Source: an uncultured Bacteroidales bacterium
GTDB lineage: Bacteria; Bacteroidota; Bacteroidia; Bacteroidales; UBA932
Assembly: GCA_900320185.1 (NCBI GenBank)
Contig: ONRD01000008.1
Span: forward strand, 40,799 to 104,798
DNA length: 64,000 nucleotides
Direction: 5' to 3'
Shown here: in pieces, positions 1 through 64,000 of the stretch
Numbering within the stretch: position 1 is the stretch's first letter
Layout: each line of letters opens with the position of its first letter
The notes under the pieces: model-generated
Told to the model about the DNA's origin: nothing
Database searches by the model: none
What the model saw: only the letters and a program-made list of their open reading frames with translations
Position numbers and translations under genes: made by a program

Positions 1-2
1 AC

Positions 3-1055
3 GACCTCCAGTACCAGGCCTTCGCCCGGAAATGGCATCTGGCCATCCTGGAAACCGCAATACACGGGGACTGCCATGTCTGGGCGCATCCTGAATCGGG
101 GAGTGCCGCCGCCCTGATGAAAGTACTTTCAAAAGCAGGGGGGAAGACCGGACATCCCGAACTCGCAACGGTGCCATGGCTCATGTGGGGTCACTCCGGC
201 GGCGGCCACTGGACCCTTGCGATGCTCCGGGACTACCCCGGGAGGATACTCGCCGCCGTCTCATATTCAGCGGCCTTCGATCCCCAATGGGACTATCCCG
301 AAGCCGCCGCGCAGGTCCCCCTCCTGCTGCGCCATGCCGGGGCGGTGGATGAATTCGCCCTTTGCGAGACTACCGCACGCCACACCTTCGAAAAGCTCAG
401 GGCGATGGACGCTCCGGTTTCGATAGTGTACAACCGCGGGGAGAACCACAACCTGAGCCACCTGCGGGAAATGATGATCCCTTTTTTCGAGGCCGCCCTT
501 AGGGAAAGGCTTCCACGCAGGGAGGGAGAGCCCCTGCGGCCCGTCCGCACCGGCAGGACCTGGCTTGGCGACACACTCACGCTCATGGTGTTCCCCGAGA
601 AGGGGTTCAAGGAAGACAAGTCTGCAATGTGCCGCTTCCCCGACAAGGAATCAGCCCTGGCCTGGCAGGAATATGCAATCAAGAACGAAGTGGCTGACAA
701 GACTCCGCCTCCCCCACCTGAGAGTGTGGAGCTCATAGCCTGCGTGGAGACTTCCACCGGAGAGGGTGAACTGACGGTCAGATGGCATGCCGAAGCCGAC
801 CCCGAATCGGGGATCGACCACTTCAACATCCATGTGGAAGGGGTGGGCGTCTTCCGCTTCCCGGAACAAGGAACATTCCAGACCTACGACCGGAACGGCG
901 ACAACACCGTTCCTCCTTTCCCTCCCGCGACCGAGATTACGGTCCCGCTTCCCAAGGAAGGAGGGCCATCCGGAAAGATACGTGTCGAGGTGGAGACCGT
1001 CAGCGGGCACGGACGCCTTGTCTCCCGCAAGACAGGATGCACCGTCCGGCTCTGA
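3..1055 (+). CDS. Alpha/beta hydrolase with C-terminal beta-sandwich-like extension (5' partial)
   Basis: The frame is open from the first bases of the window, so the true start lies upstream. About 350 residues are visible. A nucleophile elbow GHSGGG sits near visible residue 65 and is typical of serine esterases/lipases of the alpha/beta hydrolase fold; a histidine in ENHNLSH about 85 residues later is the likely catalytic base. After a proline-rich linker (PPPPPE) there are about 115 residues that read like a fibronectin-III-type beta domain. Secretion is likely from this layout but the signal peptide is off the window. The gene is 27 bases upstream of the GH92 gene on the same strand, so it may be a carbohydrate esterase or depolymerase acting with it. 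The substrate is unknown. Confidence 0.75.
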   Translation, partial: DLQYQAFARKWHLAILETAIHGDCHVWAHPESGSAAALMKVLSKAGGKTGHPELATVPWLMWGHSGGGHWTLAMLRDYPGRILAAVSYSAAFDPQWDYPEAAAQVPLLLRHAGAVDEFALCETTARHTFEKLRAMDAPVSIVYNRGENHNLSHLREMMIPFFEAALRERLPRREGEPLRPVRTGRTWLGDTLTLMVFPEKGFKEDKSAMCRFPDKESALAWQEYAIKNEVADKTPPPPPESVELIACVETSTGEGELTVRWHAEADPESGIDHFNIHVEGVGVFRFPEQGTFQTYDRNGDNTVPPFPPATEITVPLPKEGGPSGKIRVEVETVSGHGRLVSRKTGCTVRL

Positions 1056-1082
1056 ACGTTAATCCCCTACAATACACATGAC

Positions 1083-3332
1083 ATGAACCACAAGACAATA
1101 AGCCTTTTGTCCGCAGCTGCCGCCTTGAGCCTTGCCTGCTCGACAGCGCGCACGCCGGTCCTACCTGACCCGGTGGACTGCGTCAATCCCTTGTGCGGAA
1201 CGGCGTCCACCTATCATCTTTCCACCGGAAACACTTATCCTGCAGTGGCTTTGCCGTGGGGGACGCATTTCTGGACTCCCCAGACTGGAAGGAACGGAGA
1301 CGGATGGACCTACACCTACTCAGCCACCCGTATCAGGGGATTCAAGCAGACCCACCAGCCAAGCCCGTGGATCAACGACTACGGCGCCTTCTCCATCATG
1401 CCTGTCACTACCGGACCGTTCATGGACGAGGAAAGGCGGCAGAGCTGGTTCTCGCACAAGGCGGAGACTGCCACTCCCTACTACTACAAAGTCTATCTGG
1501 CAGAACATGACGTGGTGGCGGAACTCGCACCTACCGAAAGGGCTGCCGCCTTCAGGTTCACCTACCCGGAAAGGGACACTTCCTACCTGGTGGTGGACGC
1601 CTACTCCGGTGGCCACGTCGAGGTCGACATGGAACGCAACGTCATCAGCGGCTGCTCCACGGCCAACCACGGAGGGGTCGCCGACGGATTCGGGAACTGG
1701 TTCGTGATAGAGTCCGACACCCCCTTCTGCGTGCAGGAAGTGGAAGGAAGCATCGCCATGGTAGGGTTCAGGACAGTACGCGGACAGGAAGTCTGCCTGC
1801 GGGTCGCATCTTCATTCATAAGCCCGGAACAGGCCGTCACCAACCTCGGTGAACTCGGAGGAAGGACCATCGACGAGGTGGCCGGGGACGGCCGCAGCCG
1901 TTGGAATGAAGTGCTGGGCAGGATCAAGGCCGAAGACGACGACATCGACAACCTCAGGACATTCTACTCCTGCCTGTACCGTTCCCTGCTCTTTCCAAGG
2001 GACCTGTCGGAAGTGGATGCCTCGGGGGAAAGGATCCACCGCAGCCCCTACGACGGAGGCATACACAAAGGCTACCTCTTCGGAGACACCGGGTTCTGGG
2101 ACACCTTCAGGTGCCTGTTCCCTCTTCTCGACCTGGTCTATCCGGACCAGGAGGCCAAGATGCAGGAAGGCCTGGTCAACACCTGGCTCGAGAGCGGTTT
2201 CCTGCCGGAGTGGGCCAGCCCCGGGCACCGCGGCTGCATGGTGGGCAACAACTCCGCCTCGGTGGTGGCAGGCGCCTTCGTGAAAGGCATCAGGGGCCAT
2301 GACGCGGAGCAGCTGTGGAAGGCCGTGACGCACGGAGCCCACGCCGTCCATCCTTCAGTTTCCTCGACCGGAAGGCTCGGGTGGGAATACTACGATTCCC
2401 TCGGCTACGTACCTTGCGACGTCGGGATCAGGGAGAGCGCCGCACGCACCCTTGAATATTCCTACGACGACTGGTGCATCTACACCTTCGGCAAGGCGCT
2501 GGGGAAGAGCGAGGAGGAACTCGCCCCCTACGCGAAGGCGGCCCTCAACTACCGCAACCTCTTCGACCCCGCTTACAGGTTGATGGCTGGAAGGAAGGCG
2601 GACGGAGAATTCGCAAGGCCCTTCAGCCCCCTCAAGTGGGGAGGCGACTTCACCGAAGGAAACAGCCTGCACTACACCTGGAGCGTGTTCCACGACCCGG
2701 ACGGTCTCGTCGAGCTGATGGGCGGAGAAGAAGGCTTCACGGCGAAACTCGACAGCATATTCACCATCCCGCCCCTGTACGATGACAGCTACTACGGAGG
2801 CACCATCCACGAGATACGCGAGATGCAGGTGATGAACATGGGCAACTACGCCCACGGGAACCAGCCGATCCAGCACATGCTCTACCTCTACGACTGGGGA
2901 GGGCAGCCATGGAAGGCCCAGCAGCGCATCCGGGAAGTCATGGACAAGTTCTACAACTCCAACTTCGACGGTTACTGCGGAGACGAGGACAACGGCCAGA
3001 CATCCGCCTGGTACGTGTTCTCCGCAATGGGATTCTACCCGGTCTGCCCCGCGTCGGATGAATATGCCATCGGCACTCCCCTGTTCAAGAAAGTCACCAT
3101 CACATTCCCCGACGGGAAGAAGACCGTCCTCAGCGCCCCCGGCAACTCCAGGGACAATTTCTACATAGACGCCGTCAAGCTCGACGGCAAGAGATGGGAC
3201 AAGGACTTCTTCACTCACAGGGACCTTTCCTCAGGCGTCCGCATCACCTACTCCATGAGCCCGGACCCGAACAAGGAAAGAGGGACGGCGGTGAAGGACA
3301 GGCCGTACTCGTTCTCGAGGGACAGGGACTGA
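1083..3332 (+). CDS. GH92 family exo-alpha-mannosidase, lipoprotein
   Basis: 749 residues, the usual size for GH92. These are calcium-dependent exo-acting alpha-mannosidases that trim mannose from N-glycans or mannans at the cell surface or in the periplasm. A lipoprotein signal ends at Cys19 (SLACS). Family signatures are the N-terminal VNPLCGTAS, GHRGCMVGNNSASV near residue 380, and DEDNGQTSAWY followed by FSAMGFYPV near residue 635, the conserved block of the catalytic (alpha/alpha)6 barrel. It follows the partial hydrolase by 27 bases. The linkage specificity (alpha-1,2, 1,3, 1,4 or 1,6) cannot be read from the sequence. A second GH92 lies at 47124-49331. Confidence 0.93.
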   Translation: MNHKTISLLSAAAALSLACSTARTPVLPDPVDCVNPLCGTASTYHLSTGNTYPAVALPWGTHFWTPQTGRNGDGWTYTYSATRIRGFKQTHQPSPWINDYGAFSIMPVTTGPFMDEERRQSWFSHKAETATPYYYKVYLAEHDVVAELAPTERAAAFRFTYPERDTSYLVVDAYSGGHVEVDMERNVISGCSTANHGGVADGFGNWFVIESDTPFCVQEVEGSIAMVGFRTVRGQEVCLRVASSFISPEQAVTNLGELGGRTIDEVAGDGRSRWNEVLGRIKAEDDDIDNLRTFYSCLYRSLLFPRDLSEVDASGERIHRSPYDGGIHKGYLFGDTGFWDTFRCLFPLLDLVYPDQEAKMQEGLVNTWLESGFLPEWASPGHRGCMVGNNSASVVAGAFVKGIRGHDAEQLWKAVTHGAHAVHPSVSSTGRLGWEYYDSLGYVPCDVGIRESAARTLEYSYDDWCIYTFGKALGKSEEELAPYAKAALNYRNLFDPAYRLMAGRKADGEFARPFSPLKWGGDFTEGNSLHYTWSVFHDPDGLVELMGGEEGFTAKLDSIFTIPPLYDDSYYGGTIHEIREMQVMNMGNYAHGNQPIQHMLYLYDWGGQPWKAQQRIREVMDKFYNSNFDGYCGDEDNGQTSAWYVFSAMGFYPVCPASDEYAIGTPLFKKVTITFPDGKKTVLSAPGNSRDNFYIDAVKLDGKRWDKDFFTHRDLSSGVRITYSMSPDPNKERGTAVKDRPYSFSRDRD

Positions 3333-3500
3333 GGGCGACGCCCTGGGCCCCCTGTCTACAAGGGGCGATGATTGATTGTCGGGACACAAGGTCCGAACGG
3401 TACGATAGTTGATAACTACTCCGGTCGGGGCAGCCCTGACGGACCCGGTAAAGGAAAGACGGGCCGCCCTGCAACAAGAAACAATTCTATTATCTGAAAA
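3333..3500. other. Intergenic region, no gene seen
   Basis: 168 bases between the GH92 gene and the amidohydrolase. There is an imperfect GC-rich inverted repeat just after the GH92 stop (about 3335-3370), but no T-run and no clear TAnnTTTG box. No coding signal is seen. Confidence 0.4.
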
Positions 3501-4052
3501 ATGGAAAAACTCAACCATCCGGCTATCCTGGTCGTCGACATGCTCAACGACTTCGTCACAGGCGCACTCGGCTGTGACCGTGGAAGGGCGATAGTCCCCG
3601 CTACAGCACGTCTCCTCAACGCTGCCCGTGAAAAGGGCGTTCCGGTTATCTTCTGCAACGACGCCCACATCAAGGGAATCGACCGCGAGCTGAAAATCTG
3701 GGGCGACCATGCCATCGCCGGCACTCCGGGAGCCGAAGTGATCCCTGAACTGGGGCTCTGCGACAAGGACTACGTGGTCCCCAAGAGGCGCTACAGCGGC
3801 TTCTTCCAGACCGACCTTGACATCCTGCTCAAGGAACTCGGAGTACAGACCGTGATCATCACCGGCCTCCACACGCATATGTGCTGCCGCCACACCTCAG
3901 CCGATGCTTTCTGCCTCGGCTACGATGTCGTCGTCGCCAAGGAGGCTACCAACTCTTTCACGGAGGAAGATTACCTGGGCGGCCTCGCCTACCTGAAGAC
4001 CTGCTACGGAGCCGACGCCTATTCGAACGACGAACTGATCGCCGCATTCTGA
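3501..4052 (+). CDS. Cysteine hydrolase, isochorismatase/nicotinamidase family
   Basis: 183 residues with the Asp-Lys-Cys triad of the isochorismatase-like fold: Asp13 in VVDMLNDF, Lys95 in VVPKRRYSGF, and Cys128 in GLHTHMCCRHTSADAF. The residue before the catalytic Cys and the cis-peptide region fit family hydrolases acting on amides or vinyl ethers. No signal peptide is present, so it is cytoplasmic. The substrate could be nicotinamide or another small amide; the sequence does not decide. Its 3' end overlaps the convergent GH78 gene by 34 bases. Confidence 0.88.
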   Translation: MEKLNHPAILVVDMLNDFVTGALGCDRGRAIVPATARLLNAAREKGVPVIFCNDAHIKGIDRELKIWGDHAIAGTPGAEVIPELGLCDKDYVVPKRRYSGFFQTDLDILLKELGVQTVIITGLHTHMCCRHTSADAFCLGYDVVVAKEATNSFTEEDYLGGLAYLKTCYGADAYSNDELIAAF

Positions 4053-6211
4053 TCCTTCAGGCGGAAACCTTCGGGAAGCACTATCTCCGCCTCCATGTTG
4101 GCGGGAAGATCCACGGACACGCTGCGCTCCTGCGGCGTGTCCTTTATTTCCATGAATATGGTGCCGCGGATGGTGGGTATCGACATCCGTGCATGCTCCA
4201 GGCCTCCCGGCTGAGGCTTTACGAGCACCTTGGAGAATCCCGGTTCCAGAGGGCTCACACCCATCAGCCGGAAAGGGATGACATTGCCGGGAGCCGCACC
4301 CCAAAGATGGTTCCAGTCCTGGTTCGGCTTGAAAGAATCGTCCCAGGCCTCGAGAGTGATGGTAGAGCCTGCCCTCAGCATGTTGAACCAGCTTCTCTTG
4401 GATGTGCCGGTCATCAGGTCCAGGGCCTCTGCCGCAGCACCGCCCTCATAGAGGGCTTCGAGAAGGAACTGCGCTCCGTACACGCTGCAGGCCATCCCTC
4501 TTGAAAGGATGAACCTTGTCACCGGAGCCTTGTACTTTTCCGGGACCAGGCCGAACAGGAGGGCGAACATGTTGGTGTGGAGGGAAGCATGGGTGGTCCC
4601 CTCTCCGTCCACATAGCGCTTCTGCTTCCTGTCGAAGAACTGCCTGTTGAATGCCTTGCGGAGCCTTTCAGCCTTTGCGGACAGCTCGGACGCATCGCCG
4701 TCCCTTCCTGTAACCTCCGCGATCCTGGCCATCAGGGACAGGGCCCTGTAGGCGTAGGCATTCACGACCGCATTGTAGTCGGTGTACACGAAGCCGTCAT
4801 CCTCCCCTCCGGTACCGGCGGCCAGGCCGGTCCCGCCTGAATGGGGCCAGTCGACGATGTCGCGGACCTTCTCCCTGCGGCGGATGGACTTCAGGAATGC
4901 CTCGTCCTGACCTTCCGACGTGGTCACAAGGCCGTTGGCGGCCACAAGGGATTCCAGGCAATGCGCCCTCAGCACATCGTAGTCACGGTTGAGGAGCCTG
5001 GAATCTCCTGTGTAGAGGTAGTCGTTCCAGGCTATGAGCACCGACTGGAGGATCCACTCCGTCGGCCATGTAGGATGCTCCAGAAGGTATTCGAGCGTAC
5101 GTCTGGACAGGGTGTACTCCCTGTCGGCCCCGTAATGGCACAGCTGGCTGATCAGCGCGTCGGCCTCATAGGGGATCCTCTCGCGGTCACCGTCCACGAA
5201 CAAACCGGTGAAGGAAGTCGCCTTGACCGAATACCTGCACAATTCCCAGACCTGGTCCAGGACCGGGTCGCTGCTGCCGAAGGAAGCGGCAGCGTCGTCA
5301 AAAGGATAGCTTACGGCTTCGCGGACAGCGTCGGAGGGCACGAAGGGTCCGCGATAGCCTTCGATCTCGCAGTAGCGGAACGGGACTACTTCGCCGATGA
5401 AGGCGGGCATGAGGACCGCTCCCGGACTGGTGTTCCGCCGGTCAGGCTTGTTGACAAGGCGGTATGTATGCGTCCCTTTCCGCAAGGGCAGCACATTCCT
5501 GCGATAGCGCACGCTCGTCGTCGGCTTGCGCATCACCCTTCCGTCCTGAAGCCTCTCCCCGATGTGTACCACCACAGTGTCGGCTCCGGTATCCGAGGAC
5601 AAGGTAAGGAGGAGCTGCCCGAAAGCGTCCCTCCCGAAATCCAGCACCTTCACTCCGCCCGAATCCTCCAGGAGCGAGGGGGACTGCCTTTCCTTCACCA
5701 AAGGGCAGGCCGGGGTTGCATATTCCTCGAGGGAACCTGCCGTCATGAAGGACTTGGCGGCAGACCACTCGCTCTCCCCTCCGGTATCGGTTTTCACCTT
5801 CACCTTCCAGTAATATACCTTTGACGGTTCCAGCAGCGCCCCGCCGTAAGGAACGGCCACGGAACCGGCTCCGTCCACCCAGCCGCTGTCCCACACGTCA
5901 CCCTCGGAAGCGGCTGCCTTCTGGGAAGAGGAGGACATGACGACCCTCCATGAGGTCTGGCGCGATGGCGCCCTGCCCGGCACCACCCAGCTCAATGACG
6001 GCCTGGAAGAACGGATACGCACCACCTGGAACCGATCCTGCCCGGCCGCGGTGACCTCGGGAAGCGACAGGTCGGTCGCATAGCCCCCGCACCATACGGT
6101 TTCCGTGTCGGTGACAAGGTCCGTACGAAGGCCTTCGGGCCGCTGGGCGTACAGGAGCGGACAAACAAGCGACACCAGGAACTGAGTTATGAAAATGGAT
6201 ACTTTCTGCAT
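4019..6211 (-). CDS. GH78-type alpha-L-rhamnosidase
   Basis: 730 residues with a cleavable signal (ends near LLYAQ). The N-terminal half has the fibronectin-like and jelly-roll domains of rhamnosidases, including GRDAFGQLLLTL and GERLQDGRVM. The catalytic (alpha/alpha)6 barrel follows, with VDGDRERIPYEADA near residue 337, matching the conserved GH78 acid-residue block (DGxRER..Y..D). The C-terminal beta domain ends shortly after LPEGF. The family removes terminal rhamnose from plant pectin, flavonoids or bacterial polysaccharides. It is divergent from the GH99-like operon and convergent, with a 34-base overlap, with the amidohydrolase gene. A TAnnTTTG box precedes it. Confidence 0.9.
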   Translation of the reverse strand: MQKVSIFITQFLVSLVCPLLYAQRPEGLRTDLVTDTETVWCGGYATDLSLPEVTAAGQDRFQVVRIRSSRPSLSWVVPGRAPSRQTSWRVVMSSSSQKAAASEGDVWDSGWVDGAGSVAVPYGGALLEPSKVYYWKVKVKTDTGGESEWSAAKSFMTAGSLEEYATPACPLVKERQSPSLLEDSGGVKVLDFGRDAFGQLLLTLSSDTGADTVVVHIGERLQDGRVMRKPTTSVRYRRNVLPLRKGTHTYRLVNKPDRRNTSPGAVLMPAFIGEVVPFRYCEIEGYRGPFVPSDAVREAVSYPFDDAAASFGSSDPVLDQVWELCRYSVKATSFTGLFVDGDRERIPYEADALISQLCHYGADREYTLSRRTLEYLLEHPTWPTEWILQSVLIAWNDYLYTGDSRLLNRDYDVLRAHCLESLVAANGLVTTSEGQDEAFLKSIRRREKVRDIVDWPHSGGTGLAAGTGGEDDGFVYTDYNAVVNAYAYRALSLMARIAEVTGRDGDASELSAKAERLRKAFNRQFFDRKQKRYVDGEGTTHASLHTNMFALLFGLVPEKYKAPVTRFILSRGMACSVYGAQFLLEALYEGGAAAEALDLMTGTSKRSWFNMLRAGSTITLEAWDDSFKPNQDWNHLWGAAPGNVIPFRLMGVSPLEPGFSKVLVKPQPGGLEHARMSIPTIRGTIFMEIKDTPQERSVSVDLPANMEAEIVLPEGFRLKDQNAAISSSFE

Positions 6212-6280
6212 GGCGGAAAATGTTTAATTACCGTGGGAGCGGACATGGGACTGAACCCCTGGAGCAAAGTCCGTCCATCC

Positions 6281-6313
6281 CAAAGGTAATCATTATTCCC
6301 GTCAAGTCCCAAG
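6281..6313 (-). promoter_or_regulatory. Predicted Bacteroidota promoter for the GH78 gene
   Basis: On the minus strand TACCTTTG (6288-6281) matches the -7 box TAnnTTTG. A CTTG at 6313-6310, 21 bases upstream, can serve as a weak -33 box. Transcription would start about 65 bases before the GH78 ATG. Confidence 0.5.
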
Positions 6314-6363
6314 GGTGACCGGCCATTTTGCCGTCATTTCTACAAAGAGTAAAGGGTTTTTGT

Positions 6364-6371
6364 TATATTTG
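6364..6371 (+). promoter_or_regulatory. Predicted -7 promoter box for the GH99-like operon
   Basis: TATATTTG matches TAnnTTTG and lies 45 bases before the ATG at 6417. No convincing TTTG -33 box is found at 17-23 bases, so this rests on the -7 box alone. Confidence 0.45.
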
Positions 6372-6416
6372 TCTATCGCCACATCCTGGAACAGATTTTA
6401 ATACATAACGATTCTC

Positions 6417-7589
6417 ATGAAAAAATCCTTGATCGCCTTGGCCTGCATCCTCGCCCTGGGCATCTGCGCAAAGGCGCAGCAGAAACAAAAGTACGACGTA
6501 GCAGCCTACCTGTATCCGGCATACGCCTATAACGATCCGCGTCTCCGTCCCTTCTGGCCGTCGGGGATGGGTGAATGGGAGACAGTGATGACCATGCAGC
6601 AGCGGAATCCCGGCCACTACTGGAACCGGAAGCCCCTGTGGGGTCCTGTCAACGAAGCCGACCCGGCAGTGATGGAAATGGAGATCGAACAGGCAACCCG
6701 CCACGGGGTCAACGTCTTCATCTTCGACTGGTACTGGTTCGACGGAAGGCCGTTCATGGAGACGACCCTCACGGAAGGCTTCCTGAAGGCGGCCAACAAG
6801 GACAAGATGAGTTTCTACCTCATGTGGGCCAACCACAATGTGGAAAACTACTGGGACACCAGGATCTCGTACCTGGGAGAACACAACATCATCTGGAAAG
6901 GTGGAGTGGACAGGGAAGAATTCGAAAAGATCTGCCGCAGGAACATCGAGATGTTCTTCAAGCAGCCCAACTACTACAAGATCGACGGCAAGCCCGTGTT
7001 CATGATCTACGAGGTTAGCACCTTCATCGAAGGCCTCGGCGGAGTGGACCAGGCCGTGGACGCCCTGAAATGGTTCCGCAAAGAGGTCAAGAAGGCAGGC
7101 TTCCCGGACCTTGAACTCCAGTTCACCATGTGGGATTCCCAGTTCAACTACAGCGGCTTCGACGCGGCCAAGACCGAGCGTCCAAGGGATGCGTTCATGA
7201 AGCAGCTCGGATTCAACAGCATGTCGCACTACCAGTTCTGCCACTTCATCAATGTCGATGACGACTACCAGAAGATCCTGGACCAGGCGTACAAGGAATG
7301 GGACAGGCTGGAGACCGAATTCACCCTGCCGTATTATCCCCATGTCAGCATCGGCTGGGACAACAGCCCCAGGACAAAGGTAAGCGCCGTGTCGAGGGAC
7401 AACACTCCGGAACGGTTCGAAGGCGCCCTGCGCAAGGCGAAGGCCTGGCTTGACGCCCGCCCCAAACACCACCCGCTCATCACCATCAACTCCTGGAACG
7501 AGTGGACGGAGACCAGCTACCTTGAGCCCGACGACAAGTACGGCTACGGCTATCTGGAGGCCGTCAGGAAAGTATTCGTGGAAGAGTAA
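6417..7589 (+). CDS. Secreted GH99-like / WbsX-type protein
   Basis: 390 residues with a cleavable signal peptide (KKSLIALACILALGICAKAQ). The mature protein has the WbsX/GH99-like TIM-barrel pattern: YLYPAYAYNDPR, VFIFDWYWFDGRPFMETTL, MWANHN, KPVFMIYEVSTF and ITINSWNEWTETSYLEP. GH99 enzymes are endo-alpha-mannosidases; many GH99-like proteins sit beside polysaccharide genes without a proven activity. This one is exported and first in an operon with DUF6067 and DUF5107 proteins (18-base gap to the next gene), so a glycan-degrading role is inferred. The catalytic glutamates have not been confirmed here. Confidence 0.85.
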   Translation: MKKSLIALACILALGICAKAQQKQKYDVAAYLYPAYAYNDPRLRPFWPSGMGEWETVMTMQQRNPGHYWNRKPLWGPVNEADPAVMEMEIEQATRHGVNVFIFDWYWFDGRPFMETTLTEGFLKAANKDKMSFYLMWANHNVENYWDTRISYLGEHNIIWKGGVDREEFEKICRRNIEMFFKQPNYYKIDGKPVFMIYEVSTFIEGLGGVDQAVDALKWFRKEVKKAGFPDLELQFTMWDSQFNYSGFDAAKTERPRDAFMKQLGFNSMSHYQFCHFINVDDDYQKILDQAYKEWDRLETEFTLPYYPHVSIGWDNSPRTKVSAVSRDNTPERFEGALRKAKAWLDARPKHHPLITINSWNEWTETSYLEPDDKYGYGYLEAVRKVFVEE

Positions 7590-7607
7590 CCCCAATAGGC
7601 ACACACA

Positions 7608-10600
7608 ATGGAATTACAAGGAAAGGGCCTGGTGGCAAAGGGTATCCTCGCTGTCCTTGCAGCGATTGCCATTGCAGGCTGCGCAGGCAGGACGGCCGGC
7701 TACCCCGACGGGGAAAGCCGCTACGGGGAGTTCGCCCCTGACGGGATACCGTTCCGCGTGGCGGACTCCAGCTGGACCATCGACATGAGAGGCAACCACA
7801 GGGCCGTGGTCTGCGTTGAAGACACTTCCGCAGGAGCCGTCCTGGCAAGGCTGCCATGGAGGCGGCCAGACCTGCAACCGGACTCGAAGAAGGTGGTGGT
7901 GACGGACGCATGCGACTCCGAGGTCACGGACGTGCTGGTCACGGAACTCACCCCGGAAGCAGGAGAAGTCATCTTCCGCCCTGCCGCCGGTGAAGGCACC
8001 TATTACATCTACTACCTGCCCTACAAGTGGCAGACCTGGTACATCAACGTGTCGGACTACCTTCCGGCTGAATATTCAGCCGACCCCGCCTGGGCGGAGA
8101 AAGCCGCCTCCGGGAAGGAAGGCCTGCCCCCTGCAAGGGTGGAATGCTTCGAAAGCGCCTCGAGGTTCAATTTCTGGACCCCGATGGGCCTGACGGCCAC
8201 AAGGGCCGAGACCGAAGCGCTAAGGGAAGCCGCCGGAAGGGACATGGTAGTGTTCCCCGAAGACAGGGCTTTTCCCATACAGTTCTCCAGGTACCTTCCC
8301 GCAAGGTGGACAAAAGTCCCGGAGGCATCCTTCAAGGGGCTGGCCCTCAGGGACGAGTACTATGCCTGGCAGCTTGGAGTCTGGGCGGCACGGAAGGACC
8401 TCCGCAACGTCAGGATCAGTTTCGACGGGCTCCGCAACGGCAGCAGCCTGATCCCTGCCGAAGAGATGACCTGCTTCAACCTTGAAGGGACGTCATGGGA
8501 CGGAAGCCGCCTGGACTTCAATGTGGACGTTCCGAAGGACAGGGTGCAGGCGATGTGGTGCGGAGTGATGATCCCGCGGGATGCCCGGCCGGGCACCTAC
8601 CATGGTACGGCCGTCGTTTCCGCCGAGGGCGTCGAGCCGCAGACGATATCCTTGGAAATCAAGGTTTCCGGCAAGGTCATCGAAGACCATGGGGATTCCG
8701 AGACATGGAGGCATTCACGCCTCCGCTGGCTCAACTCCACCATAGGGTTGGACAACGAACCCACCGCGAGGTTCAAGGAGATGGAAGTCTCCGGAAGCCG
8801 GATCGAAGCCACGGGGAAGAGTGTCGTCATAGGCGGCAACGGAATGGTCGGCAGCGCTGAAGTCAACGGTATCGGCATCCTGTCTTCCCCGATGAGGCTT
8901 GTGGTGGAACGGCAAGGCGGCACCACCGTGTTCGATGCCGGCGGGGCCGTCCCGCAGAAGAAGGCCGCCGGACTCGTGGAGTGGACCGCCTCGGGCGAGA
9001 AAGACGGCATCGGGTTCGAGCTCGAAGGGAACATGGAGTTCGACGGGCACCTGCACTTCAACGTCAGGATGACCTCGGACGAGGAAATACCCGTGAAGGA
9101 CATCCGTCTCGAAACCGTCTACTCGGCAGCCGCGTCCGAATACATGATCGGAATCGGATTCGACGGGGGCTACCGGCCGGAGAGATATTCATGGGACTGG
9201 AAGGGACCCTTCGACAGCTACTGGACTGGAGGCGCCAGGGCAGGCATGCACACCGAGTTCAGGGGCGGGACCTACCACGGTCCCCTGCTCTTCGCTTTCA
9301 ATCCACCCCCGCCCCCATTCTGGGACAACGACGGTAAGGGACGCATCCTTGTGGATGGCCGGAAAGGGAAGGAAGCCACCGTCACCGCCTCCACCGGACC
9401 TTGCAGCATAGGGAAGGTCCCCAAGGAGATGGAGTTCGCCCTCACGCTGACTCCGGCAACGGAGCCGGATCCGGCGAAACATTTCACGCAGAAATACTTC
9501 CATGCGGCTCCACAGGATTTTGACAGGGCCTCCGAGGACGGGGCGAACATCTGCAACATCCACCATGGCCAGAACCTGAATCCCTACATAAACTACCCCT
9601 TCATAGTCAGGGACTCCCTTTTCGCTTTCATAAACCACGAGCATGCCGAAGGGCGCATGGTGAAGCTCTACTACACGATGAGGGAACTTTCCGCACATTG
9701 TGAAGAACTATATGCCTTCCACAGCCTCGAACACCAGATAACGGCCCCTGGAGAGGGCGGAGGCAATGCCTGGCTCTGCGAGCATCTGGTCGAAGACTAC
9801 TGGCCGGCATGGTACACATCCCTCGACCATTTCCGGAAAGGAGATTCCGACCCGGCCCTGCAGATGGTAGGCTACTCCCGCTACATCAATTACTTCCTCG
9901 AAGGGGTCAGATGGATGGAACAGCATTACGACCTGGACGGGCTCTACATGGACGACCTGTCCTGCGACAGGGTCACCATGAAACGGCTCCGGAAAATCCT
10001 CGACAAGTACCATGAAGGCGCGCTTATCGACATGCATTCCAACACTTGGTACTCGAAGGGTCCGGCGAACCAGTACGCCGAGTTCTTCCCCTACCTGGAC
10101 AGGCTGTGGTTCGGGGAGAGTTTCCGCTACGACGACATGACCCCCGACCAGTGGTTCGTCACTTTCTCGGGAATCCCGTTCGGCCAGATGAGCGAAATGC
10201 TCCAGGACGGAGGGAACCGCTTCCTCGGGATGGTCTATGGCACCACCGCCCGCCATTCATGGGAGGGCGTAGACAACAGGAAGTCTCCGGTCCCCATGTG
10301 GAAATTCTGGGAGAAGTACCGGATACAGGAAGCCAGGATGCTTGGTTACTGGGATCCGGCCTGCCCTGTGAAGACATCCGACCCCGAGGTGAAAGCCACC
10401 GCCTATGTCAAGGACGGGGAAACCATAGTCTCCATAGGCAATTTCAGCGGCAGGGACAAGACCGTGCGGCTGGACATCGACTGGGAGGCCCTCGGAATCG
10501 ACAAGGCATCGGCCTCGATCACCGCTCCCTTCCTCAAGAACTTCCAGGAGGAGACAACCTTCAGGCCGGGAGACCCGATCCCCGTCAAGGCCAAGGAAGG

Positions 10601-10628
10601 CTGGATGCTGCTGCTAAGACAAAAATGA
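7608..10628 (+). CDS. Large lipoprotein, DUF6067-like putative glycoside hydrolase
   Basis: 1006 residues. A lipoprotein signal ends at Cys25 (AIAGCAG). The N-terminal part is beta-rich with galactose-binding-like stretches; the second half holds a TIM-barrel-like core with LDGLYMDDLSCDR and LIDMHSNTWYS, which resemble strand ends carrying catalytic acids, and a final beta domain with VSIGNFSGRDKTVRLDI. This matches the DUF6067/GH123-related architecture as I recall it, but I know of no proven reaction. It is the second gene of a three-gene operon and is followed after 40 bases by the DUF5107 gene. Its glycosidase role is inferred from architecture and context. Confidence 0.75.
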   Translation: MELQGKGLVAKGILAVLAAIAIAGCAGRTAGYPDGESRYGEFAPDGIPFRVADSSWTIDMRGNHRAVVCVEDTSAGAVLARLPWRRPDLQPDSKKVVVTDACDSEVTDVLVTELTPEAGEVIFRPAAGEGTYYIYYLPYKWQTWYINVSDYLPAEYSADPAWAEKAASGKEGLPPARVECFESASRFNFWTPMGLTATRAETEALREAAGRDMVVFPEDRAFPIQFSRYLPARWTKVPEASFKGLALRDEYYAWQLGVWAARKDLRNVRISFDGLRNGSSLIPAEEMTCFNLEGTSWDGSRLDFNVDVPKDRVQAMWCGVMIPRDARPGTYHGTAVVSAEGVEPQTISLEIKVSGKVIEDHGDSETWRHSRLRWLNSTIGLDNEPTARFKEMEVSGSRIEATGKSVVIGGNGMVGSAEVNGIGILSSPMRLVVERQGGTTVFDAGGAVPQKKAAGLVEWTASGEKDGIGFELEGNMEFDGHLHFNVRMTSDEEIPVKDIRLETVYSAAASEYMIGIGFDGGYRPERYSWDWKGPFDSYWTGGARAGMHTEFRGGTYHGPLLFAFNPPPPPFWDNDGKGRILVDGRKGKEATVTASTGPCSIGKVPKEMEFALTLTPATEPDPAKHFTQKYFHAAPQDFDRASEDGANICNIHHGQNLNPYINYPFIVRDSLFAFINHEHAEGRMVKLYYTMRELSAHCEELYAFHSLEHQITAPGEGGGNAWLCEHLVEDYWPAWYTSLDHFRKGDSDPALQMVGYSRYINYFLEGVRWMEQHYDLDGLYMDDLSCDRVTMKRLRKILDKYHEGALIDMHSNTWYSKGPANQYAEFFPYLDRLWFGESFRYDDMTPDQWFVTFSGIPFGQMSEMLQDGGNRFLGMVYGTTARHSWEGVDNRKSPVPMWKFWEKYRIQEARMLGYWDPACPVKTSDPEVKATAYVKDGETIVSIGNFSGRDKTVRLDIDWEALGIDKASASITAPFLKNFQEETTFRPGDPIPVKAKEGWMLLLRQK

Positions 10629-10668
10629 CGGGATGACGCCCGGCAAGGCGTCCATCCCACAAACAAGA

Positions 10669-13497
10669 ATGAATATGCTAAAGAAGACCACCGTCCTGGC
10701 GGCCCTGCTGCTTGCCACGACGCAGTTGCTGGCCGGTCCCGGAAAGGCCCGGCTAACGGAAGGAATGACCTCCATGCTCACCTATGGATTCTCGGACCCC
10801 GACCCGGTCGCGAATCCGGATGCCTTGCAGTATCCTTATTTCAGGTTCGACGGCTACGCCTCCCAGGGCAGCCCGAAGGAGTGGAAGACCGTCACCCTGG
10901 AGAATGACTGGATCTGCGTCACCGTGTTCCCGGAAATCGGGGGCAAGGTCTGGGGTGCCGTAGACAAGACCACAGGCAAGGAATTCATCTACTACAACCA
11001 TGTGGTCAAGTTCAGGGACATCGCGATGCGCGGGGCATGGACGTCCGGCGGCATCGAGTTCAACTTCGGGATCATCGGCCACGTTCCGTCCACCGCCACT
11101 CCGGTGGACTACACGACACGTGAAAACGCCGACGGATCGGTCAGCTGCATCATAGCTTCCTGGGAGCTCCTGACCAGGACATGGTGGACGGTGGAGGTAA
11201 GGGTCCCCGCCGACAGGGCCAGCTTCACGACCGAAGCAAGGTACTTCAACACATCCTTCCTTGAGCAGCCCTACTACAACTGGAGCAACGCCGCCTTCAA
11301 GGCTGGAGGAGACCTGAGGCTGAGAATGCCCGGAGACAGGTACATCGGCCACGCAGGGGATCCGCATCCTTTCCCCATGGATGCCCGGGGAAGGGACCTT
11401 TCGAAGATGAGCGAGAACGCCTTCGGCAATGACAAGTCATACCACATCATCGGAGGCAACGGCGACTGGTTCGGGGCTTGGTGGGAGGAAGACGGATTCG
11501 GATTCGCCCACTGCGCCAGGCAGGACGAGAAACTGGGCAGGAAGTTCTTCTGCTGGAGCCAGTCCAGGGAAGGCGGCATCTGGGAAGACCTCCTGACCGA
11601 TTCGGACGGCCAGTATGTGGAGATGCAGGCCGGGAGGATGTTCAACCAGCCTCTGCAGGAAGAGAGCATCAACACTCCGTTCAAGCACCACTCCTTCCCT
11701 CCGATGGCGCAGGACAGCTGGTCGGAGTGTTGGTATCCGGTGGAGGACATAGGGGCCTACGATGCCGCATCGGCTTTCGGGGCGCTCACAATCGCTCGCA
11801 CCCGGGACGGCAAGGCCACGTTGAGGATATCCCCGGTCTGCGGAGGCAGGAAGACAGTCTCCGTCACCCAGGAAGGCAGGACCGTCTTCTCCGAGGATGT
11901 GACCTTCAACCCGCTTCAGACCTGGTCTGCAGACGTCGACCTCCCTTCGGACGGTTACATCAAGGTCTGCATCGGAGAGCATGAGCTGGTGTACGACGAG
12001 GACCCCGGAGAAAGGACGACGAACCGGCCGGACACGATGCCGGAAGACTTCGACTGGGGTTCTGCCTACGGGCACTGCCTGAGGGGAGAGCAACTGATGA
12101 ACGTAAGGCACTACAAGGAAGCCGGGAAGGAGTTCCTCGCAAGCCTGGAAAAAGATCCGTGGTATGCTCCGGCGCTCCGGGGGATGGCATCTTTCTGCCT
12201 GCACTGCGGAGAGTGGGAAGAGGCTTTCGAATATTCACGGAAAGCCCTGAGGATCAACACCTACGATCCGGAGGCGAACTACCTCTACGGCCTCGCTGCA
12301 AAGGCGACCGGAAGGCTGGTGGAAGCCAAGGACGGCTTCTCCATCGCCACCTACTCCCAGTCATTCAGGGATGCCGCCTACGCCGCCCTTTCAAGGATGG
12401 CAATCGCCGACGGAGACTGGAACCTTGCCCTGGCATATTCCTCGAAAAGCCCCTCTCTCTTCTGCGGACTGGCCGGGGAGGTGGCCTTGAGGCACCTTGG
12501 CGACAAGGACGCCTGTAGGGCTGTCCTCGACAGGTACGGATCGGAGCTTCCGCTGTTCCCCTTCTTCAATTTCGAACGCAGCCTCCTGGACGGGAATCCA
12601 TCATCGTTCCCGGAGACCCTGAAGTGCGAACTTCCGCACGAGACCCTTCTGGAGATGGCCCTGTGGTACCTGGACTGCGGCCTTGAGGATGAGGCCCTGA
12701 CCCTCTGCGGGATGACCGGCTACCCCTCCGCCACTTACCTGCAGGCCTACATCCTGCGGGACAGGGACCGCGGGCGGTCCCTCGAACTCCTGGAGAAGGC
12801 AGACGCCGCTTCGCCCGGGTTCGTCTTCCCGTTCAGGCCCGAAATGCTCGAAGTCTTCGACTGGGCGGCTGCGACGGGCGGTTCCTGGAAGAGCGGTTAC
12901 TATCGTGCCCTCATCCTTTGGCGCCATGCACGCAAGGATGAAGCCCGGGACTTGATGGAGGGCTGCGGCGACAAGCCGGACTACGCCCCCTTCTACCTTA
13001 CCAGGGCCAGGCTCCGCAAGGGTGAAGGCAGGCTGCAGGACCTGAGGAAAGCCGAATCCCTGTCAGGAGACTGGCGCACTGGAAAGGCCCTGGTCGATTT
13101 CCATTCCGCTGCCGGCGACTGGGATGAAGCCTGCAGGGACGGGAAGAAGTACTTCCGGAAATATCCCGACAAGTTCGAACTCGGACTCGCCTATGCCGAC
13201 GCCCTCTGCGAAGCCGGTGAATATGCAAAGTCGCTGAAGGTACTCTCAGGGCTTGAAGTCATGCCCAAGGAGGGTGCCAGGAGGGGTCACCAGATTTACC
13301 GGAAGGCCTGCCTTGGGAAGGCTCGCAAAGAGTTGGAAGAAGGCAAGTTCAATGCCTGCATCAAGTCTGTCGAGGCCTCCAAGCTGTGGGATGAGAGGCT
13401 CGGGGTCGGGAAGCCTTACGATGAGCTGATCGACTACTCAGAGGAGGAAGCCATAATGAAAGCGGCACGGGAAAGGAACCGTACCGCCTTCAAGTAA
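10669..13497 (+). CDS. DUF5107 domain protein with C-terminal TPR repeats
   Basis: 942 residues from the ATG at 10669; an earlier frame start at 10633 would add 12 residues before an otherwise good signal peptide (KKTTVLAALLLATTQLLAG), so the internal ATG is preferred. Residues up to about 440 match the DUF5107 pattern (WICVTVFPEIGGKVWGAVDK, MRGAWTSGGIEFNFG), a beta-sandwich resembling carbohydrate mutarotase/hydrolase folds. The rest is helical TPR-like repeats (AGKEFLASLEKDPWYAPALRG, WEEAFEYSRKALRINTYDPEA). It ends the GH99-like operon. The enzymatic function of the DUF5107 half is not known to me. Confidence 0.82.
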   Translation: MNMLKKTTVLAALLLATTQLLAGPGKARLTEGMTSMLTYGFSDPDPVANPDALQYPYFRFDGYASQGSPKEWKTVTLENDWICVTVFPEIGGKVWGAVDKTTGKEFIYYNHVVKFRDIAMRGAWTSGGIEFNFGIIGHVPSTATPVDYTTRENADGSVSCIIASWELLTRTWWTVEVRVPADRASFTTEARYFNTSFLEQPYYNWSNAAFKAGGDLRLRMPGDRYIGHAGDPHPFPMDARGRDLSKMSENAFGNDKSYHIIGGNGDWFGAWWEEDGFGFAHCARQDEKLGRKFFCWSQSREGGIWEDLLTDSDGQYVEMQAGRMFNQPLQEESINTPFKHHSFPPMAQDSWSECWYPVEDIGAYDAASAFGALTIARTRDGKATLRISPVCGGRKTVSVTQEGRTVFSEDVTFNPLQTWSADVDLPSDGYIKVCIGEHELVYDEDPGERTTNRPDTMPEDFDWGSAYGHCLRGEQLMNVRHYKEAGKEFLASLEKDPWYAPALRGMASFCLHCGEWEEAFEYSRKALRINTYDPEANYLYGLAAKATGRLVEAKDGFSIATYSQSFRDAAYAALSRMAIADGDWNLALAYSSKSPSLFCGLAGEVALRHLGDKDACRAVLDRYGSELPLFPFFNFERSLLDGNPSSFPETLKCELPHETLLEMALWYLDCGLEDEALTLCGMTGYPSATYLQAYILRDRDRGRSLELLEKADAASPGFVFPFRPEMLEVFDWAAATGGSWKSGYYRALILWRHARKDEARDLMEGCGDKPDYAPFYLTRARLRKGEGRLQDLRKAESLSGDWRTGKALVDFHSAAGDWDEACRDGKKYFRKYPDKFELGLAYADALCEAGEYAKSLKVLSGLEVMPKEGARRGHQIYRKACLGKARKELEEGKFNACIKSVEASKLWDERLGVGKPYDELIDYSEEEAIMKAARERNRTAFK

Positions 13498-13523
13498 GGG
13501 TCTGCTCCCCTGCGCCCGGGAAG

Positions 13524-15215
13524 CTACAGCGAACGCAGCAGGGCCTTGGATTCGTTGATGAGGGCAATGGTCCGGGCGTCTTCGAAGGTATCCCAGTCGA
13601 TGTCCCTGAACTTAGAGAGCTGGGCGTCGATGAGCGCGACCTTGCGCGGATCGCCTTCCTCCCTGATAATCCGGATCTTCTCGAAATCCTGGATACCCTC
13701 CAGCAGCCTTTCGGAACGGATGCTGGGGCCGTCCGGGTAGACCAGGTAGCAGTCGCCGGCCCTCCAGGTGCGGAAACGCCCGTCCACGCACGGCTCCTTC
13801 ACCCAGCTGTTGTAGGCCCAGCGAAGATAGCCGTCATAGCCGGCTGCGGCAGCATACCATCCCAGGAAGACCGACTCCGCTGTCGGGGAATCCAGGAAGG
13901 TATTGGGACGCTGCGGATTGCAGCAGGTGTAGAAGGTAACCTTGTTGCCCTTGGCGTGATGCGAGGAGAGCTGCTGCTCGGTGAGCAGGGGTTCACGGAA
14001 TGCGAAACTGATGTCGTACATCCTCTCCGCCACTTCGGGGCCGTAATAATTCACCGCCCCTTCGATCCTGTAGTCCTTGTCCGCCTTGTGGACGATGGCA
14101 TAGGCATGTTCCAGAAGGTCCTTCGGGCGCTCGTCCATGGCGATGCAGGTCTTTTCGAACCAGCCCTTCTCCCTTAGATGGCGTGCGAAATCGGTCAGGA
14201 AAGGGAGCTGGTACTCTTCATATTCCCTGGAGCCCGGGTCCATCTTCTCGGAGCGGGTACAGTTCAGCGCCGCGTCGAAATACTCGAAGGTCAGGTGCCA
14301 CGGCAGGATCGAATAGCAGTCGATCTGCTCGGTTATGCCACAGCTCATCATGAACTCGACCCACCTGTCGAAGACGGTGTAGTCGTACTTCCAGCTGCCG
14401 TCGATACCCTTGAATTTCCCGATCATGCTCTCGAACGGATCCTCCGTCTGGCTGTTCCAGGGATGCTGGAAGATGCTGGCGGTGATGACCTTCTCGCCGC
14501 AGGAGGCAAGGTATTCCATTATGGGGCGCATCTTCGCGAAATGCTCCTCGCTCCACAGGGGGACGTTGAAATAACGGGCGACGGCATAGGGATTCTGCCA
14601 AAGGTCCAGGTGGAAACTCCAGTCGGAGGGTTCCGGCAGGACCCGCTTGCCCACCTCAAGGACACAGGGCACCTGGAGGACCTTCCCGTCGCAGTCTGCC
14701 GTGACCGTACCCTTGTACTTTCCAGGGACGGCATCGGCGGGGATGCGGATGTCAAGCCACACGGGACGTACGGTGCGGGAATCGACCTTGAATCCATCCT
14801 GGCAGGCCAGCCTGTCGGGACTGAGCACCGGATCGCCCTGGAACACATGCTCGCCTATCACGTAGGTTACGAAGTATTTCGAGACCGCCGAAGAGGGTAT
14901 CACGTTCTTCCCGGACTTGAAATCGCTCGCCACGACACGGAAACTCTCCACGTCGACAGGTGTGGCAAGGACCGCCTGGGCAAACACCCTTTCACCGCGC
15001 CAGCCCCTGAGCACCAGGGATTTGGACAAGACGGGGACTTCATCCTTCTTGTATCGTGAGTCGACCGAACCCCATCCGAAACGGATGTCTTTCATCCCCT
15101 CCCAAGCCATGTCGGAGGAAGGATTTGGATCATCCCGCTCGACGACGGGCATCTGGGCATGACAGAGCGAACAGGCCACCAGCAATACGGCGGCAAAGGA
15201 AATGATACTCTTCAT
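13524..15215 (-). CDS. GH123-type (DUF4091) glycoside hydrolase, secreted
   Basis: 563 residues from the ATG at 15215; a TTG five codons earlier (15230) is less likely because the ATG begins a clean signal peptide (MKSIISFAAVLLVACS). The N-terminal beta domain is followed by HLDLWQNPYAVARYF and the catalytic pair Asp361-Glu362 in IAMDERP. GH123 enzymes use such an Asp-Glu pair in substrate-assisted cleavage of beta-N-acetylgalactosaminides. The C-terminus has YLRWAYNSWVKEP, typical of the family. It is convergent with the DUF5107 gene and last in a minus-strand run behind DUF4465 and DUF975 genes. GalNAc specificity is a family inference. Confidence 0.85.
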   Translation of the reverse strand: MKSIISFAAVLLVACSLCHAQMPVVERDDPNPSSDMAWEGMKDIRFGWGSVDSRYKKDEVPVLSKSLVLRGWRGERVFAQAVLATPVDVESFRVVASDFKSGKNVIPSSAVSKYFVTYVIGEHVFQGDPVLSPDRLACQDGFKVDSRTVRPVWLDIRIPADAVPGKYKGTVTADCDGKVLQVPCVLEVGKRVLPEPSDWSFHLDLWQNPYAVARYFNVPLWSEEHFAKMRPIMEYLASCGEKVITASIFQHPWNSQTEDPFESMIGKFKGIDGSWKYDYTVFDRWVEFMMSCGITEQIDCYSILPWHLTFEYFDAALNCTRSEKMDPGSREYEEYQLPFLTDFARHLREKGWFEKTCIAMDERPKDLLEHAYAIVHKADKDYRIEGAVNYYGPEVAERMYDISFAFREPLLTEQQLSSHHAKGNKVTFYTCCNPQRPNTFLDSPTAESVFLGWYAAAAGYDGYLRWAYNSWVKEPCVDGRFRTWRAGDCYLVYPDGPSIRSERLLEGIQDFEKIRIIREEGDPRKVALIDAQLSKFRDIDWDTFEDARTIALINESKALLRSL

Positions 15216-15226
15216 ATGTCTTGGAA

Positions 15227-15895
15227 TCAATAGTCAATCCTGTTTATCTGCGCCTCTCCCTTGAGCGACTCGTAAAAGGCAGCCCTGGTGGTGTAGACGT
15301 AAGGTATCAACCACAGGAATCCGAGCCCGAGCGTCAGGATGGACAGCAGCGCCCATCCTACCATCCCGAGGTACAGCAGGAAAAGCCGGGTCTTGTGACC
15401 CTTCATCATCACTTCGCTTTTCTTCATGGCCTGATACGCAGTGAGGGAGGGCTCTTCAACCATTATGAAGTCCGTCATGTCGTAGGCAAGTCCCTTCACT
15501 ACGCCGGGGACAATGAGGAGGACCGTCCAGAGCATGACGCAGACGTACCTGAGCAAAAGAGTCCAGGCATTGTGGAGCCAGTTCGCGAACGCAATCTTGA
15601 ACTCATTGGAAACCAGATTGTTGTCCCCATTCGTAAGGAGAATCCTCAAAGCATTGGAAAGACCGGCTTCAAGCGGAAGGACTACCAGCAGCATCACCAG
15701 CCAGGCAGTGGTCGACAAAGACCTGTCGAACAGGGATGGAGTCCACCCGGGACTCATCCAGAAAGCCATGCTGAAGTAGGGTATCTCGAAGACGGCGACG
15801 ACCAGCAAGAGCAAGAACGTCGCCAGCACTGCCTGCGGCCAGTTGCCCTTGAGCGAAGCCAGGGCTTCGTCCTTCATTACCCTGTTGGTCTTCAT
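15227..15895 (-). CDS. DUF975 family integral membrane protein
   Basis: 222 residues with about five or six hydrophobic segments (AVLATFLLLLVVAVF, TTAWLVMLLVVLPLEAGLS, CVMLWTVLLIVPGVVKGL, LFLLYLGMVGWALLSI). DUF975 hallmarks are the N-terminal MKDEALASLKGNWPQAV and the C-terminal YVYTTRAAFYESL. No function is established for the family. The start codon overlaps the DUF4465 stop as ATGA (15892-15895), so the two are probably translated together. Confidence 0.85.
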   Translation of the reverse strand: MKTNRVMKDEALASLKGNWPQAVLATFLLLLVVAVFEIPYFSMAFWMSPGWTPSLFDRSLSTTAWLVMLLVVLPLEAGLSNALRILLTNGDNNLVSNEFKIAFANWLHNAWTLLLRYVCVMLWTVLLIVPGVVKGLAYDMTDFIMVEEPSLTAYQAMKKSEVMMKGHKTRLFLLYLGMVGWALLSILTLGLGFLWLIPYVYTTRAAFYESLKGEAQINRIDY

Positions 15896-16581
15896 GACTT
15901 GCGCTCGAAGGAAATGTCGACGGTGAAGTTGTCCATGCAGAAATAAAGGGGAAGTTCCGCACGGCTGCTCTGGATGTCGAAGGCCTTGAGTTCGTTCCCG
16001 GTGTAGTCGACGAGGTAGAACTCCGAAGTCCCTACAGGCTTGCCCTGGTTGTAGCCGGTAGCGACGACCTTGTAATAGTCCCCCGGCATGAAATAGCCGG
16101 AAGCCACGAGGCTGGCTATGTGGGCGGTGTTGTTTACCGCGGCCCCTTTGAGGAAACAGGTGTAGGTGGTGGCATTGGCAAAGTTGAACCTTATGTCATA
16201 CTCCGGCATGAAAGACGGGTTCGGGTTCTGGTAGAAGTAGGAATAGACGACGGACCTGCCGCTGCCGCCCTTTCCGCCGGCGGAAGTGGTCATGGTCGGG
16301 GCGCCTTCACTGGTCAGGTAGGCCTTTTTCTTGGAGAGGGCGAACCCGCCGTGGAAACCCTGCTCGTCCACACCGGCGCAGAGGAAGGAGATATTGTCCA
16401 TCAGGATGTAGGCAGCTCCGGAGAAAGTGCTGTCGGTTTCGTTGAAGTAGTCGTTGTACTGGGCAAGTGCGAACTCTTCAAGAGATGCGGTGAGGGTGTA
16501 CTCGCTGGAGGTCTTTCCCATGCAGGAAGCCATCGCGGCGCACACCGCGACGATGATGATTGGTCTTAACAAGTTTTTCAT
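15892..16581 (-). CDS. DUF4465-like lipoprotein
   Basis: 229 residues with a lipoprotein signal ending at Cys20 (AAMASC). The body contains CAGVDEQGFHGGFALSKKK and YFMPGDYYKVVATGYNQGKP followed by GTSEFYLVDYTG, close to the DUF4465 pattern of Bacteroidota surface proteins, some of which sit near vitamin B12 or glycan uptake genes. No partner of that kind is visible here. The last four bases overlap the DUF975 start. The function is unknown. Confidence 0.72.
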   Translation of the reverse strand: MKNLLRPIIIVAVCAAMASCMGKTSSEYTLTASLEEFALAQYNDYFNETDSTFSGAAYILMDNISFLCAGVDEQGFHGGFALSKKKAYLTSEGAPTMTTSAGGKGGSGRSVVYSYFYQNPNPSFMPEYDIRFNFANATTYTCFLKGAAVNNTAHIASLVASGYFMPGDYYKVVATGYNQGKPVGTSEFYLVDYTGNELKAFDIQSSRAELPLYFCMDNFTVDISFERKS

Positions 16582-16658
16582 AACGAGACGATGATATTAG
16601 AGGTCGCTAATTTACAACAAAATCGGGAAATGTCACGCATCAGGTTTCATCCGCCTGC

Positions 16659-17359
16659 CTACAGCACCACGCTGACGGTACCGATGAACGCCGTCGGGCC
16701 GGTCAGCCAGACATCGCGGACACGAAGGTTCTCTCCCGCACCTTCAGGGATGAAATCCACGCTCAGGGTGGCTATCGCAGCCTTGACATCGTAGAAGACC
16801 CTCTCCCCGTCCCGGGCTCAATGAAATTGACATTCGTCCCCTGAGGGGCGAACAGCGGACTGTACCTCAGGGGCTGGCTTTCCTGGACCACCGGATAATC
16901 GTCCAGGTCCCTGACGAACTTCACGAGATGCCTGGTCCCGGTGTCCAGGAAGCAGGACCTGAGTTCGAGGATCGTGCTCACCTTGTCCACATCCTTCATC
17001 CTTATCCTGACAAGGCCCCCGGACATTATGGCTTCATGTTCTCCGTCCGGAGCCTCGAAACGGACCGGTTCCTCCTCGTTGACGAGGCCGAGGGAGGCCG
17101 CGAATGCGACCATGCACCTTCCGCCGTTGCCGCACATCATCCCGGAAGAGCCGTCAGGATTGTAGAAATCCATCTTGAACGCCGCTCCGGAGCCTTCGGA
17201 AGCATTGCGCAGGAACATCATCCCGTCGGCGCCGAAACCGGTGTGGCGGTTGCACAGATGCCTGATCTGGTCCGTGGTCAGGACCAGGCCGGACTCCCTG
17301 GCATCAGACAGGAGGAAATCGTTTCCGGCTCCATGGTATTTGTAAAAAGTCTCTTGCAT
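16659..17359 (-). pseudogene. dapF: Disrupted diaminopimelate epimerase (dapF)
   Basis: DapF converts LL- to meso-diaminopimelate with two catalytic cysteines. The first 180 or so residues are normal: FYKYHGAGNDF at the N-terminus and the first Cys in MMCGNGGRC. After GTNVNFIE the frame becomes unlike the family and ends at 16772. A second frame continues as DVKAAIATLSVDF and DVWLTGPTAFIGTVSV to a stop at 16659, which is clearly the family's C-terminal strand region. The block expected between them, including the ERG..ET..CGTG motif with the second catalytic Cys, is absent from all frames. The sequence therefore shows a deletion of roughly 30-40 codons plus a frame change. It may be real or an assembly fault. 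It lies 1 base downstream of dapD. Confidence 0.82.
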
Positions 17360-17360
17360 C

Positions 17361-18122
17361 TTATCTGAGCGCTGATTCGAGGGCGACCGAAGCGTCGGTA
17401 CGGTCGTCCCTGTACTTGACTATCACCGGGGTGTAGATCTGTATCCCGGCCTCTTTCCCGGGTCCTTTGGACAAAGGCCTGCTGCCGCACACCACCACCG
17501 CCCGGGGCGGGACTATGGTCCTGCCGTCTTCCGAAAGCGGGATGTAGCGGCCTTGTACGGCGTCGTACAAGGCGGTCCCTTTGGTAATGATGACTCCGGA
17601 GCCCAGGACGGCCCCTTCGCCTATCACCGTACCTTCATAGATACCGCAGTTGCCTCCTATGAAAGCATTGTCCTCGATGATGACGGGAAGGGCCCCGGAA
17701 GGTTCCAGGACGCCTCCTATCTGGGAGGCTGCGGAGATGTGGACATTCTTCCCTATCTGCGCGCAGGACCCTACGAGGGCATGCGAGTCTATCATGGTAC
17801 CCTCGTCGACATAGGCCCCGATGTTCACATAGGACGGGGGCATCATTATCACTGACGGAGCAAGGTACGCCCCGCACCTGACGCTGCTTCCCCCGGGCAC
17901 TATCCTGACCCTGTCTTCAAGGGAGAAGCGCCTCAGCGGCAGGGTGTCCTTGTCGAAGAATGAATATTCATCCCTGGAGAGGTCCTTGAGAGTGCCGGTG
18001 CGGAACCCTTCGAGTATGGCTTCCTTGACCTCGACGTCGACCTTCCAGAGGCCGCCTTCCTTCCTGGCGACCCTCAGTTCGCCGGACTCCAGCCGGCGTA
18101 CGACTTCCTTGAAATCCATCAT
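17361..18122 (-). CDS. dapD: Tetrahydrodipicolinate N-acyltransferase (DapD)
   Basis: 253 residues. The N-terminal helical region (RVARKEGGLWKVDVEVKEAI) and a left-handed beta-helix of hexapeptide repeats (PPSYVNIGAYVDEGTMIDSH, GKNVHISAASQIGG, IGEGAVLGSGVIITKGT) match DapD, the succinyl-CoA-dependent acyltransferase of lysine synthesis. Its presence points to the acylase branch of the DAP pathway, which needs an aminotransferase and DapE. The start overlaps the dapA stop by four bases (ATGA), and its stop is 1 base from dapF, so it is part of a tight operon. Confidence 0.92.
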   Translation of the reverse strand: MMDFKEVVRRLESGELRVARKEGGLWKVDVEVKEAILEGFRTGTLKDLSRDEYSFFDKDTLPLRRFSLEDRVRIVPGGSSVRCGAYLAPSVIMMPPSYVNIGAYVDEGTMIDSHALVGSCAQIGKNVHISAASQIGGVLEPSGALPVIIEDNAFIGGNCGIYEGTVIGEGAVLGSGVIITKGTALYDAVQGRYIPLSEDGRTIVPPRAVVVCGSRPLSKGPGKEAGIQIYTPVIVKYRDDRTDASVALESALR

Positions 18123-18991
18123 AATCCCAATCCTCCCAGAACATTTTCCATGATTCGGAAGGTTTCCTCCGTGGCCTCGGTCAGCGGAAGGCGCATCTCG
18201 GAAGAGCAGAGGCCCAGGATCCGGAGGGCGGCCTTGACCGGGATGGGATTGCTTTCCACGAAGCAGGCATCGAACAAGGGGGCAAGTTCGCCGGAAAGCC
18301 TGCCGTACTCCCCTTCGTCCCCGCGGAGCAGGGCATGGGTGAAACGGACCATCCTCGAGGGATCCACATTGGACGCCACGCTGATGACTCCGGCTCCGCC
18401 CGAGAGCACAACGCCGGCGGTCTGGTCGTCGTTGCCGCTGAACACCCTGAAGCCCTCAGGGGCGGCTTCGATTATGCTTCTGATCTGCCCAAGGTCTCCG
18501 GAAGCCTCCTTCACGGCGATGACGCCGGGAAGGCCGGCCACCCTGAGCGTGGTGGCCGCCGTCATGTTCACGCCGGTCCTTCCGGGTACGTTGTAGGCTA
18601 CGACAGGTTTGTCCGCCGCTTCGGAGACGTACTTGAAATATTCAAAGATTCCTTCCTGGGTGGGCTTGTTGTAGAATGGGACCACGACCAGGTAGGCGTC
18701 CGGGCCGAACGGGGAAAGCAGCCGCATGTTGCGTACCGTCGCGGCAGGGGAATTCGAACCGGCTCCCACGACGAGCGGGAGGCTGCCTGAGACCGACCTT
18801 GCGATCTCGAGCAGACGGCATTTCTCTCCGTCTTCCAGGCAGGGTGTCTCCGCCGTTGAGCCAAGCGGGACGAGGAAATCGATCCCCGAATCCACCTGGC
18901 GCCTGACAAGGCCTTCGTAGGCCTCGTAATCGACTTTCCCGTCCTTGAACGGCGTTGCCAGGGCGGTGCCGCATCCTTCCAGTTTTATCAT
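18119..18991 (-). CDS. dapA: 4-hydroxy-tetrahydrodipicolinate synthase
   Basis: 290 residues. It condenses pyruvate with aspartate semialdehyde. The Schiff-base lysine is Lys161 in IAVKEASGD; Tyr133 and Arg138 lie in AYNVPGRTG; the nucleophile/proton-relay threonine loop is GSTAET at 44-49 (a variant of the usual GTTGE). Length and order of motifs are normal. It overlaps dapB by four bases upstream (ATGA) and dapD by four downstream, in the order lysC-dapB-dapA-dapD-dapF. Confidence 0.95.
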   Translation of the reverse strand: MIKLEGCGTALATPFKDGKVDYEAYEGLVRRQVDSGIDFLVPLGSTAETPCLEDGEKCRLLEIARSVSGSLPLVVGAGSNSPAATVRNMRLLSPFGPDAYLVVVPFYNKPTQEGIFEYFKYVSEAADKPVVAYNVPGRTGVNMTAATTLRVAGLPGVIAVKEASGDLGQIRSIIEAAPEGFRVFSGNDDQTAGVVLSGGAGVISVASNVDPSRMVRFTHALLRGDEGEYGRLSGELAPLFDACFVESNPIPVKAALRILGLCSSEMRLPLTEATEETFRIMENVLGGLGL

Positions 18992-19671
18992 ATTCCTTCC
19001 TCCTTGAAAAAGAGTTCCTTGAATTCGTGGGTTCCCTCAAGTTCCCCGGTCATCATGGCCGCGACCACGGCGCCCTGGGCGAAGCCCTTCCTGGAAAAGG
19101 CCTCGTGCTCGAGGGTTATCCTGTCGTTCAGGCCTTCGAAGCCGACGGTGTGTATGCCCGTGACCTCACCGACCCTTACGGAAGCCACCGAAGGGGCGGC
19201 GCCCATCCCGGCCTCGACGGCGGCGGCGAGGGTCTTGGCCGTGCCGCTGGGTGCATCCAGCTTGTGGACATGATGTTTCTCGACGATGTACGGGCTGTAC
19301 CCTCCCGCCTTGCCGAGGTACTTTGAGACGAGGGCTACCGCAGCTTCCAGGACGTTGACCCCCAACGAGAAATTGGAGGAATACACAAGCGGGGTCCCGT
19401 TCTCCCTGAAACAGGAGAGCACCTCCTCCTTGATGTCGTCCCAACCTGTGGTGCCGACCACGACCGCCTTGAACCTGGCGGCGAGGGTGCGGTAGTTGGA
19501 GCGGAACGCCGCGGGAGTCGTGAAGTCTATGCACACGCAACCTGCAGCCAGGGCCGGGTCCACGGAAGCTATGTCCTCGCTCTTCCCGGCGCACTCGATC
19601 CCCCTGGCGGAAAGTTCCTGCTCCACCATGTGTCCCATGCGGCCGTAGCCGCTTATGAAAACCTTAAGCAT
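18988..19671 (-). CDS. dapB: 4-hydroxy-tetrahydrodipicolinate reductase
   Basis: 227 residues, at the short end for DapB. The nucleotide-binding start FISGYGRMGHMV, the middle TTGW, and the signature EKHHVHKLDAPSGTA (His133/His134 and Lys137) identify it. It reduces the DapA product using NAD(P)H in the cytoplasm. The start overlaps the lysC stop by eight bases, indicating one transcript and coupled translation. Confidence 0.95.
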   Translation of the reverse strand: MLKVFISGYGRMGHMVEQELSARGIECAGKSEDIASVDPALAAGCVCIDFTTPAAFRSNYRTLAARFKAVVVGTTGWDDIKEEVLSCFRENGTPLVYSSNFSLGVNVLEAAVALVSKYLGKAGGYSPYIVEKHHVHKLDAPSGTAKTLAAAVEAGMGAAPSVASVRVGEVTGIHTVGFEGLNDRITLEHEAFSRKGFAQGAVVAAMMTGELEGTHEFKELFFKEEGI

Positions 19672-21025
19672 CTTCTTTTCCGAATATGTAGCCGTGGATC
19701 CCCGAGAGCGTACCTGACAGCCGGTCGGAGTCTATCACGAAGTTCTCGCTCATCATGTTCGCGCTCACGTTGGCCAGGTAGACCTTCCCCGAGAGGCTGA
19801 TGACCTTGTCGCCAAGCCCTTCGAACCCGACGATGTTGCGCCCGATCACCGAAAGGATGGCCTTGTCCCTGAAAAGGGTGACCTCCGCCCAGGAACGAAG
19901 CCGCGTCACTGCTTCCTCGAGACACGGGACGTCTTCAGGGATCACCAGGTACACTTCCGATTCGGTAGCCTTGGCAAGCATCACGGGGATCCTTCTGGGG
20001 TAGAGCTCTGCAAATACCTTTCCGAACATGTCGGTGACTCCCTCAAGTTTCGCGGAAGAGACTTTCACGAAGAGTATGCCGTCGCGGAAAGCGACCGATT
20101 TGGGGCCGTCCGGGGATTCATCCCCGCGGATGATGAGAGTGCCTTCGCAGGAAGGGTTCATCGAATTGAGGACCCGGATGGGGATGTTCCGGGAACGGGC
20201 CGGTTCTATGGTGAGGGGATGGAGGACCCTTGCTCCCATGGCTGCCATCTCGGCGGCTTCCTCGTACGAGATCACATCGATCTTGCCGGTGGACTGGACT
20301 ACCCTGGGATCGGCCGTCCTCATTCCGTCCACATCGGTCCATATCTCGACGCGTTCCGCTCCCAGTGCCATGCCGAAGATGGCCGCGGAATAATCCGAAC
20401 CCTCGAACCCGAGGACTGAAGTGGCCCCCGCCTCAGTGGACGCAACGAATCCCTGGGTGACGGTCAGGTCGGTGCCGCGGGACTCGAGCCCGATGATACG
20501 CTTGACGTTAGCCCGGGTGACATCCATCAGCGGACGTGCTGAAAGATAGTTGTCGTCCGTGGTAATCATCCTCCTGGCATCTACCCAGTGGCATGAAATC
20601 CCGCTGGCGTTGAATGCGTGGCTGATGATGGTTGAAGAGAGTATCTCTCCGGTGGAAATGATCCTGGCTTCGCTGCGGGGAGACAGCTCGCCGATAAGAC
20701 AGACTCCTCCGACGAATGTCTGGAGAGCCTTGAGATGCTTCTCGACATCCTCCAGGCAGGCCTGCAGCAATTCGGGACTGCCGCCCAGAAGCTTCCTTGA
20801 AAGGTCGTAGTGCCTCTCCCTGAGCTGGGAGAGAAGGTCCCTGACCACTTCCTCATGCTGGTCGCGGGCTTCGTCGGCGAGATCGCACAGAAGCCGCGTC
20901 ACCCGGGCGAGGGCCGAGACGACTACAAGCGGCCTCTCCCTCAGCCTTTCCCTTACAATGGCGATGACCCTTCCGATCGCAGCCTCATCCTGGACCGAAG
21001 TACCGCCGAATTTCATTACTATCAT
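19664..21025 (-). CDS. lysC: Aspartate kinase (monofunctional)
   Basis: 453 residues. The amino-acid kinase domain begins with VMKFGGTSVQDEAAI and includes TQGFVASTEAG and a WTDVDGMRTADPR block; two C-terminal ACT domains follow (from about residue 310), which in this family bind lysine for feedback control. It lacks the homoserine dehydrogenase domain of ThrA/MetL. It is the first gene of the lys/dap run, 56 bases downstream of the M20 gene. Confidence 0.94.
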   Translation of the reverse strand: MIVMKFGGTSVQDEAAIGRVIAIVRERLRERPLVVVSALARVTRLLCDLADEARDQHEEVVRDLLSQLRERHYDLSRKLLGGSPELLQACLEDVEKHLKALQTFVGGVCLIGELSPRSEARIISTGEILSSTIISHAFNASGISCHWVDARRMITTDDNYLSARPLMDVTRANVKRIIGLESRGTDLTVTQGFVASTEAGATSVLGFEGSDYSAAIFGMALGAERVEIWTDVDGMRTADPRVVQSTGKIDVISYEEAAEMAAMGARVLHPLTIEPARSRNIPIRVLNSMNPSCEGTLIIRGDESPDGPKSVAFRDGILFVKVSSAKLEGVTDMFGKVFAELYPRRIPVMLAKATESEVYLVIPEDVPCLEEAVTRLRSWAEVTLFRDKAILSVIGRNIVGFEGLGDKVISLSGKVYLANVSANMMSENFVIDSDRLSGTLSGIHGYIFGKEDA

Positions 21026-21081
21026 GTCAAATCCGTTTTATGGTTTTCTTTCTCTGCATTACACACGGGAAGGCCCTGCCT

Positions 21082-22149
21082 TCAGGCAAGGCGTTTCTTT
21101 CCCGTAGCTTCCTTGTAGATGGCGATGTCCTGTTCCACGGCTTTCTCGAGGTCGGACAGAAGGACATGCTCGTCGGGCGTGTGAGCCGTAAGGATCGAAC
21201 CCGGGCCGCAGACAGCCTTCCTCCTGAAACCGGCGAGGTGCGGGGCGTCGCTGCCGAAAGAAGCCGTCTTCACAGGGATTCCCTCCACTCCGCTGAAGAA
21301 GCACATGGGACTGTCGCCGCCGAAGGCACGGATGACGGCGCCGGCCCCGCATATTCCCAGAAGCTTGTTGTGGACGAGGTCGTCCGTCGCGAAAGTCGTC
21401 CTGAAGTAGATGTCGAAAGTGATTTCGGGGCTCAGGATGTTCCTCGGATTGCCGCTCTTGAGCATGCCCACGTTCCAGGTGGTGTCTCCCAGGACCCTGT
21501 CCTTGGGGAAATCCGCGATTTTCAGGAGGTTCATGAACTCGACGAACCGCTCGACAGCGCTGACCCCTTTCTCCGGATAACCCGAGTGGCAGGGTTTTCC
21601 AGGAAGGGTGATGGTGAACGCCTTGGTCCCCTTGCACTCGGAGACGAGGCAGTTGTCGGTAGGCTCGCCGACCAGGACGAAATCCCCACCGGGACAGTCC
21701 CTGGTGTAGGCCTTCGCTCCCTTCGAACCGGTCTCCTCCCCGCTCAGCAGAAGCAGCCCGAAATCGCTGTAGCCCTCCCTGGCAAGGGTGCGGCAGGCCT
21801 CGTACATGGATATCAGCTGTCCTTTGGCGTCGCAGCTTCCCCTGCCCATGACCATCGTGTCGTCAGTGGCGGCGACCGCACCTCCGGGCAGGGTGTCTCC
21901 TTCCTTCACGCAGACCACCTTCGGCCTGATGTAAGGCGGCACGGTGTCCATGTGCGTGCAGAACACGAAGGGCGGGGCACCGGTGCCGGACCAGTCGAAA
22001 AGAAGGTTGGAAGTCCCGTCGCCGACATCGTGACGGTGGACTTCGCAACCGGGGCCCTGCAGGTTTTCAGCAAGGAACCCGGCAAGGGCGGCTTCCGTTC
22101 CGGAGGTGGAGCGGATGCCCAGTATCTCCAGGAAAAAATCAAGGTCCAT
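21082..22149 (-). CDS. M20 family deacylase, probable succinyl-diaminopimelate desuccinylase
   Basis: 355 residues from the ATG at 22149; a TTG at 22176 would add nine residues of poor quality. Metal ligands of the M20 family are all visible: His66 in CTHMDT, Asp107 in GSCDAKGQ, the Glu138-Glu139 pair in LSGEETGSKG, Glu162 in VGEPTD, and the late His in ILTAHTPDEH. M20 members include DapE, ArgE and related acylases, and sequence alone does not separate them well. Placement just upstream of lysC with dapD in the same run favours DapE. Confidence 0.75.
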   Translation of the reverse strand: MDLDFFLEILGIRSTSGTEAALAGFLAENLQGPGCEVHRHDVGDGTSNLLFDWSGTGAPPFVFCTHMDTVPPYIRPKVVCVKEGDTLPGGAVAATDDTMVMGRGSCDAKGQLISMYEACRTLAREGYSDFGLLLLSGEETGSKGAKAYTRDCPGGDFVLVGEPTDNCLVSECKGTKAFTITLPGKPCHSGYPEKGVSAVERFVEFMNLLKIADFPKDRVLGDTTWNVGMLKSGNPRNILSPEITFDIYFRTTFATDDLVHNKLLGICGAGAVIRAFGGDSPMCFFSGVEGIPVKTASFGSDAPHLAGFRRKAVCGPGSILTAHTPDEHVLLSDLEKAVEQDIAIYKEATGKKRLA

Positions 22150-22228
22150 TACACTACAACCGTTAAACTCAATCAAAATCCGTCACCGCCCCGGGAAACG
22201 TCCGGCAAGCGTCCCGGCAGGTACACCG

Positions 22229-23596
22229 TCACGCCTTCGAGGGTGCGTCAAGCTTCATCTCCGGATGCCTTGACGAAGTACGCTTGAGGATGAAGGACAA
22301 CGCCACCGACAACAGGCAGACGGCGATGAACATCATCTCCACGCTGACGGCGGCTCCGGCACTCTGGGCCGTTCCCTGGTCCCCTCCGCGGGAAGTAAGG
22401 ATGTTTCCGGCCAGCATCTTGAAGGACAGCAGCCCCAGGTTCTGGACCCAGTAGACCAGCGCGAATGCCGTGCCCAGCACCTTCGCGGGCACTATCTTCG
22501 GGACCGAAGGCCACATGGCGGCGGGCACGAGGGAGTACCCGAAACCAAGGAATACCATGCTGAGGTAGCCGTAGAAGGGTACCCCGGCAGGAGCGAAGGC
22601 CAGCAGCAGATGTGCGGCAAGGGCGAGGAAGGAGCCTATGAGCATCCATCTCGTGCCCTTTCCAGCCTTGTCCACCAGGATTCCGAAGAGCGGTGCGAAA
22701 ACGACCGTCGAGAAAGGAAGCACGGACACCATCCACTTCGCCGCGTCGACCGGAACATCGAAGCGGGGGATAAGTATGGCTGTCGCGAACTTCTTGAAAG
22801 CCACCACACTGCTGTAGAAGAACACGCACAGCAGGGCTATGCAGATGAACTGCTTGTTCCCAAGGAGGGCCAGCACGTCCCGGAAGCGGAACTTGTCCTC
22901 TTCCCTTGTACCGCCGGAAGCGCCGGCGAGACCGCGCTGCGCGTCATAACGGGCGTCCATGGCCACGAAAACAGCCCAAAGGACCAGTCCCGCCGCCATC
23001 AGCGCCAGGCCATGGATGGCAGGACAGGCGGTCTGGGCAAGGGTGTACATCCCCGATGCCTGGGCGGAAACGAGCTTCGGGGCCACGACGAAGGCATAGA
23101 GGGTGCCCAGCCTGGCTATCGCCAGCTGGAGTCCCATCGCGAGGGCCATGTTGCCATCCTTGAACCACTTGGCTATCGAACGGTTGACCGCTACACCGGC
23201 TATCTCGCTGCCCAGGCCGAAGAACATGCATCCGACGTAGGCTATGTTCCTTGACGATGCCGGGGGCAGTCCTGACATGAGCGCCCACGCCACGAGACCT
23301 GCACCTGCCACCATCATCCCCACGAACACCGAACCGGTTATCCGCACCCCCCACTTGTCCAGGAGCATCCCGCAGACGATAAGGCCTCCGAATATGCACA
23401 GGGTGGAATAGCCGCTGGTGTAGAACCCGTAGTCGGCGGAGTTCCATCCAAGGGCAAGGGCGGAAGGGTTCTCGAAGAGATGGGACAGGGTCGAGAACAT
23501 GTCGTCGAAGTAGTACGATGCGAACATCGGGACCACCAGGCAGGCAAGGGCCAGCCAGGGAACCACCTTCGACGGAATCGTTGTCTTTGTCTTCAT
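22229..23596 (-). CDS. MFS transporter (MFSD1-like)
   Basis: 455 residues with about 12 membrane segments. The MFS loop 2-3 motif appears as GMLLDKWGVRITGS, and VPAAMWPSVPKIVPAKVLGT lies in the second half, a block shared with the next gene. This pattern resembles the MFSD1-like branch, one member of which (mammalian MFSD1) carries dipeptides. The substrate here is unproven. It is separated by 31 bases from its paralogue upstream and lies 80 bases before the M20 gene. Confidence 0.82.
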   Translation of the reverse strand: MKTKTTIPSKVVPWLALACLVVPMFASYYFDDMFSTLSHLFENPSALALGWNSADYGFYTSGYSTLCIFGGLIVCGMLLDKWGVRITGSVFVGMMVAGAGLVAWALMSGLPPASSRNIAYVGCMFFGLGSEIAGVAVNRSIAKWFKDGNMALAMGLQLAIARLGTLYAFVVAPKLVSAQASGMYTLAQTACPAIHGLALMAAGLVLWAVFVAMDARYDAQRGLAGASGGTREEDKFRFRDVLALLGNKQFICIALLCVFFYSSVVAFKKFATAILIPRFDVPVDAAKWMVSVLPFSTVVFAPLFGILVDKAGKGTRWMLIGSFLALAAHLLLAFAPAGVPFYGYLSMVFLGFGYSLVPAAMWPSVPKIVPAKVLGTAFALVYWVQNLGLLSFKMLAGNILTSRGGDQGTAQSAGAAVSVEMMFIAVCLLSVALSFILKRTSSRHPEMKLDAPSKA

Positions 23597-23627
23597 GGAA
23601 CGGGTAAGTAAAGACCGGAGGAAGTGA

Positions 23628-25253
23628 CTACTCGGTGATGTTCGGCTCCTCGAGGCCGAGATGCTTCTTGCGGTCGACCACCTTGAGAAGGAGGCCGAGC
23701 AGAAGTGCGGCTATGCCGAGGCAGGCCAGCATCACCAGAGGGGCGGTGTAGTTGTACTGGGTAGGGTCGGTGACTCCCGGATTGGTCTTGTCCAGTACCT
23801 TGCCGATGAGCAGGGGGAAGAGCCAGAGTCCTATGTTCTGGATCCAGAATATGAGCGCATAAGCCGATCCTATGATCTTCGAGTCGACGAGCTTCGGCAC
23901 GCTTGGCCAGAGAGCCGCGGGGACAAGGGAGAAGGAGGCCCCGAGGACGAGGATCGTCAGGTAGGCGACCACCACGCCGCCCACTGCGTTGCCTTTGAAA
24001 GCGGGAAGCACGAAGGCGAAGGTCAGGTGGCAGAAGACAAGCAGCAGCGAACCCAGCAGCAGCATCGAGGCAGCCTTGCCCTTGTGGTCGACGTAGTTGC
24101 CCAGGATCGGGGTGATGCCCACCGCCAGGAGAGGGAACACTGCGAAGACAGTCTCGGCGCTCTGGCGCATGTAGCCCATGTAGCAGTAGACTATCAGCGC
24201 CAGCACGGCGATGCCGAGAAGGGTGTACTTGAGGTTCCTGCCCTTGACGAAATTGCTGGAGAAGGATGTGGCCGCCACGACCAGCATTATTATGTACTGG
24301 ACTATGGTCACCGCGCTGCCGCCCCAGAACGAGGCAGGGTCGACCTCATGGAAGGTAAGGTTGCACTGCAGCATGTTGACCGCATATTTCTGGAACGGGA
24401 ATATCGCCGAATAGTAGAGAACGCACAGGAGGGCGACGAGCCAGAAACCGCCGCTCCGGAGGATCTGGCCTATGTCGCTGACCTTGAAAGGATCGTCCTT
24501 GTCCTCGGCCTCACCGGTCTGGGCGTCGAGCTTCCTGTCCATGAAGAAATAGACGATGAACATGATGAGGGCGATGCACAGCAGGACAACTCCGAATGCG
24601 ACAGAACGGGACACGTCGACCTGTCCGCCGAGCTTCGCGAAGAAGGGCGAGAAGATCATGCAGGTCGCCACGCCGAGACGGGCAAGGGCCATCTCGGAGC
24701 CCATGGCAAGGGCGGTCTCACGCCCTTTGAACCACTTGACGATGCCGCGGCTCACGGTGATGCCGGCCATCTCGCACCCGCAGCCGAAGATCATGAAGCC
24801 GCAGGCGGCCAGCTTTGCCGAAGCGGGCATGCCGCGGTAGAAGGGCGAGACTCCGAGCTCATCGAACACCGGGATGTAGTTCAGGTTGGCCGTGAACCAG
24901 TTCTCAAGGCCGCTGCCGATGAAGGAACCGCTGACGGCGTACCATTTGATGACGGCTCCGACCAGCATCACCGCTCCCGACAGGACGGCGGTGAAGCGGA
25001 CACCCATCTTGTCCAGGATGATACCCGCGAAGATGAGGAAGAATACGAATACATTGAGGAATGTCTCGGCTCCCTGCATGGTACCGAAGGCGGTGGAATC
25101 CCATCCCCTTGTCTCTGCCATCAGGTCCTTGATGGGAGAGAGGATGTCCATGAAGATGTAGGAGCAGAACATTGCCAGGGCGAGGAGCAGCAAGGCGGTC
25201 CAGCGCATTGCGGCAGAATCCCTGAGGGTTGTTTTGACAGTCGTTTCAGACAT
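23628..25253 (-). CDS. MFS transporter (MFSD1-like), paralogue
   Basis: 541 residues with about 12 membrane segments and a longer first half than its neighbour. Shared features are GIILDKMGVRFTAV, GCGCEMAGITVSRGIVKWFK and VPAALWPSVPKLVDSKIIGS, each matched closely in the downstream gene, so the two arose by tandem duplication. Between segments 3 and 4 there is a periplasmic-looking insert of about 40 residues (FIGSGLENWFTANLNY). The C-terminus is charged (DRKKHLGLEEPN). A peptide or amino-acid substrate is only a guess from context. Confidence 0.82.
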   Translation of the reverse strand: MSETTVKTTLRDSAAMRWTALLLLALAMFCSYIFMDILSPIKDLMAETRGWDSTAFGTMQGAETFLNVFVFFLIFAGIILDKMGVRFTAVLSGAVMLVGAVIKWYAVSGSFIGSGLENWFTANLNYIPVFDELGVSPFYRGMPASAKLAACGFMIFGCGCEMAGITVSRGIVKWFKGRETALAMGSEMALARLGVATCMIFSPFFAKLGGQVDVSRSVAFGVVLLCIALIMFIVYFFMDRKLDAQTGEAEDKDDPFKVSDIGQILRSGGFWLVALLCVLYYSAIFPFQKYAVNMLQCNLTFHEVDPASFWGGSAVTIVQYIIMLVVAATSFSSNFVKGRNLKYTLLGIAVLALIVYCYMGYMRQSAETVFAVFPLLAVGITPILGNYVDHKGKAASMLLLGSLLLVFCHLTFAFVLPAFKGNAVGGVVVAYLTILVLGASFSLVPAALWPSVPKLVDSKIIGSAYALIFWIQNIGLWLFPLLIGKVLDKTNPGVTDPTQYNYTAPLVMLACLGIAALLLGLLLKVVDRKKHLGLEEPNITE

Positions 25254-25281
25254 GGTTGAATATGTTTATATCATCATTCCT

Positions 25282-26637
25282 TCAAAAACCTGCGATGGAG
25301 TACAGAACAGTAGGCAAAAGTAACACAAATCCTGCAAGAATCAATGCGGCGACACCTTTCCACGCCCATTTTATCCACCGTGCATAGGGGACTTTCGCCA
25401 TCCCGAGCGCAGCTATCAGGACTCCGGAAGTTGGTGTGAGCATGTTCGTGAAGCCGTCCCCGAACTGGAAGGCCAGTACCATGGACTGCCGTGACAGTCC
25501 TATCATGTCGCAGTAAGGGGTCATCACCGGGATGGTGATGGCAGCCTTGGCGGTAGCGCTCGGGATCACCAGGTTGATGAGGGTCTGGATGCCGTACATG
25601 AGTGCCAGCGAAGCCGTCCTGCCACCCTCGCCGAGCCCTGATTCCATCGAGTGCAGGATGGTGTCGAGGATGTGCCCGTCCTGCAGGATCAGGATGATCC
25701 CTGAAGCCAGGCCGACCACCATGGCGGCCGGCAGGATGTCCCTGGCTCCGGCAAGGAACAGGTCCGCTATCCTGTTGGCACCATAGCCGGCGATGATCCC
25801 GCAAAGCAGGCCCATCGCAAGGAAAAGTGCGGATATTTCCGGCATGTACCACTTGAAACAGGTCACTCCAGCCACGAGGGCGATGACGGAAATGAGAAGC
25901 AGCCAGAGTATGGCCTTCTTCCGTCCTTCGGAGGAAGCCGGGGGTGCTTCCTCCCCGGACTGAACGCGTGGACGGGAAACGCCGGAAGGGGCCAGGGCTG
26001 CCACCGGCTTCCTGATCCGGGAAGCGTACGAAAGGGTGAACACCACGCATGCGGCCGTCAGCAAGGACCAGCAGGCCAGGCGGTAGCCCATCCCTGAGAA
26101 CAGGGGCACTCCGGCCATCTCCTGGGCTATGCCTACGGTGAAAGGATTGAGGAAGGCGCTGGAAAACCCGACATTGGAGGCCACGTAGACCACCAGCAGT
26201 CCCGTGATTGCGTCATAGCCCATGGCGACGACGAGGGGAACTACGATCCCCACGAACGGGATGGTTTCTTCGCTCATCCCGAACACCGCTCCTCCGAGGG
26301 AGAACAAGACCGTCAGGCCGGCGAGTACCAGCTTGTCGTATTTTCCGGCCTTCCGGATGAACCTCTCGATGCCGAAGGACACGGCCCCGGTGGAATTGAG
26401 TATCCAGAAAGCCCCTCCCACGATCAGGATGAACACGATGATCCCCGCCTGCTTGACGAAGCCGTTGTAAAGGGCCGAGAAGACCTGCCAGGACTGGGGC
26501 GACCGGGCAAGCCTTTCGTAAACGGGCGGACCGTCAGCCGAAGCGACATACCGGCCGGCCGGGACGATGAAGGTCGCGACGGCGCAAAGCACTATGATCG
26601 CCGAGATGATGACGTATGTGTTCGGGAACCGCTTCAT
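25282..26637 (-). CDS. YfcC/DcuC-type membrane carrier
   Basis: 451 residues with about 11-12 membrane segments. The block MSEETIPFVGIVVPLVVAMG followed by YDAITGLLVVY, and later LINLVIPSATAKAAITIPV with GDGFTNMLTPTSGVL, are typical of the YfcC branch of the DcuC/ion-transporter superfamily, predicted carriers of C4-dicarboxylates or basic amino acids. A charged cytoplasmic loop with a low-complexity stretch (SGVSRPRVQSGEEAPPASSE) lies near residue 220. It is divergent from dxs. Confidence 0.82.
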   Translation of the reverse strand: MKRFPNTYVIISAIIVLCAVATFIVPAGRYVASADGPPVYERLARSPQSWQVFSALYNGFVKQAGIIVFILIVGGAFWILNSTGAVSFGIERFIRKAGKYDKLVLAGLTVLFSLGGAVFGMSEETIPFVGIVVPLVVAMGYDAITGLLVVYVASNVGFSSAFLNPFTVGIAQEMAGVPLFSGMGYRLACWSLLTAACVVFTLSYASRIRKPVAALAPSGVSRPRVQSGEEAPPASSEGRKKAILWLLLISVIALVAGVTCFKWYMPEISALFLAMGLLCGIIAGYGANRIADLFLAGARDILPAAMVVGLASGIILILQDGHILDTILHSMESGLGEGGRTASLALMYGIQTLINLVIPSATAKAAITIPVMTPYCDMIGLSRQSMVLAFQFGDGFTNMLTPTSGVLIAALGMAKVPYARWIKWAWKGVAALILAGFVLLLPTVLYSIAGF

Positions 26638-26672
26638 TTCCCTGCGAATTTAACTATTATTAAATAAAATCG

Positions 26673-26680
26673 TACCTTTG
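26673..26680 (+). promoter_or_regulatory. Predicted -7 promoter box for dxs
   Basis: TACCTTTG matches TAnnTTTG and ends 19 bases before the dxs ATG at 26700, giving a very short 5' leader. An AT-rich stretch with TTTAAC about 20 bases upstream is a poor -33 match. Confidence 0.5.
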
Positions 26681-26699
26681 CCGGACCAAGATTTCGAGG

Positions 26700-28580
26700 A
26701 TGTACAAGATTCTGGACAAAGTGGATTCCCCGGCGGACCTCAGGAAACTGGACATGGACCAGCTGAAGGTCCTGTGCTCCGAGATCCGGGACTACATCGT
26801 CACGTGCTGCGCTGACAATCCGGGGCATCTCGCCTCGAGCCTCGGAGCGGTGGAACTGATCGTCGGCCTCCACTATGTCTTCGACACGCCGAAGGACAAG
26901 CTGGTGTTCGACGTCGGGCACCAGGCATATGCCCACAAGATACTGACCGGCAGGAAGGAGGATTTCCGAAGGAACAGGATGGCCGGCGGCCTGAGCGGAT
27001 TCCCAAACCGCGACGAGAGCCCCTGGGATTCTTTCGGGGTAGGACATGCCTCGACTTCAGTGTCGGCCGCACTGGGCCTCGTGGAGGCGGCCAAGGTCGC
27101 CGGAAGGGATGAGAAGGTGGTCGCCCTCATCGGCGACGGGGCGATGACCGGAGGGCTGGCCCTCGAGGGGCTCAACAACGCCGGAGACACCAATGCTGAC
27201 ATCCTGGTCGTCCTGAACGACAACGAGATGGCCATCGACGGCAACAAGGGAGGCATCCATTCCTACCTCCTGAAGTTCATAACCAACCCCGGCTACAACA
27301 AACTGAAGGAGAGCGTATGGGACCGGCTCGGAAGAAGCGGCGTCAGGAACTGGGTGCAGAGGATGGTCCGGCGGACGAAGTCCGGCCTGGTCACCGCCAC
27401 CGGAGGAGAGTTGTTCGAAGCTTTCGGGCTCAGGTACTTCGGGCCTGTGGACGGCAACGACATCGCCCAGGTGGTGGAAACCCTCAGGCGCCTGCGTGGG
27501 ATAAAGGGCCCGAAACTGCTTCACGCGCTGACGGTCAAGGGCAAGGGATATGCTCCCGCGGAGGCTTCCCCGACCACTTGGCACGCCCCGGGGAAATTCG
27601 ACGCGGCTACAGGACGGAGGCTGGGCGGCGAAGGCCGCGCCACCAGGTACCAGGATGTGTTCGGGCAGGTGCTCTGCGACCTGGCCGAAAAAGATCCCAG
27701 GGTGGTGGGCATCACTCCTGCCATGGCCACCGGCAGCGGAATGTCCAGGTTCGCCGCCATGTTCCCAGACCGCTTCTTCGACGTAGGCATCGCCGAGGAG
27801 CATGCAGCCACCTTCGCGGCCGGGCTGGCCGCCGGCGGGGCAAGACCCTACTGCGCCATCTACTCCTCCTTTGCACAGCGGGCATATGACCAGATCATCC
27901 ATGACGTCGCCCTGCAGCACCTTCCCGTGGTCTTCTGCTTCGACCGCGCCGGGCTTGTCGGGGAAGACGGGGCGACCCACCAGGGCGTGTTCGACCTGGC
28001 CGCTTTCAGGAGCATCCCGAACTGCGTGATCTCGGCGCCGAGGGATGAGTCCGAACTGGCGCGCCTCCTCCACTCGGGGCTTGATGCCGGATCCGGTCCG
28101 TTTATTATAAGGTATCCCAGGGGGTGCGGAGAAGGTGCGCCCTGGAAGACTGCCAGGACGGAAAAGGTCCCTCTCGGGAAGGGTGAAAAGATCGTGGACG
28201 GGGAGGTCATCGCCATCCTCGCCCTTGGGCCGGAAGCCTGCAGGGCGGCGGAAGCTGCCGAGGCTTTCAGGCAAAGGCACGGATTCTCGCCCGCAGTCTA
28301 CGACATGCGCTTCCTGAAACCCGTCGACACCAGTATCCTCGAGGAAGCCGCGACATCGTACAAGGCAGTCCTGACCGTCGAGGAAGGGTGCCTCAAGGGA
28401 GGCCTGTTCTCGGAAGCCTGCGAATACATGGCCGCTTCTGGACACAGTGTGCCCCTGCACGGCCTCGGGGTTCCGGACAGGTTCATAACGCAGGACAGCC
28501 AGCCGAGCCAGCGTGCCGCCTGTTCGCTGGACTGCGAGGGCATACTCGGGGAATTGGAAAGGATATTCAAAAAATCTTGA
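26700..28580 (+). CDS. dxs: 1-deoxy-D-xylulose-5-phosphate synthase
   Basis: 626 residues, normal length. The enzyme joins pyruvate and glyceraldehyde-3-phosphate using thiamine diphosphate, the first step of the MEP isoprenoid pathway. Visible motifs: FDVGHQAYAHKILTGRK, the ThDP/Mg2+ site IGDGAMTGG through LNDNEMAIDGN (about residues 143-180), the catalytic Glu in DVGIAEEHAA (near 366), and RYPRGCGEG. It is followed almost directly by the promoter of the tRNA-tuf transcript, whose -33 box begins seven bases after the stop. Confidence 0.96.
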   Translation: MYKILDKVDSPADLRKLDMDQLKVLCSEIRDYIVTCCADNPGHLASSLGAVELIVGLHYVFDTPKDKLVFDVGHQAYAHKILTGRKEDFRRNRMAGGLSGFPNRDESPWDSFGVGHASTSVSAALGLVEAAKVAGRDEKVVALIGDGAMTGGLALEGLNNAGDTNADILVVLNDNEMAIDGNKGGIHSYLLKFITNPGYNKLKESVWDRLGRSGVRNWVQRMVRRTKSGLVTATGGELFEAFGLRYFGPVDGNDIAQVVETLRRLRGIKGPKLLHALTVKGKGYAPAEASPTTWHAPGKFDAATGRRLGGEGRATRYQDVFGQVLCDLAEKDPRVVGITPAMATGSGMSRFAAMFPDRFFDVGIAEEHAATFAAGLAAGGARPYCAIYSSFAQRAYDQIIHDVALQHLPVVFCFDRAGLVGEDGATHQGVFDLAAFRSIPNCVISAPRDESELARLLHSGLDAGSGPFIIRYPRGCGEGAPWKTARTEKVPLGKGEKIVDGEVIAILALGPEACRAAEAAEAFRQRHGFSPAVYDMRFLKPVDTSILEEAATSYKAVLTVEEGCLKGGLFSEACEYMAASGHSVPLHGLGVPDRFITQDSQPSQRAACSLDCEGILGELERIFKKS

Positions 28581-28586
28581 AAAAGT

Positions 28587-28617
28587 TTTGGCGAATCGGA
28601 TTTTATGTATATCTTTG
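28587..28617 (+). promoter_or_regulatory. Promoter of the tRNA-tuf-secE-nusG-rpl operon
   Basis: TTTG at 28587-28590, 19 bases, then TATCTTTG at 28610-28617: a full match to the Bacteroidota housekeeping promoter with standard spacing. It lies about 37 bases before the first tRNA. Confidence 0.85.
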
Positions 28618-28653
28618 CACTCCCTTTTTGAAGGGGGATTTCATTGAAATACT

Positions 28654-28727
28654 GCCGAAATAGCTCAGTTGGCCAGAGCACGTGATTTGTAATCTCGGGG
28701 TCGTGGGTTCGAATCCCTCTTTCGGCT
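28654..28727 (+). tRNA. tRNA-Thr(UGU)
   Basis: A cloverleaf folds from acceptor GCCGAAA/TTTCGGC. The anticodon loop TTTGTAA gives UGU (reads ACA). The T-loop is TTCGAAT. U-U mismatches appear in the anticodon stem (29-41) and in the T-stem (50-64). CCA is not encoded. First gene of the cluster. Confidence 0.95.
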
Positions 28728-28751
28728 CGACTGGTAGATTTTCGGAAACTT

Positions 28752-28834
28752 GGGAGGATCGCATAGCGGCAATTGCGGCGGACTGTAAATCCGCTCCTTC
28801 GGGTTCGGTGGTTCGAGTCCACCTCCTCCCACCA
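28752..28834 (+). tRNA. tRNA-Tyr(GUA)
   Basis: Class II tRNA with a long variable arm (about TCCTTCGGGTTC). The acceptor is GGGAGGA/TCCTCCC and the anticodon loop CTGTAAA gives GUA. Discriminator A and an encoded CCA end at 28834. Confidence 0.95.
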
Positions 28835-28947
28835 AAGTACCCGTCTGCGAGGTACTTGAAAGCGCAGGGTCCGGGCAAGGCAAGTTAATGGAAGCGCCAA
28901 ATCCCACTCCTTGTTCCAGCCAGGACCGATGCAAAAATGCAGGTTTT

Positions 28948-29023
28948 GCGGAAGTAGCTCAGTTGGTAGAGCATCAGCCTTCCAAGCTGAGGGTCGCGAG
29001 TTCGAACCTCGTCTTCCGCTCCA
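28948..29023 (+). tRNA. tRNA-Gly(UCC)
   Basis: Acceptor GCGGAAG/CTTCCGC, anticodon loop CTTCCAA giving UCC, T-loop TTCGAAC. Discriminator T and an encoded CCA end at 29023. Confidence 0.95.
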
Positions 29024-29028
29024 CTTAA

Positions 29029-29100
<72 letters not shown>

Positions 29101-29146
29101 CTAATTGTGTAGAATAAATTGGTTTACTCATTTTAATCATAATATT

Positions 29147-30340
29147 ATGGCAAAAGAAACATTCCAAAGAACCAAGCCGCATGTCAACATCGGTACAATT
29201 GGCCATGTTGACCACGGCAAGACCACTCTGACTGCCGCCATCACCAAGGTTCTCGCCGAGAGAGTCGCTGGTAACGCAGACAAGGTGAAGTCTTTCGACC
29301 AGATCGACAACGCTCCCGAAGAGAAGGAGCGCGGTATCACCATCAACTCCGCTCACGTCGAGTACGAAACAGCCAACCGTCACTATGCACACGTGGACTG
29401 CCCGGGCCACGCTGACTACGTGAAGAACATGGTTACCGGTGCTGCCCAGATGGACGGTGCTATCCTTGTTGTCGCATCTACAGACGGACCTATGCCCCAG
29501 ACCCGTGAGCACATCCTGCTCGCCCGTCAGGTGAACGTCCCCAAGATCCTCGTCTTCATGAACAAGGTCGACCTTGTTGACGATCCCGAGATGCTTGACC
29601 TGGTCGAGATGGAAATCCGCGACCTCCTCGCTTTCTACAAGTTCGATGAGGACTGCCCTATCATCCGTGGATCCGCACTCGGTGCCCTCAACGGAGAGAA
29701 GGTGTGGGAAGACAAGGTCATGGAGCTCATGGACGCTGTCGATGAGTATATTCCTCTTCCTCCCCGCCAGAACGAGAAGCCTTTCCTCATGCCTATCGAG
29801 GACATCTTCTCCATCACCGGTCGTGGTACCGTCGTCACCGGCCGTATCGAGGCTGGTACCATCCACGTCGGCGACCCTGTCGAACTCGTAGGTTTCGGCG
29901 ATGAGCCCAGGACAACCACCGTCACCGGTGTCGAGATGTTCCGCAAGCTCCTCGACCAGGGCGAGGCCGGAGACAACGTCGGTCTGCTCCTCCGTGGTAT
30001 CGACAAGAAGGAAGTCAAGAGGGGCGAGGTTGTTGCGGCTCCCAAGTCCATCACTCCCCACACCGTCTTCAAGGCTCAGATCTACGTCCTTAAGAAGGAA
30101 GAGGGCGGACGTCACACTCCGTTCCACAACCACTATCGTCCTCAGTTCTTCATCAGGACACTGGACGTTACCGGTGAGATCACCCTTCCTGAAGGAATCG
30201 AGATGGTCATGCCTGGTGACAACGTAGAGATCACCGTCAACCTCATCACTCCTGTGGCCCTCAACGAGGGACAGCAGTTCGCTATCCGCGAGGGTGGACG
30301 TACCGTTGGTGCAGGACAGGTCATCAAGATCGTCGAGTAA
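29147..30340 (+). CDS. tuf: Elongation factor Tu
   Basis: 397 residues from the ATG at 29147 ([20 protein letters not shown]); the frame is open 14 codons further upstream but those codons run into the tRNA spacer. GTPase motifs: GHVDHGKT (P-loop), DCPGHADY (G3), [10 protein letters not shown] (G4) and RGSAL (G5). Domains 2 and 3 follow with normal length. It delivers aminoacyl-tRNA to the ribosome. Codon use is visibly different from the neighbours (more GTT/GCT/CGT), as expected for a very highly expressed gene. Confidence 0.98.
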
Positions 30341-30355
30341 TCTCTTCGCAAGACA

Positions 30356-30390
30356 AAAGGCGGAACCCTCTGGTTCAAGGCTCCGCCTTT
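30356..30390 (+). terminator. Hairpin after tuf (possible partial terminator)
   Basis: AAAGGCGGA (30356-30364) pairs with TCCGCCTTT (30382-30390), a 9-bp stem with a 17-base loop. Only the T's inside the stem follow, so termination is probably partial, or the hairpin marks RNA processing before tRNA-Trp. Confidence 0.5.
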
Positions 30391-30394
30391 ACCC

Positions 30395-30468
30395 AGGGGA
30401 ATAGAACAAGGGTAGTTCAGCGGTCTCCAAAACCGTCGATGTGGGTTCGAATCCTGCTTCCCCTGCCA
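30395..30468 (+). tRNA. tRNA-Trp(CCA)
   Basis: Acceptor AGGGGAA/TTCCCCT, D-stem GAAC/GTTC, anticodon loop CTCCAAA giving CCA, T-loop TTCGAAT. Discriminator G and an encoded CCA end at 30468. Its position between tuf and secE is common in Bacteroidota. Confidence 0.95.
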
Positions 30469-30508
30469 AATAAAATATCAAAGGTTACGATTTGATAAAA
30501 GTTTAACA

Positions 30509-30539
30509 GACATCGTAAAAGCTTCCAGTTTACGATGTC
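30509..30539 (+). other. Perfect hairpin in the secE leader
   Basis: GACATCGTAAA (30509-30519) pairs perfectly with TTTACGATGTC (30529-30539), 11 bp with a nine-base loop, 15 bases before the secE ATG. No T-run follows, so it is not an ordinary terminator. It may be a processing or control element. Confidence 0.6.
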
Positions 30540-30553
30540 CATTAAATGCAAAG

Positions 30554-30742
30554 ATGAGTAAGTTCATTAACTATTGCAAAGAGTCCTATGTGGAGCTCAC
30601 AAAGAAAGTCACCTGGCCTTCCTGGTCGAAGCTGCAGAGCACTGCCCTTCTTGTCATGGTCGCCACAGTGATTCTTGCACTCGTACTCTTCGTAATCGAC
30701 TTCGCATTCCAGCATCTGATGACATTGATTTACACATTGTAA
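30554..30742 (+). CDS. secE: Preprotein translocase subunit SecE
   Basis: 62 residues with one C-terminal membrane segment (TALLVMVATVILALVLFVIDF) and the conserved amphipathic sequence YVELTKKVTWPSW just before it. SecE clamps SecY in the Sec translocon. The small single-span form is usual outside the enterobacteria. nusG starts 12 bases downstream. Confidence 0.95.
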   Translation: MSKFINYCKESYVELTKKVTWPSWSKLQSTALLVMVATVILALVLFVIDFAFQHLMTLIYTL

Positions 30743-30753
30743 TTTCGATTACC

Positions 30754-31371
30754 ATGGGTGAAATGAAATGGTATGTCCTCAGGACAGCCGGAACCAAGGA
30801 GAAGAAGGCCAAGGAATATCTTGAGAAAGAGATTGTAAGGCGCGGCCTTCAGGACAGTGTCGGTCAGGTACTTGTTCCCGTCAAGCGTGAGATTGTGACC
30901 AAGAACGGCAAGCGTAAGGTGGTCGAAAGGCTGCTTTACCCGAGCTATGTCTTGATCCAGGCCGAGCTTAACCCGGACCTCGAGTACCTCATCCGCAACG
31001 ATGTCCCCGGAATGTCCGGCTTCCTCACCGAAAACAGGTCTGTTCCCGTGAAGGATACCCAGAAGACCTCCGAATCTTCAAAGTCCGGCCAGGACAAGAA
31101 GTTCCAGATTGAAAGGGTCCCCGTTCCCATCAGGGACGATGAGGCTGCCAGGATCCTTGGCATCCAGGATGAAAGCGTCGACAACCCCGCAGAGACTGAA
31201 GTCAACTTCGAAATCGGTGACTCCGTCAAGATCACCGACGGACCTTTCAACGGCTTCAGCGGTACGGTGGATGCGATCGAAGAAGACAGAAGCAAGCTCA
31301 AGGTGATAGTTGTGATCTTCGGCAGGAAAACCCTGCTGGAGCTCAGCTTTACTCAAGTAACAAAAGAATAA
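30754..31371 (+). CDS. nusG: Transcription termination/antitermination factor NusG
   Basis: 205 residues from the ATG at 30754 (MGEMKWYVLRTAGTKEKKAK); the frame is open back into secE but those codons lie in another gene. The NGN domain (KWYVLRTAGTKE through LLYPSYVLIQA) is followed by a C-terminal KOW domain (FEIGDSVKITDGPFNGFSGT). Between them is a linker of about 60 residues rich in Ser, Lys, Asp and Glu (from TENRSVPVKDTQKTSE), longer than in E. coli NusG. It binds RNA polymerase and links transcription to translation or Rho. Confidence 0.95.
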   Translation: MGEMKWYVLRTAGTKEKKAKEYLEKEIVRRGLQDSVGQVLVPVKREIVTKNGKRKVVERLLYPSYVLIQAELNPDLEYLIRNDVPGMSGFLTENRSVPVKDTQKTSESSKSGQDKKFQIERVPVPIRDDEAARILGIQDESVDNPAETEVNFEIGDSVKITDGPFNGFSGTVDAIEEDRSKLKVIVVIFGRKTLLELSFTQVTKE

Positions 31372-31380
31372 CAAACTATT

Positions 31381-31824
31381 ATGGCAAAAGAAGTTACCGG
31401 ATTCATCAAGCTCCAGATCAAAGCAGGGGCAGCAAATCCCGCTCCTCCGGTAGGACCGGCACTCGGTTCCAAAGGCTTGAACATTATGGACTTCTGCAAG
31501 CAGTTCAACGCCGCGACGCAGGGCGCCGCCGGCAAGATCCTGCCTGTGGTTATCACCGTCTATTCTGACAAGTCCTTCTCGTTCGAGGTCAAGCAGCCGC
31601 CCGTAGCCATTTCCATCAAGGAGGCCGCGAAGGTCCAGAAAGGCTCAGGAGAGCCCAACAGGAGGAAGGTAGCCAGCATCACCTGGGACCAGGTGAAGAC
31701 GATTGCTGAAGGCAAGATGCCGGACCTCAATGCGTTCACTCTTGCATCCGCTATGAAGATGGTTGCAGGTACCGCAAGGAGCATGGGTATCAAAGTCACC
31801 GGAACATTCCCTGAGAACCTTTAA
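31381..31824 (+). CDS. rplK: 50S ribosomal protein L11
   Basis: 147 residues. [20 protein letters not shown] (N-terminal domain) and the C-terminal rRNA-binding domain ([12 protein letters not shown]) are intact. L11 forms the GTPase-associated centre on 23S rRNA. It begins nine bases after nusG. Confidence 0.97.
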
Positions 31825-31838
31825 TTTTCACAAGCAAC

Positions 31839-32546
31839 ATGAGCAGGATAACGAAGAATCAGAAAGCTGTCGCCGAAAAGTACGACTCAACGAAGCTTTA
31901 CACTCTGTCCCAGGCATGTGAAACCCTGAAGGACATCACTTTCACGAAGTTCGATGCAACCGTGGAGCTGTCTGCAAACCTCGGAGTCGACCCCCGCAAG
32001 GCCAACCAGATGATCCGTGGCGTCGTCACCCTTCCCCATGGAACGGGCAAGACCGTCAGGGTCCTGGTACTCTGCACTCCCGACAAGGAGAACGAGGCCA
32101 AGGAAGCCGGCGCTGAATATGTCGGACTCGACGAATATGTAGACAAGATCAAGGCCGGCTGGACGGATGTGGATGTCATCATCTGCACCCCCTCGGTAAT
32201 GGCGAAAGTCGGTGCGCTGGGCCGCATCCTGGGACCCAGGGGCCTCATGCCCAACCCCAAGACCGGAACCGTCACCATGGAAGTCGGAAATGCAGTCAAG
32301 GCTGTAAAGGCCGGTAAGATCGACTTCAAGGTTGACAAGACCGGAATCATCCATGCCGGGATCGGAAAGGTTTCGTTCGCTCCTTCCCAGATCTGCGAGA
32401 ACGCCGCCGCCCTCCTCAACGAGATCCTGAAGCTGAAGCCTCAGACCCTCAAGGGTACCTATCTCAAGGGTGCGACTCTCTGCACGACCATGAGCCCGGC
32501 TCTCAAAATCGACGTCAAGGCATTCATTAGCGGCAGCGCTGAATAA
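31839..32546 (+). CDS. rplA: 50S ribosomal protein L1
   Basis: 235 residues with the L1 signature around [20 protein letters not shown]1 forms the mobile stalk near the E-site; in many bacteria it also represses its own operon by binding the mRNA leader. No clear mimic of the rRNA site was identified in the short leader of rplK here. Confidence 0.97.
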
Positions 32547-32560
32547 AAAACATTTCAAGT

Positions 32561-33094
32561 ATGAAAAAAGAATTGAAAGACCAGGTTATCGAAACCATTT
32601 CAGCGCAGCTCAAGCAGTATCCCAATTTCTATCTTACTGACATCGCTGGCCTGAATGCCAAGGATACAGTCAATCTTCGCCGTGCATGCTTCGGCGAAAA
32701 CATCAAGCTTACCGTCGTCAAGAACACCCTGTTCAAGCACGTCATCAAGTCGATGGAGAACGAGGAACTGAACCAGCTCATCCCCGTCCTTGCCGGAAAC
32801 ACTGCGGTAATGTACTCTGAATCTCCCAACGCCCCTGCAAAGCTCATCAAGAAGCTGCAGAAGGACCTCGCAGGCAAGCCCGAACTCAAGGGCGCCTACG
32901 TCCAGGAATGTGCGTTCGTGGGAGCTGATAAACTCGACGAACTCTGCGCTATCAAGAGCAAGGAAGAACTCATCGGAGACATCATCTCTCTCCTCCAGTC
33001 TCCTATGCGCAATGTCATCTCCGCTCTCCAGAACGGTGGCGGCCAGACGATCGCAGGACTTGTCAAGACTCTCTCGGAAAAAGAAGAAAAGTAA
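32561..33094 (+). CDS. rplJ: 50S ribosomal protein L10
   Basis: 177 residues. The N-terminal rRNA-binding domain (YLTDIAGLNAKDTVNLRR, VVKNTLFKHVI) and the C-terminal helix that carries L7/L12 dimers (GQTIAGLVKTLSEKEEK) are present. It follows rplA by 14 bases. Confidence 0.97.
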   Translation: MKKELKDQVIETISAQLKQYPNFYLTDIAGLNAKDTVNLRRACFGENIKLTVVKNTLFKHVIKSMENEELNQLIPVLAGNTAVMYSESPNAPAKLIKKLQKDLAGKPELKGAYVQECAFVGADKLDELCAIKSKEELIGDIISLLQSPMRNVISALQNGGGQTIAGLVKTLSEKEEK

Positions 33095-33124
33095 TAACGA
33101 TAAACAATTTAATAATAAACTATT

Positions 33125-33499
33125 ATGGCAGATGTAAAAGCACTTGCAGAAGAGTTGGTTAACTTGACTGTAAAAGACGTTCAGGAACTCGCAAAGGTCC
33201 TTAAGGAAGAGTATGGTATCGAGCCTGCAGCCGCTGCAGTCGCAGTAGCAGGTCCTGCAGCCGCCGCTGAGGCCGGTCCTGCAGAGCAGACCGAATTCGA
33301 CGTGATCCTCACCTCCGCAGGTCAGGCTAAGCTTCAGGTCATCAAGGCCGTCAAGGAAGCTCTTGGTCTTGGTCTGAAGGAAGCCAAGGAACTCGTTGAC
33401 GGTGCCCCTAAGGCCGTTAAGGAGAAAGTCTCCAAGGCAGAGGCCGAGCAGCTCAAGGAGGCCCTCGAAGAGGCCGGAGCTGAAGTTGAGGTTAAATAA
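33125..33499 (+). CDS. rplL: 50S ribosomal protein L7/L12
   Basis: 124 residues: N-terminal dimerisation helices, an Ala/Pro-rich hinge ([20 protein letters not shown]), and the C-terminal domain [19 protein letters not shown] that recruits translation factors. A strong hairpin with a T-run lies 30 bases downstream, before rpoB. Confidence 0.97.
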
Positions 33500-33528
33500 A
33501 CCCGGCTTCCCCTTGCGGGAAAATAATC

Positions 33529-33562
33529 AGGTTTAGAGCCCGTATCGGCTCTAAACCTTTTT
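33529..33562 (+). terminator. Intrinsic terminator / attenuator between rplL and rpoB
   Basis: A perfect 12-bp stem (AGGTTTAGAGCC at 33529-33540 with GGCTCTAAACCT at 33547-33558), a six-base loop, then five T's at 33558-33562. No TAnnTTTG promoter is visible between it and rpoB at 33600, so partial read-through must feed rpoBC, as at the E. coli rplL-rpoB attenuator. Confidence 0.85.
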
Positions 33563-33599
33563 ATCATCTTAATATTTCTCCATTTCCTAAAGGCAGAAC

Positions 33600-36500
33600 A
33601 TGTCAAAAAAGACTAACAACAAGCGAATTTTGTTCGCGACATCAAAGATTCTGGAATATCCTGACCTTCTGGAAGTTCAGTTGAAATCGTTCAAAGATTT
33701 CTTCCAGCTGGAGACAACACCTGAAAACAGGAAGAACGAGGGGCTCTTCCAGGTGTTCCAGGAAATATTCCCGATCGAAGACACGAGGAACAACTACAAG
33801 CTGGAGTTCATTGACTACTTCATTGACCCGCCTCAGTATTCGATCGAAGAGTGTCTTGAGAGAGGACTCACCTACAATGTTCCTCTGAAGGCAAAACTCC
33901 GCCTTTCTTGCACCGATCCCGACCATGAAGACTTCGATACGAAGATCCAGGACGTCTATCTGGGCAACATCCCCTACATGACTCCCGCCGGCACCTTCGT
34001 CATCAACGGTTCGGAAAGGATCATCGTTTCGCAGCTGCACCGCTCCCCCGGAGTGTTCTTCGACCAGAGCATGCACGCCAACGGAACAAAGTTGTACTCC
34101 GCCAGGATCATCCCGTTCAAGGGCTCCTGGATCGAGTTCGCAACAGACATCAACAACGTCATGTACGCCTACATCGACCGCAAGAAGAAACTCCCCGTCA
34201 CAACCCTTCTGCGCGCGATCGGCTACAACTCCGACAAGGACATAATTGACATATTCGGTCTTGCAGACGAAATCGAAGTCTCTGAAGAGAATCTCCGTGC
34301 CAACGCCGGGAAGAAACTCGCAGCCAAGGTCCTGATGACCTGGATGGAAGACTTCGAGGATGAAGACACCGGCGAGATATTCCCTATTGAAAGGACCAAG
34401 GCCATAGTTGAAAGAGGCGAGGTCCTCGACGATGACACCATCGCCAAGATTCTCGACACCGAGGTCAAGACCATACTCATCCAGAAGGACGAGGCCAACT
34501 CGAACGAATATGTAATCATCTACAATACCCTCCAGAAGGACCCTACCAACACCGAAATCGAGGCTGTCAACCACATCTACAAGCAGCTCCGCAATTCGGA
34601 ACCGCCGGATGAGGCTACCGCAAGGGACGTCATCGACAAGCTCTTCTTCTCCGAAAAGAGGTACGACCTCGGCAGCGTGGGAAGGTTCCGCCTCAACAAG
34701 AAGCTCGGGATCGACACCGATCCCCAGGTGAGGGTTCTGACCAATACGGACATCATCGAGATCATCAAGTATCTCATCCAGCTGATCAACTCCAAGGCCA
34801 CTGTCGACGACATCGACCACCTCAGCAACAGGCGCGTGCGCACTGTCGGCGAGCAGCTTGCCAACCAGTTCAGCGTCGGTCTCTCCAGGATGGCAAGGAC
34901 CATCCGCGAGAGGATGAACGTCCGCGACAGCGAGCAGTTCAGCCCGATAGAACTTATCAACGCCAAGACCCTGTCTTCCGTGATCAACTCGTTCTTCGGC
35001 ACCAGCCAGCTGTCCCAGTTCATGGACCAGACCAATCCTCTGGCCGAAATCACACACAAGCGCCGTCTGTCCGCACTCGGTCCCGGAGGTCTGTCCCGCG
35101 ACAGGGCCGGATTCGAGGTCAGGGACGTCCACTACACCCATTACGGCCGGCTCTGCCCTATCGAATCGCCTGAAGGTCCGAACATCGGTCTGATCTCGTC
35201 CCTCTGCGTGTATGCGAGGATCAACGAGCTCGGATTCATCGAGACTCCCTACCGCGAGGTGAAGGACGGGAAGGTGAACCTCACCGACAAAGGCTGGCAC
35301 TACATGACAGCCGAAGAGGAAGAGGATAAGCTCGTCTCCCTCGCCAAGGTGAAGATGGAAGACGACGGAACCATCCTGGACGACAGGATCCAGTGCCGTC
35401 TCGAAGCCGACTTCCCGGTCGTCTCAAAGGAGGAAGTGAACTACATGGACGTCGCTCCCAACCAGATGGCTTCAGTTGCCGCATCGCTCATCCCGTTCCT
35501 CGAGCATGACGACGCACACCGTGCCCTCATGGGCGCGAACATGATGCGCCAGGCCGTCCCTCTCCTCAGCCCTGAGGCCCCGATCGTGGGAACAGGACTG
35601 GAAGAGAGAGTCTGCCTCGACTCCAGGACACAGTACATAGCTGAAAGGAAGGGAGAAGTAACCTACGTAGATGCAAGGGAGATACGCATCCGCTACGACA
35701 GGACCGACGACGAGAAGTTCGTAAGCTTCGCTCCGGAAGAGACTGTCTATACCCTCCCTATCTACAGGAGGACCAACCAGAGCACTACCGTCACCCTGAA
35801 GCCTATCGTCCGCAAGGGCGACAAGGTCGTTGCCGGACAGGTGCTCACCGAAGGTTATGCCACCCAGGGCGGAGAACTCGCCCTCGGACGCAACCTCAAG
35901 GTCGCCTTCATGCCATGGAAGGGCTACAACTACGAGGATGCCATCGTGCTCTCCGAAGAGATGGTCAAGTGGGACATCCTCACTTCGGTCCATGTCGATG
36001 AGTTTCTTACGGAAGTCCGCGACACCAAGCGCGGTATGGAGGAACTCACTTCCGACATCCCGAACGTGAGCGAGGATGCTACCAAGGACCTCGACCGCCA
36101 GGGTATCATCAGGGTCGGCGCACATGTCGAGCCCGGTGACATCATGGTCGGCAAGATCACCCCGAAGGGAGAAAGCGACCCTTCACCTGAAGAGAAGCTC
36201 CTCAAGGCCATATTCGGAGACAAGGCAGGCGACGTCAAGGATGCCTCCCTCAAGGCGAACCCTTCCCTGAGCGGAACCGTCATCAAGACCGCCCTCTATG
36301 CCAAGGCCGCCAAGGAAAGCGGCAGGAGGGGCGCCCGCAGCGACCAGAAAGCCCGCCTGGAAGCACTCCAGGAAGACTTCGACAGGAAGGCTGCCAAGCT
36401 TTATGCCGACTTCATCAAGAGGCTTTCCACCCTCGTCAGGGGCAAGAAGAGCGCAGGAATATTCGACCTCTACGGACTGGAGATCATCCCCAAGGGGAAG

Positions 36501-37418
36501 GAAATCACCCTCGAGAAGCTCAAGGGCATCGACTTCCAGAACGTGAACACCGGCAAGTGGACCTCTGACAAGGGGACCAACGCCATGGTGCAGGACCTCA
36601 TCAACAACTACTGCATAACCCTCAAGGTCGCCGAAGCCGAATGCAAGAGGCAGATGGACAAGATCAAGGTCGGGGACGAACTCGGCAACGGAGTCATGCA
36701 GCTTGCCAAGGTCTATGTGGCCAAGAAGAGGAAGATCACCGTCGGGGACAAGATGGCCGGCCGCCACGGAAACAAGGGTATCGTCGCGAAGATCGTCCGT
36801 CAGGAAGACATGCCGTTCCTCGAGGATGGCACTCCTGTGGACATCGTCCTCAACCCTCTGGGCGTTCCTTCCCGAATGAACCTCGGACAGATCTACGAAA
36901 CCGTCCTCGGATGGGCGGGCTCAAGGCTCGGCCTCAAGTTCAGCACCCCTATCTTTGACGGTGCAACCATCGAAGACATCTGCAACTACACTGACAAGGC
37001 CGGCGTTCCGAGATTCGGCAAGACCCACCTCAGGGACGGAGGCACCGGAGACTGGTTCGACCAGCCCGCCACAGTAGGTGTAATCTACATGATCAAGCTC
37101 GGCCACATGGTCGACGACAAGATGCACGCTCGTTCCATCGGACCATATTCACTGATCACTCAGCAGCCTCTGGGCGGAAAGGCCCAGTTCGGCGGACAGA
37201 GGTTCGGAGAAATGGAGGTCTGGGCGCTCGAGGCTTTCGGTGCCGCCAACGCCCTCCAGGAGATCCTGACAGTCAAGTCTGACGACGTGACGGGCCGTTC
37301 CAAGACTTATGAAGCGATCGTCAAGGGCGATCCCATGCCCAACCCGGGTATTCCGGAGTCGCTCAACGTCCTGCTCCATGAGCTCAGGGGACTTGGTCTC
37401 AAGGTTACTTTGAATTAA
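33600..37418 (+). CDS. rpoB: RNA polymerase subunit beta
   Basis: 1272 residues. Conserved regions visible include [33 protein letters not shown] with [20 protein letters not shown] (the rifampicin pocket, sensitive-type residues), the lobe/flap blocks and [17 protein letters not shown] near residue 1050. It forms half of the active-site cleft. rpoC begins 25 bases downstream. Confidence 0.98.
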
Positions 37419-37443
37419 TTCAAGACTATTGACATTATAGGAT

Positions 37444-40400
37444 ATGCCTACTTTCAACAATAAGGAAAACAAGGTAAAGAGCAATTTCTCGACGATCAGC
37501 ATCTCGCTCGCATCGCCCGAGGACATCTCCGCAAGGTCTTGCGGTGAAGTCCTCAAGCCGGAGACTGTCAACTACAGGACCTACAAGCCTGAAAGGGACG
37601 GCCTTTTCTGCGAGAAGATCTTCGGTCCTACCAAGGATTACGAGTGCTATTGCGGAAAGTACAAGAGGATCCGCTACCGCGGCATCGTCTGCGACAGGTG
37701 CGGTGTCGAAGTCACCGAGAAGAAGGTCCGCAGGGAAAGGATGGGGCACATCGCCCTCACCGTCCCGGTGGCCCACATCTGGTACTTCAAGTCCGCTCCC
37801 AACAAGATTTCCGCCCTGCTCGGACTCCCTGCCAAGAAACTCGAATCCGTAATCTACTACGAGAAGTACATAGTCGTCAACAGCGGCAAGAGCGATGTCA
37901 AGGAAATGGAACTCCTCTCCGAGGACGAATACCTTGACGTACTCGCCAGGATCCCGGACAACTACAACCTTCCGGACGACGATCCCGACAAGTTCATCGC
38001 CAAGATGGGCGCCGAAGGAATCTACGACCTTCTCAAGAAGACGGATGTCGTGGAGCTTTCAAGGGAACTCCGCCAGAAGATGCTCACGGAATCCTCCCAG
38101 CAGAGGAAGGCCGAAATCCTCAAGAGGCTCGGTGTCGTGAAGTGGTTCCTCGAGTCCAAGGACATCAACCGCCCCGAATGGATGATCATGAAGGTCATTC
38201 CGGTGATTCCGCCGGACCTCAGGCCCTTGGTCCCCCTCGACGGCGGCAGGTTCGCCACCACCGACCTCAATGACCTCTACAGGAGGGTGATCATCAGGAA
38301 CAACCGCCTGAAGAAGCTCATCGAGATCAAGGCTCCCGAAGTGATCCTGAGGAACGAGAAGCGCATGCTCCAGGAAGCCGTGGACTCCCTCTTCGACAAC
38401 TCGAAGAAGTCCAGCGCCGTCAAGAGCGAGTCCAACAGGGCCCTCAAGTCCCTCTCCGACTCACTCAAGGGAAAGCAGGGACGCTTCCGCCAGAACCTCC
38501 TCGGAAAGCGAGTCGACTACTCCGCACGTTCGGTAATCGTAGTCGGTCCTGAACTGAATATGCACGAGTGCGGTCTTCCCAAGTTCATGGCCGCAGAGCT
38601 CTACAAGCCGTTCGTGATCCGCAAGCTCATCGAGCGCGGAATCGTCAAGACGGTCAAGTCCGCAAAGAAGATCGTAGACAGGAAGGATCCTGTAATCTGG
38701 GACATCCTGGAGAACGTCATGAAGGGACATCCCGTCCTCCTCAACCGTGCTCCTACCCTCCACAGGCTCGGTATCCAGGCTTTCCAGCCCAGGATGATCG
38801 AAGGAAAGGCCATCCAGCTGCATCCCCTCGCATGTACGGCGTTCAACGCAGACTTCGACGGTGACCAGATGGCTGTCCACCTCCCGCTGGGCAACGCCGC
38901 GATCATGGAAGCCCAGCTCCTGATGCTCGGTTCCCAGAACATCCTCAACCCCGCCAACGGTACCCCTATCACCGTCCCTTCACAGGACATGGTGCTCGGT
39001 CTTTACTACATAACCAAGATCAGACCCGGCGCCAAGGGAGAGGGAATGACCTTCTACGGCCCGGAAGAGGTTATCGTGGCTTTGAACGAGAAAGCGATAG
39101 ACATGCACGCCAGGATCGGCGTCAGGCTGCCGGTCGACAAGCAGGATCCCGCCAAGGGCGAAGCCATAGTACAGACTTCCGCAGGAAGGATCATCGTCAA
39201 CCAGTATGTCCCTGAAGAAGTTCCGTTCGTGAACGAGGTCCTCGGCAAGAAGGCATTGAGGAAGATCATCACCGAGGTCATCAAGAACACCGGTGTCACC
39301 AGGACTGCCAAGTTCCTCGACGACATCAAGAACCTCGGCTACGACCAGGCCTTCAGGGCCGGCATCTCCTTCAACCTCGGAGACGTTATCATCCCGGCCG
39401 AGAAGGAAGGGCTCATCGAGCAGGGCTACAAGCAGGTGGAAGAAGTCAAGAACAACTATGCGATGGGCTTCATCACCAACAACGAGCGCTACAACAAGGT
39501 GATCGACCTCTGGACCTCCATCGACAACAGGCTGACCGGCATCGTCGAGAAGCAGATCTCCGCCGACCAGCAGGGATTCAACCCCGTGTACATGATGCTG
39601 GACTCCGGAGCCCGTGGTTCCACACAGCAGATCAAGCAGCTCTGCGGAATGCGCGGACTTATGGCGAAGCCCCAGAAGTCCGGTTCGGGCGGAGCCGAGA
39701 TCATCGAGAACCCTATCATCTCCAACCTCAAGGAAGGAATGACGGTGCTCGAGTACTTCATCTCGACCCACGGTGCCCGTAAGGGTCTTGCCGACACCGC
39801 CCTCAAGACCGCCGACGCAGGTTACCTGACCCGCCGTCTCGTGGACGTATCCCACGACGTGATCATCACGGAAGAGGACTGCGGTACCCTCAGGGGCCTG
39901 ATAGCGACGGCCATCAAGAACAAGGACGAGATCGTCGAGTCCCTCGGTGAGAGGATCCTCGGACGTACCTCCGTACATGACATATTCAATCCGCTGACCG
40001 GAGAACTGATCATCAAGGCCGGTGAAGAAATCAGGGAGGCGACCGCCGAACTGATCGACTCCCTGCCCATCGAACAGGTCGAGATCCGTTCCGTCCTCAC
40101 CTGCGAGTCCCGCAAGGGTGTCTGCGCTAAATGCTACGGCAGGAACCTTGCCACCAGCAGGATGGTCGAGAAGGGAGAGGTCGTCGGAGTCATCGCCGCA
40201 CAGTCCATCGGTGAGCCCGGTACTCAGCTTACCCTCCGTACCTTCCACGTGGGAGGTGTGGCGGGAAGCGCCACCGCAGACTCCACCATCGAGTCCAAGT
40301 ACGACGGAAAGCTGGTGTTCGAAGAACTCCGCACGATCCGCAAGGTAGAGGATGACGGAACCGCCAAGGACATCGTCGTCAGCCGTATGACCGAAGTGAG

Positions 40401-41694
40401 CATCATCGACGAGAACACAGGTATCACCTATTCCCACTATGATGTTCCCTACGGTGCGACCCTCTACTTCAAGGACGGAGACAAGATCAAGAAGGGAGAC
40501 CTTCTCTGCGAATGGGATCCGTACAACGCGATTACCATCGTCGAGACCTCCGGAAAGGTCCAGTTCGACAACCTCATCGACGGTGTCAACTTCCGTGAGG
40601 AGGCCGCCGACGAATTCGCCCTCAACAAGGACAAGGTCATCATCGAGTCCAAGGACAGGACAAGGAACCCTTCCCTCGTGATCGTCAACGAAAACGGAGA
40701 CGCTGTCAAACAGTACAACCTCCCTGTGGGCGCCCACGTCATTCCCAACAACGGGGACATGATCAAGATCGGTGACATCATCATCAAGATCCCCCGCGCC
40801 ATCGGAAAGTCGAGCGACATCACCGGCGGTCTGCCCAGGGTTACCGAACTCTTCGAGGCAAGGACTCCTTCGGCTCCCGCCATCCTTTCGGAGATCAACG
40901 GTGAAGTCCTCATGGGCAAGGTCAAGAGAGGAAACCGCGAGATCGTCGTCAAGAACAAGTCCGGCATAGAGAAGCACTATCTCGTACCGCTGACCAAGCA
41001 GATCCTCGTCCAGGAGAACGACTATGTCAAGGCAGGCACCAAACTCTCCGACGGAGGTGTCTCCCCGACCGACATCCTCAACATCCTCGGACCTGTCAAG
41101 GCCCAGGACTACATCGTCAACGAGGTCCAGGCCGTCTATCGTCTGCAGGGCGTGAAGATCAACGACAAGCATTTCGAGATCATCGTCCGCCAGATGATGC
41201 GCAAGGTCCAGATAACGGATCCCGGCGACACCGAATTCCTGCATGAGGAACTCGTCGACAAGTGGGACTTCATGGATGCCAATGACAGCATATTCGGCAA
41301 GTTCTTCGTACTCGATCCCGGCGATTCCCAGAAGTACATGCTCGGCGACATCATCGATGCACGCGACATGAGGAATGAGAATTCGTCACTTGAAAGGCAG
41401 GGACTCAAGATGATGGCTGTCCGCGAGGCGAAGCCCGCAACCGCCAGGCTAGTGCTCCAGGGTATTACCCGTGCTGCCCTGAGGACAAATTCATTCATTT
41501 CCGCCGCCTCTTTCCAGGAGACCACGAAGGTACTCAGCGAAGCTGCCATCAGGGCGCGCGTCGACTACCTCGAGGGCCTGAAAGAGAATGTCATCTGCGG
41601 ACATCTGATTCCTGCCGGTACCGGCCAGAAGGAATTCCAGGACATCGTAGTCGGACGCAAGGATGAATATGAAGCCGAAATGAGCGAGCTCTAG
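37444..41694 (+). CDS. rpoC: RNA polymerase subunit beta'
   Basis: 1416 residues. It contains the N-terminal zinc ribbon ([19 protein letters not shown]), the catalytic Mg2+ loop [12 protein letters not shown] near residue 466, the bridge/trigger regions, and the second zinc cluster formed by [11 protein letters not shown] with an upstream Cys. Length and ends are normal. A strong terminator follows 25 bases after the stop. Confidence 0.98.
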
Positions 41695-41718
41695 CAGTAT
41701 CTGACTGCTCTGCATGAT

Positions 41719-41766
41719 AAGAGAGGGCTACTGAAAGTCGGAAGACTGACGGTAGCCCTCTCTTTT
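41719..41766 (+). terminator. Terminator of the rpoBC operon
   Basis: AAGAGAGGGCTAC (41719-41731) pairs with GTAGCCCTCTCTT (41752-41764): 13 perfect base pairs with a 20-base loop. T's at 41763-41766 give the U-tract. Confidence 0.9.
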
Positions 41767-42041
41767 ATCGTGTCAGCATTCTTGTGAAGAAACCTTCGAT
41801 TATTCGATTATTCTTCCTACCTTTCGGATAATCAACGGCAAGGATCTCTATTTGGGATGCCGTTCGATGGATTACTAGATTCTCGATATAATGCATTAAA
41901 CAACGGTCCATTAGGTGTAACCATGCTCCCCCCTTCAATTTACACATCTCCGAAGGAACTACTTAAGTATTCCATTAGATATCATACCAATTTTCGCTAT
42001 AATGGAATTACCTATCGTAACAACTAGCAAACTCAAGCATC
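41767..42041. other. AT-rich intergenic region after rpoC
   Basis: About 275 bases, much lower in GC than the flanking genes. No gene is supported; a 60-codon minus-strand frame (41765-41947) has no recognisable family and overlaps the terminator. No TAnnTTTG box is found before the lipoprotein at 42042. It marks the left edge of an AT-rich island. Confidence 0.5.
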
Positions 42042-42554
42042 ATGAAACACCATAAGATTCGTATTCCTTTCATGCCCCTTGTCATACTCTTTTTTATATG
42101 CAGTTGCTCTTCATTAAGGAGATATAACATGAAGAAGGTGATTGAATCGGATATTACAAGGGACCCTAAAATAATTGTATATGAAGAATATCCTTCAAAA
42201 GGAAGGGCTCCGGTCTTTATTAAATTAAAGGAGCGGGGAAATATGGCAGATATTTATTACTCTCATATTCACTACGGTCTATCAGGTGTGTACGAAAAAA
42301 AGGGGGATACACTATTGTTTTATCCGAAAATGGAGTATTATCTCAACAATGGGAATAATATCTATTGTGCCCTTGATTCAACCACCATTCCAACGATATT
42401 AACTATCCCGCATAGCTATCTTTTATTTGATAGCGGAATAATGGATATTACAGATACACGTTTGTTGAAGGATTATTGGGAAGGACTAACAAATGATATT
42501 GTTGAATCAATTACACATCTGGATTCAACCAAATATATTCAAGTATTTCCCTGA
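42042..42554 (+). CDS. Small lipoprotein of unknown function (paralogue 1)
   Basis: 170 residues with a lipoprotein signal ending at Cys20 or Cys22 (FFICSCSS). It is AT-rich and rich in Ile, Tyr and Asp, unlike its GC-rich neighbours. Lines such as IIVYEEYPSKGRAPVFIKL, GDTLLFYPKMEYYL, ALDSTT, GIMDITDTRLL and LDSTKYIQVFP each have a counterpart in the next gene, so the two are duplicates that have diverged. No family is recognised. A role as an immunity or surface protein of an RHS cassette is inferred only from the RHS fragment that follows. Confidence 0.75.
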   Translation: MKHHKIRIPFMPLVILFFICSCSSLRRYNMKKVIESDITRDPKIIVYEEYPSKGRAPVFIKLKERGNMADIYYSHIHYGLSGVYEKKGDTLLFYPKMEYYLNNGNNIYCALDSTTIPTILTIPHSYLLFDSGIMDITDTRLLKDYWEGLTNDIVESITHLDSTKYIQVFP

Positions 42555-42581
42555 CCGGCTTTTAATTAACAATAACGAACC

Positions 42582-43103
42582 ATGACATCCTCTATATTCT
42601 TTCGTTGTATTGTTTTATCTATTATAGCGGTTTCTTTCGGTTGTTCTTCAATCAGAATGACTAGAAACTCTAAGATTTACGAGAAGCGCTTCATGGATAT
42701 GCCGGGGATAGTAATATATGAAGCAATGCCCTTTCCCGGACGTATTCCTGAAACTATCACTATTATTGCCGGCTTGCATATCATAGATTTCTATTATCCT
42801 CAATTCTATGATGGTTTCTTGGGAGACTTCATAAGAGACGTGGATACGATAACCATATATCCTAGATTAAAATATGCTTATCGGGGGAATGAACTCCATT
42901 ATGAAGCCATTGATTCTACAACAGAGATGTCTCTATTTTCTATTCCACAAAAATTTGTAATATATAAAAGTGAAATAATCGATATTACTGATAGAAGTTT
43001 GCTGTTTGAAGGTTCTCCGATAGAGCTAAAAGCCATTGATTCAACTAGATATATAAGAATTTATCCTTATGATCCATATTCTGTCGTATTCATCGAACAG
43101 TAA
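42582..43103 (+). CDS. Small lipoprotein of unknown function (paralogue 2)
   Basis: 173 residues, lipoprotein signal ending at Cys21 (SFGCSS). Homologous to the previous gene: GIVIYEAMPFPGR, DTITIYPRLKYAY, AIDSTTEMS, EIIDITDRSLL, IDSTRYIRIYP. AT-rich composition again suggests recent acquisition. Its stop at 43101-43103 abuts an RHS core fragment read in another frame, so the lipoprotein pair and the RHS piece were probably joined by recombination. The function is unknown. Confidence 0.75.
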   Translation: MTSSIFFRCIVLSIIAVSFGCSSIRMTRNSKIYEKRFMDMPGIVIYEAMPFPGRIPETITIIAGLHIIDFYYPQFYDGFLGDFIRDVDTITIYPRLKYAYRGNELHYEAIDSTTEMSLFSIPQKFVIYKSEIIDITDRSLLFEGSPIELKAIDSTRYIRIYPYDPYSVVFIEQ

Positions 43104-43248
43104 CGCGGCCGTCTCCCTCCGGGACTCATTCACCGGCAAGGAAGACCAGGGGCCGGACTTCTCCGTCCCCTACACCGACTTCGGGGCAAGGCACTACGGC
43201 ACCGCCCTCCAACGCTGGCTCGTCCCCGACCCGCTCGGGGCAGAATAA
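43104..43248 (+). pseudogene. RHS-repeat core fragment
   Basis: The frame reads AAVSLRDSFTGKEDQGPDF, then SVPYTDFGARHYG, TALQRWLVPDPLGAE and a stop at 43246-43248. FTGKE.D and DFGARxY...xRWxxxDPL are the hallmark of the RHS-associated core of polymorphic toxins. Only about 47 codons remain, with no start. GC content jumps sharply from the lipoproteins to this piece. It ends seven bases before the folD stop. Confidence 0.85.
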
Positions 43249-43254
43249 GTGACT

Positions 43255-44106
43255 TTACATCTTTGCCAGGAAACACTTTATGGTGTTCTCCATAAGGCAG
43301 CAGATGGTCATTGGGCCGACTCCGCCCGGGACGGGTGTTATCACCGAGGCTTTCGCAGCGACCGAATCGAAATCGACGTCCCCGCAGAGTTTTCCTTCCT
43401 CGTCACGGTCCATTCCCACATCCATGACAACAGCGCCTTCCTTGACCATGTCTCCGGTTACGAACTTTGCCTTACCGATCGCAACCACAAGGATGTCAGC
43501 CTGCCTGGTAAAGTTTGCCAGGTCCGCTGTCCGTGAATGACATATGGTCACCGTGGCATTCCTGTCCAGAAGCAGTTTGGCCATGGGCAGTCCGACTATC
43601 TGGCTCCTGCCTATGACGACGGCATTCTTCCCGGCAATCTGGCAGCCAGCTTCTTCCAGAAGGTGTATGATCCCCATAGGGGTACAAGGAACGACACAGG
43701 AAGAATTCGGCCTCTTCTGCCAAAGGGCGGCAGTGTTGAGAGGATGGAAGCCGTCCACATCCTTCTCAAGTGCGATGGCTTCTATGACCCTGGGCTCGCT
43801 GATCTGCTTGGGGAGGGGCAGCTGGACGAGTATTCCGTCCACGGAATCGTCGGCGTTCAACTCGGCTATCCTGTCGAGAAGCTCCGACTCGGGAGTGTCG
43901 GCCGGCAAGCGGACCGTAGTGTTCTTGATACCCACGGCATCGCAGGCCCTTGCCTTGTTCCTTACGTATGTCTGGCTGCCCGGATCATCACCTACCAGTA
44001 TCACCACCAGGTGAGGAACCCTTCCGTATTTGGCAGGAAAACCTGCCACCTGCTCCGCCATCTGCGCCTTCAGTTTGGCAGAAAGGTCTTTGCCACTTAT
44101 AATCAT
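43255..44106 (-). CDS. folD: Methylenetetrahydrofolate dehydrogenase/cyclohydrolase
   Basis: 283 residues. Catalytic Tyr47 and Lys51 lie in SQTYVRNKARACDAVGI; the NADP-binding loop is GRSQIVGLPMAKLL; the C-terminus has MDVGMDR and TPVPGGVGPMT. FolD makes 10-formyl-THF, the formyl donor used by PurH two genes upstream, and it lies 54 bases after purD on the same strand. Confidence 0.96.
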   Translation of the reverse strand: MIISGKDLSAKLKAQMAEQVAGFPAKYGRVPHLVVILVGDDPGSQTYVRNKARACDAVGIKNTTVRLPADTPESELLDRIAELNADDSVDGILVQLPLPKQISEPRVIEAIALEKDVDGFHPLNTAALWQKRPNSSCVVPCTPMGIIHLLEEAGCQIAGKNAVVIGRSQIVGLPMAKLLLDRNATVTICHSRTADLANFTRQADILVVAIGKAKFVTGDMVKEGAVVMDVGMDRDEEGKLCGDVDFDSVAAKASVITPVPGGVGPMTICCLMENTIKCFLAKM

Positions 44107-44160
44107 GTCAGTAAAGTTTGTACTTGATATTCAATCACAGTGTCGAGCGAATTCCTCATG

Positions 44161-45594
44161 TCAAATCACCCAGTGTCCGATGTCCCGGCGGTAGAAGAGG
44201 TTGTCGCAGTGGATTCTTTCCACCGCAGCAAGCGCCCTGTCCCTTGCATCACGGAGATCGTCTCCGGAGGCCACGACCATGAGGACCCTGCCGCCTGAAG
44301 TAACTAAACTTTCCACCCCGGCCGGGTCAGCTGTCTTCCTGGTCCCCATATGATAGATCTTGACCAGAGGGTCTGAAAGAGCATCCTCCAGACCTGTGAT
44401 CGGGAATCCCTTGTCATAGGAGCCAGGATACCCCTTGGAGGCCATGACGAAGCCAATGACCGGTTTATCCGACCACTTCAGTTCAGGCATAAGGGCGGAA
44501 GCCGGAACGGTCAAACCTTCCATTGCGACAGTCCCTTCCGGGAGCTCGGGGACGGAGCCACCCTCGGCAATTGCACAGAAGACTTCGAAGATATCCGTTT
44601 CCAGTCTCGGCAGGACCACCTCCGTCTCCGGATCTCCGAAACGGCAGTTGAACTCCACAACCTTGATTCCCTGGGGAGTCTTCATGAGTCCGCCGTACAG
44701 TACCCCCTTGAAAGGGCAACCCTCCGCAACCATCCCGGCGGCAACCGGCTTCATGATATGTTCAAGGGCATATTCATAATCCTCGGGAGTGATGAACGGG
44801 AGCGGGGAATATGCTCCCATCCCGCCCGTGTTGGGCCCCTTGTCGCCTTCATAAGCCCTCTTGTGGTCCTGCGACAGGACCATCGGGAAGACCTCTTCCC
44901 CGCAGACGAAGCAGAGGAACGAGAATTCGGGGCCGGTCATGTATTCCTCGACAACGACCTTCCCATGCCCGAACTTGTCGTCCAACAGCATGTCTTTCAA
45001 GGCAGCAAGCGCATCTTCGGGATTCTCGGCGATCACCACTCCCTTCCCCGCAGCCAGTCCGTCGTATTTAAGGACTACGGGGAAGGAGCCCGCCCGGACA
45101 TATTCGAGAGCCTTGTCGTAGTCCTCGAAAGTCCGGTACGCCGCAGTCGGGACAGAATACTTTTCCATGAGCCGCTTGGCGAAATCCTTGCTTGACTCGA
45201 TGGTCGCAGCCGCCTTGGTGGGGCCGAAAACCAGATGGCCGGCGGCAGTGAAGACATCCTCGATTCCCAACGACAAAGAAGCCTCGGGACCGACTACAGT
45301 CAGGTCTATCCCCTTTTCATCGACGAACTCAAGGAGCTTGTCGACCTGCGTGTCCTTGATAGGGACACATTCGGCCTGCAAAGCGATTCCGGCGTTGCCG
45401 GGAGCGCAGTAGATCTTCCCGACATGGCTGGACCTGGACAGGGCGTCCACAATGGCATGCTCCCGCCCGCCGCCTCCGACTACGAGCACTTTGGCGTAAT
45501 GTATGGCCGACATCCTGCGACGGAAATCCTCAAAGGCTTCCTTGTCGGTCTCGATGTTGTTGTGTTTCCAAGGTAACAATGAACTGACTCCCAT
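44161..45594 (-). CDS. purD: Phosphoribosylamine-glycine ligase
   Basis: 477 residues as called from the ATG at 45594, three bases after the purH stop. The usual PurD start (KVLVVGGGGREHAI) begins about 33 residues in, so the first 27 or so residues (from MGVSSLLPWKHNNIETDK) are an extension; an internal ATG at 45513 (MSAIHYAKVLVVGG) is an alternative. ATP-grasp features follow: VVLKYDGLAAGKGVVIA, GPNTGGMGAYSP, VEFNCRFGDPETEVV. The enzyme joins glycine to phosphoribosylamine in purine synthesis. Confidence 0.93.
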   Translation of the reverse strand: MGVSSLLPWKHNNIETDKEAFEDFRRRMSAIHYAKVLVVGGGGREHAIVDALSRSSHVGKIYCAPGNAGIALQAECVPIKDTQVDKLLEFVDEKGIDLTVVGPEASLSLGIEDVFTAAGHLVFGPTKAAATIESSKDFAKRLMEKYSVPTAAYRTFEDYDKALEYVRAGSFPVVLKYDGLAAGKGVVIAENPEDALAALKDMLLDDKFGHGKVVVEEYMTGPEFSFLCFVCGEEVFPMVLSQDHKRAYEGDKGPNTGGMGAYSPLPFITPEDYEYALEHIMKPVAAGMVAEGCPFKGVLYGGLMKTPQGIKVVEFNCRFGDPETEVVLPRLETDIFEVFCAIAEGGSVPELPEGTVAMEGLTVPASALMPELKWSDKPVIGFVMASKGYPGSYDKGFPITGLEDALSDPLVKIYHMGTRKTADPAGVESLVTSGGRVLMVVASGDDLRDARDRALAAVERIHCDNLFYRRDIGHWVI

Positions 45595-45597
45595 ATC

Positions 45598-47136
45598 CTA
45601 ATGCTTGAAATGTCTTTCTCCTGTAAACAGCATGGCAATACCCAGCTCATTGCATTTGCGGATCGAGTCCTCGTCCCTGATGGAGCCCCCCGGCTGCACT
45701 ATCGCCGTGACGCCGTAACTTGCGGCCAGGGTGACACAGTCGTCGAAGGGGAAGAAGGCATCGGATGCAAGCACGCAACCTGTCTGCGAGGTTCCGAGGG
45801 TCGCGGCTGCCTCCTTCAAGGCAATCTCCGCCGAACCGACACGGTTCATCTGGCCGGCTCCGACCCCGTAGAGCATCCTGTCCTTGCCGACGGCGATGGC
45901 ATTCGATTTCACGTGCTTCACTATCTTCCACACGAATTCAAGGTCCTTCATCTGCTCCTCCGTAGGGCGGTTCTCCGTCACTGCCTGACCTGCCTCCAGG
46001 CTGCAAGTCTTGAGGTCCTGGTCCTGTACGAGCAGGCCGCCATTCACCGAGACACATGACTTCTGGCCGTCCACGCTTCCTTCCATGTCCACCTCGAGGA
46101 CACGGAGATTCTTCTTAGAGCAAAGAATTTCCAAGGCTCCGGCCGTAAAGGAAGGCGCCATGACTATCTCCAGGAATATCGGCTTGAGGAGCCCTGCGAC
46201 TTCGGCGTCGACTTCACGGTTGAAGGCGACTATGCCTCCGAAGATGGAGGTCTTGTCTCCCTCATAGACTTTCTTCCAGGCATCCGCAGCATCCTTCCCG
46301 ACGGCTGCCCCGCAGGGATTCATGTGCTTGAGCCCCACGGCGAAAGGCTCGTCCGGGAATTCGCGCACTATGTTCAGGGCCGCATTGGCATCCTGGATGT
46401 TGTTGTACGAGAGTTCCTTCCCGTTCAACTGCCTGGCTCCGGCCAGTGAATATGGAACCTTCTCCAATGTTTTGTAGAACTTCGCAGCCTGGTGAGGGTT
46501 CTCCCCGTAGCGGAGTTCCTGGCAGATGTCATATTCGAGGAAAAGTTTCTCGGGAAGGCCGGCACGGGAGCGCATCCATGAAGAGATGGCCATGTCATAC
46601 TCGGCGGTGTGGGTGTAGGCCTTTGCAGAAAGCTTCAGGCGTGTCTGCGGCGAGGTCTTTCCCTCGCTTTTCAGTTCGTCGATGACGACCTGGTAATCAT
46701 CGGGATCGACGACGATCGTTACGCTCTGCCAGTTCTTGGCGGCACTGCGGACCATTGAAGGCCCTCCGATGTCGATATGCTCTATGGCGTCCTCCATCGT
46801 CACGTCCTTCTTCGCTATCGTCTCCCTGAAAGGATAGAGGTTGACGCACACGAGGTCGATTGTCCCTATCCCGTTCGCCTCCAGCTGGGCCATATGCTCG
46901 GGGATGTCCCTCCGTGCCAGCAGCGCACCATGGATCTTCGGGTGGAGGGTCTTCACCCTTCCGTCGCAGATTTCCGGGAAACCTGTCACGTCACTAACGC
47001 TGGTGACCGGTACGCCGGCCTCTTTCAACATTCTCATCGTGCCGCTCGTGGAAAGGATCTCCCAGCCCAGGGCGACCAGCTCACGGGCGAATCCGACAAC
47101 GCCCGTCTTGTCACTTACCGAAATTAGAGCTCGCAT
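45598..47136 (-). CDS. purH: AICAR transformylase / IMP cyclohydrolase
   Basis: 512 residues. The N-terminal cyclohydrolase (MGS-like) domain has ISVSDKTG, STSGTMRMLKEAG and GRVKTLHPKIHGALL. The transformylase half has ELRYGENPHQAA, NGKELSYNNIQDANAA, LKHMNPCGAA and ASDAFFPFDDC. The start overlaps the GH92 stop region by 13 bases, and purD follows three bases after its stop. Confidence 0.97.
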   Translation of the reverse strand: MRALISVSDKTGVVGFARELVALGWEILSTSGTMRMLKEAGVPVTSVSDVTGFPEICDGRVKTLHPKIHGALLARRDIPEHMAQLEANGIGTIDLVCVNLYPFRETIAKKDVTMEDAIEHIDIGGPSMVRSAAKNWQSVTIVVDPDDYQVVIDELKSEGKTSPQTRLKLSAKAYTHTAEYDMAISSWMRSRAGLPEKLFLEYDICQELRYGENPHQAAKFYKTLEKVPYSLAGARQLNGKELSYNNIQDANAALNIVREFPDEPFAVGLKHMNPCGAAVGKDAADAWKKVYEGDKTSIFGGIVAFNREVDAEVAGLLKPIFLEIVMAPSFTAGALEILCSKKNLRVLEVDMEGSVDGQKSCVSVNGGLLVQDQDLKTCSLEAGQAVTENRPTEEQMKDLEFVWKIVKHVKSNAIAVGKDRMLYGVGAGQMNRVGSAEIALKEAAATLGTSQTGCVLASDAFFPFDDCVTLAASYGVTAIVQPGGSIRDEDSIRKCNELGIAMLFTGERHFKH

Positions 47137-49331
47137 TGCTTGTCACACATTTCAAACACCAGCTCACCGCCTTTGACGATGTCGCTGTAGTCAATGAACC
47201 ATTTATCGTAGGGCTTCCCGTTCAGGGTCACCTTCTTGATGTACTTGTTTGACGGACTGTTGTCCTTGGCTATGATGGTGAACCTGCCGCCGGGGACGGC
47301 GATCTCCGCCTTGTCAAGGATGGGAGATCCGAACCAGTAACGTGCCCCCGCCGGTTCGACCTGGTAAAGCCCCATCGCCGAGAGGACATACCATGCGGAC
47401 ATCTGCCCTGCATCCTCGTTGCCGGCTATTCCGGAAGGAGTCGCGTCATAAAGCGTCGTCAAGACTTGCCGGACCAGGTCGGCAGTCTTCCAGGGCTGGC
47501 CGAGCATCGTATAGAAATAGATGATGTGATGGCTGGGCTCGTTGCCGTGGACATACTGCCCCACAAGGCCCGTCATGTCGGAAGAAGCATGCTCCCCGTC
47601 GATCCTTGAACTGGCAGCGAACAATGAATCAAGCCGCTCGACCGTCTTCTCGCGCGAGCCGTACAGCTGTACGAGGCCGTCCAGGTCCTGCGGGGCGAGC
47701 CAGGTGTACTGCCAGGCGTTCCCTTCGACATAGACGGACACGGAATGGTTGGAATAGTAGGGATTGAAAGGCTCCACCCAGCTGCCGTCGGCATATTTGC
47801 CCCTCATGAAAAGGGTCCCGGGATCGAAGTAATTGCGGTAGGAATGGCTCGAACGGGTAAAATATTCCTCGTCCTCCTGCTTGCCCAAGAAGCGCGCTGC
47901 AGTGGCCAGGGCTCCGTCGGCGATGGCGCATTCCATGTCCTCGGCAAGGGCGCCGTGGATCGTTTCCGCCGGCATGTAGCCGTACTTCCGCCGTTCGCCC
48001 TGCCCGCGGTCGTCCAGCATGGCCGTCGCCTTCATCGCCTCGAACGCTTTCTCTTTGTCCACTCCCGGAATATCCTTCACGATTGCGTCCGCCACTACCG
48101 GGATCGCAGGATTGCCGACCATGCAATCCGTCTCGCACCCCCAGAGGTGCCAGACAGGAAGCTTTCCCTGCTCGTCGAAGATCGAGACCATCGTGTTCAC
48201 GAAATCAGAGTACCTTTCCGGGTCGATGATGGTCATCAGCGGCATGTTGGCGCGGTAGACGTCCCACAGCGAGAACACCGTGTAGGTATCCCTTCCCGCA
48301 TTGTGGACCTGTCCGTCGGCCCCGCGGTAGTCGCCGTTCACATCGCTGAAGAGGGTAGGATGGATCATCGTGTGGAACAACGAGGTGTAGAAAACCTTCA
48401 GGGTCACGGGATCCGAAGCCTGCGCCTTTATCCTCGAGAGTTCACTGTCCCAGGCTTTGAGCGCAGCCTCCGCAGTCGCCTCGAAATCCCATCCGGGCAG
48501 TTCGGCCTCCATGTTGGCCCGGGCCCCCTGCTCGCTTACCGCAGAAAGGGAGACCTTCACCATTATGCGCTCGCCTTCGCCTGTCTTGAAGCAGGCACGG
48601 CCGTAGCGGCCGGACTCTCCCTTGAGGACGAAAGAATCGAAGGGACGCGAGAATTCGGCATGGAAGAACACCTTCTGGTCCTTCGCCCATCCCCTGGAGA
48701 AACGGTATCCTTCAACCGCTGTCGGCGAGACTACCTTGAAACCCGTCTCGGCCGGGGAATCCCAGCAGCCGCCGTTCTCGAGGTCGATCACCACTGCGCT
48801 GCTGTCGCTGGCTGGGAAGGTGTAGCGGGACAGTCCGACCCGTTTCGTGACGGTCATCTCCGCATCCACCCCGTAGCGAAGCAAGGGGACCCTGTAGTAA
48901 CCGGGCCTGACGACTTCCCTGGTCCTGTCGGCATACGACCACATCCCCGTGGCCTGGGCTTCCTCGACCGAAGCGCCGGCATCGGAAGAAGGTTCCGCTC
49001 CCCTTGAATATGCAACCTCCCCCACCACCGGCATGAGAGTCACGTCGAACAGGTCGCCGATGCCGGTGCCGCTGAGGTGGGTGTGCGAAAAACCGATCAC
49101 CGTGGAATCGCTTTCATGGTAGCCCGAGCACCAGTCCCACGTCTGCGGGATGCTGGTCGGGCCAAGGTTGACCATGCCGAAAGGCACTCCCGCACCTACG
49201 AACACATGGCCATGCTCCCCGCTGCCAATCCTGGGGTCCACGTAAGATGACAGCGACACGGCGCCGTCATTGCCGCTGCAGGCTGCTGCAAGGCAGGCGG
49301 CCGCAATGGCCGCAATCCTCAAAGTCTTCAT
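47124..49331 (-). CDS. GH92 family exo-alpha-mannosidase, lipoprotein
   Basis: 735 residues with a lipoprotein signal ending at Cys18 (AAACS). GH92 landmarks: YVDPRIGSGEHGHVFVGAG, IGFSHTHLSGTG, a mid-protein WDVYRANMPL block, and GNEDAGQMSAWYVLSAMGLY near residue 640. It resembles the GH92 branch with IGSGxHGHxFVGA (different from the copy at 1083). It is embedded in a purine operon: its start overlaps the small lipoprotein stop (ATGA) and its end overlaps purH by 13 bases. Confidence 0.93.
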   Translation of the reverse strand: MKTLRIAAIAAACLAAACSGNDGAVSLSSYVDPRIGSGEHGHVFVGAGVPFGMVNLGPTSIPQTWDWCSGYHESDSTVIGFSHTHLSGTGIGDLFDVTLMPVVGEVAYSRGAEPSSDAGASVEEAQATGMWSYADRTREVVRPGYYRVPLLRYGVDAEMTVTKRVGLSRYTFPASDSSAVVIDLENGGCWDSPAETGFKVVSPTAVEGYRFSRGWAKDQKVFFHAEFSRPFDSFVLKGESGRYGRACFKTGEGERIMVKVSLSAVSEQGARANMEAELPGWDFEATAEAALKAWDSELSRIKAQASDPVTLKVFYTSLFHTMIHPTLFSDVNGDYRGADGQVHNAGRDTYTVFSLWDVYRANMPLMTIIDPERYSDFVNTMVSIFDEQGKLPVWHLWGCETDCMVGNPAIPVVADAIVKDIPGVDKEKAFEAMKATAMLDDRGQGERRKYGYMPAETIHGALAEDMECAIADGALATAARFLGKQEDEEYFTRSSHSYRNYFDPGTLFMRGKYADGSWVEPFNPYYSNHSVSVYVEGNAWQYTWLAPQDLDGLVQLYGSREKTVERLDSLFAASSRIDGEHASSDMTGLVGQYVHGNEPSHHIIYFYTMLGQPWKTADLVRQVLTTLYDATPSGIAGNEDAGQMSAWYVLSAMGLYQVEPAGARYWFGSPILDKAEIAVPGGRFTIIAKDNSPSNKYIKKVTLNGKPYDKWFIDYSDIVKGGELVFEMCDKQCEL

Positions 49332-49597
49332 TCTGATTTCAATTGAGTATCCGTCTTTTCCTGATAAACAGCCGGCCGCACTCCGTAGAGCAGCTTGACC
49401 GGAGGGTTCTGCCTTTCAAGGCTGTCGAGTATCTTCTTTTGTGCACGCATGATTGAATCCATGCGCAACGAATCTACCCTGGCTTTCTGCTCATCCGCTG
49501 AAAGACGCGCCCTGCGCGGGGCGCAGGATGCAAAGCCCAGGACCGTCAGTGCAACCGCCGCTAATGAAAACAACAAAGTCTTAGTCCTTCCTTTCAT
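49328..49597 (-). CDS. Small lipoprotein next to a radical SAM enzyme
   Basis: 89 residues from the ATG at 49597, with a lipoprotein signal ending at Cys25 (GFASC). The body is highly charged and helical (SADEQKARVDSLRMDSIM, AQKKILDSLERQNPP) and ends with VKLLYGVRPAVYQEK. The start overlaps the radical SAM stop (TGATG), and its stop overlaps the GH92 start (ATGA), so the three are translationally coupled. It does not match the longer lipoprotein usually paired with such rSAM genes, apart from the LYG..P..Y tail. It may be the modification target. Confidence 0.7.
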   Translation of the reverse strand: MKGRTKTLLFSLAAVALTVLGFASCAPRRARLSADEQKARVDSLRMDSIMRAQKKILDSLERQNPPVKLLYGVRPAVYQEKTDTQLKSE

Positions 49598-50673
49598 CAC
49601 TCGGTATCGTTTATACGTTTCAGATGGCACATCATGAGGTTGCCGTCCTTGTCCCGCAGGTGCATTCCGTTGCCTTCGCACCATTTCCAGTAACGGCAAC
49701 CGGCACACTCCCCGGTCTTCATCCAGGAATGGTCGCGGTAAGGTCCGAAGCCGTTCTGCCAGACTTCCCAGAAATCATCCCGGTAGATATTGCCCTGGTG
49801 GAAGTCCGAACGGATCGAAGTGCAGGCGGAGATGGATCCGTCTACAAGCACGGAGCCGACCGTCTTACCTGCCTGGCAGGTGAAGAAATGGTCCCTGACA
49901 TCGCCTTCATACCTCCCGAGGAAGCCCTCGCAGCCATAGCTGACGTCGATCCTTCCTTCTTTCCTGCCTTCCTTTATGAAATCCAGCATTCCCCTGAACA
50001 TGTCCGGAGGGAGCTGCAGGTCCGGGTCGGACGCGGCCCTTCCCTGCGGGAAGATGGAAAACACCCTCCAGTGCCTGAGCCCCAGGCCTATGAGGTACTC
50101 CTTTATCCGCGGAAGGTCGCCGAAGTTCCTGCGGTTGACGCAGGTGACTACGTCGAACTCGAGCGCTTCCGATTCCACTGCCATCCTGATCGCATCGGAA
50201 GCCCTTTCGAAACTCCCTTCCCTGCCCCTGAACCAATCGTGCGCTTCCCCAAGCCCGTCAAGGCTCACGGTCATCGAGTGGAGGCCCGAGTCCAGAAGAC
50301 GGGAGAACCTCTTCGGCGTGAGGGCGAAGCCGTTCGTCACCATCCCCCAGGGGAATCCCCTGGAATAGATGCCCTTCCCGCATTCTTCAAGGTCGGCGCG
50401 CATCGTCGGCTCGCCTCCGGAGACAATCACGAAGACCTGGTGGGGGTCCGTGTGGGACGCTATCCCGTCGAGGACCTTGAAGAAGTCCTCGCGGGGCATG
50501 TCAGGAACCGCCGAGGCCTGTTTGCAGTCGCTGCCGCAATGGCGGCAGTGAAGGTTGCAGCGCAGGGTGCATTCCCAGAACAGCTGGCGGAGGGGATACC
50601 CTTTCTCCGACGACCTGCGCAGCGACTGCGCTATGTCGAGAGCCAGCCGTCTGCGGAACGAAAGCTCCCTCAT
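49597..50673 (-). CDS. Radical SAM/SPASM protein of the rSAM-lipoprotein type
   Basis: 358 residues. The [4Fe-4S]/SAM motif is CNLHCRHC at 39-46, with an extra Cys35. GGEP (86-89) binds SAM. A SPASM-like C-terminal domain carries Cys248, Cys266, Cys284, Cys323, Cys326, Cys332 and Cys349 (including [14 protein letters not shown]), predicted to hold one or two further clusters. The sequence resembles the Bacteroidota family I know as the rSAM partner of a lipoprotein (TIGR04133-type). Its start overlaps the purM stop by four bases. The substrate is not known. Confidence 0.8.
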
Positions 50674-51698
50674 GATATCTCTACTCCGGGATTTGAAGTG
50701 ACCTCCCCTATGACAGTCGCCTTGTCTCCGTAGGAAGAAAGGATACCGATTGCCCTGTCCGCCTCGGAAGCATCCATCGCCAGGACCATCCCCACACCCA
50801 TGTTGAAGATGTTGAACATCTCCCTGTGCGGTATCCGGCCATGCTTCTCCAGGAAGCGGAAAACAGGCAGGATCTCCCAGGAGCCCTCCCTGACGGCGAT
50901 TCCCTGGCCTTCGCGGAGGATGCGCGGGATGTTCTCGTCAAAGCCTCCCCCGGTGATGTGGGCCACTCCGTGGACGTCGCAGCTGCGTATGACCTCCAGC
51001 ACCTGCTTTACGTAAATCCTTGTCGGGGTGAGTGCGACTTCGCCGAGGGGCCTCACCGGATCGAGTTCGGGATAGACCTTGAACAGGTCCAGGCCGTTGT
51101 CGGAGATGATCTTCCTGACAAGGCTGAATCCGTTGCTGTGGATTCCGGTGGAAGCGATGCCCACGAGGACGTCGCCGGCCTTTACCTTGCTGCCGTCGAT
51201 GAGCCTGGACTTCTCGACCACGCCGGTGGTGTAGCCGGCTATGTCATATTCGCCGTCGGCATACATGCCGGGCATCTCCGCCGTCTCTCCCCCGACGAGG
51301 GCGCACCCGGCCTGGCGGCAGCCTTCCGCGACACCGGAGACAATCGCCTCGACCACTTCCGGACGGGTCTTGCCCTGGGCAATGTAATCCAGGAATATGA
51401 GAGGCTCGGCGCCTTGGGCCAGGACATCGTTGACGCACATCGCCACCGCGTCGATGCCGATGGTGTCATGCTTGTCCATGGCGAAAGCCAGCTTCAGCTT
51501 GGTTCCGACACCGTCGGTCCCGCTGACAAGGACAGGCTCCCTGACCCCGAGGGACGAAAGGTCGAACATCCCTCCGAAGGAGCCGATGTTCCCCATCACT
51601 CCTGGACGGGAGGTGGATGCCACATGCTTCTTGATCCTCCTTACGACATCATAGCCAGCCTCGAGGCTGACACCTGCTTTCTCATAGTCTGCTGCCAT
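50670..51698 (-). CDS. purM: Phosphoribosylformylglycinamidine cyclo-ligase
   Basis: 342 residues from the ATG at 51698 ([17 protein letters not shown]); an upstream TTG at 51743 is less likely. Signatures: [56 protein letters not shown] and [13 protein letters not shown]. It makes aminoimidazole ribonucleotide in purine synthesis. It is first of the run purM-rSAM-lipoprotein-GH92-purH-purD-folD. Confidence 0.96.
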
Positions 51699-51762
51699 AT
51701 TTGTAAATAATTTTGTTCCAGTTCGTTGCATTCGTCCTGGCAATCAACGGCCAAGCCATATG

Positions 51763-51770
51763 CAAATTTA
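51763..51770 (-). promoter_or_regulatory. Predicted -7 promoter box for the purM operon
   Basis: On the minus strand TAAATTTG (51770-51763) matches TAnnTTTG and lies 64 bases before the purM ATG, close to the end of the GHL10 gene. No good -33 box is seen. Confidence 0.4.
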
Positions 51771-51771
51771 A

Positions 51772-53151
51772 TCATTTATTGTCTAATTTGCTACCGTCTC
51801 CCTCATGGTCGGGAAGGTGGACCGTGTCCGGGCGGGAAGCGAGCGAATCCGTCACTGCACGTTCCGGCGCCCTGACGGAAGTGTCCCCAAGAGGGAGAAG
51901 CCCACCTTCGCCATCGTGGAACGGAGGGACCAGCGGAGCCACGGGTATCGTCTCTACCGGAGGCTGCGGCAAGGGAGGGGCGCAGAAATACGGGGCGAAC
52001 GCCTCCTCCTCGAGAAGCCCGCGCACCACGTCCCTGATTCCCTCCTTGTTGGAGACAAGGGCGCTGGCATTGTAGAACACCGCGCCTTCCACCTTCCCGG
52101 TAGAGGCGGCATGGGCATATTCACGGGCCAGCATCCCGGAATCGCGGAACGCGGCGATGGTAGAGTTCCTGTCGAACCGGTACGCGGCGTAGCCGGCCAG
52201 CAGGTGCGCCTGGCCGGCATTCTCGATGAACCAGTCCAGGCATGACTTGAAATCGCCCTCGGCGAAATACAGCTGGGGGATCAGGACGTCCACCAGTCCT
52301 TCGCGGGCCCACAGGGCCACGTCCGCATAGAGGTCGTTGTAGTTGTTCCGCCAGTTGCCCTGGGGACTGACGGAGAAAACCACCTCCGGACGGGTCTGCT
52401 TGATGGCTTCCCGTATCTTTGCCACGGCCTCGGTCACGCAGCGGCGCCGGAATCCCGCGATGTCCTCCCCGGGATTCCCATATTGCCGGAACTCCCTGTC
52501 GTCGTCCATCTTCTCGCCACGCTCGAGATAGGGGTAGAAATAGTCGTCCATGTGTATCCCGTCCACATCGTACCGGGAGACAATCTCGCGCACTATCGCG
52601 GCTATCCTGTCCCGGGCCTCCGGCAGGGCGGGATTGTAGATCCTTATCCTGTTGTAGTCCTTGACCAGGCGCTCTGGAATCCTCCTGTCGAGAGGCTGGA
52701 AACGGTACTTCGAGGAAACCCTCGTGTCGATCCTGTAAGGATTGATCCAGGCGTGGAACTGCATCCCCTTCCTGTGCGTCTCGGCCACCAGGAACTCCAG
52801 TACGTCGTAGCCCGGGTCCTTGCCCTGGGTGCCTGTCAGGACCTTGCTCCATGGCTCGAACTCCGACTCGTAGAAAGCGTCCGCCTTGGAACGGACCTGG
52901 AAGAACACGGTGTTGATGCCGCAGTCCTTGAAGAGGTCCAGCAGGCGTGAATATTCCTCCTTCTGGGATTCCGGGTCCAGGGCGCCTTTAGGCCAGTCGA
53001 TGCCGTAGGCCGTGGCGACCCAGACCCCACGCATCTCCACTTTGGGGAGCTGCCTCTCCTGGGCACGGCCCCCCTGGCACAGAAGCGACAGGGCGACCGT
53101 AAGGAAGGCCGCGAGGCGCAGGATGGTATTTCTTTTTCCGGTCTCAGGCAT
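51772..53151 (-). CDS. GHL10 family (DUF187) putative glycoside hydrolase
   Basis: 459 residues with a signal peptide (ILRLAAFLTVALSLLCQGGR). The GHL10 TIM barrel has MRGVWVATAYGIDWP near residue 40, INTVFFQVRSKADAFY, HAWINPYR, VDGIHMDDYFYPY and VVFSVSPQGNWRNN. Some family members (E. coli DigH) cut peptide-free peptidoglycan glycan chains. The C-terminal 70 residues are Pro-rich and acidic (PLPQPPVETIPVAPLVPP). Its start overlaps recO by eight bases. Confidence 0.86.
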   Translation of the reverse strand: MPETGKRNTILRLAAFLTVALSLLCQGGRAQERQLPKVEMRGVWVATAYGIDWPKGALDPESQKEEYSRLLDLFKDCGINTVFFQVRSKADAFYESEFEPWSKVLTGTQGKDPGYDVLEFLVAETHRKGMQFHAWINPYRIDTRVSSKYRFQPLDRRIPERLVKDYNRIRIYNPALPEARDRIAAIVREIVSRYDVDGIHMDDYFYPYLERGEKMDDDREFRQYGNPGEDIAGFRRRCVTEAVAKIREAIKQTRPEVVFSVSPQGNWRNNYNDLYADVALWAREGLVDVLIPQLYFAEGDFKSCLDWFIENAGQAHLLAGYAAYRFDRNSTIAAFRDSGMLAREYAHAASTGKVEGAVFYNASALVSNKEGIRDVVRGLLEEEAFAPYFCAPPLPQPPVETIPVAPLVPPFHDGEGGLLPLGDTSVRAPERAVTDSLASRPDTVHLPDHEGDGSKLDNK

Positions 53152-53794
53152 ATATCTCTCTCAGGACGGCAAGTGAACGGACGTTCACCGCCGACTCGGT
53201 GTGGTGTTCTATGTAGCGGAGGATGCTTCCGGCGATTTCGTTGCGGTCCGCACCGCTCATCGGAAGCAGGAGGGCTTCCTCGAAGGGAAGTGAGAGCAGG
53301 GAGCCTAACTGGCCGAGGTGCTCCCCGGCGAACGGAGCAAGGTACTCGGTCTCGGGAGCGAAGCCAAGGGCCGTGCACAGGTCCAGGAGGAAGAGCAGGT
53401 GGAAATTGAGGAAGTCCGACTCCAGGGCATCCAGGGTGAGGATCTCTCCCTTGAGCCACTCGAAGAGGGCTTCGTCTCCGGTCCTGTCCTTCACAACCCG
53501 GTAGATCACCTCGCTCATGAACAGGGTCATGGTGTTCTTCCGCATGTCGGAACGGATGCCCTCCAGAGGCGTGATGCCGGAAAAGTTCCTCGCGTGCCAG
53601 AGTTCCGACTTGGGGTTCTCCGTCACCTCGGCCTCAAGGATGTTGAGCGGGAGGAACAGCGCCATGCCCGCACCGCGGCCCGCCCGCACCAGGAAACCGC
53701 GCCTTCCATATTCCCCGCTCAGCGTGTGCAGGACTATGGAATTCTCACCGAACTTGGTGTGGTTGAGTACTATCAGTTCAGACTTCGATCTCAT
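53144..53794 (-). CDS. recO: DNA repair protein RecO
   Basis: 216 residues. An N-terminal OB-fold (SKSELIVLNHTKFGENSIVL, GRRGFLVRAG) is followed by the helical domain (LLFLLDLCTALGFAPE). The Cys4 zinc finger seen in many RecO proteins is absent, as is common in Bacteroidota. RecO loads RecA on SSB-coated DNA with RecR. It overlaps rdgB by 17 bases at its start and GHL10 by eight at its end. Confidence 0.88.
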   Translation of the reverse strand: MRSKSELIVLNHTKFGENSIVLHTLSGEYGRRGFLVRAGRGAGMALFLPLNILEAEVTENPKSELWHARNFSGITPLEGIRSDMRKNTMTLFMSEVIYRVVKDRTGDEALFEWLKGEILTLDALESDFLNFHLLFLLDLCTALGFAPETEYLAPFAGEHLGQLGSLLSLPFEEALLLPMSGADRNEIAGSILRYIEHHTESAVNVRSLAVLREIYA

Positions 53795-54398
53795 TGAGGA
53801 ATGCCGCCATCGCCCTGAGGGCCTTGCCCCTGTGCGAAATCTCGTTCTTCTGGTCTTCCGTGATGTCCGCCGCCGTCAGGCCCGGATACTCGTCCGGGAT
53901 GAATATGGGATCGTAGCCGAAGCCGCCGTTGCCGGACTTGCTCCTCGCGATCGTCCCCTCCATCACTCCCTCGAACCGGTGCGCCCGCCCGCCGAGTATG
54001 AGCGTTACCACGCTGCGGAAACGCGCCCTCCTGCTCACGGCGACCCCCTCCGGGGCAGCCTTCTCAAGGGCCGAAAGCTCCGAGAGCACCTTGTCCATGT
54101 TGCGGCCGAAGTCCTTGGAAGGGCCGGCGTACCTGGCCGTGTACACCCCGGGCGCCCCCCCGAGGGCGTCCACTTCCAGGCCGGTGTCGTCCGCAAAGCA
54201 GTCGCGTCCGGTCCTTTCGTAGATGTACATCGCTTTCTGCAAGGAGTTTTCGTCAAGTGTTTCCCCGGTTTCGGGGATATCTTCGGTGATGCCGGCGTCT
54301 GCAGGGGTCGAGAGCACGAATCCCTCTCCAAGGATTTCGGAAGCTTCGCGGAGCTTCCCCCTGTTTCCGGTAGCGAAAATGATTTCAGGCATATTCAT
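53778..54398 (-). CDS. rdgB: XTP/dITP diphosphatase (RdgB/HAM1)
   Basis: 206 residues from the ATG at 54398 (MNMPEIIFATGNRGKL); an ATG at 54392 and a GTG at 54410 are alternatives, but the GTG lies inside the promoter box. Motifs: FATGNRGK, FADDTGLEVDALGGAPGVYT, GFGYDPIFIPD and SHRGKALRAM. It removes non-canonical purine nucleotides. It is the first gene of rdgB-recO-GHL10. Confidence 0.94.
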   Translation of the reverse strand: MNMPEIIFATGNRGKLREASEILGEGFVLSTPADAGITEDIPETGETLDENSLQKAMYIYERTGRDCFADDTGLEVDALGGAPGVYTARYAGPSKDFGRNMDKVLSELSALEKAAPEGVAVSRRARFRSVVTLILGGRAHRFEGVMEGTIARSKSGNGGFGYDPIFIPDEYPGLTAADITEDQKNEISHRGKALRAMAAFLNEIEV

Positions 54399-54409
54399 TG
54401 AATGTATCA

Positions 54410-54417
54410 CAAAGATA
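54410..54417 (-). promoter_or_regulatory. Predicted -7 promoter box for rdgB
   Basis: On the minus strand TATCTTTG (54417-54410) matches TAnnTTTG and ends 11 bases before the rdgB ATG at 54398. The mRNA would have almost no leader. Confidence 0.6.
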
Positions 54418-54426
54418 TAAAATTCT

Positions 54427-54434
54427 TACCTTTG
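54427..54434 (+). promoter_or_regulatory. Predicted -7 promoter box for ctpA
   Basis: TACCTTTG matches TAnnTTTG and ends only four bases before the ctpA ATG at 54439. Transcription starting the usual few bases downstream would give a leaderless message. A -33 box is not clear. Confidence 0.55.
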
Positions 54435-54438
54435 TCGC

Positions 54439-56052
54439 ATGGAATCGAGAAAGCTTCTGGCAGTTTCGCTGGCATTGGCGGTCAGCGCTGCCACGTTTGC
54501 CCAGTCAACGGGCTTCAAACTTGGGAAATGGACTGAAATCCAGAATTCGATAGTCAAGGAACTCAACCGTTCTTACGTGGACTCCCTCCCCCTGGACCGC
54601 ATCAGCAGGGCCGGGATCGACGCGATGCTCGGCAGCCTCGACCCCTACACCGTGTACATCCCCGAAGAGGAGAACGAAGACCTCCAGATGATGATTGGGA
54701 AGACCTACGGAGGAATCGGAGCCGTCATCTACAAGCCCGACAAGGAAGGCAACGTGATCATCAACGAACCCTACAAGAACTCCCCCGCCGAGAAATACGG
54801 CATCCGCTGCGGTGACGAAATCCTTGAGATCGACGGGCAGACCACGCACGGGCTGACCAGCCAGGAGTGCTCCGACAAGATGAGGGGGAAACCCGGGACC
54901 ACGGTGAAGTTCAAGATCAGGAAGGTCTACTCCGGGGAGGTTGTCGAGGTGGATGTCGTACGCGAAAGGATCAAGCTTCCCGACGTTGAATATGCAGGGA
55001 TGCTCGACGCGACCACCGGCTACATCTACCAGAGCGGGTTCACCGAGAATGTCTCGGCGGATGTACGCGCAGCCTTCCTGAAACTGAAGGCCCAGGGTAT
55101 GAAGAAGCTTGTCCTCGACCTCAGGGGCAACGGAGGCGGACTGCTCAGCGAAGCAGTCAACATCGTCTCCTTCTTCGTACCGAAAGGCTCCCTCGTGGTG
55201 TCTGCCAAAGGCAGGGCGGAAGGGTCCGAGACAGTGTACAGGACTACCACGGAACCTCTGGACACGGAAATCCCCATCATCATCCTTGTCAATTCCGGAT
55301 CGGCCTCATCGACCGAGATCGTGACCGGTGCCCTCCAGGACCTCGACAGGGCTACGGTCATGGGCACCAGGACTTTCGGCAAAGGATTGGTCCAAAGCAT
55401 AAGGCCGCTTCCCTATAACGGCCAGCTGAAGGTCACCACAGCCAAGTACTACACACCTTCCGGACGCTGCGTCCAGGCCATCGACTATGCCAACCGCAAC
55501 GAAGACGGGAGCGTGGGGTTCATCCCGGACTCCCTGACCCATGAGTTCAAGACCGCCCATGGAAGGACCGTCCGCGACGGCGGCGGCATAACCCCGGACG
55601 TCATTGTCAAGAGCCGGGAGTACAGCAGGCTGACTTATTCGGTCGTCTATGCAGGCATCGTCCAGGACTATGCACTCGAATTCGTCCGCAATCACCAGGA
55701 TGTACCGGAAGACTTCACCCTCGGCGACGAGGACTGGAAGGATTTCGTGGAATTCGCCTCAAAGAAGGATTTCGACTACCGGTCCTCGGCGAAGACCCTT
55801 TTCGACCAGATGAAGAAGGAACTTGACAGGGACGGACTGTCCGAAAGCCTGAAGGACCAGCTCGACGCCATGCAGAAGGCCCTGGAGATGGACAAGGTCA
55901 CCTTCCTCAACCTCAAGAAGGACGAAATAGTGCCCTTCATCGAAGAGGAGATCGTGGTCCGCTACCACTTCCAGGAAGCCGGCATCAAGGTGCGCCTGCG
56001 CTACGACGACCAGCTGAAAGAGGCCCTCACGAAGCCCCTGATAAACTTCTGA
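54439..56052 (+). CDS. S41 family C-terminal processing peptidase
   Basis: 537 residues with a signal peptide (LLAVSLALAVSAATFAQ). A PDZ domain spans about 88-165 (GGIGAVIYKPDKEGNVII, YGIRCGDEILEIDG). The protease core has LDLRGNGGGLLSEAV, the nucleophile Ser288 in NSGSASSTEIVTGAL and its partner Lys315 in TRTFGKGLVQS. About 150 further residues form the C-terminal helical region. The CtpA/Prc family trims periplasmic proteins and often controls cell-wall hydrolases. Confidence 0.94.
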   Translation: MESRKLLAVSLALAVSAATFAQSTGFKLGKWTEIQNSIVKELNRSYVDSLPLDRISRAGIDAMLGSLDPYTVYIPEEENEDLQMMIGKTYGGIGAVIYKPDKEGNVIINEPYKNSPAEKYGIRCGDEILEIDGQTTHGLTSQECSDKMRGKPGTTVKFKIRKVYSGEVVEVDVVRERIKLPDVEYAGMLDATTGYIYQSGFTENVSADVRAAFLKLKAQGMKKLVLDLRGNGGGLLSEAVNIVSFFVPKGSLVVSAKGRAEGSETVYRTTTEPLDTEIPIIILVNSGSASSTEIVTGALQDLDRATVMGTRTFGKGLVQSIRPLPYNGQLKVTTAKYYTPSGRCVQAIDYANRNEDGSVGFIPDSLTHEFKTAHGRTVRDGGGITPDVIVKSREYSRLTYSVVYAGIVQDYALEFVRNHQDVPEDFTLGDEDWKDFVEFASKKDFDYRSSAKTLFDQMKKELDRDGLSESLKDQLDAMQKALEMDKVTFLNLKKDEIVPFIEEEIVVRYHFQEAGIKVRLRYDDQLKEALTKPLINF

Positions 56053-56071
56053 TCCGCGGGACGTCCCCCGG

Positions 56072-56090
56072 GACAGCCTTTCCGGCTGTC
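56072..56090. terminator. Hairpin between convergent ctpA and manA
   Basis: GACAGCC (56072-56078) pairs with GGCTGTC (56084-56090), seven base pairs with a five-base loop. No T-run is present on either strand, so its activity as a bidirectional terminator is uncertain. Confidence 0.4.
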
Positions 56091-56127
56091 ATGACAGGTC
56101 TGCCTGATGGCATCCCGTGCCTGAGAC

Positions 56128-57126
56128 CTACGGCAGGGATGAAGCCAGGCAGGTCATCGACCCGTCCGGGATAAGAGTGAGTCTCCTCGACGAAGCCGGA
56201 ACCAGGACGGTCTCGCCCTGGCGGAGGGGAAGGTAATACTCAAGGCCGTCGGATTCGGAATCCACCAGGGAGCCTCCTCCTTCCACGCAAATGACGACGA
56301 CAAAGGAGTCTAGGCCTGACAGGTCCTTTTCAACGCGGTGCCCAAGGTCGAAGAGGGAAGTGTCAAAGTAGCGGCAGCTGACAAGTGGAACTTCCTTGTC
56401 CTTCAAGTGGGGATAGGTAGTCCTGTAATCAGGAAACACCCTATAATCAATAGCTTCCTTCGCCTGTTCGACGTGAAGCTGGCGCGGCTTCCCGTCCAGT
56501 CCGAGCCGGCCGTAATCGTAGATCCGGTAGGTTATGTCGGATGTCTGCTGGATCTCCGCGACGAAGGCTCCCGCCCCGATGGCATGGATCCTGCCCGCCG
56601 GAAGGAAGAACACGTCGCCCTTCCTGACGTCGTACCTGGCCAGGACTTCCGTGATGGAATTGTCGCGGACCCTTTCCTCATATTCCTCAGGGGTGATTTC
56701 CTGGGTGAGTCCGCTCAGGAGCCGGGCTCCCTTGTCCGCACCGACGACGTACCACATCTCCGTCTTCCCCCTCTGGCCGGGATTGGTCCTGGCAGCCAGT
56801 TCGTCGCCGGGATGGACCTGGATGGAAAGGTCAGACCTGGCGTCGATGAACTTGACAAGGAGCGGGAATTCGGTACCGGTCTCCTTCCACGCCTTCCGGC
56901 CGACGAGCCCTGACTTCCATCTCTGCATGACCTCGGTGAGGGACTTCCCTGCAAAAGGGCCATTGGCCACTTCCGAGACATGTCCTTCGACGGAACTGAG
57001 TTCCCAACTTTCCCCGATCCGGTTCCTGGTCGTGTAGATTCCCTTGTAAGGAGCGATCTTCTCCCCTCCCCAGACCATCGTGCGGAGATAGGGCTTGAAT
57101 TTGAGAGGATACATATTCACGGACAT
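56128..57126 (-). CDS. manA: Type I mannose-6-phosphate isomerase
   Basis: 332 residues from the ATG at 57126, 11 bases after the ROK stop; upstream in-frame codons lie inside the ROK gene. Zinc ligands Gln103 and His105 (SIQVHPGDE), Glu123 (KTEMWYVVGA) and His181 (GRIHAIGAG) are in place. It interconverts mannose-6-P and fructose-6-P. Placement directly after a sugar kinase fits mannose catabolism. Confidence 0.93.
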   Translation of the reverse strand: MSVNMYPLKFKPYLRTMVWGGEKIAPYKGIYTTRNRIGESWELSSVEGHVSEVANGPFAGKSLTEVMQRWKSGLVGRKAWKETGTEFPLLVKFIDARSDLSIQVHPGDELAARTNPGQRGKTEMWYVVGADKGARLLSGLTQEITPEEYEERVRDNSITEVLARYDVRKGDVFFLPAGRIHAIGAGAFVAEIQQTSDITYRIYDYGRLGLDGKPRQLHVEQAKEAIDYRVFPDYRTTYPHLKDKEVPLVSCRYFDTSLFDLGHRVEKDLSGLDSFVVVICVEGGGSLVDSESDGLEYYLPLRQGETVLVPASSRRLTLIPDGSMTCLASSLP

Positions 57127-57136
57127 AGCGTCGCTG

Positions 57137-58243
57137 TTACTTGTCGAGTTCGCCGAGGGCGAAAGCGTAAGCGCCCAGGGATATCGCCTTGCTGGCACCC
57201 AGGGTGGAGCGCATCACTCCTATCCTCTTCTGCGGGTCGTAGACCACCTCGCGGTCGCTTCCGTAGACCTTGATCTTCCTTGCGTCGCCCTTTGCGAACA
57301 GGTGGAACTCCTCGGGATCATCGAGGTTGTAAACCTTCATCTGGACCCTGTCCAGGGTCTCTCCCGTGAGCTGCCGCATCTTGCCGCGCATCGTACGGAG
57401 TATGCCCGGCATCAGGTACTCTGCACTGTTCATTATCCCTCCGCCTATGACTACAAGGCCGTCCAGCAAGGTCACGGCGGTGGCTATGGCGTCGCCTGCG
57501 ACCTCTCCCATCTTGTCGAAGGCCTTGACTGCCGCACGACGGTCGCCGGGAGCCTCCCCTCGAGCTATCGCCGCTATCTGCCGGGGCTCCAGGCCGTGGG
57601 TAGGGTTGCCTGATTCCTCTCCGTAGACCCTCTTTATGGCGCGGACCGCCACCCCGTCCTCGACGATGACGTCCGGCATGTCCGGATGCTTGAGGCAGAA
57701 TGTCTCCACGCACGAATTGTCACCGCGGTTAAGCACTCCGCCAAGGACTGTCCCGATGCCGAAACCCGTCCCGAAAGTGTAGCCTATGAGGTTGTGGTAG
57801 CGTTTGGCGCTGCCCTCGGCCTCCAGCCTTGAGTTGACCTCAGGCAAGGCACCGCCCAAGGCTTCCCCATAGGCGAAAAGGTCGCCGTCGTTGTTGATGA
57901 ACACGGGAAGGGAGAACTTGTCCTGGAGATACGGCCCGAGGGCCACTCCGTCCCTGAACGAAGGGAAATTGGGCAGGAAGCCGCCGATGATTCCGGCTGG
58001 ATAGTCGGCCGGCCCGGGGAAGGCGAAACTGATCGCGACAGGCTCCTCCCCGTCCAGGCCGCCGATGAGAGTGCTGAACCCCTGGACCATAGTCCGGAGG
58101 CAGAGGTCAAGGTCATCCGCATTGGACGGAAGGGAGAGAGTCTCGCCGTAATATTCTCCGCCTTTCATCGTGCCGAACACGAAATTGGTCCCGCCGGCGT
58201 CGAGGGTCAGGACAATCCTTGGGTCTTTCTTTATGTCTGACAT
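57137..58243 (-). CDS. ROK family sugar kinase (atypical)
   Basis: 368 residues. The ATP phosphate loop is LTLDAGGTNFVFGT (14-24), the catalytic Asp119 lies in FINNDGDLFAYGEALG, and the second nucleotide motif is GYTFGTGFGIGT. The CxCGxxGCxE zinc motif that defines most ROK proteins is not found; instead there is NSCVETFCLKHPD. With manA downstream, glucose or mannose is the likely substrate. Family members may also be regulators, but no HTH domain is present here. Confidence 0.86.
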   Translation of the reverse strand: MSDIKKDPRIVLTLDAGGTNFVFGTMKGGEYYGETLSLPSNADDLDLCLRTMVQGFSTLIGGLDGEEPVAISFAFPGPADYPAGIIGGFLPNFPSFRDGVALGPYLQDKFSLPVFINNDGDLFAYGEALGGALPEVNSRLEAEGSAKRYHNLIGYTFGTGFGIGTVLGGVLNRGDNSCVETFCLKHPDMPDVIVEDGVAVRAIKRVYGEESGNPTHGLEPRQIAAIARGEAPGDRRAAVKAFDKMGEVAGDAIATAVTLLDGLVVIGGGIMNSAEYLMPGILRTMRGKMRQLTGETLDRVQMKVYNLDDPEEFHLFAKGDARKIKVYGSDREVVYDPQKRIGVMRSTLGASKAISLGAYAFALGELDK

Positions 58244-58277
58244 AGCTGAAGAGTGCTGCTTTTGATGGCCATTTTTG

Positions 58278-58285
58278 CAAATATA
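58278..58285 (-). promoter_or_regulatory. Predicted -7 promoter box for the ROK-manA unit
   Basis: On the minus strand TATATTTG (58285-58278) matches TAnnTTTG, 35 bases before the ROK ATG. It is divergent from the rnr promoter. Confidence 0.5.
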
Positions 58286-58329
58286 CTCAATCCCCGCCTT
58301 TTTCGGTTCCCGCTTTGCGTGGTTTTTGC

Positions 58330-58337
58330 TAACTTTG
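58330..58337 (+). promoter_or_regulatory. Predicted -7 promoter box for rnr
   Basis: TAACTTTG matches TAnnTTTG and lies 34 bases before the rnr ATG. A TTTG at 58314-58317 is only 12 bases upstream, too close to be a normal -33 box. Confidence 0.5.
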
Positions 58338-58371
58338 GACTTTCATCCATGAATAAACCGTAAGACAAGAT

Positions 58372-60489
58372 ATGCAGAAAAGCAGCAAGCGCATCAAGGG
58401 AAAGAAAGACAACAGGCAGGCCTCTGGAAAGAGCGGCCGTGAAAAGCGTTTCGGGTCAAGGCAGTCAGGACGCAAGGCATTCACCGAGGTTACCGGCACC
58501 GTCCAGATGACGAGGGACGGCTTCGTCTTCGTAGTCGTGAAGGACGAACCGGACAGCGACGTCTTCGTGAAGGCCTCCAAGACAAGGGGCGCCCTGAACG
58601 GCGACACTGTCAGGTGCGTGGTCACCAAGGAAAAGGACGAACAGCAAGGGAAAAGAGGTGCCAAGGGCCGTGAAAGGGTCCCTTCCCGCGGGTCGCGCAG
58701 CCGCGAAGGTGAGATCGTTGAGATCCTCCAGCGCAGCACGACCCCGTTCGTCGGCATCCTCCACACGGTAGGCAGGCAGGCATGGGTGCTCATGCAGTCC
58801 AGGAATATGCCCTACGACATCGAACTGGACATGGCCGAGGTCCCTGAAGGGGCAAGGAAGGGGATGAAAGTCGCCGCCGTCATCGATGGCTGGGAGCGCA
58901 AGGCCCCGGCCCCGCACGGCCACATCGTCGACGTGCTCGGAATGCCCGGGGAGAACGAGACGGAGATGCACGCCATCCTTTCCGAATACGGGCTCCCCTA
59001 CAGGTTCGACCCCGAAGTGGAGAACGCCGCGGCCGCAATCGACTCCGAGATAACCGGAAACGACCTGAAGGGTCGCAAGGACTTCAGGGACACCCTTACC
59101 TTCACCATCGACCCCTCCGACGCGAAGGACTTCGACGACGCCCTTTCCTTCCGGAAACTGCCGGGAGGCAACTTCGAGGTCGGTGTCCACATCGCAGACG
59201 TGACCTGGTACGTGAAGCCGGGATCGGTCCTGGACAAGGAAGCCCAGTCGCGAGGGACAAGCGTCTATCTCGTGGACAGGACCGTACCCATGCTTCCCGA
59301 AAAGCTTTCCAACAACCTCTGCTCACTCCGCCCCCATGAGGACAAGCTGACTTTCTCGGCAGTGTTCGAAATCACCCCCGAAGCCATAGTGAAGGGAAGA
59401 TGGTTCGGAAGGACCGTTATCAATTCCGACTACCGTTTCGACTACGAAGGCGCCCAGAGGATCATAGAGAATCCCGGTGAAGACGCCACCCAGGGACAGG
59501 TTCCGGCCGAGATAAGGGAGGCCGTCCTTGAACTGCATGGCCTTGCGCAGATCCTGCGCAGGAAACGCTTCTCCGCCGGCGCCATAAGTTTCGACCGTCC
59601 CGAGATGAAGGTGGAGGTCGATGAAAAAGGCCGCCCCGTCAATGTCTATGAGAAGGTCACCAAGGAGTCGAACTGGCTCATCGAGGAATTCATGCTCCTG
59701 GCCAACCGTTCCGTCGCCGAATATGTGGCCACGAGCGGAAGGATGGACGGCCGCACCGACAAGAATGCCAAGACTTTCGTCTACAGGGTCCATGGGGAAC
59801 CCAACTCCGAAAAACTCGCAGGCCTTTCCGAATTCGCAGGCAATTTCGGTTACAAGATGGGCCCTGCCGGAAACGGAAGGGACGTTTCCAAGTCCCTGAA
59901 CGCCCTCCTCGGAGAAGCCAAGGGGAAGCCCGAATACGACGCCTTCCAGATGATCGCCCTGCGTTCGATGGCAAAGGCCGTCTACACCACCGAGAACATC
60001 GGCCACTACGGACTGGCCTTCAAGTACTACACCCACTTCACCTCCCCTATCAGGCGCTATCCCGACATGATGGTCCACAGGCTCCTTGCAATGTACCTTG
60101 ACAACCGCGAGAGCCAGAACCGGGACTTCTACGAAGAGCAGTGCCAGCATGCCTCGGAAAGGGAGCAGATAGCGGCCAATGCCGAACGCGACTCCATCAA
60201 GTACAAGCTGATCGAGTTCATGCAGGACAAGGTCGGGCAGGAGTTCGAGGGTACTGTCTCCGGCCTCACGGACTGGGGAATGTACGTGGAGATACATCCG
60301 ACCATGATAGAAGGCATGGTCGCCCTGCGCGATGTAAGGTCCGATTTCTACGAGTTCGACGAAGAGCACTACCTTATCAAAGGGAAGCGCACCGGGAAGG
60401 TGTTCCGCCTTGGAGACCGCGTCAGGATAAAGGTAAAGACGGCCAACCTCGAGCAAAGGCTCCTGGACTACGAACTCCTGGAGCGATGA
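58372..60489 (+). CDS. rnr: Ribonuclease R
   Basis: 705 residues. The first 45 are Lys/Arg/Gly-rich. Cold-shock domains follow (GTVQMTRDGFVFVVV), then the RNB exonuclease domain with TIDPSDAKDFDDALS near residue 245 (the Asp cluster that binds Mg2+) and HYTHFTSPIRRYPDMMVHR, and a C-terminal S1 domain (VGQEFEGTVSGLTDWGMYVE, from about 620). It degrades structured RNA 3'-5'. The stop overlaps the dtd start as ATGA. Confidence 0.96.
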   Translation: MQKSSKRIKGKKDNRQASGKSGREKRFGSRQSGRKAFTEVTGTVQMTRDGFVFVVVKDEPDSDVFVKASKTRGALNGDTVRCVVTKEKDEQQGKRGAKGRERVPSRGSRSREGEIVEILQRSTTPFVGILHTVGRQAWVLMQSRNMPYDIELDMAEVPEGARKGMKVAAVIDGWERKAPAPHGHIVDVLGMPGENETEMHAILSEYGLPYRFDPEVENAAAAIDSEITGNDLKGRKDFRDTLTFTIDPSDAKDFDDALSFRKLPGGNFEVGVHIADVTWYVKPGSVLDKEAQSRGTSVYLVDRTVPMLPEKLSNNLCSLRPHEDKLTFSAVFEITPEAIVKGRWFGRTVINSDYRFDYEGAQRIIENPGEDATQGQVPAEIREAVLELHGLAQILRRKRFSAGAISFDRPEMKVEVDEKGRPVNVYEKVTKESNWLIEEFMLLANRSVAEYVATSGRMDGRTDKNAKTFVYRVHGEPNSEKLAGLSEFAGNFGYKMGPAGNGRDVSKSLNALLGEAKGKPEYDAFQMIALRSMAKAVYTTENIGHYGLAFKYYTHFTSPIRRYPDMMVHRLLAMYLDNRESQNRDFYEEQCQHASEREQIAANAERDSIKYKLIEFMQDKVGQEFEGTVSGLTDWGMYVEIHPTMIEGMVALRDVRSDFYEFDEEHYLIKGKRTGKVFRLGDRVRIKVKTANLEQRLLDYELLER

Positions 60490-60935
60490 GGGTTGTAGTC
60501 CAAAGAGTGTCGTCAGCCTCAGTGGCCATCGGCGGAGAAGTCCGGTCCTCGATCGGTCCCGGACTCCTGATACTCCTCGGAGTCGGTCACGACGACTGCG
60601 TGGAAGACGTGGACTATCTGGTCAATAAAACCGTCGCACTGAGGATATTCGACGATGGGGAAGGTGTGATGAACCTCAGCGTCAGGGACTCCGGCGGTGA
60701 TGCCATAGTCGTCAGCCAGTTCACCCTTATGGCATCCACCAGGAAGGGAAACAGGCCTTCCTACATCAATGCCGCAGGGCATGGGAAGGCGATCCCGCTG
60801 TACAGGCTGTTCTGTGACAAACTTTCAGAGGCTATGGGCAAACCGGTCGGGACTGGAGAATTCGGGGCGGACATGAAGGTCTCCCTGGTGAACGACGGGC
60901 CGGTGACCATCTGCATCGATTCGAAAAACAAGTAG
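60486..60935 (+). CDS. dtd: D-aminoacyl-tRNA deacylase
   Basis: 149 residues from the ATG at 60486 (MRVVVQRVSSASV); the open frame further upstream lies within rnr. Active-site motifs are SQFTLMA at 77-83 and the Gly-cisPro loop NDGPVT at 136-141. DTD removes D-amino acids (and glycine) wrongly attached to tRNA. It is followed after five bases by a second tRNA-editing protein. Confidence 0.96.
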   Translation: MRVVVQRVSSASVAIGGEVRSSIGPGLLILLGVGHDDCVEDVDYLVNKTVALRIFDDGEGVMNLSVRDSGGDAIVVSQFTLMASTRKGNRPSYINAAGHGKAIPLYRLFCDKLSEAMGKPVGTGEFGADMKVSLVNDGPVTICIDSKNK

Positions 60936-60940
60936 GACAT

Positions 60941-61477
60941 ATGGCATTCAAGGTTAGCGGAATGATGACGGCTCCGCCTCCGGAGTTCAGCACCCGGCTC
61001 CAGGAGAAAGTCTACGAGGCTTTCGCATCCCTGGAGATTCCATTTGAACGGGTCGACACCGATCCCGGCCTCACAATGGAGGACTGCCGCCTTATCGACA
61101 GGGAGGCCGGCATCCGGATAGTCAAGACAGTGTTCGTCTGCAACCGGCAGCAGACGGAGTTCTACCTCTACGCCACTTACGACGACAAGCCTTTTATCAC
61201 GAGGGAGTTCTGCGGCGCCCTCGGCATCCCGAGGGTGTCATTCGCATCTCCGGAAAGACTGAAAGCCCTCACCGGGGTGGATGTAGGCGCTACGACAATC
61301 CTGAGCGCCATACTCCCGGAATCGGCACCGGTACATCTGGTGATGGACAAGGACCTGGCAGGGGAAGAATGGTTCTCCTGCACCGACGGGACCCCGACAT
61401 GCTTCCTGAAGATCCGCACCAGGGATCTCCTGGAAAAATTCATCCCCGCCTCCGGACACACCCTGACACTCATCTGA
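60941..61477 (+). CDS. YbaK/ProX-type aminoacyl-tRNA deacylase
   Basis: 178 residues of the YbaK/EbsC fold. The pattern IPFERVDTDPGLTMEDCRLI, VKTVFVCNRQQTEFYLYA and LKALTGVDVGATTILSAIL matches the stand-alone ProXp (PrdX/ProX) group that clears Ala from tRNA-Pro. The exact specificity (Ala, Cys or Ser) cannot be fixed. It is next to dtd and probably co-transcribed. Confidence 0.88.
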   Translation: MAFKVSGMMTAPPPEFSTRLQEKVYEAFASLEIPFERVDTDPGLTMEDCRLIDREAGIRIVKTVFVCNRQQTEFYLYATYDDKPFITREFCGALGIPRVSFASPERLKALTGVDVGATTILSAILPESAPVHLVMDKDLAGEEWFSCTDGTPTCFLKIRTRDLLEKFIPASGHTLTLI

Positions 61478-61493
61478 AATATCCATCGGGCCT

Positions 61494-62693
61494 GTGCTGC
61501 GGCGCATCATATTCCATATCGACGTCAATTCCGCCTTCCTCTCCTGGACCGCTGTCAAACGGGTACAGGAAGGTCTTCCCGACATCCGCGAGGTTCCTTC
61601 GGTCGTCTCCGGAGACCCATCCGACAGGAGGAGCATAATCACCGCGGCGTCGATCCCTGCAAAGAAACTCGGCATAAAGACGGCCGAACCCGTCTCGATG
61701 GCCCTGCGCAAATGTCCGTCACTGGTCATCGTCAGGGGCGACTGGGAGTGGTACAGGCGCTGCTCCGAGGGGTTCATCGGGATCTGCCGGAGTTACTCCC
61801 CGGTCCTGCAGCAGTTCAGCATCGACGAATGCTTCCTGGACATGTCCTTCCGTTGCGCCGGGGAGGATCCCGTCGCCGTTGCGACGCGCCTTAAGGATGA
61901 GATCCACAGCCGTCTGGGCTTCACCGTCAACGTAGGCATCGGGTCCAACAAGCTGCTCGCAAAGATGGCCTCGGACTTCGAGAAGCCAGACAAGGTCCAC
62001 ACTCTCTGGCTGGACGAGGTCCCCCTGAAGATGTGGCCGCTGGGGGTAAGGGACCTGCTTTGGGTCGGCAAGAAGACAGAAGAGAGGCTGGTTTCAAGCG
62101 GGATCAAGACCATTGGGGAACTTGCCCACCTCGGGATGGACTCGCTCACAGGACTGGTCGGGCGTAAATTCGCCTGGCAGCTCCACGAGAACGCCAACGG
62201 CAGGGACGATTCACCCGTAGAAACCGAAGTCCCGGAAGCCAAGAGCTGCAGTGCGGAAAGGACCTTTCCGGAAGACCTGTCCGATCCGAAGGACATTGAC
62301 AAGGCACTTTTCAAAGTTGCGTGCATAGTCGCCCACCGCATCCGGAAAGACGGCTTCAGGGCCTCCACTGTCTCGATGTTCATCAAGTACAAGGATTTCA
62401 CGGTAGCCCAGAAGCAGTGCCGCACCCATCAGCCCACTGACGTGACGGCTGTCATCCTCGGCGAGGCCCGCAGGATGCTCTCCGAAGTCTGGGACGGCGC
62501 GACACCCATCCGCCAGGTCGGGATCGGGGTTTCAAAGCTCACCCATGAAAAGACGGAGCAGATGTCCTTGTTCGAAGACCCGAGGATGGAATACTACCGC
62601 GAATGGGACCGCCGGTACGACGAGCAACGTTCGGACGCGTCAGAAACCACCGGCACTCGAAAGGACGCCAACCCCACGGGCCCAAAGGGCTGA
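61494..62693 (+). CDS. dinB: DNA polymerase IV
   Basis: 399 residues starting at GTG (61494); no ATG is available nearby. Y-family motifs: HIDVNSAFLSW (Asp10), SIDECFLDMS (Asp111-Glu112) and a helix-hairpin-helix region (GVRDLLWVGKKTEERLVSSG). Near the C-terminus QMSLFED is a canonical beta-clamp binding peptide. Pol IV does error-prone lesion bypass. It begins 17 bases after the ProX-type gene. Confidence 0.95.
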   Translation: MLRRIIFHIDVNSAFLSWTAVKRVQEGLPDIREVPSVVSGDPSDRRSIITAASIPAKKLGIKTAEPVSMALRKCPSLVIVRGDWEWYRRCSEGFIGICRSYSPVLQQFSIDECFLDMSFRCAGEDPVAVATRLKDEIHSRLGFTVNVGIGSNKLLAKMASDFEKPDKVHTLWLDEVPLKMWPLGVRDLLWVGKKTEERLVSSGIKTIGELAHLGMDSLTGLVGRKFAWQLHENANGRDDSPVETEVPEAKSCSAERTFPEDLSDPKDIDKALFKVACIVAHRIRKDGFRASTVSMFIKYKDFTVAQKQCRTHQPTDVTAVILGEARRMLSEVWDGATPIRQVGIGVSKLTHEKTEQMSLFEDPRMEYYREWDRRYDEQRSDASETTGTRKDANPTGPKG

Positions 62694-62724
62694 TAATATC
62701 ATTGGGGCTGATTCCCCATTATGC

Positions 62725-62755
62725 TTGCATTTAAAGTTAAAATGTTTTAACTTTG
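62725..62755 (+). promoter_or_regulatory. Predicted promoter of the right-hand RHS island
   Basis: TTG at 62725-62727, 20 bases, then TAACTTTG at 62748-62755 (TAnnTTTG). It would transcribe the RHS fragment and the lipoprotein downstream. Confidence 0.55.
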
Positions 62756-62833
62756 GAGCAAACGGTCCTTGGATCAAGGATTTATGAATATGTAAGCAAT
62801 CATTGCCATGCGGCCTTTGGCCGCCCCCGTACT

Positions 62834-63013
62834 ATGAAAGACCTTGTCACGAATCTGGATTCCAGAGCACCGGCGGCACAACGGGATGTCCTGATGGCGG
62901 CGGACTACTCCGCCTACGGCGGCCTGGAAGAGAGCCCCGAAGAATCTAACAGAATAATGAACCAATTATATGCAATTATCCTCTCATTCCTCAATGGCGG
63001 TGGGAACAATTAG
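62834..63013 (+). pseudogene. RHS-derived fragment 1
   Basis: A short frame (59 codons from the ATG at 62834) contains RDVLMAADYSAYGG, the segment that in RHS proteins lies just upstream of the FTGKE core (V-L-x-x-x-D-Y-x-x-Y/F-G). No core follows; the frame runs into AT-rich sequence and stops after NGGGNN. A 38-base stretch (62883-62920) recurs at 63716-63753. It looks like the leftover of a recombined RHS gene. Confidence 0.65.
62883..62920 (+). repeat. 38-bp RHS direct repeat, copy 1
   Basis: Matches 63716-63753 at 35 of 38 positions. It encodes DVLxAADYSAYG in both copies and flanks the lipoprotein gene between them. Confidence 0.85.
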
Positions 63014-63671
63014 AATCCTCCTTGCCGCAGTAATTATGCTTGATTGCTCTTGCAGTCCTAAAGAGAGCAAAATGTGGATCGACGATTGTGATAGTATTTC
63101 GCCTTCTGTCGTTTATTTCAAGGCATGCAACATAAACGATCCTATTGTTTTCAAGGTGGACGACACCTACTACGTTGCTCCGTCCAATGTAATGGATATA
63201 ATAGATACCTCGAACAATAACAGTATTGTGTTGGATATAATAGATACCTTGAACATTAACAGTATTATTACTAACATGAATCAATTTTATCCTATCCATG
63301 AGGATTATTATGATAGCTACTGTTTTTTAATTGAATCCATCCCCCTCGAAATGTATCGTGATAATTACTCTCTACCGCTGACAATCGAAGACTTTATTGC
63401 TTATCAGAAGACAGAGGGAAAAGTTGAATTCTATCAATTCCTATATCAGCCAAAGTGCTTTATGGAAGCTTTTGTTGTTGAACCACTTAAAGGATATGAA
63501 ATTGTTGAAGGCAATATATGTGCTGTCGGGGAAACTTCGCAATATTATACTTATAGAATCCATCTGAAGCCGGTCTTTGAAAAGAGTATTGTACATAAGA
63601 CTATGGTTGATCATTATAAGAAACTCTATAAGAGAATCGACAATGAAGCCGAAAATGAATTCATCCCTTGA
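62970..63671 (+). CDS. AT-rich lipoprotein of unknown function
   Basis: 233 residues from 62970, or 225 from the ATG at 62994, which gives the neater signal peptide (MAVGTIRILLAAVIMLDCSC, Cys at the end). The mature part is acidic and rich in Ile, Tyr and Asn. It contains two copies of a 13-residue unit (DIIDTSNNNSIV / DIIDTLNINSII) from a 39-bp tandem duplication at 63192-63269. It lies between two RHS fragments. No family is recognised. An immunity or surface role is inferred from the setting only. It is not visibly related to the pair at 42042-43103. Confidence 0.7.
   Translation: MQLSSHSSMAVGTIRILLAAVIMLDCSCSPKESKMWIDDCDSISPSVVYFKACNINDPIVFKVDDTYYVAPSNVMDIIDTSNNNSIVLDIIDTLNINSIITNMNQFYPIHEDYYDSYCFLIESIPLEMYRDNYSLPLTIEDFIAYQKTEGKVEFYQFLYQPKCFMEAFVVEPLKGYEIVEGNICAVGETSQYYTYRIHLKPVFEKSIVHKTMVDHYKKLYKRIDNEAENEFIP
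63192..63269 (+). repeat. 39-bp tandem duplication inside the lipoprotein
   Basis: Units 63192-63230 and 63231-63269 differ at only a few positions and preserve the reading frame, adding 13 residues. Confidence 0.85.
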
Positions 63672-63715
63672 TCTCCATTGTTTTTGTCAACAATCTTGTT
63701 TAGAGATAGCCTCCT

Positions 63716-63753
63716 GGGATGTCCTGCAGGCGGCGGACTACTCTGCCTACGGC
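63716..63753 (+). repeat. 38-bp RHS direct repeat, copy 2
   Basis: Second copy of the repeat at 62883-62920, read as DVLQAADYSAYG. The sequence continues SRSDVQAG and then loses frame relative to the RHS tail. Confidence 0.85.
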
Positions 63754-64000
63754 AGCCGGTCTGATGTCCAGGCGGGGACCCGGTCAACTATGTCGATCCG
63801 ACGGGAGAATCACATTACAAAGTTGACGATGAAGGGAACATTGTTCTAGTTGAGAGCACTGAATCTATGGGATATGATCATTATGTTGATGGTAAAATAT
63901 ATCCTTGGGGAGATTGGGGTGTTGTTCTAGATGACTATTATGATAACAATTGCAATGAGACCAAGATTCGCCAAAGTTTTGTATATTTTCCCGCCAGTAA
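63716..64000 (+). pseudogene. Truncated RHS core end with variable C-terminal tail (runs off the window)
   Basis: The first frame reads DVLQAADYSAYGSRSDVQAG. From 63765 a second frame reads GGDPVNYVDPTGESHYKV, where DPxNYVDPTG is the motif that closes the RHS core and precedes the variable, often toxic, C-terminus. One extra G in the run at 63774-63777 would join the frames as DVQAGDPVNYVDPTG. The FTGKE...DPL part of the core is missing. After the motif the sequence becomes AT-rich (DDEGNIVLVESTESMGYDHY onward) and is open to the window end. The C-terminal domain cannot be assigned. Confidence 0.75.

Follow-up and report, generated by a model that had tools for sequence, protein, structure and literature searches.

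The catalytic cysteines of the epimerase DapF are located in a CGN and a CGT motif (PMC12039745). Escherichia coli mutants in dapF are described as viable and as carrying LL-DAP in the precursors of the wall (PMC9794725, PMC4227774). Within the Bacteroidetes, Tannerella forsythia and Porphyromonas gingivalis are reported to have no DapF and a DAP dehydrogenase instead (PMC6721243). Broken genes in draft genomes can also be spurious, and cases originating from assembly have been documented (PMC11017572). Literature on dapF and lysine in Bacteroidales, and on lysine biosynthesis in Cryptobacteroides, yielded nothing on the gene described here.

The window, the whole stretch of 64,000 nucleotides that was analysed, belongs to contig C22. 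The draft genome comprises 49 contigs with 2.28 Mb in total and is 92.78% complete. Its closest relatives among named genomes are uncultured Bacteroidales; many of them were sampled from rumen or gut, and a few bear the name Candidatus Cryptobacteroides. The minus strand carries, in this order, a dapE-like gene, lysC, dapB, dapA, dapD and dapF (Table 1). The first-pass annotation had described DapA, DapB and DapD as intact next to a likely DapE, and this holds: DapD and DapA score above the cut-offs of their models, DapB exceeds both Pfam cut-offs and is slightly below the NCBIfam cut-off, and the DapE-like frame is whole, with matches to ArgE/DapE-type models that all remain below cut-off. 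The neighbourhood includes a run of glycosidase-type genes ahead of the dap cluster (window 1083-15230; GH92, rhamnosidase, WbsX and GH123 types, DUF5107) and a second GH92 gene at 47127-49331. The gene 3' of dapF (15892-16581, minus strand) matches DUF4465 (PF14717); a homologue with 25-35% identity lies near dapF in 46 of 80 relative loci.

Table 1. Position, strand and supporting evidence for the dapF pieces and the upstream genes of the dap cluster (window coordinates).
Feature	Position	Strand	Evidence
dapF N-terminal piece	16814..17359	-	PF01678 5.9e-26; TIGR00652 129.6 bits vs cut-off 114.65, profile 2-193 of 270; 46/46 near-invariant columns kept
dapF join zone	16803..16813	-	Translations, alignment, frame-scan switch 16811/16812, bases of the zone
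Out-of-frame tail of the dapF N-terminal open frame, stop at 16772	16772..16802	-	Translation
dapF C-terminal piece, other frame, up to the stop	16659..16802	-	Alignment to relatives; 5/5 near-invariant columns kept; profile 224-271 of 272, E 1.2e-6
dapD (tetrahydrodipicolinate N-succinyltransferase), intact	17361..18122	-	NF008808 291.7 bits, cut-off 204
dapA, intact	18119..18991	-	TIGR00674 265.7 bits, cut-off 206.15
dapB, intact	18988..19671	-	PF05173 and PF01113 above cut-off; TIGR00036 119.8 bits, slightly below cut-off 122
lysC (aspartate kinase), intact	19664..21025	-	TIGR00657 284.2 bits, cut-off 208.7
dapE-like M20 deacylase, intact, candidate function	21082..22176	-	PF01546 and PF07687 above cut-off; ArgE/DapE models all below cut-off; homologue in 63/80 relative loci

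The locus contains two well-conserved parts of one dapF with a block missing between them, and no second copy was found in the assembly. The open frame that starts at 17359 encodes 195 amino acids and stops at 16772. It includes the first catalytic cysteine block (MMCGNGGRC) and is DapF-like up to residue 182 (GTNVNFIEP), where it departs from the family. From RVFYDVKAAIA onwards, the rest of the gene uses a different frame, which reads RVFYDVKAAIATLSVDF...WLTGPTAFIGTVSVVL and stops at 16659. Thus, a single uninterrupted frame is lacking. The N-terminal frame follows the family before the join zone and the C-terminal frame follows it after the zone; the family block around ETLACGTG is missing in between. 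The CGTG motif was absent from the translations of all three frames at the locus, and the second cysteine block (ACGTG) was likewise not found in the rest of the assembly. A DapF profile with 272 model positions, built from 24 relatives, matched the genome at positions 1-184 and 224-271, both on the contig of the window, and gave no further match in the assembly at E<=0.001. A frame scan by codon usage, with the window as its training set and blind to the DapF family, switched frame at 16811/16812. The bases that fit neither frame firmly, 16803-16813, form a short, C/G-rich zone. The loss of the second catalytic cysteine and the separation of the two parts into different frames, both noticed in the first-pass annotation, were thus confirmed by translations, profile and frame scan. 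Its junction, 16800-16830, could be narrowed to the 11 bases of the join zone. With no frame containing the block, a programmed frameshift was rejected. As written, the gene should not yield the DapF enzyme.

A DapF match was present in 135 loci, three of them the window's own. The 132 relative loci comprise 52 from the genus and 80 from named genomes, each set taken from the top ranks of a longer list; one species may occur twice in the two collections. All of these best-ranked 132 loci carry the CGTG motif. For the analysis of conservation, identical proteins were merged into 97 distinct relative proteins of 240-400 amino acids, with L087 (668 amino acids) excluded. In the part that the window dapF lacks, these proteins carry 35-94 residues (median 44); therefore, probably somewhat more than 100 bases are missing, an upward correction of the earlier estimate of about 100. 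The lost sequence itself is not knowable because the closest of the best-ranked relatives share at most about 63% identical amino acids with the window DapF. The position with dapD and other dap genes is that of a dapF orthologue: among the 80 named loci, some of which end early at contig ends, homologues were found around dapF for dapD (73), dapA (73), dapB (69), lysC (67) and dapE (63). The cluster is on the opposite strand in four of them (L091, L093, L117 and L130). A short direct repeat at the junction was considered as a cause. The 97 relatives shared on average 4.8 bases there, with a longest match of 8, and shuffled sequences 4.5, no clear excess.

Neither part of the gene has an internal stop. 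Among the 97 relative proteins, 66 columns have one residue at a frequency of at least 95%: 46 before the gap, 15 in the missing block and 5 after. The window dapF has kept all 46 and all 5 of those outside the block. The loss of constraint that marks a decayed pseudogene was seen in neither piece. A leave-one-out count and a residual test used the 80 named loci only, with fewer for some genes. In the count, dapF differed in one of 56 columns conserved at >=95% (L to I), in 4/67 for the 90% level and in 11/81 for the 80% level. This last share is reached by 6% of the other taxa. Two other genes of the operon stand out similarly, dapA with 11/131 at 80% and dapE with 3/72 at 95%; in both cases 5% of the others come as high. 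At 80%, lysC (0/151) and dapB (4/118) do not stand out. In the main residual test of the N-terminal part of dapF against the rest of the operon, the mean residual of the window was under those of all 68 other taxa. Restricted to closer pairs, it was under all 53 and under 46 of 47. On a tree of 24 taxa chosen for closeness to the window, the dapF-to-operon ratio of the window branch was 3.08 on the fixed topology, compared with 2.06 for the whole tree, and 2.73 on a free tree. Seven of the 23 other branches of the fixed tree, all short, exceed the 3.08 of the window branch. The acceleration of this part of dapF in the window lineage appears mild and could reflect relaxed selection.

The conserved columns also bear on the age of the break. 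A longer time without constraint should have changed more of the 56 conserved sites. By a rough estimate with an assumed dN/dS of 0.05-0.2, the operon branch length and these 56 sites, dapF has probably spent no more than some 2-5% of its branch without constraint. With the conserved sites kept, the break is taken to be of very recent date or else absent from the organism.

The quality of the contig was assessed with the frame scan and profile searches. The scan check covered 48 frames from 46 segments, with non-coding and most short segments left out. Two frames are the dapF pieces, and four short ones (46-62 amino acids, the rplL region included) look like misplaced segment ends. The scan misplaced rplL as to strand, but the actual rplL frame is intact. 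One segment with two frames (117-1052 and 1083-3329) has a separate glycosidase gene starting with the second. Thirty proteins were compared with NCBIfam. Matches were near end-to-end for dxs, EF-Tu, NusG, L11, L1, L10, RpoB, FolD, PurH, PurD and PurM, extended over long stretches in RpoC and RNase R, and were lacking in four proteins. Twenty frames, these four included, were searched against Pfam; two had no match, and no family was split by a frame change. Frame scan, NCBIfam and Pfam thus revealed no split gene besides dapF within the window.

Another epimerase at work, one of three readings offered by the first-pass annotation, was not supported by the genome. The incomplete assembly (92.78%) yielded no second DapF, and the best match to the DAP dehydrogenase Ddh (TIGR01921) had 12.1 bits against a cut-off of 180.6. 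DapL gave five matches, all below cut-off (best 100.4 bits, cut-off 364.7). The only gene of the alanine racemase family (PF01168) encodes 269 amino acids. A copy of 371-400 amino acids, present in all 21 compared relatives, was not found in this genome, probably owing to an assembly gap. Given this missing gene and the completeness of the assembly, the absences of these enzymes are weak evidence. MurE and LysA are intact and above cut-off. With both present and no replacement enzyme found, a working DapF is expected. A wall with LL-DAP, the second reading, is conceivable given the viable E. coli mutants (PMC9794725, PMC4227774) but was not favoured by anything found in the genome. An arginine in the DNxR motif marks a DAP-type MurE, and the motif of the window's genome is DNSR. 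It was rejected as a pointer to an LL-DAP wall: DNSR occurs in 16 of 19 MurE copies from 18 relatives with and without DapF, next to DNPR in one and DNCR in two. The third reading, a wrong assembly, came out as the likeliest.

Some other genomes of the genus have no DapF match. The survey comprised 131 genomes at a completeness threshold of 93, with the window's own genome (92.78%) included. A DapF profile match was present in 118 of the 131, in G013 as a fragment only, and 13 had none. In a domain-level search of these 13, G013 and two controls, only the two controls exceeded the cut-off; sub-cut-off E-values were 0.0018 for G013 and 0.04-0.22 for four of the 13. All 13 keep MurE. One of them, G052, has a Ddh (G052:C5:91164-92060; TIGR01921, 418.7 bits), which apparently replaces the DapF route. 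The other 12 (G394, G039, G282, G346, G317, G164, G298, G074, G095, G063, G073 and G243) have neither DapF above cut-off nor a Ddh match. One of the 12, G073, was searched almost whole with the proteins of the window and six DapFs from relatives. The scan ran over 2.09 Mb in 116 stretches, and a gene lying across a boundary may have escaped it. DapA, DapB and DapF were not found in the 2.09 Mb. DapD (31% identity) and the DapE-like protein (25%) matched weakly, and LysC (32%), LysA (52%) and MurE (67%) have retained homologues. In this one genome of the 12, it looks as if the DAP route was lost and meso-DAP is taken from outside. Such a pathway loss raises the chance that the loss of dapF in the window is real. 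A third PF01168 match was observed in G013 (G013:C1:512171-512827, in a 363-aa frame); this protein could be a DapF2-like or other PLP enzyme.

An error at the level of assembly or strain is ranked first among the explanations, with a real and very recent deletion next. We consider the error somewhat better than an even bet, and rate it likeliest because both fragments still look selected. The sampled organism would have an ordinary, working dapF. The contig would fuse two correct parts of it and drop somewhat more than 100 bases between them, and the cause would be an assembly or strain-collapse error at the short C/G-rich junction 16803-16813. We infer that the loss arose in the assembly, or in a minor strain followed by the assembler, rather than throughout the living lineage. 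The lack of another split gene in the window was counted for this reading. However, the join has no long repeat to account for a collapse, and the rest of the window is clean, which does not indicate a generally poor contig. The somewhat faster N-terminal part of dapF in the window lineage also speaks against an error, although dapA and dapE stand out as well. A recent deletion, to which we give a serious chance of clearly less than even, accommodates this mild acceleration, together with the clean junction in a window with no other split gene. The sampled population would then have a dead dapF and make LL-DAP. It would live with an LL-DAP wall and slow background epimerisation, like the E. 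coli dapF mutants, or take up meso-DAP or wall fragments from its surroundings, as a first step to the loss of the DAP pathway. The dispensability of dapF in E. coli (PMC9794725, PMC4227774) agrees with such a loss, as do the 13 of 131 near-complete genomes of the genus without a DapF match, of which G073, in the 2.09 Mb scanned, also gave no DapA, DapB or clear DapD. Yet neither part of dapF has decayed, and DapA, DapB, DapD, LysC and LysA are intact, so the deletion would need to have been caught just after it occurred.

There is little support for a wall that has settled without DapF or for an epimerase that took its place. A stable loss in which DapF has a functional substitute, whether DAP dehydrogenase, the PLP-dependent DapF2 or an as yet unknown racemase, is very improbable. 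The existence of DapF2 was put forward chiefly for Staphylococcus (PMC9026213), and the DapF-less relative with a strong Ddh indicates that replacement may occur in the genus. A stable loss should, however, have let the pieces of dapF decay, and they are undecayed; the window's own, incomplete assembly has no Ddh above cut-off and only the short PF01168 gene, instead of the alr-size copies of the relatives. Slightly less probable still is the retention of the 195-aa N-terminal piece in another role, for example as a regulator. E. coli DapF acts on RppH independently of its catalytic cysteines: DapF(C73&217A) still binds and stimulates it (PMC4227774). The conservation of the N-terminal piece would fit such a role, but the C-terminal piece is equally conserved though no longer translatable as part of the protein, and the whole CGTG block is kept in all 132 best-ranked relative loci. 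A further scenario is unlikely, though less remote than these two: a Bacteroidales lineage that has just lost DapF and still makes LL-DAP, with a wall containing LL-DAP or an unrecognised epimerase giving meso-DAP. This would be the opening step of a pathway loss that was seemingly completed in at least one member of the genus.

Both leading explanations have consequences. If the break is an assembly error, it calls for caution with metabolic models from draft metagenome genomes; the loss of a single block would wrongly deny the organism the synthesis of meso-DAP and lysine. If it is real, the first step of the loss of the DAP pathway was caught in a genus in which at least one species is seemingly done with it, and the order of losses becomes testable.

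The window gene agrees with DapF (PF01678, TIGR00652) in sequence, in gene order (dapE-lysC-dapB-dapA-dapD-dapF) and in having the first catalytic cysteine block. It differs in the missing second cysteine block and the broken frame. The E. coli dapF mutants likewise lost DapF but kept the other steps of the succinylase pathway (PMC9794725, PMC4227774). They are laboratory deletions, whereas the window dapF is a gene of a draft assembly. T. forsythia and P. gingivalis are Bacteroidetes described as lacking DapF and using a DAP dehydrogenase (PMC6721243); the window genome has none above cut-off. The DAP route is seemingly gone as a whole in G073, in contrast to the window genome, where the rest of the route is intact. 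The spurious pseudogenes of assemblies share with the window dapF that a conserved gene is broken in an assembly. A difference is that the work in PMC11017572 concerns frameshifts and internal stops.
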